Shown in pieces: positions 1 through 32,650 of a DNA stretch of 32,650 nucleotides; within the stretch, counting starts at the first letter, position 1, and each line of letters opens with the position of its first letter. The position numbers were made by a program, and so were the translations under genes. The stretch is from a virus: positions 1-32,650 of IMG/VR virus record IMGVR_UViG_3300037541_000454, one strand, 5' to 3'. The notes beneath the pieces are model-generated. The model ran no database searches and was not told where the DNA came from. It was given only the letters and a program-made list of their open reading frames with translations.

Positions 1-165
1 ATAACCGGAGGCCAGTGCCTCGGCGATCGCGTTCGGAAGGCCGTATCCTTCGCGGAGGATTCGGACGGCCGCTGGCGCATCAGTCGGGAACATCGACTGC
101 GCGAAGCGGATGATGCCGGGGGTGTAGACCATTTCGGTCGAGTTGAGTCGGTAGGTGTTTTTCAT
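1..165 (-). CDS. Hypothetical protein, partial (C-terminal part lies off the left edge)
   Basis: Reading leftwards from an ATG at 163-165, the minus strand is open for 55 codons to the window edge, so the gene is truncated by the window and not by mutation. The product begins MKNTYRLNSTEM and is a mostly soluble, alanine-rich helical sequence. A GGGAG ribosome binding site sits about 7 bases upstream (minus-strand text GGGAGATAACACC before ATG), which fixes the start. I do not recognise a family. It follows two small hairpins that separate it from the next minus-strand gene, so it is probably in the same leftward unit. Codons favour G or C in the third position, as in real genes nearby. Confidence 0.6.
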   Translation of the reverse strand, partial: MKNTYRLNSTEMVYTPGIIRFAQSMFPTDAPAAVRILREGYGLPNAIAEALASGY

Positions 166-182
166 GGTGTTATCTCCCGCCG

Positions 183-199
183 TTCTGGCCGGACCAGAA
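183..199. terminator. Short perfect inverted repeat downstream of the 231-458 gene
   Basis: TTCTGG and CCAGAA arms flank a 5-base loop. The repeat lies directly next to the UUCG hairpin at 200-219 and just before the start of the left-edge gene. There is no T run, so it may be an RNA-processing or stability element rather than an intrinsic terminator. Confidence 0.3.
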
Positions 200-219
200 G
201 CCACCCCCGAAGGGATGGC
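200..219 (-). terminator. UUCG-tetraloop hairpin after the small minus-strand gene
   Basis: On the minus strand GCCATCCC, loop TTCG, then GGGGTGGC form an 8-bp stem with one G-T wobble closed by the very stable C(UUCG)G loop. It lies 11 bases after the stop of the gene at 231-458. No T tract follows, so termination is inferred only from position and stability. A near-twin follows the capsid gene at 8269-8292. Confidence 0.45.
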
Positions 220-230
220 CTCGGATCTGG

Positions 231-458
231 TCAGAAGATTTCAGCTTGGGCATCCTCGTAGCGGGAGGTCGTCAACCAAGCGATTCGGACAGCTTTGGCT
301 TCAGCCTCCTCGTAGGTTTTGCAATCTTCGATTAACTCGACCCAGTCGGCGGTGTCGTAGCATTCGACGAACACCTGATAACCGTAGGCGGTTTCGTATC
401 GGGAAAACGCCAACTCTTTGAGTTTGGCGATCCAGTCTTGTTTCGTTTCGTTTTTCAT
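231..458 (-). CDS. Small hypothetical acidic protein
   Basis: A 75-residue protein starting MKNETKQDW from the ATG at 458. The frame is open further upstream to a TTG at 500, but the GAGGAG there abuts that TTG with no spacing, so the ATG start is preferred even though its own ribosome binding site is weak. The product is rich in Glu, Asp, Tyr and Trp (for example YEEAEAKAVRIAW) with no membrane segment, cysteine pair or known motif. Small acidic proteins of this kind are common in phage early regions, but a function cannot be assigned. It is transcribed away from the plus-strand gene beginning at 563/650. Confidence 0.6.
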   Translation of the reverse strand: MKNETKQDWIAKLKELAFSRYETAYGYQVFVECYDTADWVELIEDCKTYEEAEAKAVRIAWLTTSRYEDAQAEIF

Positions 459-562
459 ACTGTGGGCCGTCAAGGTCTCATAAACCGCTTTACGTGTCAA
501 CTCCTCATTCGCAGTTCTTCCAAAAAACCTCGGTAAACATTAGTTGAAATCGTGGTCGAAAA

Positions 563-934
563 GTGTATGGCTACGTCATGCCGTTGATGGAAAAGTCGTA
601 CCCAAACATGGACGGGAAGAGTCTGTCTAGGCGGGCGGGAAGGAGTGAAGTGGTTGTGAGTCTGGCAAGATCGACTCTACCCGGCCAGATGGTTCTCCGG
701 CTGCGACGCACTGCGGAAGACATGGGTCAGATCGCTCAGGACCCCGAGGCACCTGCCCACGATCGGATCTCCGCAGCCCGGGCCATGGTCACCTTGCAGG
801 ACCAACTCATGGACTTGCTCGCCATACCTCGCCGTCCGGCTGCCTCAACTGGAAGAGGGAAGTCCTCCATCCCCATCGACATCTCGCCAGCGACCTTGGT
901 CGGCTCCCCCCAATCCCTGCCGGACCTTGATTGA
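563..934 (+). CDS. Small hypothetical protein, possibly DNA-packaging related (start uncertain)
   Basis: An open frame of 123 codons encodes an Arg- and Ala-rich protein with a helical centre (DRISAARAMVTLQDQL) and a proline/serine-rich end. The first ATG gives 123 residues without a visible ribosome binding site. An AAGGAG at 640-645 lies 4 bases before an in-frame GTG at 650-652 and 10 bases before another GTG at 656-658, so a product of about 94 residues is a good alternative. The segment of alternating small and basic residues loosely resembles small terminase subunits, but the large terminase is 18 kb away on the other strand and no helix-turn-helix is obvious. It is the only plus-strand gene in the left block. 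Confidence 0.5.
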   Translation: MYGYVMPLMEKSYPNMDGKSLSRRAGRSEVVVSLARSTLPGQMVLRLRRTAEDMGQIAQDPEAPAHDRISAARAMVTLQDQLMDLLAIPRRPAASTGRGKSSIPIDISPATLVGSPQSLPDLD

Positions 935-958
935 CCCATCCCCGACGGCCGTGCCTGA

Positions 959-993
959 CCAGCGGGTCCCATAAGGGATTCCTTAGACGCTGG
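959..993. repeat. Nested inverted repeat after the 563-934 gene
   Basis: CCAGCG at 959-964 pairs with CGCTGG at 988-993. Inside it TCCC (967-970) pairs with GGGA (975-978) around an ATAA loop. The structure starts 25 bases after the stop of the upstream plus-strand gene and is not followed by a T run. Confidence 0.35.
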
Positions 994-998
994 ACCGT

Positions 999-1013
999 CC
1001 CCACGGTGTGGGG
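999..1013. repeat. Perfect hairpin CCCCAC/GTGGGG
   Basis: CCCCAC, loop GGT, GTGGGG form a perfect 6-bp GC-rich stem on either strand. It stands 5 bases after the nested hairpin at 959-993 and leads into a G-rich run. It could act with its neighbour as a bidirectional terminator between convergent genes, but no T tract is present. Confidence 0.35.
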
Positions 1014-1385
1014 TGGGTGGGGGCCGCGTTTGCCGGGATGTCATTACGGGACCCCCTCCCCAATACCTAGGCCATTTTCCAAACCGACATAGAACGCTTT
1101 TCGACCTAGGGGGTGACGGGGGTGCCATTAGGGGTGTAGCCCGATCCTCACCCTGCGTTTTTGCCCTCACTCTTAGGCTTTCTAGTTCTACTGGTAGAGG
1201 GTAGTAGGGGTAAAGTGACTATTGATGGTTCCACTCAAAAGAATTACAGATTTACAGATTCTGCCAGTACAGCAAATGCTCCGTGCAGCCCTGGCAAAAG
1301 TGAAAAAACCCTTAGCCCCCTACTACGAGAAAAAAAACATCAGCAAACCATTGATTCTAGGGGCTCAAACGCACAGTGAGGGGTC

Positions 1386-1415
1386 AAAAAAAAGGGGCCT
1401 CCAGCTCGGAGACCC
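1386..1415 (-). terminator. Rho-independent terminator of the leftward replication operon
   Basis: On the minus strand GGGTCTCC, a 5-base loop GAGCT, then GGAGGCCC make an 8-bp stem with one wobble pair. One further C and eight T residues follow. It begins 8 bases after the stop of the gene at 1424-1942, so it closes the leftward transcription unit. It is the only textbook intrinsic terminator I can see in the window. Confidence 0.85.
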
Positions 1416-1423
1416 TCACCCTT

Positions 1424-1942
1424 TTATTCATTTGGAGACACTGTAAACACGTCCCAGAGGTCATATTCGTCTGGAAGGTACTTCAATTTCCAGGGGCGTG
1501 TCCTAAACCGGATGAGTCGCTCGAAGCAATCGACGTGGTCGTTGAAGAGCTTGAGTCGGCGTCCAAAGGATACGACAGACTCGACATCCTTCACTGCAAG
1601 ATGGAGTTCCTGAGTCGTGCCTTGCCATCCTTCTTCTGGGAGGTTTTTGATCCAGCTGAATCCTCGGCGGTATCCGTCAACACCGAAGACAACGGCTTGA
1701 TCGACGGGTTTAGTTTCCGCAACGCGGACGAGGTATCGGCCTTCGAGGATAAAGCCACCGAGGCGCTGGGCACGCTTAACGATTTCCTGGTGGCCCCAGT
1801 TATTGTTCGGCAGGAGCATCCGCTCACCGACTGCCATGTGAACTAGGGTGCCCTTAGCGTAGTTGTACTCGGACTGGGTCTTGGCCCAACACCGATCGTT
1901 TATTGCGTCTGAGAAGACTTTGTCTTCGGGGGATTGTTTCAT
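1424..1942 (-). CDS. Hypothetical protein, last gene of the leftward replication operon
   Basis: A 172-residue soluble protein starting MKQSPEDKVF, 21 bases after the primase-helicase stop and followed at once by an intrinsic terminator. It is rich in aromatic and charged residues with no cysteine cluster, signal peptide or membrane segment, and I recognise no catalytic motif. The text RYLVRVAETK and the C-terminal RPWKLKYLPDEYDLWDVF look like ordinary beta-rich coding sequence with G/C-ending codons. Its position suggests co-transcription with the replication genes. Its role is unknown. The antisense open frame at 1376-1846 is a shadow. Confidence 0.75.
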   Translation of the reverse strand: MKQSPEDKVFSDAINDRCWAKTQSEYNYAKGTLVHMAVGERMLLPNNNWGHQEIVKRAQRLGGFILEGRYLVRVAETKPVDQAVVFGVDGYRRGFSWIKNLPEEGWQGTTQELHLAVKDVESVVSFGRRLKLFNDHVDCFERLIRFRTRPWKLKYLPDEYDLWDVFTVSPNE

Positions 1943-1963
1943 GACTGAGTGAGTTTTATGGAT

Positions 1964-4183
1964 TTACTGATTCCAGTCAACAGCCAACCCAGCTGGAGGC
2001 GAAATCGCCCAGCGGACCTTCCCGTTGGTCTTCGCCTTCGAGATGCGGTGAGGATCCTGCTCATGCAGCCGAGCGAGGTAGACGCCGCACGCGGTGTTGA
2101 AGCGGAAGAGGCGGTCGGCCTCGCGGGAATACTTGGAGTCGCGGAGGATGGTTTCGAGGTCGGCTGCGGTACCTCTCCAGGTAATAAATTCGTTCTCGAA
2201 GATCACGGTGTCGATGAGGCCGATGAGTTGGTGTTCTGGGGACAGCTGCATGAGCTCTTCGAGGATGGCCGGGTGCTGGTAGGCTTTCAGGCCGCAGCGG
2301 GGTTCGACGAGATGCTCAGGGACGGTGAGGCCGTCGAGGTAGTGGGCGAAGGCGGAGAGTTCGGTGTCGAGGATGTCCTTGAGGACTTCGATCTCGGGGC
2401 CTGGCCACGGGAGGGTATGGCGGACGCAGCGAAGGATGATGAGCTTGTCCATCAGGGAAGGGTCGAGGGGAGGTAGGACTTGGAGGTTCTCGGGCTCGTC
2501 GTTGAGGGAGATGGACATGGCCCAGATGGGGCGGAGAGTGATGGCTTGGCGGTTCTTGGGGTGGCAGGACTGGTTCTGACTGAACAGCATGGATTTGATG
2601 TTCGAGCCGAGAGCGCGCCTGGAATGGATGTCGCGGCCGGGGGCCTCGTCTTCGATGCAGAGGTGTTCCGAAGTGAAGAGGTCGCCGTTGAAGTCGGTGG
2701 AGCCGGACATGTAGCGGTAGGGCTTGGCGATGCGGTTGCCGAGGAGCCGGGTGATGACCGCGGATTGGACGAAGGACTTGCCGCACGCGGCTGGGCCGAC
2801 CAGCGCGAGGGCCTGCGATGATCGCCAGGTGCCTGTCAGGACGGCTTGCCGGCGGAGCGCGAGCCAGAAAATGAGGCGCCAGTATTGGTCGTCGTTCTGG
2901 TCGAGGAGGTTGTGGAGGTAGGTCTGGAGGCGGGAGGAGTCGCCGGGGGCGGGTGCGAGCGGGACGACGGAGCGGGTTACGAGGATCGTGCCGTAGAGGC
3001 CGGCGCGGTGGCCTGCGAGTGGGCCGGCGTATTCGATCAGGGTGTCCCGGGTGCGGCGCAGGAGTTGACGATCGACCTCGGAGGTGCCGGTTTCGTCTTT
3101 GACGTGGGAGATACCGCACTCAAGGAGAAGCGTGCGAGCGCGGTCACCGTTGATCTGAGCGTAATCGCCCCAGGCGTTACGGGTCCACCACTGGCCTGAA
3201 TTGGGGTCGTAATGGAGGTCGTCGAGAGGGTTGACTGAGGCTGGCACCGGTGCTGCCGGAGCCGGGCGGGGTAAATCGCCAGCAGCGTCGAGGAGGCCCT
3301 GAATAGAGATGTCAGCGGGGATTGGGTCCGCGAGGTCCCAGCCGTCGGGCAGGGAATCAGGGAGGTGGACCACGCGGGCGGCCGGGAGGCGGGCTTTCAG
3401 GTAGATCATGGCGTCCCGGCCGGGTTTATCGTGGTCGGGCCACAGGAAAATCGGGGTGGCTCTGGTCAGCAGGGGGTCGATAGTAGCGCGGGCGACCCGC
3501 TTGGACCCGCCCTGCCAAGTGATGACGACGTGGGACGGGAAGAGCTTAGAGGCGGCGACGGCTGTTTTCTCGCCCTCTACGATGAGGACGGGGTCGTTCG
3601 GGCGCCGGGTGAGGAGGTGGAGGTTGAAGAGGGGGACCGGGTCAGGGTTGGGCCAGCCCTTCCAGCGCCAGTGACGGGGGTTGAGTGGGTCGGGAAGCTG
3701 GTTATCGGGCGGCAGAAGCCGGAGGGGGCGCACGTCCTTGGAACCGTCCGGGAGGTCGAACCGGACGACGTAGGCGTGGATCGTGCCGTCCGGGTTGTGG
3801 TAGGGCCAGGCGGCGGTGCCGTAGCGGTACGGCTCGGTGACGCTGGTTCGGTGGCCGTGCTTAAGGGGGTCGAACGTGCGGTGCGTGGGCTGGTAGTCGT
3901 CGCGGATGCCGAGGAATTGGCGAGCCCAGGCGGCAGCGCGGCCGATGGGAAGGGTTTGGTTCTGGGCGACGAGGGCGAGGAGATCGCCACCCTCGCCAGC
4001 GCCGTGGTCGTACCAGAGGCCCTGCTTGGGGCCCTGGAGTTCGACGAACATGGAGTCGCCGGCGTCACCGAAGACGTTGCCGATGACCCACTGGGTGCCG
4101 ATGCGGCGACCGGAGGGAAGGAGTTGGGTGCAGAGTTCTTCAACGCGGACGGCGAGTGCGTCCGCGAGTTCGTGGAGTTCCAT
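1964..4183 (-). CDS. DNA primase-helicase with TOPRIM and AAA-type ATPase domains
   Basis: A 739-residue replication protein expected to prime and unwind phage DNA. Residues 50-72 (GPKQGLWYDHGAGEGGD) resemble the end of a CHC2-type primase zinc domain, but the cysteines are missing. A TOPRIM-like fold follows, with VEGEKTA near 202-208 and WPDHDKPGRD near 248-257 supplying the acidic metal ligands. The C-terminal half has a Walker A GPAACGKS at 463-470 and an acidic Walker B-like CIEDE near 509-513, as in phage and plasmid superfamily 3-like or DUF5906-type helicases. The family assignment is by motif only. It follows the 66-residue gene by 28 bases. No strong ribosome binding site is visible. 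Several long frames on both strands inside it are shadows caused by its GC-rich third positions. Confidence 0.88.
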   Translation of the reverse strand: MELHELADALAVRVEELCTQLLPSGRRIGTQWVIGNVFGDAGDSMFVELQGPKQGLWYDHGAGEGGDLLALVAQNQTLPIGRAAAWARQFLGIRDDYQPTHRTFDPLKHGHRTSVTEPYRYGTAAWPYHNPDGTIHAYVVRFDLPDGSKDVRPLRLLPPDNQLPDPLNPRHWRWKGWPNPDPVPLFNLHLLTRRPNDPVLIVEGEKTAVAASKLFPSHVVITWQGGSKRVARATIDPLLTRATPIFLWPDHDKPGRDAMIYLKARLPAARVVHLPDSLPDGWDLADPIPADISIQGLLDAAGDLPRPAPAAPVPASVNPLDDLHYDPNSGQWWTRNAWGDYAQINGDRARTLLLECGISHVKDETGTSEVDRQLLRRTRDTLIEYAGPLAGHRAGLYGTILVTRSVVPLAPAPGDSSRLQTYLHNLLDQNDDQYWRLIFWLALRRQAVLTGTWRSSQALALVGPAACGKSFVQSAVITRLLGNRIAKPYRYMSGSTDFNGDLFTSEHLCIEDEAPGRDIHSRRALGSNIKSMLFSQNQSCHPKNRQAITLRPIWAMSISLNDEPENLQVLPPLDPSLMDKLIILRCVRHTLPWPGPEIEVLKDILDTELSAFAHYLDGLTVPEHLVEPRCGLKAYQHPAILEELMQLSPEHQLIGLIDTVIFENEFITWRGTAADLETILRDSKYSREADRLFRFNTACGVYLARLHEQDPHRISKAKTNGKVRWAISPPAGLAVDWNQ

Positions 4184-4211
4184 GGGTGCTTGTAGGGGTT
4201 GTGAGGAGGTG

Positions 4212-4412
4212 TCAGTCCTCGGAGTTCAGGTCGTATTCGTTGGCCTCAAGGAGGGCCGTCTGGAGTTGGTCAGGTGTGGGCGGGTTGCTGCCGCAGGTCA
4301 TGCCGAGGCGCTCGTAGAAGCGGTAGGTGGCCTCGGGTGAGAGGTGTTTGGGGGCTGTCTGGGTGCCCATCTGGGTGAGGATTGCTGGTGATGGTAATGG
4401 GGCGTCGTTCAC
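4212..4412 (-). CDS. Small hypothetical protein between nuclease and primase
   Basis: A 66-residue protein starting at a GTG (4410-4412) that overlaps the stop of the VRR-NUC gene in the arrangement GTGA, the usual sign of translational coupling. It contains no recognisable domain. It is proline- and threonine-rich at the start and acidic at the end (EANEYDLNSED). The segment SPEATYRFYERLGM could form helices. Conserved placement between a nuclease and a primase-helicase suggests an accessory role in replication or recombination, but this is inference from position only. Confidence 0.6.
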   Translation of the reverse strand: MNDAPLPSPAILTQMGTQTAPKHLSPEATYRFYERLGMTCGSNPPTPDQLQTALLEANEYDLNSED

Positions 4413-4780
4413 AGGTTGTCGGTGTCGGAGATTGAGCGGGCGATGATAGCGAGTCCGCCGGCTGCGGTGATCTGGTCGGCCCAGTTGCGCTGGTCGGGCC
4501 GGACGCGGCCGGTGGGGGTCTTGACCTCGATGGAGAGGAATTGGGCGATCGGCTTGCCGACCATGTCGGGCGTGACGGTCAGGGTACGCCAGCCGATGAG
4601 GTCACCGGACCCGGGAAACAGGCCCATGCGGACGTGTCGGGCGTCGGTCAGGAAGACGCCTTCGGGATCGCGCATGGCCTTCCCGACGTACCCCTCGCCC
4701 ACTTGATTGCGGAACACACGGACGTGGGGTTTCGATCCAGCGGCGCGGAGGATGAGAGCCTGGAGCTCGGATTCGGTCAT
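4409..4780 (-). CDS. VRR-NUC domain nuclease
   Basis: A 123-residue protein matching the compact phage VRR-NUC type of the PD-(D/E)XK nucleases, which cut branched DNA such as Holliday junctions. The order of motifs fits: FRNQVGEGYVG near 23-33, the catalytic Asp in GSGD at 57-60, the EVK pair at 85-87 (FLSIEVKTPTG), then RPDQRNW with the supporting Gln near 97, and the AGG..ARS end. Family members are usually about 90-150 residues, so this is full length. It is encoded between the SF2 helicase (stop 25 bases upstream) and a small gene with which it shares a 4-base overlap. It probably resolves recombination intermediates during replication or before packaging. Confidence 0.9.
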   Translation of the reverse strand: MTESELQALILRAAGSKPHVRVFRNQVGEGYVGKAMRDPEGVFLTDARHVRMGLFPGSGDLIGWRTLTVTPDMVGKPIAQFLSIEVKTPTGRVRPDQRNWADQITAAGGLAIIARSISDTDNL

Positions 4781-4804
4781 AGCGGTGAGGTCATGGCAAG
4801 GAGG

Positions 4805-6187
4805 TCATGGAGTAAGGGTGAGCGTACTGGTTTTGCGCGAGCGAGCTTTCCAGCGGAAGAAAGCCCATCCCGGTTTGTAACCACGGCGAGCGGCAAGGGC
4901 ACGGAAATCTTCGAGAGTTCGACACATTCCTTCCTCGCGGCGTTCGTCGCGCTTCTTGGCGATGTCCTCGATGGACAGGCGCTGAAGCTCGCCATCGACC
5001 TCGTCGATCTCCCGAGGAGCGATCTCGCGTTCGGATCCGCACTGCGGGCAGGTGGTGCCGGCAAAGATCGCGAAACACTTCGAGCACTGCTTGGTTTCGA
5101 CCAGACGCGACTTCGACTTGCGTTTCTCGCGGCCGCCAAGGTCCCACTCGCGATCTTGTTCGGCCAGGCCGTGCCGCATGCAGTTTCCTACGTGGTCGAG
5201 GATGACAGCGTGAGTCTTGCCGGGGTAGGGTCTGAGAGCACGACCAAGCTGTTGCAAATGCATGGACAACGATTGAGTGGGCCGAAGGAGAATCGCGGCG
5301 TTGACCGTGGGGAGATCGAACCCCTCGGAGATCAACTCGCAGCTGGTGAGGACCAGGATGCGGCCGGCGGTCAGGTCTTCCACTCGCTTCTTGCGGGTCT
5401 CCTGATCCAGCTGGCCGTCGATCGACGCTGCCGGGACGCCAGCGGCTTCAAATTGTGCCGCAACGTGCTGCGAGTGAGCGACGGAGATGCAGAAGGCCAC
5501 CGCCCGCTGGTTTGGGCAAAAGCGCCGGTAGTGCGTTACCGCGTCGCCGGTTATTTTTGGGGTGTCGATTATCTCGGCCGCCTCACCGAGATTGTAATCG
5601 CCGGCGAGCTTCGAGACGCCTGAGAGATCCACGGCCTCCCGGGGAGCGTAGTAGACCGGCCGGGCCAGGAATCCGTTGTCGATGAGCCACTCAACAGACG
5701 GCCCCATGACCATACGGTCGAACACGGAGCCGAGGCCCTTGCCATCGAGACGCTCTGGGGTCGCAGTGACGCCGATGAACTTGGCTTTCGGCCAGTTGGC
5801 GAACATCTGGATGTAGGACTTTGAGACCGCGTGATGCGCTTCGTCGATGATGACAAGGTCGGGCTCTTGAACGCGATCGAACCGTCGCGCAAGGGTCTGG
5901 ATTGAGGCAACCATGGCAGATTGTTGAGCCATGAATTTGCCAGACTGGATGAATCCATGAGGCACGCTGACCCGCTTGAGCGTGGAACTGATCTGTTCGA
6001 GGATTTCATTCCGGTGCGCGACGATGATAACCCGGGATCCACGTTTCAGGACCTGCGAGGTGATGTAGCTGAAAAGGACCGTCTTGCCGGATCCAGTGGG
6101 GCTTACTGCGATCGGGCGCTTGGCGCCGGTGGCAAACGCGGATCGGATGTCGTTGGACAGCTGGTTTTGGTACGGCCGGAGTTCCAT
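4805..6187 (-). CDS. SF2 DEAH-box DNA/RNA helicase with C-terminal zinc knuckle
   Basis: A 460-residue helicase starting MELRPYQ, the usual Q-motif-like opening of phage SF2 helicases. The frame extends 18 codons upstream, but that extension overlaps the divergent regulatory region, so the internal ATG is preferred. Motifs in order: Walker A SPTGSGKT 29-36, DEAH 115-118, TATPERLDG 141-149, SEGFDLP 287-293 and motif VI QLGRALRPYPGK 313-324. A four-cysteine zinc knuckle follows at about 368-383 (CSKC, then CPQC). Such proteins remodel replication forks or recombination intermediates. It is the first gene of the leftward replication operon and diverges from the ribbon-helix-helix gene across 62 bases with a palindromic operator-like site. 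Confidence 0.92.
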   Translation of the reverse strand: MELRPYQNQLSNDIRSAFATGAKRPIAVSPTGSGKTVLFSYITSQVLKRGSRVIIVAHRNEILEQISSTLKRVSVPHGFIQSGKFMAQQSAMVASIQTLARRFDRVQEPDLVIIDEAHHAVSKSYIQMFANWPKAKFIGVTATPERLDGKGLGSVFDRMVMGPSVEWLIDNGFLARPVYYAPREAVDLSGVSKLAGDYNLGEAAEIIDTPKITGDAVTHYRRFCPNQRAVAFCISVAHSQHVAAQFEAAGVPAASIDGQLDQETRKKRVEDLTAGRILVLTSCELISEGFDLPTVNAAILLRPTQSLSMHLQQLGRALRPYPGKTHAVILDHVGNCMRHGLAEQDREWDLGGREKRKSKSRLVETKQCSKCFAIFAGTTCPQCGSEREIAPREIDEVDGELQRLSIEDIAKKRDERREEGMCRTLEDFRALAARRGYKPGWAFFRWKARSRKTSTLTLTP

Positions 6188-6212
6188 CGTGAGCCGTAGG
6201 CTGTGATCTATG

Positions 6213-6228
6213 GCTTGACGTGTCAAGC
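6213..6228. promoter_or_regulatory. Palindromic operator candidate between divergent helicase and regulator genes
   Basis: GCTTGAC, spacer GT, GTCAAGC: perfect 7-bp arms in the 62-base gap between the leftward helicase start (6187) and the rightward regulator start (6250). Ribbon-helix-helix proteins bind such short palindromes as dimers of dimers and often control their own promoter. The 9-base core ACGTGTCAA recurs at 492-500. Clear -35/-10 pairs could not be assigned. Confidence 0.5.
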
Positions 6229-6249
6229 ACAAGCTGCACACTCGCCGGC

Positions 6250-6441
6250 ATGAGTAACACGATTCGAGTGAGCTACAGGTTGCCGATTGAGGTGGCCCAG
6301 ATGTTAGAAGATGAGGCGATTCGATCCCGCCGGACGAAAACTGCGGTGTTGATTATCGCGATCGAGGACCATGTTTTGATGTGCGAGGGTGAGCGAGCGG
6401 CTTCGTCAAAAAAACCGGTTGACACCCGAAAGAGGCGCTAG
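6250..6441 (+). CDS. Ribbon-helix-helix (CopG/Arc-like) transcriptional regulator
   Basis: A 63-residue protein starting MSNTIRVSYRLP. A short beta strand (TIRVSYRLP) is followed by two helices (IEVAQMLEDEAIRSRRTKTAVLI) and then a basic tail ending RKRR. This strand-helix-helix pattern with the strand at the N terminus is typical of CopG/Arc-type repressors, which insert the strand pair into the DNA major groove. The start is the ATG 22 bases beyond a perfect palindrome. An upstream in-frame TTG would translate the operator region and is unlikely. No ribosome binding site is visible. As first gene of the rightward capsid block and divergent from the replication operon, it probably sets the early/late balance. 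The frame stays open after its TAG stop to 6624. Confidence 0.75.
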   Translation: MSNTIRVSYRLPIEVAQMLEDEAIRSRRTKTAVLIIAIEDHVLMCEGERAASSKKPVDTRKRR

Positions 6442-6624
6442 CACGCTTCCAGCACGACGATTGACTCGGTTTCGTCAACCGAGCGCGAACTGGGCGCGTT
6501 AATCCAGTTGGCCAAGAGTGCCGAAGGGCATTCGCCGGTTCCACGGCTCGGACTCGCCACCGAGGTTGGATTACTGGTCTTCACAGACCCGCAATCTGCC
6601 TCGTTGTCTCGGAGGGGTAGGTGA
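6442..6624 (+). other. Open frame continuing in phase after the regulator's amber stop
   Basis: After TAG at 6439-6441 the same frame is open for 60 more sense codons, ending in a TGA that overlaps a GTG in the arrangement GTGA at 6621-6624. The translation reads like coding sequence (for example ERELGALIQLAK and LATEVGLLVF), but it has no ATG or GTG start; only TTG, CTG or ATT codons are available. It could be a stop readthrough extension, a decayed C terminus, or leader RNA of the capsid gene. A hairpin lies inside it at 6465-6483. Confidence 0.25.
6465..6483. repeat. Hairpin in the leader of the capsid gene
   Basis: CTCGGTT, loop TCGTC, AACCGAG form a perfect 7-bp stem, 24 bases after the regulator stop and about 170 bases before the capsid start. 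No T run follows. It may end or protect the regulator message or stabilise the capsid mRNA. Confidence 0.35.
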
Positions 6625-6650
6625 AGAAACCCCGAGGCAGGAGAGCCAAT

Positions 6651-8255
6651 ATGGCCGCAGGAAATGTAATCAGCTGTAAGCAGTTTGCTTCCTTCCTCGT
6701 TTCGCAGGAGCCTGTGTACGACAAGGAAGTGCTCAAGGACATCCGCCCGTTTGACGGGATGATCGGATACTACAACACCGGATCCTTCGACGCGTATTCC
6801 GGTACCACCCACCGTTTCGACCGCTTCAACAGCGTGTTCCCGAACGTGACTGGAGCCTGGGAGAACCCGACTGGCGCGGCCTGTACCGGCCAGCCGTGCG
6901 ATCCCACCGAGAACAAGATCGGTTGGGGCTGGAGCCGCAACGAATACTCGCTGGAGAAGCAGTCATGGGGTTCCGACATCCTGTGCTTCGACCAGATCAT
7001 GACGAAGACGAAGGCCAAGGAGCACTTCCGTCAGATCATCGACGACGTGTTGCGTCCGGCCACGAACTGGATCACCACGTACTACCTTCAGCGCAAGGCG
7101 GCTGAACTGGCTGGCTCACTGGTGGGCGGCAACTCTTTCGCGTGCGCCGCTGGTCTGCCTCCGATCAACTTCTCTTGGGTTGGCGCTGGCTACACCACGC
7201 TGCGCGTGACCGACAACGCTGGTGTCGCGATCACTGCTGCCTCGCTGGGTCGCTTAACCCCGGAGATCCTCCAGTCCCGCGTGACTCGGCAGTATTTCTT
7301 GGGCGCCATTCAGGCCGGCAAGGAGGGATATGATTCCCTCCAGCTGCACACCGACAAGGACACCTTCCGGTATCTGTCGAAGACGAACGCATCTCTGTAC
7401 GATGCCTGGCGTTTCGGTGTTTTCGCCCCGGCCGCCAAGGAGTTCTACAAGTACGGCTTCATGGGTTTCGTTGGCGACTTCATGGTGAAAGTCCTTCAGT
7501 TCCCGCTGCGCTTCAATGCGACCGGAACCGCTGGCAACTACACCCTGGTGCTGCCGTACAAGAACGTGGCTGCCACCGAGGGCATCAAGTCCGTCTTCAA
7601 CGAAGACTACGACAAGTCCCAGTACCAGATCAGCTACATCAACAACCCTCGCGCCCTGCGCGTGATGCCGTTCCGCCCCGAGGCCGTGAACCCGAATATG
7701 CCGTTCATGGTTCGGGATTATGGTGGGCGCTGGAAGTTCGCGACCAACGACCTGGGCGCGGACTGTGCGGGCAAGCCGATCGACAACAGTCGCGGCAACA
7801 AGGGCAAGTTCATCGCCGACTTCCAGTTGGCCGTGAAGCCCGAGCATCCGGAATGGCTTGAAGCCATTTTCCACAAGGTCGATCGCGGCTGCATCGAGAT
7901 CATCCCGGTCTGCGAGGCCGACCCCGGCAACCCCGCTCAGAGCTACAACTCTGCGGATCCTGTCTGCGGTGTTGTGGTTCAGTTCACGGCCGTTGCAAAC
8001 GACGCTGGGAACTTCGTCATCGGCACGACCGGCATCATGTGCGACGACAACATCGTCACCAACGCGGGTATCAGCGAGGCCACCCCGGCTGCGTTGGTTA
8101 CCGCCTTGCAGACGATCTGGGACGCCGAGTTTGGCTCTGCGTCTGGAACCTGGAGTGTTGTCTCTGGCAACGTGATCCAGCTGGCCGGCAGCGCGATTGG
8201 AACGACCACTGAGGTTGTGCCTTGCACGAACGTCACGTTGGAGTTCGCGATCTAA
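6651..8255 (+). CDS. Major capsid protein
   Basis: A 534-residue protein starting MAAGNVIS at an ATG preceded by AGGAGA (6639-6644, 6-base spacing). An upstream GTG at 6621 with its own GGAGGGG would add 10 very basic residues and is the alternative. The sequence has the composition of a phage shell protein: no signal peptide, many aromatic and Gly/Asn residues, a helical spine-like stretch (about 115-150) and beta-rich ends. Stretches such as FRYLSKTNASLYDAWRFG and YEGKxx-free loops give no enzymatic motif. The C terminus (about 420-534) looks like an added Ig- or Big-like beta domain with several cysteines. Its size, codon bias, strong translation signal and following stable hairpin support the call. 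The scaffold and portal lie on the opposite strand. Confidence 0.75.
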   Translation: MAAGNVISCKQFASFLVSQEPVYDKEVLKDIRPFDGMIGYYNTGSFDAYSGTTHRFDRFNSVFPNVTGAWENPTGAACTGQPCDPTENKIGWGWSRNEYSLEKQSWGSDILCFDQIMTKTKAKEHFRQIIDDVLRPATNWITTYYLQRKAAELAGSLVGGNSFACAAGLPPINFSWVGAGYTTLRVTDNAGVAITAASLGRLTPEILQSRVTRQYFLGAIQAGKEGYDSLQLHTDKDTFRYLSKTNASLYDAWRFGVFAPAAKEFYKYGFMGFVGDFMVKVLQFPLRFNATGTAGNYTLVLPYKNVAATEGIKSVFNEDYDKSQYQISYINNPRALRVMPFRPEAVNPNMPFMVRDYGGRWKFATNDLGADCAGKPIDNSRGNKGKFIADFQLAVKPEHPEWLEAIFHKVDRGCIEIIPVCEADPGNPAQSYNSADPVCGVVVQFTAVANDAGNFVIGTTGIMCDDNIVTNAGISEATPAALVTALQTIWDAEFGSASGTWSVVSGNVIQLAGSAIGTTTEVVPCTNVTLEFAI

Positions 8256-8268
8256 ACTACCACCAAAC

Positions 8269-8292
8269 GGGGCTCTCCTTCGGGGGAGCCCC
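8269..8292 (+). terminator. Strong UUCG-tetraloop hairpin after the capsid gene
   Basis: GGGGCTCTCC, loop TTCG, GGGGAGCCCC form a 10-bp stem with one wobble pair, 13 bases past the capsid stop. No T tract follows, so it may attenuate transcription or protect the capsid mRNA from 3' decay instead of fully terminating. Its design matches the hairpin at 200-219. Confidence 0.6.
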
Positions 8293-8297
8293 CGAGG

Positions 8298-8337
8298 TGC
8301 TGGCAGCCTTCCGGAGCGTCCGGGATGCTGGCAGCCT
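8298..8337 (+). repeat. 12-base direct repeat flanking a small hairpin
   Basis: TGCTGGCAGCCT occurs at 8298-8309 and 8326-8337. Between the copies CCGGA and TCCGG (8311-8323) form a 5-bp stem. The unit fills the gap between the capsid hairpin and the ribosome binding site of the next gene. Confidence 0.5.
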
Positions 8338-8367
8338 CTCAACTAGGCCAAAGAAAAGGATTTTACG

Positions 8368-8631
8368 ATGTACGGAAAAATGATGGGAAAACGAAAGATG
8401 GACGGCATGGGCCGTATGGGCGCCGAGGTTGAGGTTGTCGAGTTTATGCCTCCTGAGGGAATGAAGCTCGAAGGCGAATCCGGAACCGCCATGGTTGACT
8501 GGCGAATGACGCCCAATGGAACCGTTGAAATCGTTGCGTTTGACGGCGTGACGTTGGGCGGCGGAGAAGTCGAGATGGAGGAGGCTGAGGGATCTGAAAT
8601 GGAGATGGACGACATGGAGGAAGAAGCGTGA
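8368..8631 (+). CDS. Methionine-rich, charge-polarised small protein
   Basis: An 87-residue protein with AAGGA 7 bases before its ATG. Fourteen residues are methionine. The first 17 are basic (KRKMDGMGRM), the middle is a short beta-rich unit (GTAMVDWRMTPNGTVEIVAFDG) and the last 20 are almost all Glu, Asp and Met. There is no membrane segment. It sits directly after the major capsid protein and its stop overlaps the next start as GTGA. Position and polarity suggest a capsid-associated or assembly factor, but no family is recognised and the role is inference. Confidence 0.65.
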   Translation: MYGKMMGKRKMDGMGRMGAEVEVVEFMPPEGMKLEGESGTAMVDWRMTPNGTVEIVAFDGVTLGGGEVEMEEAEGSEMEMDDMEEEA

Positions 8632-9815
8632 CGGTTCAGGAGATACTTTCCGAATCTGGGTGCTTTGATTGCCTTTCGCCAGGCGTCAAAGACACGGTCA
8701 TGCTTGGATTGCTCAACTCGATTGAGGAAAACACAGCCAACCCTCCGGCTCCTCCGGCCCCTGTCGGCGGCGCAACTGAAGCGTTGCAGCTTGTTGGAAA
8801 CGCCTCACTGGCCAGCATCGACGGCAAGACCCCGACCTTGGTTGGCGGCCGCGTTCCAGTCGATGGCTCTGGAGTCACTCAACCGATCTCAGCTTCAGCC
8901 CTGCCGCTGCCGTCTGGCGCCGCGACCGAGATAACGATTGCCTCGCTGCTCACGCAGGCTAATTTTAACTCGCGGATTCCGACACTTGGCCCTGCTCTTC
9001 GAGCGGGCAGCATTGCGGTTGCGCTTCCGACCGATCAGACGCCCGTTCCAGCAAGCCTTCCGGACGCTGCATTAACGACCTACACGCAGGCCGGTGTCAT
9101 TGCGATCAACACGATTCTCGTCACGTTGGATCTTTTGGCCTACGGAGGTGTTGCATTCCAATGCACTTCCATGGGCACAACCGGCGTTGTCACGGCTGAA
9201 TGGTCGATAGATAATGCAACCTGGGTCACTGCCTCGATTAACTCCCAAGCGGGGGCCGTTGCGACCACTTTCAGTGCCGCAGGTTTGTTCAACGTGGTTC
9301 GCCAGGCGCGGTATCTTCGCTTCCGGATGTCCACGGCAACGACCGCTGGAACGACCACGATTCAGTTTGAAAGGTACGTCAGCCTTCCGTGTTACTGGCA
9401 GGCCACGCAGCCAATCGCTGCGTTGATTGCTGGTGCAGCTGCCATCGGCGACGTTGGCACGCAGTATCGCGCAAACGCCACCGGTGCCGCCTCTGGCGCG
9501 CACATCGTTTCTGCGGCAACCACGAATGCGACGATCGTCAAAAATGCGGCCGGACGTGTTGTTGGGTGGAGCCTTGCCAACACCAACGCGGCATTTCGAT
9601 ACGTGAAGTTGCACAACCAGACCACGCTGCCGACGGCTGGCACCGGCGTTGTGCGAACAATTGCGCTGGCTCCTAATTCTGTTTCCAACATCCATCTGGA
9701 CGGCGGAATCGCTTTCACCACTGGCATTGGCTTGACCACGGTCACTGGATCGGCCGATGCGGATAACGTCGCAGTCGGTGTCGGCGACATTGTAGGCGAC
9801 CTCTATTTTGCCTGA
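8628..9815 (+). CDS. Virion structural protein with N-terminal GCFDCLSPGVK module
   Basis: A 395-residue protein starting at GTG 8628, with GGAGG 7 bases upstream and a 4-base GTGA overlap with the previous gene. Residues 10-31 carry GCFDCLSPGVKDTVMLGLL, also found at the start of the next gene. A proline/alanine linker follows, then a long Ala/Thr/Val/Gly-rich beta-structured region (about 90-395) without cysteine clusters, as in capsid fibres, decoration proteins or tail fibres. No enzymatic motif is visible. The shared N-terminus may be an attachment or oligomerisation element. Its location between the major capsid gene and a YadA-like protein suggests a surface-exposed head or fibre component. 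Confidence 0.65.
   Translation: MTVQEILSESGCFDCLSPGVKDTVMLGLLNSIEENTANPPAPPAPVGGATEALQLVGNASLASIDGKTPTLVGGRVPVDGSGVTQPISASALPLPSGAATEITIASLLTQANFNSRIPTLGPALRAGSIAVALPTDQTPVPASLPDAALTTYTQAGVIAINTILVTLDLLAYGGVAFQCTSMGTTGVVTAEWSIDNATWVTASINSQAGAVATTFSAAGLFNVVRQARYLRFRMSTATTAGTTTIQFERYVSLPCYWQATQPIAALIAGAAAIGDVGTQYRANATGAASGAHIVSAATTNATIVKNAAGRVVGWSLANTNAAFRYVKLHNQTTLPTAGTGVVRTIALAPNSVSNIHLDGGIAFTTGIGLTTVTGSADADNVAVGVGDIVGDLYFA
8658..8720 (+). repeat. First copy of the paralogous GCFDCLSPGVK module
   Basis: Encodes residues 11-31 of the 395-residue protein. The second copy is at 9853-9912 in the next gene. The two share GCFDCLSPGVK, then an acidic residue, and ML.LL spacing, while the DNA differs at many third positions, so the module is an old duplication held by selection. 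Confidence 0.6.
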
Positions 9816-9816
9816 T

Positions 9817-10221
9817 ATGCCTGCCCTCAGCTCTCAAGAAATTGCAGCCCTGAGCGGATGTTTTGACTGCCTGTCGCCGGGCGTGAAAGAGAGTTTCATG
9901 CTGGTGCTTCTCCAGCAAATTCAGGCTGCTTCGCCAGGTGCGCCGCTGACCACGACTAGTACCGGAGGCTTGCGAACCGCAACGGCCGCCTCTGCGGCCA
10001 ACCCGGCGCGCCGCCGGTTTGTGATCCAGAACCAGAAAGGTGAGCACCTGCACGTAAAATTCGGCACTGGCGCAACTACCACGGATTACCACTACGTCCT
10101 TCAGAGCGCGGCAACTGCTGGTATTTCCGGATCATCTTTGACTTTCGACGGCTACACGGGCGCAATCAGCGTCGCTCCTGTCACCGGAAACCCATCGTAC
10201 ACGTTCGCTGAGTTCGTTTGA
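9817..10221 (+). CDS. Small structural protein sharing the GCFDCLSPGVK module
   Basis: A 134-residue protein beginning MPALSSQEIAALS. The ATG lies one base after the previous stop (TGATATG), so translation is probably coupled; no good ribosome binding site is seen. Residues 13-33 repeat the GCFDCLSPGVK module of the preceding protein. The rest is a single beta-rich domain (RRFVIQNQKGEHLHVKFG, then YHYVLQSAA) that resembles the jelly-roll-like small domains of capsid decoration or fibre proteins. It may be a minor head protein assembled through the same N-terminal element as its neighbour. No named family is recognised. Confidence 0.65.
   Translation: MPALSSQEIAALSGCFDCLSPGVKESFMLVLLQQIQAASPGAPLTTTSTGGLRTATAASAANPARRRFVIQNQKGEHLHVKFGTGATTTDYHYVLQSAATAGISGSSLTFDGYTGAISVAPVTGNPSYTFAEFV
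9853..9912 (+). repeat. Second copy of the paralogous GCFDCLSPGVK module
   Basis: Encodes residues 13-32 of the 134-residue protein. It matches the module at 8658-8720 and is followed in both proteins by a linker and then an unrelated beta-rich body. Confidence 0.6.
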
Positions 10222-10242
10222 TTCAACATTGCACACTGATTT

Positions 10243-11796
10243 ATGCCTACCCCAACACTTAGTACCCTTGTGACCGACGCGCAGGGTGTTCTGAACCTCC
10301 AGAACATGACCACGATTCGGTCTGCCATGGCTGTTGCGCTTGCCAACGCCAACACTGGCACGCCGCTCAACCCGAACCTGACCAATCAGCAGCTCATCAA
10401 TGAAACCTTTCAGGTGATGACTCTGCCCAAGTCGGACATCGAATCTATCATCGTCAACCAGATGATGAAGTTTATGTTCGCTCCTCCGGCTCCGGGTGGG
10501 GTTGGTGCGAATGGGCAGGTGATCTTCAATGATGCTGGCGTGGAGGCTGGCGATGCTGGATTGCTTTTTGACAAAGCGACAGACAAACTGACCGTTGCAG
10601 TCAACGTCGATATTTGGCGTGGTCTTCTGAATGACGGCACCAGCACCGCTGTCGGTACGACGGCGCTGGCGGCTACGACGACGGGTGCAACCGGAAATAC
10701 GGCGATTGGTTCTCAGGCGCTGTATCGTGCGACGACCGGAAACAACAACACTGCGGTTGGAAGGCTTGCGTTGAGCGGCGCCGCTATGACCGGCAACGGC
10801 AATGTGGTGGTCGGCAACAACACACTACAGCTTAACACGGCAGGAAACAACAACACTGCTGTTGGCTTATCTGCTCTAGCTAATACTACCGCAAGCCAAA
10901 ATGTGGCATTAGGCGCATTTGCCGGACAAGCCATCAGCACTGGTGCAAACAATGTGGCTGTCGGTTATGCTGCGTTGTCAACCTCTGCCGCTGGGGTTCA
11001 TACTGGTAGCCAAAACGTGATGATCGGGCTTAACGCAGGTTTTTCTTCTGTAAGCATCACCGGCTCTGACAATATCGGCATTGGACAGAATGTTTTCAGG
11101 GCATTGTCGAGTGGAGCTGACAACATTGCCATAGGTCGTAATGCTCTAAATGCTAATTCAGCTGGAAGTAACAACACTGTCGTTGGATCTTCTGCTGCTC
11201 CTGTTGCAACCGGCAGCAACTTGACCGCAGTCGGAGCTGGCGCACTTCTTTTGAACACCTCCGGTGCCAACAATACTGCTGTCGGGTTTGATTCGCTTCG
11301 GGCTGTCGTCAGCAGTAACAACTGCACTGCACTGGGTTATCAAGCAGGACGCGCCAACACTGCTGCGGATGTCACGGCAATCGGATCGAATGCACTGGCA
11401 TTGGGGACTTCTGGTGGTGGTAATACTGCGGTTGGATCGAATGCAATGGGGGCTAGTATCGTTACTGGTTCATTTAACACAGCAATTGGTGCTGACAGTG
11501 GTTCTGCGTTACTTTCAGGAAATAGCAACACATTTCTTGGATCTAGTGCTGGCAATACCACTACAACTGGGGTTTCAAATATCTGCATTGGACGATCTGC
11601 AATTACTTCGGGCGCAACCGTAGCAAACGAACTTTCCATCGGTTCTGCTGCTCAATTCGTCGCCACCAACGGTGCTGCCGCCACATACTTCGCCACCGCC
11701 ACTGCCGGTGCAGTTGCGCTCCCCGCTGCTTCACTCGGTTTCATCCGCATCTACCTTAACGGTTCCTTCGTCAAAATCCCCGTCTACGGAAACTGA
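10243..11796 (+). CDS. YadA-head-like repeat fibre protein
   Basis: A 517-residue protein. After a helical N-terminal region (1-80) and a short Gly/Pro linker, residues about 130-465 contain about 20 imperfect repeats of the kind NTAVGxxAL, typical of the left-handed beta roll of trimeric autotransporter adhesin (YadA) heads. In phages such repeats form trimeric fibres. The C-terminal segment (LGFIRIYLNGSFVKIPVYGN) looks like the short foot common to fibre proteins. It would be an elongated trimeric fibre on the head or tail with a possible receptor-binding role. It starts 21 bases after the previous stop with only a weak ribosome binding site. Repeat number is likely to vary between relatives. 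Confidence 0.8.
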   Translation: MPTPTLSTLVTDAQGVLNLQNMTTIRSAMAVALANANTGTPLNPNLTNQQLINETFQVMTLPKSDIESIIVNQMMKFMFAPPAPGGVGANGQVIFNDAGVEAGDAGLLFDKATDKLTVAVNVDIWRGLLNDGTSTAVGTTALAATTTGATGNTAIGSQALYRATTGNNNTAVGRLALSGAAMTGNGNVVVGNNTLQLNTAGNNNTAVGLSALANTTASQNVALGAFAGQAISTGANNVAVGYAALSTSAAGVHTGSQNVMIGLNAGFSSVSITGSDNIGIGQNVFRALSSGADNIAIGRNALNANSAGSNNTVVGSSAAPVATGSNLTAVGAGALLLNTSGANNTAVGFDSLRAVVSSNNCTALGYQAGRANTAADVTAIGSNALALGTSGGGNTAVGSNAMGASIVTGSFNTAIGADSGSALLSGNSNTFLGSSAGNTTTTGVSNICIGRSAITSGATVANELSIGSAAQFVATNGAAATYFATATAGAVALPAASLGFIRIYLNGSFVKIPVYGN

Positions 11797-11797
11797 T

Positions 11798-12199
11798 ATG
11801 TCAAACACCTACACTTGGACACCCACCACACTGATCGGTTACCCGGAGTTTCAGGGCAAAACCGATGTTGTCGTCTCGGCGTTTTACACTGTCAGCGCAA
11901 CTGACGGCAAGTACACCGCAACCAATCAAGGTACTCAGCAGTTTGTGCTGGACCCGGAAGCCCCCTTCATTCCGTACGACGACCTCACGCCCGAGATCGT
12001 CACCGGCTGGATTCAGTCGGCTCTCGGAACCTACGGCGTGGAAAACACCTACGCCAATCTGGACGCACAGATCGAGGTGCAGATCAATCCTCCTGTCACC
12101 CCGGTCAGCCTCCCGCTACCGTGGGTTTCGCGGGAAAAAATCGTCCAACCGGTAATGGTTAGCAAACTCGCGTCAAGCGAGAGCTTGCCAAAAGCCTGA
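11798..12199 (+). CDS. Small phage protein resembling DUF7936
   Basis: A 133-residue protein from the ATG at 11798, one base after the fibre stop (TGATATG). A longer frame from 11672 lies inside the fibre gene and is not used. The pattern TYTWTPTTLIGYPEFQGKTDVVVSAFY, then YTATNQGTQQF, FIPYDDLTPE and a C-terminal NPP..PLPW matches my recollection of a small family common in aquatic phages (annotated DUF7936). Its role is unknown, but in other phages it lies near tail or head genes. Predicted fold: beta sheet followed by a helix. The DUF name is from memory and less certain than the resemblance. Confidence 0.65.
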   Translation: MSNTYTWTPTTLIGYPEFQGKTDVVVSAFYTVSATDGKYTATNQGTQQFVLDPEAPFIPYDDLTPEIVTGWIQSALGTYGVENTYANLDAQIEVQINPPVTPVSLPLPWVSREKIVQPVMVSKLASSESLPKA

Positions 12200-12221
12200 C
12201 AACGCTACACGTTTGCCGAGC

Positions 12222-12434
12222 ATGGAATTCATACTCAAACTCGACGAAACCACCGCCAACGATCTAATCGCAGCCCTTGAAGTTTCAAGGCGGCAAGGCG
12301 ATTTCAAGGTGGCCCGCACGGCAGTAATCATCATCAGCGAACTGCTCCGACAAGACGCTGAGCACAAGAACCCTGCAACCACTCAACCCACACCCCCACC
12401 CACCAATGTCGGAGGAGAACTTCCACAACCTTGA
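12222..12434 (+). CDS. Small hypothetical protein upstream of the lysis cassette
   Basis: A 70-residue protein starting MEFILKLDET. An in-frame TTG at 12213 is a less likely start. It has a single predicted helix-rich domain (NDLIAALEVSRRQGDFKVARTA) and a proline-rich tail. It overlaps the next gene by 29 bases in another frame. No family is recognised. It resembles small helical proteins found just before phage holin genes, but a lysis role is only suggested by position. Confidence 0.55.
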   Translation: MEFILKLDETTANDLIAALEVSRRQGDFKVARTAVIIISELLRQDAEHKNPATTQPTPPPTNVGGELPQP

Positions 12435-12612
12435 AGTCCGCATCGTGAGACTCGAAACCATCATCGGTGATAAAGACGCAGGGATGGTCTCCGACATCCA
12501 CGGGATCAAAGCCACCCTCGAAGGACTCAAGCAGTTTCAGTGGAAGCTGTTTGGTGGCCTCGGGGTTTTGGTTGTGCTGGCTCAACTTATTGGTAGGATG
12601 ACCCTGAAATGA
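12406..12612 (+). CDS. XhlA/BhlA-like holin-associated membrane protein
   Basis: A 68-residue protein with an N-terminal amphipathic coiled-coil region (VRIVRLETIIGDKD, then IKATLEGLKQ) and one C-terminal membrane segment (KLFGGLGVLVVLAQLIG) ending in short basic residues. This layout is that of the haemolysin XhlA or BhlA family, which often accompanies phage holins. Its start lies inside the preceding gene and its stop overlaps the holin start (ATGA at 12609-12612), so the two are probably translated together. It probably helps the holin to permeabilise the inner membrane at the end of infection. Confidence 0.7.
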   Translation: MSEENFHNLEVRIVRLETIIGDKDAGMVSDIHGIKATLEGLKQFQWKLFGGLGVLVVLAQLIGRMTLK

Positions 12613-12803
12613 ACGATTCAATTAAATCCATCGTCCGCCACGGACTCTCGTTCGGTGGCGGTTTCCTAGTCGCCAAAGGTCTCGTGACTGTTGACCAGGC
12701 CAATGAGCTCGCCGGCGCCGTGATTACGCTTCTCGGCGTTGGCTGGTCGGTCTGGAAGAACTCCAAGACCCCTCCGACTCCTCCCGCTACCCCAGCTGCG
12801 TGA
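12609..12803 (+). CDS. Phage holin (Pam3-gp28-like)
   Basis: A 64-residue protein, MNDSIKSIVRHGLSFGGG, followed by a hydrophobic glycine-rich region, a second helix (AGAVITLLGVGWSVW) and a short hydrophilic proline-rich tail. Size, the N-terminal NDSIKSIVRHGL and two membrane segments match the small holins annotated as Pam3-gp28-like. It would form inner-membrane lesions to start lysis. The start overlaps the upstream membrane protein by 4 bases, and its own stop overlaps the next start as GTGA. No endolysin gene is recognisable nearby. Confidence 0.75.
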   Translation: MNDSIKSIVRHGLSFGGGFLVAKGLVTVDQANELAGAVITLLGVGWSVWKNSKTPPTPPATPAA

Positions 12804-12970
12804 ACTGGATCTACCAACTGGCAAAGGCGTTCCTGGACTGGATCCGGGAAACGCCTGCGCCAACAGTCCAAGACGGAAATGCGCCCAAAACTCTCAAGAA
12901 CGATCTGGCTGATCGCATTGCCCATCTTCCTGGGCTGCCAGACAAAAGTGATCCTGGTCCCAAACGGTGA
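12800..12970 (+). CDS. Short lysis-cassette protein with amphipathic N-terminus
   Basis: A 56-residue protein read from GTG 12800, overlapping the holin stop as GTGA. It begins MNWIYQLAKAFLDWIRETP, an amphipathic helix too short and polar for a classic membrane anchor, and ends hydrophilic and basic. The frame is well covered by G/C-ending codons. The lipoprotein gene starts inside it in another frame. This nested order recalls Rz/Rz1 spanin pairs, but the protein is much shorter than an inner-membrane spanin. It may instead be a small lysis accessory. Start and reality are supported by the overlap with the holin and by neighbouring gene style. Confidence 0.55.
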   Translation: MNWIYQLAKAFLDWIRETPAPTVQDGNAPKTLKNDLADRIAHLPGLPDKSDPGPKR

Positions 12971-13094
12971 CCCGGTGATGCTGGCAGAGCCTGTCCGCGC
13001 TCGCGTGTACGCGTTCGACAAGGACGGAAAGCTCTCCGGCCCGGATAAGGTGAACCTTCCAGCTGGGTGGTACGTGCTGCCCAAGGCGAAATGA
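12879..13094 (+). CDS. Small lipoprotein, possible outer-membrane spanin-like protein
   Basis: A 71-residue protein with a basic start (MRPKLSR), a hydrophobic stretch (TIWLIALPIF) and cysteine 20 within FLGC, a slightly off-consensus lipobox, so signal peptidase II processing is likely. The mature part is about 52 residues, beta-rich (KVILVPNGDPVML) with no proline-rich linker typical of Rz1. It starts within the upstream small gene in another frame, and its stop overlaps the next start as ATGA. Located after the holin, it could be a lysis lipoprotein or a superinfection-related surface protein. Confidence 0.6.
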   Translation: MRPKLSRTIWLIALPIFLGCQTKVILVPNGDPVMLAEPVRARVYAFDKDGKLSGPDKVNLPAGWYVLPKAK

Positions 13095-13336
13095 TCACGT
13101 ACCGGGGCCAGAAATTCGCGGGCTACAACAAGCCCAAGGCGACCCCGGGCGCGTCCAAGAAGTCCGCGGTGCTGGCCAAGGAAGACGGCAAGGTGAGTTT
13201 GGTGCGCTTCGGCGACCCCAAGATGCCGATCAAGAAGCACATTCCGAAGAACCGGAAGAGATTCCATGCTCGGTTTAACTGCGACACTCCGGGAACGAAG
13301 CTGTCGGCCAAGTACTGGTCCTGCCGCGCCTGGTGA
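13091..13336 (+). CDS. Small basic phage protein ending in a KYWSCRAW motif
   Basis: An 81-residue protein starting MITYRGQKFAGYNKPK at an ATGA overlap with the lipoprotein stop. It has the pattern AVLAKEDGKVSLVRFGD, then KNRKRFHARFNCDTPG and a C-terminal KYWSCRAW. Proteins with this order are common in aquatic phage genomes but have no known function. The two cysteines, 15 residues apart, and the many Lys/Arg residues would suit zinc or nucleic-acid binding. Its own ribosome binding site is weak, so translation probably depends on the lipoprotein. Confidence 0.65.
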   Translation: MITYRGQKFAGYNKPKATPGASKKSAVLAKEDGKVSLVRFGDPKMPIKKHIPKNRKRFHARFNCDTPGTKLSAKYWSCRAW

Positions 13337-13340
13337 GTCT

Positions 13341-13490
13341 ATGAAAACCAAATACGCCAAGCTGGTCACGAAACTCAAAAAGCAAGGCGCTGACGATCCT
13401 CGCGCTCTTGCGGCCCACATCGGCAGAAAAAAGCTCGGCGCGGAAGAGTTCCAACGCCGAGCCGCTGCTGGCCGTAAGGCCGCTCGTTAG
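13341..13490 (+). CDS. Small basic phage protein (DPRALAAHIGRKKLG type)
   Basis: A 49-residue very basic protein, MKTKYAKLVTKLKKQG, then DPRALAAHIGRKKLGAEEF and an Arg/Ala-rich end. Short proteins with the ALAA.IGRKK.G pattern are frequent next to structural or lysis genes in aquatic phages. The gene is shorter than many annotation cut-offs, and a longer frame from 13266 lies inside the previous gene. It ends in TAG, which overlaps by 4 bases the stop of the converging scaffold gene, so block B and block C share no intergenic terminator here. Confidence 0.6.
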   Translation: MKTKYAKLVTKLKKQGADDPRALAAHIGRKKLGAEEFQRRAAAGRKAAR

Positions 13491-14734
13491 TACGCTGACG
13501 GCAGTTCGTCGATCGCGTCTTCCGCGTTCTTCGGCGCCACCCGGGTAGCCGTCGAGGTGCCTTCGCCCTGACCGGGCTCAGATGACCGGACCTTGCCGAT
13601 CTTCTTTTCGAGTTCGGCAACCTTCTGCTGGAGTTTGATTACCCGCAGCCGCTCGCGCCCGTAGGCCCGCGCCCGTAGCGCAACCTGAGCCTGAGCCTTC
13701 GTGATGAGGTCTACCTTGTCGTCGTAGCCCATGTCGGCGTCGATGCCCTCGCCCTTGAGCGCGATGCGAACCAGCCGGTCGCTCTCGTCCAGGAGCTTGT
13801 TGCCATCTTCATCACCTTCCTCTCGGCCGAACAGCTGGGCGTGCGTCCTCTCGTAGTCGGCAAACTGCGACTCGAACAGGTCACGCGAGCGGGACTGGCG
13901 AGACTCCACCTGCTTCTTTGATTCGACCTCGCGCTGGGCGCCCTTCTCCTTCCATTCGGTGATGGACTTGTCCCGTGCCTGGGTCAACTCGATGAGCCGG
14001 CGGCGGTGCGCCATGATCTCGGGCGCTGCCGGGCCGAATGTCTCCTGAGCGATGATAGCTGCCTTGGCCACCGGCACGTTCAAGAGCACCATGATGTCCT
14101 GGTGACTGGCGTCACGCTCGGTTCCGTCTTCGTCCGTGACACGGATGCCCTGGATGTCCCCCAGAGCGGTCTGCCACGCTTCACGCAGCGGCGTCTCGTA
14201 CTTCTGCTTGTACTCGGTCGAGCGCGTGTAGTTCAGGTAGCGGACCTCGGTGTCGAGTTCCTCGGCGTTCTTGCGGATCGCATCCATCTCCGCCTTGAGA
14301 GACTTCGTTGCCTCCTCAACCTCCTTGCGGGTGCCCTCGGACTTGACGCGCTCAAGCTCTTGGATCTTGGCGGCAAGATCGTCGCGCTCCTTCTTGGTGA
14401 GTTCGTACTGCTCGCGGAACTGCTTCAACGAGGCTGGCTCGTTCTTAGGTGCCGGATCCGGTGTTTTGGCAGGTGCAGCAACCTCGGTTTTGGGTGAGAC
14501 CAGCTTGTCTAGGCCGAAGGGGTCTTCGTTCTTCTGAGCTGCAGCCGGGGTGACGGGCGCCGGTTCTGGCGGGGCGACCGGGGCTGGCGTTTGTGGTGCA
14601 ACGGGAGCGGCGGGCGCCGGTGAACCCATTGGATTTTCAAGCGCATTCCCTTCGAGGGCGTCGATGCCAGCGAAGGCTTCGGTGTAATCTGCGCCCCGCT
14701 CGGTCGGCGCGTCTGGTGATAGCAGCAAGTTCAT
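13487..14734 (-). CDS. Scaffolding protein
   Basis: A 415-residue protein with a Pro/Ala-rich disordered N-terminus (residues about 35-95), a long charged coiled coil (about 100-165, for example QYELTKKERDDLAAKIQELERV), a central helical domain and a C-terminal coiled coil (LQQKVAELEKKIGKV) before an acidic end. This layout with no catalytic motif is typical of capsid assembly scaffolds, and the gene lies downstream of the portal in the same leftward unit, two genes on. It would bind coat protein and portal during procapsid assembly. The start overlaps the stop of the previous gene as ATGA. The opposite-strand placement from the major capsid gene is unusual. Confidence 0.7.
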   Translation of the reverse strand: MNLLLSPDAPTERGADYTEAFAGIDALEGNALENPMGSPAPAAPVAPQTPAPVAPPEPAPVTPAAAQKNEDPFGLDKLVSPKTEVAAPAKTPDPAPKNEPASLKQFREQYELTKKERDDLAAKIQELERVKSEGTRKEVEEATKSLKAEMDAIRKNAEELDTEVRYLNYTRSTEYKQKYETPLREAWQTALGDIQGIRVTDEDGTERDASHQDIMVLLNVPVAKAAIIAQETFGPAAPEIMAHRRRLIELTQARDKSITEWKEKGAQREVESKKQVESRQSRSRDLFESQFADYERTHAQLFGREEGDEDGNKLLDESDRLVRIALKGEGIDADMGYDDKVDLITKAQAQVALRARAYGRERLRVIKLQQKVAELEKKIGKVRSSEPGQGEGTSTATRVAPKNAEDAIDELPSAY

Positions 14735-14994
14735 TCAAGGTTCTGTTTTACGGTCGGTTTATCTCTCTGCGTCGTCACCAGTCCATGAAGCTCCTCGATC
14801 AACGCCTTGGCGCCCTGCCGGCGGCAGTTGGCGTTCCAGCCGTGTTGAGGGTTTTCGGATACTGGCAGGTTCCAGCAGAGATTGTTGAAGGCAGCCAACA
14901 GCGCGGCTTGGAAGTTGGCGTTGTCCAGTAGGCGCTCAAGCTCCATCACGCGATCTTTGTCGCGCTGAAACTCTTGTTTTGGGGATTGGATCAT
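14731..14994 (-). CDS. Small hypothetical protein between portal and scaffold
   Basis: An 87-residue helical protein (starting MIQSPKQEFQRDKDRVMELE) with start overlapping the portal stop and stop overlapping the scaffold start, both as ATGA, so all three are translationally coupled. It has several Trp, Asn and two Cys residues and no signal or membrane segment. Small proteins in this position are commonly found in podovirus-like phages. A role in head assembly is suggested only by its place. Confidence 0.65.
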   Translation of the reverse strand: MIQSPKQEFQRDKDRVMELERLLDNANFQAALLAAFNNLCWNLPVSENPQHGWNANCRRQGAKALIEELHGLVTTQRDKPTVKQNLE

Positions 14995-17264
14995 TGGTTG
15001 AGGATATTTGCCTGAGTCTTCAAATCCAGAGCCGCAATGTCCGCCCGGGTCATGGCGCCCTTGCGCTGGGCCTCGGCGATCGTGTTGGCGTTCTTGCGCT
15101 GCTGGTCCTGATCGAAAGCAACCTGCTTCTGGATGCGCTTCTGTTCGGCGTTCGCAGCGGCGATCTCGGACTTGGACTGCGCGGTGATGAGCATTGCCTG
15201 AATCTTGCCGGCCACCTCAGGGTTCATACCGTTGCCAGCTGCACCGGCTTCGGCCTGAGCCTGAGCCTGCTCTTGGAGACGCTGCACGTAGCCCTTGATG
15301 TAGTTCGACGCCTGACTGATTCCGTCGTTGTAGAGCTTCATGTTCTGCTCCTGGCCGGGGTCTTCGGAGATCAACCCCATCTGCTCTTGGATGTGCTGAA
15401 TGACGTTCGCAAGACCCAGCACACGTTCCATGGTCGTCATACCGCCCTGCTCCTTTTCGATACGCCCAATGGCGCCACCAAGCATCTGGAGAAGCGTCTG
15501 GATGTACTCGGGCCGATTCATCGCGCTGGCGATGACCACCGGCTGACCGTCGATGAGCGTTCCCCAGGCCAGCGTGGCGCGCTCGACCGCTGGGGATACC
15601 GGTTTGTTGTCCACCGGTGCGAGGCGGTTCGCCAAAAGCGGATCGTCCGTGTTGGCTTCGACGTACATGTGCACAACCTCGGCCTGAGAATCGGGTGCTA
15701 GCAGGGGCCGGATAGCCATGAGGCGGTCGGCCTGCGCGATCTCCAGCATCTTGTTGCCGGAACCCATGACGCGCTCGGGCATGATGTCCCAGCTGTCGAG
15801 GTTTTTCCAAACGGATGGATCGACGCCTTCGACTTCACACTTCCGGCGGAACTGAACGCAGTCGGGATGGTCAATCGTGCAGAACCGGCGAGCGATCTCC
15901 CGGTACTGAAACGATTGCTGGGTGTAGGCACGGGTGAGCATCGAACCCATGAGCGCGTTGGCGTTGTTTACGCGGGCCATCACCTCGGTCGCCGTCAGTT
16001 CCTTGGAAGAACCGTCGTTCACGTCCTGCGTGTAGGCTGCGCTGGACTCGGCCATAATCTGCCGGTGCATGGACATAGCCCCAGAGAGCATCGTGTAATC
16101 CACGACATGGCGCTCAGACTGCGGAACCCACGACAAGCCCTCGGGGATCACGCCCATGTTGAACAGGTCGATCTTCTCCATCCGTTCAGCGTCACCGTCC
16201 GCGACGTTGCGGAAGAGCCAGAGCATCTGCTCGAACACGGAGTCCGTGAATTTGCAGCGTAGGCGGTTCTGAAGGTGGCAGACCGCGTAAAGCAGGTAGC
16301 CCAGTGATCGCACCGAGTGCCAGCGGAACGGCGGCACGACAGCACCGTCGGCGAACTGGATGTGCATCAACTCAAAAATGTCCCGGCCGTAGCACCGGTT
16401 TCCGGCGTCGAAAAGCCACTGGCCAGCGGTCTGCATATTGCCGATGCCGCTGTTGTACTGGTCCACGATGATCCGGCGGCGCCAGGAGGGGTCGTCGCTG
16501 GTCGTGTCCAAAAAGTAGAAATCGTAGCACCGCAAGACCGGCGTTGCGTCGGAACCCCAGTAGCCAGAGTTCTCCTTGAAATCTTCCTCAATCTTCTCAG
16601 GGAAGTATTGGCCGGACCAGTCGTTCACCTGGAGACTGGTCGCCTCGTTCTGGATCATGTTGGCCAGCAACTGGTTCACGAGCTTCAGATTCCAGCCCTC
16701 GTCCACGTTCTCGCCCCGGGTCATCCGAATCAGGTCGGCCGCCGTGAAAGACGTGTAAATCGCGAAGTGCGACAGGTTCTCCATCGTGGTCAACGTGTTC
16801 GTCGGGACCAGGATGTCCTCGGTGCCGCGAGCCGATGGGCACCAGTCGCGATCACGGAGCCAGGTGACCGGGCCGATGCCGTGAAGCACGGTAGCCGCAA
16901 ACTGGGACTCCAAGACCGTGGAGTATTTCGGAGACCGCTTCATCACGCGGTTCAGCTGCTTCGTGATGATGTTGCCCCACTGGGTGCGCTTGTCCCGTGG
17001 GCCTATGTCGAGACCTACCGAGAAGTAATTCTGCGGTTTCAGGAACGCGTTGGTGAACTGCTGGCGCGCCGCGTGAATGATCCGCGTGCCTTCCAGGAAG
17101 TTTACGTTGGTCTGGATCCGGTTGTCTCGCGCCTCCTCGTCGCTGTAGGGAGGGTTGCCGTTGAATGTCGCGTTGATGCGGGCGCGGTTGCGAGATCGAG
17201 GCTGCTCTGCTTCAAGCATCGCGCTGACCACGTTCCAGACTTTACTCGGTTCTTTGAAACTCAT
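14991..17264 (-). CDS. Portal (head-tail connector) protein
   Basis: A 757-residue protein that would form the dodecameric DNA entry ring at the capsid vertex. The length suits the large portals of podovirus-like phages. The N-terminal portion contains NRARINATFNGNPPYSD and QTNVNFLEGTRII, followed by an alpha/beta core. The end (about 590-757) is long, helical and Gln/Ala-rich (YVQRLQEQAQAQAEAGAAGN), as expected for the portal crown/barrel. The ATG is preceded by GAGG with 5-base spacing. It follows the small zinc-type protein by a few bases in a leftward operon with terminase and scaffold. The long frames on the plus strand opposite it are shadows. Confidence 0.85.
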   Translation of the reverse strand: MSFKEPSKVWNVVSAMLEAEQPRSRNRARINATFNGNPPYSDEEARDNRIQTNVNFLEGTRIIHAARQQFTNAFLKPQNYFSVGLDIGPRDKRTQWGNIITKQLNRVMKRSPKYSTVLESQFAATVLHGIGPVTWLRDRDWCPSARGTEDILVPTNTLTTMENLSHFAIYTSFTAADLIRMTRGENVDEGWNLKLVNQLLANMIQNEATSLQVNDWSGQYFPEKIEEDFKENSGYWGSDATPVLRCYDFYFLDTTSDDPSWRRRIIVDQYNSGIGNMQTAGQWLFDAGNRCYGRDIFELMHIQFADGAVVPPFRWHSVRSLGYLLYAVCHLQNRLRCKFTDSVFEQMLWLFRNVADGDAERMEKIDLFNMGVIPEGLSWVPQSERHVVDYTMLSGAMSMHRQIMAESSAAYTQDVNDGSSKELTATEVMARVNNANALMGSMLTRAYTQQSFQYREIARRFCTIDHPDCVQFRRKCEVEGVDPSVWKNLDSWDIMPERVMGSGNKMLEIAQADRLMAIRPLLAPDSQAEVVHMYVEANTDDPLLANRLAPVDNKPVSPAVERATLAWGTLIDGQPVVIASAMNRPEYIQTLLQMLGGAIGRIEKEQGGMTTMERVLGLANVIQHIQEQMGLISEDPGQEQNMKLYNDGISQASNYIKGYVQRLQEQAQAQAEAGAAGNGMNPEVAGKIQAMLITAQSKSEIAAANAEQKRIQKQVAFDQDQQRKNANTIAEAQRKGAMTRADIAALDLKTQANILNQ

Positions 17265-17271
17265 ATTGACC

Positions 17272-17664
17272 TCAGATTGCTTTCCGTTCCTGTGAAATCC
17301 AGCAATTATCGGGCATCACCGTGTCGCCAAGGTAGCTGAGAGGCACCCAAACCTTCAGTTTCAGGTAGCACCCGCAGACATCGCAGGTGCCCGCCAGTCC
17401 CTCGCCGTGCAAAAACATGACCATCTCGTTGCGCGCCTGCTCCTGCTCCAGAATTGCCTCGGCCACGGTCTTGGTGATCGACCGCGTATCCGTGGGTTTG
17501 TTGTGCAGGCAGCGTTTGCAGGTATCAATGCGGTCCTGCGCCTGCTGGCGTTCTACAGGCGTGCCACCATCACCCAGCCACTCAGCTAGGATGCGCGCCC
17601 CTTGAGCCGTTTGGCGCAACTTAGCGGCCGCACGTGCGACAGCCTGAAGTCCTTGGTTGTACAT
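17272..17664 (-). CDS. Small cysteine-pair (zinc-ribbon-like) phage protein
   Basis: A 130-residue protein starting MYNQGLQAVARAAAKL at 17664. The frame opens upstream to 17709, inside the previous gene. It carries two cysteine knuckles, CKRC near 52-55 and CDVCGC near 96-101, and ends PDNCWISQERKAI, with KLKVWVPLSYL between, so zinc binding is likely. Proteins of this plan accompany the PPGGWQF-type small protein in several phages. They lie between ssb or terminase and portal genes, and their role is unknown. It overlaps the upstream gene by 44 bases. A regulatory or DNA-binding role is inference. Confidence 0.65.
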   Translation of the reverse strand: MYNQGLQAVARAAAKLRQTAQGARILAEWLGDGGTPVERQQAQDRIDTCKRCLHNKPTDTRSITKTVAEAILEQEQARNEMVMFLHGEGLAGTCDVCGCYLKLKVWVPLSYLGDTVMPDNCWISQERKAI

Positions 17665-17893
17665 TCGATGAATTGGATGGAGTGCCCGCAAACTGAGGAA
17701 AACGCGCACGGTTGTAAGCCTCCAGATCGCTGACCGCCTGCTCGATCGTAGACGGAATGCTGTTGGCGATCCGGTGTTGATGAATCAGGCGCGCCATATC
17801 GTAGAAGCCGTAGTTCAGTACATCCTTGGGGCTCCAGTTGGTCTTGGGTTCGTAGAACTGCCAGCCACCGGGAGGGAACGTGTCGCGATTCAT
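17621..17893 (-). CDS. Small PPGGWQF-type phage protein
   Basis: A 90-residue protein starting MNRDTFPPGGWQFYEPKTNW and ending in a cysteine pair (CRTCGR). I recognise the FPPGGWQF.EP.T.W opening and the central MARLIHQHRIANS as a recurrent small-protein pattern of phage genomes, without a known function. It lies between the single-stranded DNA-binding protein gene (9-base gap) and the zinc-type gene (44-base overlap) in the leftward packaging operon. The constant pairing with the zinc-type protein suggests they act together. Confidence 0.65.
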   Translation of the reverse strand: MNRDTFPPGGWQFYEPKTNWSPKDVLNYGFYDMARLIHQHRIANSIPSTIEQAVSDLEAYNRARFPQFAGTPSNSSNVQPRTSGCRTCGR

Positions 17894-17902
17894 AGGTAAG
17901 GT

Positions 17903-18334
17903 TTAGAACGGAACATCATCTTCGTCGAGATCAGCCTTCGGTGCGGCAGCTGCTGGTGCAGCCTCACGTCGCGGAGCCGGAGCCGGAGCCGCGCCCTCGT
18001 CGCGTCCCTTCAGGAACTGGAAGGTCTCAATCATGATCCGAGTGGTGGACCGCTTCTCGCCGGTCTTCTTGTCGTCCCACTCCTCACGGGTCAGGCGTCC
18101 CTCAACCATCAGCGGGTGCCCCTTCTTCACGTACTGCGCGATCGTTTCGGCCTGCTTCCCGAAAGCCTTACACTCAGCAAAGTAGACATCCTCCTTTTCC
18201 TCACCGACCTCATTCTTCCAGCGGCGATTCACTGCCAAGCTCAGGTTGCAGACCGCGGTCCCCTTCGGGAGGTACTTGAGTTCTACGTCTCGGGTGAGGT
18301 TGCCGATCAGGATGACTTTGTTGAATGAGGCCAT
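17903..18334 (-). CDS. ssb: Single-stranded DNA-binding protein
   Basis: A 143-residue protein starting MASFNKVILIGNLTRDVELKY, the characteristic opening of bacterial-type SSB. The OB fold covers residues 1-110, with the expected VEGRLTREEWDD segment. An Ala/Pro linker then leads to the acidic tip DLDEDDVPF, which in this family binds partner proteins. It coats single-stranded DNA during replication. It sits 3 bases after the terminase stop, separated from the other replication genes, which are in block A. Co-transcription with packaging genes is unusual but compatible with late replication. Confidence 0.96.
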   Translation of the reverse strand: MASFNKVILIGNLTRDVELKYLPKGTAVCNLSLAVNRRWKNEVGEEKEDVYFAECKAFGKQAETIAQYVKKGHPLMVEGRLTREEWDDKKTGEKRSTTRIMIETFQFLKGRDEGAAPAPAPRREAAPAAAAPKADLDEDDVPF

Positions 18335-18337
18335 AAG

Positions 18338-20110
18338 TTAGGAATAGGTAAGCGAATGTTCAGACTCCATCGTGCGACGTTTCTCTGACAGACGTGTCAG
18401 CCACTTTGGTGTCTGTCGCTTGACAATACCAACACCCTGCCCACCTGCAATCTCAAAACCGTTTCGGCGCGCCATTTCGAGCGCGACCACAAACGAATCC
18501 CAGAGGTCAGGCGAGCGCCCCATGCGCTCCTTGGTTTTGTTCTTGGGCTCAACGTCGATCAGTCCGGTGCGGGCAATACCCCACTCACGCATCGAACCTT
18601 CCTCGGCAACTTCGCGGGGCAGCTTTCGCAGCTGCCTCGATTCAATCAGCAGGCGCGACGAATACCACAGCGCGGTCACCATTTTGCCGTAGGCTTCGCG
18701 TTCAGTCTTCGGATCCCCCTTGCGTACCGGGCGGTCGCTTGGCTTGCCACCAAACTCGATGGGCACCACCTCAGGAGACCACAGGCGGGCAAACGCAGAC
18801 ATCAGGGTGCCGCGTCCCGTGGAGTCAAAACCCACGCGCTCCGGTGAGATATTGCGCTGCTTGCAGTACAGCAGGACGTACTCGGCAATTTGCTCCTCGG
18901 CCTGCTGGGCTTTGATCGCCGTAACCGGAATCACGATCGGAGCCTCGCTGAATGCTAGCACGATGCGCCCCGATGAATCTGGCCCAAAGGTCAGGTCAGT
19001 CATTACGCAGCGATCACCGCCGACGCCCGAGTACGCAGCGTCGATGCCAATGATTCTAGTGAGCTTGTCGGCGCGTTCCCACACAGGATCGTCGAAGGCT
19101 TGGTTCTGCTCGCACAGGGACATGGTGACCACGCGCCTGGTGCCGCCGTCTCGGGGCAGGAGCCCGAGGTTCATCATCGAGAACTGCAACGAGTCCCGGC
19201 CGTAGTAATCGAGGTCCGCCTGAATCTGCTCCGGCGTGATGATGCCCTTGTATGGGTTGGTGCCCTTGGGGAACAGCGCGTTAGGTGTGTCGTACCCGCA
19301 CAACTGGACAGCTACGCCACCGGGCGCCCGCGTTCTCCAGGTGCGCGTCTTTTCAAGGTACTCAAGGCCCTCCCAGCCACCGATCGACGGGTGAGGCTCG
19401 CAGACCACGCCCAGGGCGTCGTTGCGGTCCTTAGGGTTGCCCATCGCGATCAGCTTGAACACCGGGTTCTTGCGGAGGTTGGCGACGGAATCTAAAAAGC
19501 CGCGCCCCATCAGTGATGCTTCGTCCGCGATCAGAATGACCCGGTCGTTCTTCAATCCGACGTAGTTCGACAGGCCGACAAACGTGCCGCCAACCTTGCA
19601 CGCCACGCCGATAATTCCGTCACGGAAGTCTCTCGCCTCCGCATCTTCATCCGAACTGGTCAGCATGAACCGGCTTTCGATCACGTGCCCGGGGAGCCAC
19701 TCCCGCCTCGCCTTAGCCTTGTTGTGCAACTCCTTGATCGCGCCCCAGATGCGCAGCTGGAGACCTTCGCGGGTCGTCGATGACATGATGATCGAGGTCC
19801 CGGTGGGGTAGATGTAGAACGTGCAGAGCCCAAACCCAGCGGAGTCATAGGTCTTACCTGAGGATCCCGGCCCCATGACGCCTACCTCTTGATTCTCGAC
19901 GAACTCCCGGATCAGGAGGTCCGACCAGTTGTGCCAATCGAAATGCGGCCAGAGCGCAGTCATGGCTTGCCGAAAGTGGTAGTATTTGCCGCGCCCGTAC
20001 TTTACGCCGGCGTGCATGATGTACCCGTCCTTGCGCACCATTTCAGCCTCGATGAGAAAGCGGTCTTTTGTACGCCACGGTATGGACAGGTAATCAGGGC
20101 TTTCATTCAT
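18338..20110 (-). CDS. Terminase large subunit
   Basis: A 590-residue packaging motor that pumps DNA into the procapsid and cuts it. From the chosen start MNESPDYLS, Walker A GPGSSGKT lies at 80-87, Walker B VILIADEA at 191-198, and the coupling motif near MGNP at 223-226. The C-terminal RNase H-like nuclease shows Asp in IGIDAAYSG (about 357), Asp in VGFDSTGRG (429) and Asp residues in PDLWDSF (535-538). AGGA lies about 10 bases before this ATG. Another ATG at 20155 would overlap head to head with the divergent tail gene's ATG at CATG and is less likely. It is first in the leftward operon containing ssb, portal and scaffold. Confidence 0.93.
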   Translation of the reverse strand: MNESPDYLSIPWRTKDRFLIEAEMVRKDGYIMHAGVKYGRGKYYHFRQAMTALWPHFDWHNWSDLLIREFVENQEVGVMGPGSSGKTYDSAGFGLCTFYIYPTGTSIIMSSTTREGLQLRIWGAIKELHNKAKARREWLPGHVIESRFMLTSSDEDAEARDFRDGIIGVACKVGGTFVGLSNYVGLKNDRVILIADEASLMGRGFLDSVANLRKNPVFKLIAMGNPKDRNDALGVVCEPHPSIGGWEGLEYLEKTRTWRTRAPGGVAVQLCGYDTPNALFPKGTNPYKGIITPEQIQADLDYYGRDSLQFSMMNLGLLPRDGGTRRVVTMSLCEQNQAFDDPVWERADKLTRIIGIDAAYSGVGGDRCVMTDLTFGPDSSGRIVLAFSEAPIVIPVTAIKAQQAEEQIAEYVLLYCKQRNISPERVGFDSTGRGTLMSAFARLWSPEVVPIEFGGKPSDRPVRKGDPKTEREAYGKMVTALWYSSRLLIESRQLRKLPREVAEEGSMREWGIARTGLIDVEPKNKTKERMGRSPDLWDSFVVALEMARRNGFEIAGGQGVGIVKRQTPKWLTRLSEKRRTMESEHSLTYS

Positions 20111-20153
20111 CTTGCGGGAATCCTGCGATGGCCTTTCAATCGGTTCAAGCGTC
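20111..20153. promoter_or_regulatory. Very short divergent gap between packaging and tail operons
   Basis: Only 43 bases separate the preferred terminase start (20110) from the tail gene start (20154), and a longer terminase start would use the same CATG. Any promoters for the two divergent late operons must overlap coding sequence. No clear -35/-10 pair was found. Confidence 0.35.
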
Positions 20154-22193
20154 ATGGTCGCAGAAAAAAATCGCATCGTTGATGGCCTCCTCACCGCGGA
20201 AGGTGGGGTGGATAGCGGTTTTTCGCCCTCGCTCATTCAGCCCAACCAGCTGGCGTGGGCAGTCAACACGACGGTGCGGGGAGGATTCCCGAAAGCGCGG
20301 CCGGGAATCTGGGTGAAGAATCTCACGTTCGATGATCCGACCGTGGTCTACAACAATGGGTACTACAACGCGGCGGTAAAAAAGGCGTTTGAAAAAGGCC
20401 AGTTTCAAGGATGCGGCACCTACATTGCAGACAACACGGATCCGTTTTTGTTTGCGTCCGTTGGCGGCAAGGTGTTCCAGATCGACATTAAGAACGGGTT
20501 CAAGGTCACCGACCTCACGCCGATAAATTTTACCTTCCAGGTTCAGACTCGCGGCCGGGTTTCCAACGTCGCGACATACGTTTGCGGCGTTCCGCACGGC
20601 CTGTCCCCAGGTATGGTGGTTCGACTTACTGAACCTCCAGGTGCGTTCTTTCCTGATGGATTTTTCGGAGACTTCATTGTTGAGACTGTCCCGAGCGCCA
20701 CGACGTTCACGACGTACTCACCTGGCGTTGACGCAGGCCCGCTGCTTGGTCCGGCATTCAACTGCTACCAGATGGCGACCAACGATCCGCAAGGGTCGCA
20801 CGTCTACTTTCAGCAGGCGGAAAACTGGCTTGTGATTCAGGATGGCCAGAATCAGCCGTACCTTTACAACGGCTCGACGCTCCGGCGCGCAACTGGCGAA
20901 GAGGTTCCCGTCGGCGGCCCGATGGCCTACGGCAAGGGGCGCCTATGGGTTGCCAATGGATCGGAATACTACGGCGGCGATTTGGTCTACGGCGACCCGT
21001 CCTATGGGCGCGACTCGGTTATTCGCTTCACCGAAAACACGTTCCTCAATGAAGGCGGTGCCTTCGCTGTTTCAAACGGCCCAATCACCGGTCTGGCGTT
21101 TGCCGCCAACCTGGACACGTCGCTGGGAGACGGCGACCTGCTGGTATTCACTCCTACCGCAACCTACGCGTTCAACGCCCCGGTTGATCGGGATGTCTGG
21201 AAGGATCTCGATTATCCGATCCAGCGGTTCGCTCTGCTGAACTTCGGATCGTTCAACCATGAGTCCATCGTTGCGGTCAACGGCGACCTGATTTTCCGGG
21301 CGCAGGATGGCATCCGGTCGTTGATCTACGCTCGCCGAGACTTCACCGAGTTCGGCAACACACCGATCAGCCGGCAGGTTGTACGGGCGCTGGCTTACGA
21401 CACTGATTTCTATCTGACAGCTGCCAGTGCGGTAAACTTCGACAACCGGATGTTGATGACCATCCAGCCGCGCAAGATCAACAACCGGGGTATCGTCCAT
21501 GGCGGTCTTGTCGTACTGGATTTTGATCTCGTTTCTGGAATGGGCCGGAAGCTGCCGCCGGCGTGGGAAGGCGTCTGGACTGGCGTGGACGTTTTCCAGA
21601 TGCTGACCGTTCGAGTGAAGCGCACAGAGCGGTGCTTTGCCTTCGGACTGAATCAGGACTACATCGGCCTCTACGAGGTCACCAAGAACGGCCAGTTCGA
21701 CTTCGATGGATTCGATGATGCACCGATCGACTGGACCATTGAAACGCGCTCGCTGACTTTCGCAGAGCCCACAAACAAGAAGCGCCTGGTGAGTGCCGAG
21801 CAATGGTACGACCAGGTGATGGGCGACATCGAATCCAAGGTCTACTTCAAGGCCAACGAGGGCGAGTGCTGGCAGCCGTGGGCCGAGTTCAAGGACTGCG
21901 CCAAGTACCGCAACTGCGAGCCCGGAGAAATTTCGTGTCCTCCGGCCGTTATCAACTGCCAAGAGGTCAAATACTACCAACCCCCCGCCAGATCGCGCAT
22001 CGCCCTTCCACAACCTCCGGACAAGTGCGACGTGCAGACTGGCGGATTCACCCGAGATGGTTATGAGTTCCAACTCCGCTACGTCAACACGGGCCGGTTC
22101 CGCCTTAAACGTGTGGCAATGGTTGCGCAACGTCTTCAGGAGGATCTCTATGGGGACCTCAGTCGCGTCGCCTGCCCGCTCCTCTCCACCTAA
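20154..22193 (+). CDS. Tail protein (stabilisation / tail tubular B-like) with an inserted FCCH-like module
   Basis: A 679-residue protein starting MVAEKNRIVDGLLTAEGGVD, an opening (GL..A.GGVDSG.SP) typical of large podovirus tail or stabilisation proteins. Residues 133-195 form a beta module (RVSNVATYVCGVPHGL, then TTFTTYSPG) also found several times in the next gene. The body has propeller-like repeats such as MAYGKGRLWVANG and LVFTPTATYAF. The C-terminal part has several cysteines (EGECW, CEPGEISC, CQEV). It would be part of the tail tube or nozzle. An alternative start TTG at 20112 overlaps the terminase start. Its end overlaps the tailspike start by 44 bases. Confidence 0.7.
   Translation: MVAEKNRIVDGLLTAEGGVDSGFSPSLIQPNQLAWAVNTTVRGGFPKARPGIWVKNLTFDDPTVVYNNGYYNAAVKKAFEKGQFQGCGTYIADNTDPFLFASVGGKVFQIDIKNGFKVTDLTPINFTFQVQTRGRVSNVATYVCGVPHGLSPGMVVRLTEPPGAFFPDGFFGDFIVETVPSATTFTTYSPGVDAGPLLGPAFNCYQMATNDPQGSHVYFQQAENWLVIQDGQNQPYLYNGSTLRRATGEEVPVGGPMAYGKGRLWVANGSEYYGGDLVYGDPSYGRDSVIRFTENTFLNEGGAFAVSNGPITGLAFAANLDTSLGDGDLLVFTPTATYAFNAPVDRDVWKDLDYPIQRFALLNFGSFNHESIVAVNGDLIFRAQDGIRSLIYARRDFTEFGNTPISRQVVRALAYDTDFYLTAASAVNFDNRMLMTIQPRKINNRGIVHGGLVVLDFDLVSGMGRKLPPAWEGVWTGVDVFQMLTVRVKRTERCFAFGLNQDYIGLYEVTKNGQFDFDGFDDAPIDWTIETRSLTFAEPTNKKRLVSAEQWYDQVMGDIESKVYFKANEGECWQPWAEFKDCAKYRNCEPGEISCPPAVINCQEVKYYQPPARSRIALPQPPDKCDVQTGGFTRDGYEFQLRYVNTGRFRLKRVAMVAQRLQEDLYGDLSRVACPLLST
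20554..20739 (+). repeat. FCCH-like beta module inside the tail protein
   Basis: Encodes about 62 residues with the pattern R..NVATY....HGL..G..V.....G.F..G.F.V..VPSATTFT..SPG. The same pattern occurs at least five times in the adjacent tailspike. Similar segments in phage proteins are often reported by domain searches as ubiquitin-activating E1 FCCH-like. Confidence 0.55.
22138..22143 (+). promoter_or_regulatory. AGGAGG ribosome binding site that fixes the tailspike start
   Basis: A perfect AGGAGG lies 6 bases before the ATG at 22150, within the end of the upstream gene. It favours 22150 over the other in-frame ATG at 22195, which lacks such a site. Confidence 0.8.
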
Positions 22194-25100
22194 AATGCCA
22201 TCCTCAAACCCAGTCGATTACGGTGCTGACCCCTGCGGGCGGCGAAACAGCGCGTGGGCAATCAACGAGTGCCTAATCGCTTCCGGGCGTTGCGATTTTC
22301 CAGAGGGCACGTTTCTGCTGGGATCGAGTCCGGGGGTGAAGATTATCGACCGTGTCCGCACCGGAGGTGTCGCGACGTTCAACACGGCGACGCCGCACGG
22401 GCTGGTTGTTGGCGAGAAGATCACCTTGTACGGGTTTACGGATGTCTCTTTCAATGGAACTGGTCCAGGGCTGTTTGGATTCCAAGTTTTAAGCACGCCG
22501 ACGCCGACGCGTTTCACAGCGTCGATGCCGCTGCCGACCTATCCAGACGCTCCGTTAGTGGTTCAAGACGGCTGGATCAACCTGATCGGCGGCGGCTACA
22601 CCTCGTCCATCGTGATCGGGTATGCCCCGGTTATCAACAACGTCGCGTTTACGGGCAAAGGAGTCGGAAAAACGATCGTCAAATTCGCTGACAACACCTC
22701 GACAAAAAGAGGGGACACTTTCGGCTTCAATATCCAGATGCTGAAGACCATTGGGAACTACCCGGGTTTTGGTGTCGTGGGCGCTCCCGGGGCTTATCCA
22801 GGCGTGCCATTGTTCAGCGTCAACTGCAAGAACACCTTGATCGAGGGGATAACCTTCGACGGCAACTACGCGAAAAACTCGGTTGCGGACATCAAGATCG
22901 TCTCAGTGCAGCGCACCAACGGTGTCAACACGTACACCGTAGACAAGCCGCTGTATGATCCCGGAATACTTGGCACCCAGTTCTATTCCGTTCCCCCTCC
23001 GGCGTACATCCCGCCGATTTCGCCTGCGCCGTACACAAATATCAGCGCAGCCAACCAGTACATCGCGAACGTGGTGACATCCGGTCCCGGAAATGACTTG
23101 TCATTTGTTGGGTTTGGATTCATCACGAACGTGACTCAGTTTTCATTCGAGCGAGACCTTCGCGTGGTGCTAACACAAGGCCGGATCAATCAATTTGGAT
23201 TCGCAATCTACACCAAGCATCCGCAATGGAATTTTGGATTCACGATTGGTGATACGATCACGGTGACCGGATACTCCAATGCCGCGTTGAACGGCACGTT
23301 CGTCGTTGCTGGAGTCCTTTCTGCACAGGAGGTCTTCTGCGTGAACGCCGGCACCGCCACGGTGTTTTCAATGATCGGTTACGAGCGGCTTACCAACGTC
23401 GCCACCTATGACACTGCACTTGCTCACCCGTTCATTTTTGGAGACACGGTGGTCATTTCAGGGTTCGCTGACCCAACGCTAAACGGAACGTTTGTCGTCA
23501 CTGGAGTGCCGTCTCCGGCGCAATTTACCTGCGCGAATGCTGGTCCAAACACAGGGGTTATGGCAGATTCTGGATCGGCCTACGAGGTAATCAACGAGAA
23601 CGCCCGCGCATGGGCCGCGCCAAACGTGCCGTTGACGGTGCAAACCAAAGCAGGCGTCAACTCTCTCTACACGGTCGCCGGAATCAATCATGGCGGAGAA
23701 AAGGCTCTCTTCCAGAAAAACCAGTTCTACGATTTCGGCGTCGGTGTGGCGGACGCAGAGACGTTTATTGCGAAATCGTTCCTGCCCATGAACGTCGATG
23801 ACCTCACGGCCGGCGCCAAGGTGTTGAGCAACGACTTCGGTTACCAGGGGCGCAACTCGATCCAAAGCACGCTGTATCCGGGCAATGCAGAGGCGAACAC
23901 CCAGTGCGCGATCGGTGGCTATTCGAGCTTGGTGAACCCGATCAACGTGGTGTCAAGGTCGGCTGGCGTGGCGACGTACACTTGTGTGATGAAACACACA
24001 CTGCGGGTTGGGGATGTGGTTCCGGTGACGATAGGAAACTACGTTTTTGGAATCATCTCCGCTCAACGGCAATTGAACGTCGTGACGTTCACCACATCGC
24101 AGAAGCATTTTCTCGCACCTGGCAGTAGCGTTACCGTCGATGTCAGCAACAACTCGTTCGACGGATCTTTTTCTGTCGTAAGCGTTGTCAGCGACTTCGC
24201 TTTCACTGTCGCACAGGTAGGCGTTGACGTTTTCCCAGCAATCGTGGTCACTGGATTCGGGGCCGTGAATCTTGGGTTCTCTGGATCGTTGACTGTCATA
24301 TCAACCCCCGACGCCTTCCGGTTCACAGCTGCGGCAGCTGGCCCGAACGTACTTCCCGGCCTCTACCTCGACGGCCAAGTCATCATGCTTCGCAGCCGGC
24401 GGATCTTCGCCTCGGAATGCCTGTTTGAAGGCAACAAGGTTCGCGGCGGCCCAGATCCCGTCAATCAACAGAGCCCCGTGATTGCCGTTACGGTGCGCGA
24501 GACCAGTGGGGCCATAATCCGGAAGAACAACTTTGACGGCTTCCGCGGGACCTGCTTCTACGTTGATTCCTACCAGCACAAAGGGACCAAAATCCAAAAC
24601 AACTCGGCCCTCGGGGTCTCGGCGTTCATCGCGCTGACCGTGCAGGACTGGTACACGCTGATCCAAACGATTGGCACCCCAAACCCCGAGACGTACTCGA
24701 CGTTGATCGCAGCCCACAAGGACATGCTGATCGAGAACAACGACATTCTCCTGACCGGCCCTAATTCTTGGTTCTATCAGACCGCGTTTGCGCCATTGGA
24801 TGCAGTCTTTTTGATCTACAACCACGACGTGGACAAATCGAGGTATTACTACCCGACCGACTACCAGATTCCGATTACGTCCGCATCCCGCGCTGCCAAC
24901 ATCTCGACGTTCACGACTGCTTCCGATCACGAACTCCAGGTGGGAATGGAAATCTCTACGATTGGAGTCACTGACGGCACCTTCAATGGCGTCTTCACGG
25001 TTGCCAGCACCCCTTCATCCACGACTTTCACCGTCGCAAATCCCGGTGCAGCCGTATCGACGGCTGGTGGATTCCTTGGAATCAACGACCCGGTGAAGTT

Positions 25101-25560
25101 CCCGTGGGAGATCCGCCCGATTGGATACCAGCGCACTGCCGGCGTTGCCACGTACACAACCAACAAGGCGCACCAGCTTACGCTTGGCGCTTACGCGACC
25201 ATCGAAGGGTTCAGCAACACCTCGTTCAACGATGAGGTAATCGTGACCGGCACGCCAACGCTCTACACCTTCACCTGCGCGAGCCCCGGACCCGATGTGC
25301 CGTTCACGTCCGAGACCGGAAATTTCTTCCGGTACATCGAAAACATCCAGATTGGCTGCAACCAAGTGCTGCGCCTGAGCGGAAACGAACTGGTCATCAA
25401 CAACGGCGGCCGATTCGGTGTATCGTTCCTCCAGGGGCGCCCAGTGCGTTGCGTTGCCCCGCTGGATCAGTTCTTCTATTTCGATTGTCCCGAGGGCTGT
25501 TTGGCGCTTGAATGCGACCCAGGCCCGTGTAAGCCCAACGACTACCTTTACCGCATCTAA
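22150..25560 (+). CDS. Tailspike / receptor-binding protein with beta-helix and repeated FCCH-like modules
   Basis: A 1136-residue protein with a perfect ribosome binding site before its ATG at 22150; the open frame extends further upstream to 22057 inside the previous gene. Residues about 19-62 (NPVDYGADPCGRRNSAW, then DFPEGTFLL) resemble the start of pectate lyase-type tailspikes. A right-handed beta-helix is suggested by later stacked segments such as IRKNNFDGFRGTCFYV. Between them lie at least five beta modules of the R..GVATYTT..H.L..G....I.GF....FNG.F.V...P....FT form. The end is Cys-rich (CPEGCLALECDPGPC). It is probably trimeric and may bind or cleave surface polysaccharide, although catalytic residues cannot be assigned by eye. 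It is the longest complete gene in the window. Confidence 0.75.
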   Translation: MGTSVASPARSSPPKMPSSNPVDYGADPCGRRNSAWAINECLIASGRCDFPEGTFLLGSSPGVKIIDRVRTGGVATFNTATPHGLVVGEKITLYGFTDVSFNGTGPGLFGFQVLSTPTPTRFTASMPLPTYPDAPLVVQDGWINLIGGGYTSSIVIGYAPVINNVAFTGKGVGKTIVKFADNTSTKRGDTFGFNIQMLKTIGNYPGFGVVGAPGAYPGVPLFSVNCKNTLIEGITFDGNYAKNSVADIKIVSVQRTNGVNTYTVDKPLYDPGILGTQFYSVPPPAYIPPISPAPYTNISAANQYIANVVTSGPGNDLSFVGFGFITNVTQFSFERDLRVVLTQGRINQFGFAIYTKHPQWNFGFTIGDTITVTGYSNAALNGTFVVAGVLSAQEVFCVNAGTATVFSMIGYERLTNVATYDTALAHPFIFGDTVVISGFADPTLNGTFVVTGVPSPAQFTCANAGPNTGVMADSGSAYEVINENARAWAAPNVPLTVQTKAGVNSLYTVAGINHGGEKALFQKNQFYDFGVGVADAETFIAKSFLPMNVDDLTAGAKVLSNDFGYQGRNSIQSTLYPGNAEANTQCAIGGYSSLVNPINVVSRSAGVATYTCVMKHTLRVGDVVPVTIGNYVFGIISAQRQLNVVTFTTSQKHFLAPGSSVTVDVSNNSFDGSFSVVSVVSDFAFTVAQVGVDVFPAIVVTGFGAVNLGFSGSLTVISTPDAFRFTAAAAGPNVLPGLYLDGQVIMLRSRRIFASECLFEGNKVRGGPDPVNQQSPVIAVTVRETSGAIIRKNNFDGFRGTCFYVDSYQHKGTKIQNNSALGVSAFIALTVQDWYTLIQTIGTPNPETYSTLIAAHKDMLIENNDILLTGPNSWFYQTAFAPLDAVFLIYNHDVDKSRYYYPTDYQIPITSASRAANISTFTTASDHELQVGMEISTIGVTDGTFNGVFTVASTPSSTTFTVANPGAAVSTAGGFLGINDPVKFPWEIRPIGYQRTAGVATYTTNKAHQLTLGAYATIEGFSNTSFNDEVIVTGTPTLYTFTCASPGPDVPFTSETGNFFRYIENIQIGCNQVLRLSGNELVINNGGRFGVSFLQGRPVRCVAPLDQFFYFDCPEGCLALECDPGPCKPNDYLYRI
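22351..22539 (+). repeat. FCCH-like module 1 of the tailspike
   Basis: Encodes residues about 68-130 (RVRTGGVATFNTATPHGLVV..., ending TRFTASMP). It shares the spacing and key Val-Ala-Thr, His-Gly-Leu and Phe-Asn-Gly residues with the other copies. Confidence 0.5.
23182..23565 (+). repeat. FCCH-like modules 2 and 3 of the tailspike, in tandem
   Basis: Two adjacent copies. The first (about 23182-23370) is degenerate at its start but has ALNGTFVVAGV. The second (about 23380-23565) has NVATYDTALAH, VVISGF, TLNGTFVVTGVPSPAQFT and NAGPN. The repeated block NGTFVV.GV is conserved at DNA level only in part. Confidence 0.5.
23950..24360 (+). repeat. FCCH-like modules 4 and 5 of the tailspike, interleaved
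   Basis: One copy starts SRSAGVATYTCVMKHTL and is interrupted by a second (RQLNVVTFTTSQKHFLAPG...DGSFSVVSVVSDFAFT), after which the text continues with TVISTPDAFRFTAAAAGPN. It looks like a module inserted into another module, or two partial copies. Confidence 0.4.
24886..25303 (+). repeat. FCCH-like modules 6 and 7 near the tailspike C terminus
   Basis: Copy at about 24886-25053 (NISTFTTASDHELQVG, FNGVFTVASTPSSTTFT) and copy at about 25126-25303 (GVATYTTNKAHQLTLG, FNDEVIVTGTPTLYTFT, SPGPD), separated by about 24 residues. They are the cleanest copies in the window. Confidence 0.55.
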
Positions 25561-25562
25561 CC

Positions 25563-26549
25563 ATGCCTGAGATCAACCTTACCGCCGGCGTGCTGCCGCC
25601 ACCCGCCTGTTTCGCATCTGAGCAGGATCGCTTGGACGCCTACGCGGCCGCGCTGATTGCTCAGTTCGCAACCTCGCCAGAGTGGGTGGCAAGCGCGATC
25701 GCGCCGGTTGCTCCGAATCTCGGACTCTACTGGTTGCGCCTGGACGCTGGTGGAAATCCTGTCGAAATCCTGAAGTACAACACTACGGCTCCGGCCGGAT
25801 GGGCGCGGGTCACAACCCAGCTGACCTACGGTGTTGGCGGAGGTGTTCCAGATGCCTACACGGTTACCTTGGCGCCGGCGTCTCCGGGGGTGAACCAAGC
25901 GTATCGCACCGGCGCAACCTATGCTTTCGGGGCATCGAACGCGAATACTGGCCCCAGCACACTTTCGGTTGACGGGTTCGCAACCAAAGCGATCACCAAG
26001 TATGGCACTACGGCGCTGGTCGCAAATGACATCAGGCTTGGCCAGATGTGTGTCGTGGTCTACGACGGCACGCGTTTCCAGCTGCTGAACCCCGGTCAGA
26101 ATATCGGGCCGGCATCATTCGCGCCTGGAACCGACCGTCAATTTTTGAGGACCAACTCGGCACCGGCATCGGTGTGGGAGTCGGGGTACATTACGCCGGT
26201 GGCAAACTATCAGGCGATTCCGGCGGCGGGTGCTTCAGTCACGTTCTCGCATGGTTTTACGGTGGACCCATTGTCTTGGGACATTGGAATCATTTGCACG
26301 GATGCAACCGGTGATGCCGGATACACCGGAATCAATCCGGCTGGCGGAGATTACATCCCAGTTGGAAGCATCCTTCGGACAAACCTTTCTGAAAGCGATA
26401 TTCGGGTCACCGGATTTTCAAACGCTACCACTATTGGCCTTGTTCGCGGTAGCGCCGTTTCAGGTATTGCTGTGAACCACAAAACCACCGGTGTCCTAAC
26501 CGCCATCGACGAAGCCAAGTGGCGAGTCATGGCTCGCGCCATCCGCTAA
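25563..26549 (+). CDS. Tail fibre-like structural protein
   Basis: A 328-residue protein starting 2 bases after the tailspike stop. Residues about 100-185 (YTVTLAPASPGVNQAYRTG, ASNANTGPSTLSVDG, AITKYGTTALVANDI, VVYDGTRFQLLNPG) match a domain common in phage tail fibres and fibre-like proteins. The C-terminal half (YITPVANYQAIPAAG, then a beta-rich end) is compatible with a small fibre tip. There are almost no cysteines, unlike neighbours. It is probably a secondary fibre or spike-associated protein in the tail operon. Confidence 0.65.
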   Translation: MPEINLTAGVLPPPACFASEQDRLDAYAAALIAQFATSPEWVASAIAPVAPNLGLYWLRLDAGGNPVEILKYNTTAPAGWARVTTQLTYGVGGGVPDAYTVTLAPASPGVNQAYRTGATYAFGASNANTGPSTLSVDGFATKAITKYGTTALVANDIRLGQMCVVVYDGTRFQLLNPGQNIGPASFAPGTDRQFLRTNSAPASVWESGYITPVANYQAIPAAGASVTFSHGFTVDPLSWDIGIICTDATGDAGYTGINPAGGDYIPVGSILRTNLSESDIRVTGFSNATTIGLVRGSAVSGIAVNHKTTGVLTAIDEAKWRVMARAIR

Positions 26550-26550
26550 C

Positions 26551-27639
26551 ATGAGAAAAACCCTCGCCCAAGCCAAGAACTCCACGATCCCGCAGGCTGT
26601 CGGTCTCGCCACCTGCGACGATCGTTTTCTCCAGCTGCTGAACGAGGCTCAGGCGCGCTTGGCCGACATGGGCAAGTGGTGGGGCACGTACAAGAAGCTC
26701 CGCGTCTGCGTCACTGCCGGCTGCATCACCTGGCCTCGCGAGGTCAAGACGATCGAGGCGATGAACGTCTGCGGGTACAACATCCCGATCCAGAACCAGT
26801 GGTACGAGTTCCAGACCGACGAGCGAGCGCCGCGCACCGGTTGCGGCCGTGAAGGCTGCGAGCAGGACCAGCTACTGGATCGCGGTATGGTCACCCAGTT
26901 CCGGGACTCGGTTGGAAACTGCTACATCCGCGTGCAACCCCAGCTGACGGCCGATGCCGGCAAGCGCGTGCTTCTTCAGGGGCTAGACCCCAACGGTAAC
27001 CCGATCCGCACGCTGGACACGGTGACCGGCGAGTACGTATGGGGCGAGTACGTGACGCTGCCCAACCCGGCGGTGACCGCCTACGTCCAGACGGTCAACC
27101 TGTTCAAGCAACCCGGTCTCACCGGTGCCCAGAAGCCGCTGACTCAAGGCAGCCTGACGATTCTGGCGTACAACCCAACAACCACCTTGCTGACCCAGAT
27201 TGCAGTCTGGGGTCCGAGCGAGCAGAACCCCGAGTACCGCCGCACCTACCTTATCGGCATGCCCGAGGTCTGCGGTGGCACCTCCGGGTGCAACGCAGAA
27301 GCGCAGAACGACTGTATCGACCATGGCGACGGCTGCGTGCCAGCAGATGAGGCATGCACCAACACCGTCGTCGAAGCGATCGTGCGACTGGACTTTATCC
27401 CGGCAGTCGTGGACTCGGATTGGCTGTTCATCGGAAACCTCCAGGCGATCAAGCACATGATGAAGGCCATCCAGAAGGAGGACCGGAATCAGTACACCGA
27501 GGCTGAGCGCGAGATCCAACTGGCCCTGCGGAGCCTTCGGAACGAGCTTGAAACCTACAGCCCCAACGAGCGCACGGTCGTCAACGTGCAGGTCTGGGGT
27601 TCCGCCAAGATCCAGTATCGGTTAGGAGGATTCATTTGA
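26551..27639 (+). CDS. Tail tubular A-like / head-tail structural protein
   Basis: A 362-residue protein starting MRKTLAQAKNSTIPQAVG, one base after the fibre gene. Residues 20-62 (CDDRFLQLLNEAQARLADMGKWWGTYKKL, then CVTAGCITWPREV) follow a pattern I know from podovirus-type structural proteins placed beside the tail genes. The C-terminal helical part (KHMMKAIQKEDRNQYTEAE) resembles tail tubular A or adaptor helices. A Cys-rich insert (about 90-108 and 235-270) may bind metal or form disulphides. It would connect the portal to the tail tube. Confidence 0.6.
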   Translation: MRKTLAQAKNSTIPQAVGLATCDDRFLQLLNEAQARLADMGKWWGTYKKLRVCVTAGCITWPREVKTIEAMNVCGYNIPIQNQWYEFQTDERAPRTGCGREGCEQDQLLDRGMVTQFRDSVGNCYIRVQPQLTADAGKRVLLQGLDPNGNPIRTLDTVTGEYVWGEYVTLPNPAVTAYVQTVNLFKQPGLTGAQKPLTQGSLTILAYNPTTTLLTQIAVWGPSEQNPEYRRTYLIGMPEVCGGTSGCNAEAQNDCIDHGDGCVPADEACTNTVVEAIVRLDFIPAVVDSDWLFIGNLQAIKHMMKAIQKEDRNQYTEAEREIQLALRSLRNELETYSPNERTVVNVQVWGSAKIQYRLGGFI

Positions 27640-28103
27640 TGACTGAGGAGCTTCCAGTAGCCGTGCAGCCTGTCACGTGGCTCGACATCCTGACGGACGA
27701 GACCGTCACGTTCGACGATCGTCTGGACAGGTGGGAAGCGTTTGTGGCGAATATTCCGCAGCAGGAGTGTCCGCTAAAACACACGTTCCCGGAAGGGATG
27801 TACGTGCGCGAAATCTTCATGCCGGCCGGTTCGATTGTCACCAGCCGCATCCATAAGTTCGACAACCCGTTCTTCATCACCAAAGGCAAGGTCACGGTGG
27901 TCAGCGAGAACGAGGGGTGCGTGACGTACACGGCGCCATACTCCGGCATCACGAAGCCCGGAACCCGTCGGGTGCTGCTGATTCATGAGGACACGATTTG
28001 GACCACGGTTCACCTGAATCTTGATAACAAGACGGATCACGAAGAGCTTTTGAACGACCTCACCTACGTGAGGCAGAACCAATACTTACCATGTCATTCG
28101 TAG
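27639..28103 (+). CDS. Cupin-like small phage protein
   Basis: A 154-residue protein from the ATG at 27639, whose start overlaps the previous stop (TGATG). An AGGAGG lies 9 bases upstream. It has a single cupin-like barrel: YVREIFMPAGSIVTSRIHKFDNPFF, then TKGKVTVVSENEGC and GTRRVLLIHEDTIWTTVHLN. His residues in SRIHK and TVHLN could bind metal, but the usual HxH pair is not clear. Such proteins are frequent in aquatic phages next to structural genes. Their role is unknown; a minor virion component or small-molecule binding is possible. Confidence 0.65.
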   Translation: MTEELPVAVQPVTWLDILTDETVTFDDRLDRWEAFVANIPQQECPLKHTFPEGMYVREIFMPAGSIVTSRIHKFDNPFFITKGKVTVVSENEGCVTYTAPYSGITKPGTRRVLLIHEDTIWTTVHLNLDNKTDHEELLNDLTYVRQNQYLPCHS

Positions 28104-28876
28104 CCACAGCAGTAGTCGGAACAGGCCTCGTTGCTAGCGGCGTTGGTGCCGCAGTGAGTGCCAATCAAGCTAGCAAAGATCGCGCTGGCGCTCGCGGCGT
28201 GGCAAATATGCCTGGCCTCGATATTCCTGGTGCCGTCGGCGAGGCAGAGCAGCTGACGCCACGAACACGCGAGCTTGAGGCGCAGAGGAATGCATTCAAC
28301 CGCGCCCAGCTTCTGGAGTCCCTCGGCATTCAGATTCCCGGTTATCAGGAAGGACAGTCCCAACGCACTCAGAATGCGCTGGCGCTACTTCGCGGGGAGC
28401 TCCCACCGGATGTCGCGGCGCAGGTTCAGCGGCAGGCCGCCGGGCGTGCGGTCTCTGGAGGGTTTGCCGGCAGTCAAGCCGCCGGCAACCTGACAGCACG
28501 CGATCTTGGTCGTACGTCGTTGGCTTTGCGGCAGGCGGGCGGGCAGCAGTTTGCGAATATCCTTGGCACGACCCCGCTGGCGCCGCTGGCGAATTTTGAA
28601 TTTACCCCGCAGATGCTCGCCAGCATTCGTGCTGACGAACGGGCCAAGAAACAAGCCGCTTTGCTTGGCACATACAATATGCCGAGCGCGGGTGGAGTCG
28701 CCGGCCTAGGCCTTAGCTCGCTTGGATCCGGGTTGACCAACCTTGGGTTTAGTGCGCTGGGGTCTGGTGGATTTGGGGGCAGAACCGGTGGCAGTGCTGC
28801 CGCTGGAAACAACTGGGCTGGACCAGGAGTTGGAACCGGATCTGGTATTGAACTTGGAATTCTTGACGCAGGCTAA
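28091..28876 (+). CDS. Gly/Ala-rich internal virion-type protein
   Basis: A 261-residue protein overlapping the cupin-like gene by 13 bases. The first 30 residues are a hydrophobic helix (ATAVVGTGLVASGVGAAVSAN), as in phage ejection or internal core proteins that enter the host membrane. A charged helical centre follows (QRNAFNRAQLLESLG), then a Gly/Ser-rich end. No enzyme motif was found. It lies just before a coiled-coil protein and the giant polyvalent protein, the usual place for DNA-ejection proteins in podoviruses. Confidence 0.6.
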   Translation: MSFVATAVVGTGLVASGVGAAVSANQASKDRAGARGVANMPGLDIPGAVGEAEQLTPRTRELEAQRNAFNRAQLLESLGIQIPGYQEGQSQRTQNALALLRGELPPDVAAQVQRQAAGRAVSGGFAGSQAAGNLTARDLGRTSLALRQAGGQQFANILGTTPLAPLANFEFTPQMLASIRADERAKKQAALLGTYNMPSAGGVAGLGLSSLGSGLTNLGFSALGSGGFGGRTGGSAAAGNNWAGPGVGTGSGIELGILDAG

Positions 28877-28879
28877 CCT

Positions 28880-29740
28880 ATGGCAAACCCCTTCTCAGGA
28901 CTCGAAAACATCGGGCAGTCGTACCTCGCAGGCTTGCAGCTGGCGAACCAACGCCAAGCGCGTGAGGAAGCAACAGCGCAGCGTGCTGAAGAGGCGCGGA
29001 TGCGTGATAGGTACTACCAGGATCTCGTTGAGCAGCGACGGGAGGCGGCAACGCTTGGGGCTAAAAGCCGTGATGAGGGTCTAGCGGCCAAGTTTGGAAG
29101 GTTCTTGAAACGTAACCCTGACGGGTCGATCGACATCGTGGGTTCTGCAACCGCCCAAGAAGAAGCCGGCAATCGAAACCAGCTTCTGGAGACCATTGGG
29201 TTTGCAGAAACGCAGGGGATCCCGATTCCAGGCGTGGAGTTGACTCCAGAAGAGCGCAAATCCGAATTTTACAATCGCGGAAGAGCCCAGGGAATCGTTC
29301 AAAAGACCAAAGACGCCCAGCAGTTTGACCGCATATTGGCATCGCAAGGAGTGTTTCCGCTTGGTAATCAACCTCAGATTCCAGCTGACGTTGAATCAGC
29401 CATCACCGGCCAAGGGCCAGCGACGATATTTGACATCTTGTCAGGTGCTGCGCCTGCCGCAACAGCACCACGCGTTGAACTCCCGGAAGGCATGACTACA
29501 AGCCGAGTGGCAGGACGTGATGTCATGATGCGGAAGCCGAAAACAGAAAAGGCCGCAAAGACAGAATATCCCGGAGAAATCGAAATCGACACTCTTCAAG
29601 GCCCAATGAAGGTGAAGCTGACAGCCGAGCAAATTGCCGAGCGATTGGCTCAACAAGCGTCACCTCAACCTACCAACGCTCCCGTAAAAGCACGCTTTCA
29701 ACGCGACCCGGTCACAGGCAAGCTCGTCCTAGCCAAATAA
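28880..29740 (+). CDS. Coiled-coil structural protein, possible internal virion component
   Basis: A 286-residue protein starting MANPFSGLENIGQSYLAGL, 3 bases after the previous stop. Residues 18-60 are strongly charged and helical (LANQRQAREEATAQRAEEARMRDRYYQDL), typical of coiled coils. The rest is a low-complexity Glu/Gln/Lys/Ala-rich region with a short beta segment (IEIDTLQGPMKVKL) near the end. No cysteine, signal or membrane segment. Its position between a hydrophobic and a giant protein in the tail operon suggests part of the ejection complex. Confidence 0.6.
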   Translation: MANPFSGLENIGQSYLAGLQLANQRQAREEATAQRAEEARMRDRYYQDLVEQRREAATLGAKSRDEGLAAKFGRFLKRNPDGSIDIVGSATAQEEAGNRNQLLETIGFAETQGIPIPGVELTPEERKSEFYNRGRAQGIVQKTKDAQQFDRILASQGVFPLGNQPQIPADVESAITGQGPATIFDILSGAAPAATAPRVELPEGMTTSRVAGRDVMMRKPKTEKAAKTEYPGEIEIDTLQGPMKVKLTAEQIAERLAQQASPQPTNAPVKARFQRDPVTGKLVLAK

Positions 29741-29743
29741 ACC

Positions 29744-32650
29744 ATGCCTAAGCTCGTTGATATTCAAGACATCGGACTGATCGAGGTTCCTGATGACGTT
29801 GGTGAAAACGAACTTCAAGAGCTTGTCGATACGTTTGACCAAGGCGCGCTACCCGCCGCTGGATCAGCCTTGATGCGCGAAGGCGGCCGAATGGTCGGCG
29901 GCGCGATGATGGGGCTTGCGCGTGCAGCGTCTGAGGAACCGCCTCCTACCATTACGGCAGCACAGGCTGAGAGCCCTGCTGGAATGGCGGCCTACGAACG
30001 CCGTCTTTTGGAATGGGAAAAACGGACCAAAGCAGTTTCTCCCGAAGAACTTCAGGCACGTACTGAAACTGATGCGACGTTCAGGCTTGGTCAGAATCTT
30101 CAAGCAGGAGCGGCGGAAGCGTTTCCGGTCAATCCGTTGCGCGAGGGGGATTACCTCACTCAAATTGCAAGCGGCGTTGGATCACTTCCGGTTTCGGCCA
30201 TACCAATTGCTGGCCAATTGGCATACGGTCTCAGTTCCGGCGAAGATGCCGCGCAAGAGGCAGGTCAGTTCTACGACACCAAGATTGCAGACGCGTTGGC
30301 CAAAGGTGATTTGGTTGAAGCCAATCGACTTCGTTCTGAAAAGCCGCTGGCGCAGCGCAAAGTGCTCATGGCCACCGCGCCGATAGGTGCTATCACTGAA
30401 AGCGCATTGGGCGCCGTTCCGGCAATCAAACGCCTTGTGACTGGCGCTGTTGGCAAACGCGTAATTCGTGGCGCTATCAGAACTGGCCTTGAAGAAGCTG
30501 CACAGGAATCGTCTGAGCAGTTTCTTCAGAATCTGGCCGCTCAGAAAATCTACAATCCTGACCAGAAACTGGGCCAAGGCATCCTTGAGTCCGGAGAGGT
30601 TGGTGCAGGCGTTGGAACACTGGTTGGACTTGTCGCCGGTGGTGCTGGAAAGATTTCCCGTGGCCAAAGGCTCCGCAGTCTCCAGGAGCAACGTCTTGCA
30701 AGAGGACCTGCCATTGTAAGAGATGGCGTTCAAACAATCGTTGATACCGAAGCCGATATTCGTGAATCCATTGGCGCTGATCCTGCCAATCCGCTTCCGA
30801 ACTCTGCTGCTACCGTCAGCGGTATTGAGGATGCGCTGACTCCGGATATTGCCGAAGAGCTTGGCGGGATCAATGCAGGTGGACCGCCCTCTGGACCGAT
30901 TTCAATCCAGCCCGAGCCCACGATTCCTGCCGCTGTCGAGGAGGCTATTGCGCCGCCGGCGCCCGCTCCTGGAATCAACGTCAACCGTCTCGACGATCTT
31001 CGTTTGAAGGCTGAGTCCGGAACAATTCAGCCGGAAGAGTTTCAAGAATTGCGCGGACTGCATCGCGAGATGGGTCTTCCGGAACCTGTTGTTGCGGAAC
31101 CTGAAGTTCCAGTTGCGGAACCTGAAGTCCAAGCGGGACTGCCAGAAGTGGATCAAGGAGGGCGGCCTCCCGAAGGAGCAGGGGCCGAAACCCAAGCGCC
31201 GGTCGTACCCGAAGATTTAATCCGTCCGCCGGAGGAAATCTCTCCAGCGGCGTCTGCGCTTCCCCCTGCCGAACCAACCCCGGTTCCTGCACCCAAGCTG
31301 GTTGAGCCAACCAAGAAAGCGGCCGAAGAAGAACTCGAATCGCAGATCGTTGAGGCCACGGCCAAGACTGTTCGTGAAGACCGGTCTGCCGGAGTGGATC
31401 CGAACGAGACCTACGATAAGCTGACCCAACGGTACGAGGAACAGCCGCAGCTGGGTACTCGCACGGCTGCAAGCAAGACCGCCCAAGCGTATTCCACGCC
31501 GCCTCCGTTGGCCTATCTGGCCGGCATTCTGGCGGATGTAGAGGGAGGCCAACGCGTGGCCGAGACGACTGCCGGCAACGGAATGCTTCTGGTCACTTCG
31601 GATCCGACCAAGCAGGACATTCTTGCCAACGAGTTAGACCCGAATCGCCGCACCCGCTTGGAGCGTTTCATCGGCAAGCCTGCGACCGGGCTCGATGCGG
31701 TGAGCCAGGAGTTTTTCAACTCACTGGATTTGGCTCAGCCGGATCGCGTCATTATCAACCCTCCGTTTGGCGCTCGATTCATCGAAGGCCAAAAGGAGTC
31801 GTTCCCGCTTTTCAGAAGCAGCATCAAGCGGGCTCAGACATCGAGCATCGACCTCGCCATCGCTCTGAACACGCTCGAAGCCATGGCTCCCAACGGAAAA
31901 GCCGTGCTGATCTTGGGATCCAAAACTGGATCGCAGTCCAACAAGCTGGGAACTCCAGAAAACCGGCTCAGATCCTACGAGCGGGCTGAGTACCTTGACC
32001 TGTTCAATCGGTTCAATGTCACCGACTTCTTCACCATCGACGGGGGGATGTACTCTAAGATGGGTGCGGGATGGCCGGTTGATATTGTGGTAATCGACGG
32101 AAAACGATCAACACCTCCCGCTGCCCAAGGAGGATTGGTTCGTCCGTGGGTTTCGGCACCTCGCGTTTACAACAGCTGGGCACAACTCAAACCCCTGATA
32201 AATGAAGCTCGCAAACCGAAAGTCACAACCCCTGTCACCCCAGCAGCAACTGGCGTCGGAAATCTCCCAGCTGTGGAGCCAACAGTTGCAGGAGGTGGAG
32301 GACAACCCGGAGGCGTTCCAGGAGCGCCTGCGCGTCCTGAAGTCGTACCTCAAGGACAGCGGGCAGAACCTGCACCTGTCGAGCAGCCTGTTCCTGGACC
32401 CGGACCAGTTGTACCAAGTGTTCAAGAACAACGACCTGTTGCTCCAAGTGAACCAGCGGCAACTGGACCAGTGGTTGAGCCAACGGCCGCAGTCGAACAA
32501 CCAGGAGCAGCTGGAGTCGTGGAGGGTGGACGGCCTGAACCTGTGGTTAATCCGCCTGCCGCAAGGCCCGGACTAACGGCAAAGCTCTCGACGGAAGATC
32601 AGGCGCAACTGGAGGCGCTGAAGAAGCAGCTGCGCGAGAAGCTCGGCGGC
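29744..32650 (+). CDS. Giant polyvalent virion protein with N6-adenine methyltransferase-like domain, partial
   Basis: The frame is open for all 969 codons from the ATG at 29744 to the window edge, so the C terminus is missing. Residues 140-165 and 285-305 (GVGSLPVSAIPIAGQLAYG and GAGVGTLVGLVAGGAGK) look like membrane-active or ejection-type glycine-rich helices. A Pro/Val/Glu linker follows (about 380-530). Residues about 590-760 form a methyltransferase-like domain with motif I AETTAGNGML near 606-615 and the motif IV catalytic site NPPF at 672-675, as in N6-adenine methylases. A Pro/Gly/Val-rich linker (about 830-940) leads to a charged helix at the window edge. This layout fits polyvalent phage proteins that enter the cell with the DNA and protect it from restriction. 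Confidence 0.85.
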   Translation, partial: MPKLVDIQDIGLIEVPDDVGENELQELVDTFDQGALPAAGSALMREGGRMVGGAMMGLARAASEEPPPTITAAQAESPAGMAAYERRLLEWEKRTKAVSPEELQARTETDATFRLGQNLQAGAAEAFPVNPLREGDYLTQIASGVGSLPVSAIPIAGQLAYGLSSGEDAAQEAGQFYDTKIADALAKGDLVEANRLRSEKPLAQRKVLMATAPIGAITESALGAVPAIKRLVTGAVGKRVIRGAIRTGLEEAAQESSEQFLQNLAAQKIYNPDQKLGQGILESGEVGAGVGTLVGLVAGGAGKISRGQRLRSLQEQRLARGPAIVRDGVQTIVDTEADIRESIGADPANPLPNSAATVSGIEDALTPDIAEELGGINAGGPPSGPISIQPEPTIPAAVEEAIAPPAPAPGINVNRLDDLRLKAESGTIQPEEFQELRGLHREMGLPEPVVAEPEVPVAEPEVQAGLPEVDQGGRPPEGAGAETQAPVVPEDLIRPPEEISPAASALPPAEPTPVPAPKLVEPTKKAAEEELESQIVEATAKTVREDRSAGVDPNETYDKLTQRYEEQPQLGTRTAASKTAQAYSTPPPLAYLAGILADVEGGQRVAETTAGNGMLLVTSDPTKQDILANELDPNRRTRLERFIGKPATGLDAVSQEFFNSLDLAQPDRVIINPPFGARFIEGQKESFPLFRSSIKRAQTSSIDLAIALNTLEAMAPNGKAVLILGSKTGSQSNKLGTPENRLRSYERAEYLDLFNRFNVTDFFTIDGGMYSKMGAGWPVDIVVIDGKRSTPPAAQGGLVRPWVSAPRVYNSWAQLKPLINEARKPKVTTPVTPAATGVGNLPAVEPTVAGGGGQPGGVPGAPARPEVVPQGQRAEPAPVEQPVPGPGPVVPSVQEQRPVAPSEPAATGPVVEPTAAVEQPGAAGVVEGGRPEPVVNPPAARPGLTAKLSTEDQAQLEALKKQLREKLGG
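31091..31128 (+). repeat. 17-base direct repeat in the Pro/Val/Glu linker
   Basis: GTTGCGGAACCTGAAGT occurs at 31091-31107 and 31112-31128 with a 21-base period, encoding VAEPEVP-type heptads in the giant protein. It marks recent local duplication within the linker. Confidence 0.7.
32202..32576 (+). other. Alternative-frame ORF within the giant protein gene
   Basis: A complete ATG-to-stop frame of 124 codons lies in the +1 frame of the giant gene, across its Pro/Gly/Val linker. It encodes a Gln/Leu-rich helical sequence with almost exclusive G/C third positions. That bias is expected mechanically from Pro/Ala/Gly/Val/Glu codons in the main frame, and no ribosome binding site is visible. Kept as a candidate overprinted gene only. 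Confidence 0.25.

Follow-up and report, generated by a model that had tools for sequence, protein, structure and literature searches.

A candidate +1-frame gene nested in the methyltransferase-helicase linker of a giant polyvalent phage gene

The methylase-helicase dyad of polyvalent proteins was defined in 2017 by Iyer et al., with DarB of phage P1 as its archetype: within a giant late protein, a methyltransferase (MTase) with TP and NPP(F/Y) motifs immediately precedes an SF2 helicase, and an LPD36 domain with a GxGU motif nearly always lies N-terminal to the MTase (PMC5512222). The same study covers Strawberry-notch (Sno)-type members and ADP-ribosyltransferase domains among the polyvalent proteins; the parts of it retrieved by term searches do not refer to any nested gene between the MTase and helicase domains. 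DarB is located in the phage head, and its first 30 residues target cargo to the capsid (PMC9024508); it presumably passes into the cell, and it confers protection from the type I enzymes EcoK and EcoB (PMC9024508, PMC12810830). A DarB-like protein of a podovirus, JC1 gp69, has been detected in virions by mass spectrometry (PMC9144972). Polyvalent MTase-helicase proteins are thought to be a main route by which phages and mobile elements survive restriction.

The stretch of DNA analysed here (the window, 32,650 nt) is the complete IMG/VR record IMGVR_UViG_3300037541_000454. Its last ORF, at 29744-32650 on the plus strand, had been picked out in the original prediction as a giant polyvalent virion protein with an N6-adenine MTase-like domain, running off the right end; it comprises 969 aa and is indeed still open there. 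The rightward extension proposed as a check could not come from the record itself and was supplied by contig 3300033979_000214 (L005), which is 100% identical to the window across 12,907 nt and then continues. In L005 the giant gene is complete at 10001-19678 and encodes 3,225 aa, of which the first 969 lie in the window; it is followed by a gene for a RecT-like annealing protein and then by two exonuclease genes, in keeping with the predicted place at the end of the late operon. The context is that of phage late genes, with tail-fibre and spike-like genes upstream and a terminase gene on the same contig. For the terminase (window 18338-20236) and the spike-like protein (22057-25560), 50,697 phage records contain essentially no relatives, indicating that this phage group has no sequenced isolate. 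The features of the giant gene and its immediate surroundings are as follows.

28880-29740, plus strand: p286, a 286-aa protein directly upstream of the giant gene
29744-32650, plus strand: 5' part of the giant polyvalent gene for the MTase-Sno helicase (969 of its 3,225 codons); the full gene lies at L005:10001-19678
29744-30763, plus strand: leader, aa 1-340, mainly helical by a low-confidence model
30776-31363, plus strand: first Pro-rich linker, aa 345-540, not overprinted
31409-32209, plus strand: predicted N6-adenine (gamma class) DNA MTase domain, aa 556-822
31496-31501, plus strand: aa 585-586, the N-terminal TP motif of the MTase; no variation among 54 viral sequences
31559-31588, plus strand: SAM-binding motif I, AETTAGNGML, aa 606-615
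31757-31768, plus strand: NPPF, the catalytic motif IV, aa 672-675; no variation among the 54 viral sequences
32202-32576, plus strand: candidate nested overlapping gene in the +1 frame, ATG start, 124 aa (MKLANRKSQPL...RLPQGPD)
32219-32578, plus strand: second Pro-rich linker, aa 826-945, overprinted by the nested gene
32579-32650, plus strand: first part of a conserved small domain that spans aa 946 to about 1040, common to DarB-like/PLxRFG phage proteins and continuing past the window

The completed protein consists, in order, of the helical leader, the N6-adenine MTase, the small DarB-type domain, a Sno SF2 helicase and a long C-terminal part, so that further domains do lie beyond the window, as had been expected; purifying selection acts on all of its domains. 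The leader shows weak similarity to the N-termini of virion RNA polymerases and DarB-like proteins in Pfam and PHROGs; a structure search with the leader model was dropped, the model being too uncertain. The proposed profile search for a methylase returned a Pfam N6_Mtase match at aa 662-731 with an E value of 3e-4, and as this match is weak the MTase claim was tested further. The TP motif, the Glu and Gly of motif I, and NPPFG are invariant in 54 viral sequences with identity down to 38%, and the AETTAGNGML and NPPF motifs noticed earlier fall within this pattern. The AlphaFold2 model of the domain has a pLDDT of 91, and its best folds in the PDB are type I restriction-modification M subunits, CamA and M.BseCI, all of them adenine-N6 MTases. 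The window protein is thus seen, from its motifs and modelled fold, to carry a gamma-class N6-adenine MTase domain of predicted activity.

Beyond the window, Pfam places AAA_34 at aa 1111-1413 (E 1.6e-10) and Helicase_C_4 at aa 1602-1762 (E 3.7e-18) of the completed protein; together they form the Strawberry-notch pair, and the helicase motifs GVGKGR, DEAH and QMLGRIMRFGQ are conserved. The best PHROG is phrog_10089, DarB-like antirestriction (9e-22). A first genome scan with a full-length giant-protein profile gave no match. Domain queries showed viral relatives to be common, with 139 matches to the MTase and 255 to the helicase, and a Sno helicase lies downstream of the MTase in 80/80 complete distinct MTase ORFs, a set gathered with both domains as queries. 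The window protein thus has the features of the dyad, namely a gamma MTase with TP and NPP(F/Y), a C-terminal SF2 helicase (aa 1111-1762) and a late context; the exception is LPD36, as no GxG[GAS] occurs in aa 481-640, whereas P1 DarB has the motif. Judged by its domains, the giant protein is of a known kind, a polyvalent MTase-helicase of the P1 DarB class and Sno subtype. Novelty of the architecture itself is therefore not supported, since such proteins were defined in 2017 (PMC5512222); what is new here is the candidate nested +1-frame gene.

The closest described proteins differ from this one in several respects. P1 DarB (2,255 aa) is likewise a giant MTase and SF2 helicase, and hhalign identifies the two MTase domains as homologous (96%, E 5e-9), although DarB has NVPF in place of NPPF; its helicase is made up of SNF2-rel_dom and Helicase_C rather than the Strawberry-notch pair, and the two helicases gave no alignment. 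The DarB-like proteins of the podoviruses (JC1 gp69, Bcep22 gp75 and that of Klebsiella phage SopranoGao) are encoded, as in the window, by a very large gene that ends the morphogenesis module; the SopranoGao protein shares the small domain (aa 943-1034) with the window protein but has a helicase of the ResIII/SNF2 type, unlike the Sno type found here. Bacteroides phage BS-TP4 gp3 (5,391 aa) is a Sno-type MTase-helicase with 31-33% identity to the window protein, and its gene has a nested +1 ORF at the same place; it differs from the window in its flanks, in having the small domain before the MTase and in a nested protein from another family.

By analogy with DarB, the giant protein most likely protects injected DNA from restriction, and an antirestriction role may be called likely. 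In the mechanism we propose, this late protein would enter the cell together with the phage DNA, and the helicase would track along the injected DNA while the MTase marks it, so that host restriction enzymes do not cut. A location in the virion and injection are plausible in view of P1 DarB, JC1 gp69 and the weak leader match. Alternatively, the protein could be chiefly an ejection or DNA-translocation machine, with an MTase that counters a target other than restriction enzymes (e.g. BREX) or acts on host DNA. The leader and C-terminal parts are long and without assigned function, and close relatives at the same place bear another helicase or an ADP-ribosyltransferase domain instead, both of which suit this alternative; the strict conservation of the MTase motifs, the low pN/pS and the antirestriction activity of the best-studied relative, the virion protein P1 DarB (PMC9024508, PMC12810830), speak against it and make it unlikely.

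The place between p286 and RecT is an exchange slot, in which near-identical phages of this group carry different giant proteins between the same flanks. The payloads seen are the following.

Window: MTase-Sno
L016 and L020: another SF2 helicase, without an MTase
L289 and L290: a shorter form with neither MTase nor helicase
L303, and weakly L307: a payload with an ADP-ribosyltransferase domain
L305: a payload with DUF7178

Upstream of the giant gene, L020 and L005 are mostly 93-100% identical, and downstream of it 96-98%, but the giant gene is different throughout; L006 and L014 have another leader (31-33% aa identity) joined to a nearly identical MTase (98.5%). Leader and payload therefore recombine separately, and whole payloads (MTase-helicase, another helicase, ADP-ribosyltransferase) are traded between otherwise near-identical phages. 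Codons 761-920 of L305 show almost no synonymous or non-synonymous change against L303, L310 and L314, unlike the remainder of the gene, and are probably a recently exchanged segment. p286 diverges with the giant gene (35-66% identity, the neighbouring genes being mostly at 60-98%) and may be a partner of the giant-protein leader. A single in-frame TAG interrupts codon 2313 of the giant gene in L003, where the near-identical sister L002 has GAG; on this reading the L003 gene is a broken or misread copy.

The repeated Pro-rich linkers of the original prediction are present as two stretches, with 29 Pro in aa 385-525 and 27 in aa 826-945; the first is not overprinted, and the second coincides with a conserved ORF in the +1 frame. 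The nested ORF overprints codons 820-944 of the giant gene, and its start, length and stop are identical in nine relatives compared; a comparison over 12 loci likewise showed them to be conserved. Main-frame dS in codons 826-945 is 0.02-0.13 in all five comparisons and 0.14-2.3 in nearly all other segments, the sole other low value being 0.045 for one small domain in one pair; the drop, about eightfold, falls exactly across the nested ORF, and of 159 sliding windows only those over codons 801-960 are low in synonymous divergence. Main-frame dN/dS over the same codons is 1.4-1.9 in the five comparisons. Between the window and L007, the three nested codon positions carry 19, 13 and 28 nucleotide changes, whereas elsewhere in the giant gene most changes are at main-frame position 3 (p 3e-12 for this shift in L007, 8e-14 in L012). 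Main-frame third-position changes run up to codon 819, are sparse within the nested ORF and become dense again from 943-946, and these two points are the ends of the nested ORF. No such synonymous dip was found in payload B, the giant proteins without the MTase. A nested gene in payload D was considered and rejected, its low-divergence stretches being also low in pN and resembling recent exchange. The linker thus holds two overlapping protein-coding sequences under selection. These substitution patterns lead us to hold with high confidence that the nested ORF is protein-coding, and they suggest that its product is expressed.

The overlap recurs in phages, plasmids and cyanobacteria. We surveyed 170 distinct MTase-Sno linkers for +1 ORFs spanning 90 or more codons and found one in 96/96 viral and 35/43 bacterial linkers of at least 90 aa; 29 surveyed linkers are shorter than 90 aa, mostly from Bacteroidetes chromosomes. 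In Acinetobacter phage MD-2021a an MTase-Sno pair occurs with no nested ORF, so the latter is not a necessary companion of the pair. When compared by phmmer, 109 of 138 +1 products form one homology component and a further component of 11 members includes the window type; the largest components among the controls held 32 of 141 for main-frame linkers, 15 for +2 frames and 20 for reverse frames. Iterated profiles started from L276 gathered 98 members and none among shuffled sequences. The nested proteins belong to at least two families, the window type and the large one, which cannot be aligned with each other; homologues with 25-26% identity to the window type occur at the same place and frame in L130, L131 and L181. 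In 386/387 and 17/17 pairs the nested products are closer to each other in amino acid identity than the main-frame products are; these pairs share sequences and are not independent. In the phage, bacterial and window-type sets, median pN/pS is 0.55, 0.35 and 0.37 for the nested frame and 1.44, 1.45 and 2.46 for the main frame, again over non-independent pairs.

A Shine-Dalgarno core, often AAGGAG, lies 5-15 nt upstream of the first nested ATG in 53/79 viral cases (67%), against a background of 316/5,579 other +1 ATGs (5.7%; enrichment p 9e-47), and an in-frame nested stop often stands immediately upstream of that ATG. No Shine-Dalgarno motif precedes the nested ATG in the window or in its group, and most of the neighbouring genes checked lack one as well. 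Frameshifting is common in phage late genes, and the nested frame lies directly behind the MTase, so that it might be reached by programmed frameshifting, giving an MTase with a tail rather than a protein with its own start; both the stop so often found just before the ATG and the Shine-Dalgarno sites of most viral relatives make this quite improbable. We favor translation of the 124-aa protein from a separate start, preceded in most relatives by a dedicated Shine-Dalgarno site, in which case the linker of the giant protein would be whatever the other frame of the nested gene spells.

An open +1 frame could also be a by-product of linker composition, with Gly/Pro/Ala-rich codons keeping the frame open and nothing being translated. 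At least 124 open codons do arise in 22% of synonymous randomisations of the window linker, and reverse frames are often open too; openness is not significant there and was for this reason dropped as evidence. An origin in composition nevertheless predicts neither the eightfold synonymous drop at the ORF boundaries, nor conserved nested proteins, nor Shine-Dalgarno sites at 67% of starts, and we consider it very improbable. Slightly less credible still is an RNA structure or regulatory site in place of a second protein, since the constraint spans about 375 nt but the substitutions keep the nested codon rhythm (19/13/28), pN/pS is 0.35-0.55 in the nested frame only, and distant members share protein similarity and not nucleotide similarity. 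As a whole, a polyvalent antirestriction MTase-Sno protein with a nested 124-aa gene in its MTase-helicase linker seems to us a highly likely account of the locus.

Overprinted genes are familiar from phages, such as Rz1 within Rz in lambda and E within D in phiX174, in which a second protein is likewise encoded out of frame on the same strand. Unlike in those pairs, the host gene here encodes a giant MTase-helicase and the overlap is always in the linker between two enzyme domains. This constant position suggests a partner of the enzyme, an idea favored by the tie of the nested gene to MTase-Sno and its absence from the MTase-less giant proteins (payload B). The product may be a small soluble protein that chaperones, silences or helps load the MTase-helicase; made in fixed proportion from the same mRNA, it could serve as a chaperone, as an inhibitor in the producing cell or as a subunit. 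We give about even chances to the nested protein being a co-translated partner of the MTase-Sno enzyme. More generally, the MTase-Sno genes of phages, plasmids and cyanobacteria probably share a hidden nested partner gene whose product would be an obligatory subunit, chaperone or inhibitor, the 'disordered linker' being a side effect of overprinting.

No free-standing nested homologue occurs in the loci examined; the profile matches sit inside a longer MTase-Sno gene, and of six apparent exceptions, one is the L050 ORF itself and the other five are loci outside the long-ORF table. The nested protein has no relative in the PDB and none in sequenced phage records apart from BS-TP4. Ulx of P1 was rejected as a homologue, as was a nested gene in P1 darB: the 177-codon +1 run there is rich in Ser and Arg and almost devoid of Met, and one as long arises in 8/300 randomisations. 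Every annotated record checked lacks the nested ORF, including BS-TP4 and plasmid pAQ6 of Picosynechococcus PCC 7002 (L337), the gene table of which is known to be incomplete; in pAQ6 the nested ORF lies at about 100507-101013 on the minus strand, within SYNPCC7002_RS15125, and the nested stretch is assigned to a 'strawberry notch C-terminal domain-containing protein'. We found no published report of the nested gene in the open-access literature, most subscription papers being outside this scope. None of the annotations checked thus reveals the second gene hidden in the MTase-helicase genes. Should the nested protein be real, an unseen partner has been present whenever such giant genes were cloned or studied functionally, and some of the giant protein's biochemistry may belong to the nested one. 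In dsDNA phages it is rare for two conserved proteins to share a long and recurrent overlap, and more than 100 natural examples are seen here.

Two further observations concern the wider set of MTase-Sno genes. Just upstream of the MTase-Sno gene of pAQ6 lie genes for a separate N-6 DNA methylase, a hypothetical protein and a RelE/ParE-type toxin. Many MTase-Sno giant proteins of other phages, including those of L217, L232, L241, L189, L173 and L191, have a short motif duplicated in the first 80 aa that differs from phage to phage (e.g. KFWEDDPLVS/KFWENDPITS). As a tag common to other proteins the motif was rejected, since it was not found in the other genes of these loci. A duplication at p<=0.01 is present in 21/76 proteins versus 15/228 internal windows, and these motifs are possibly capsid-targeting signals.
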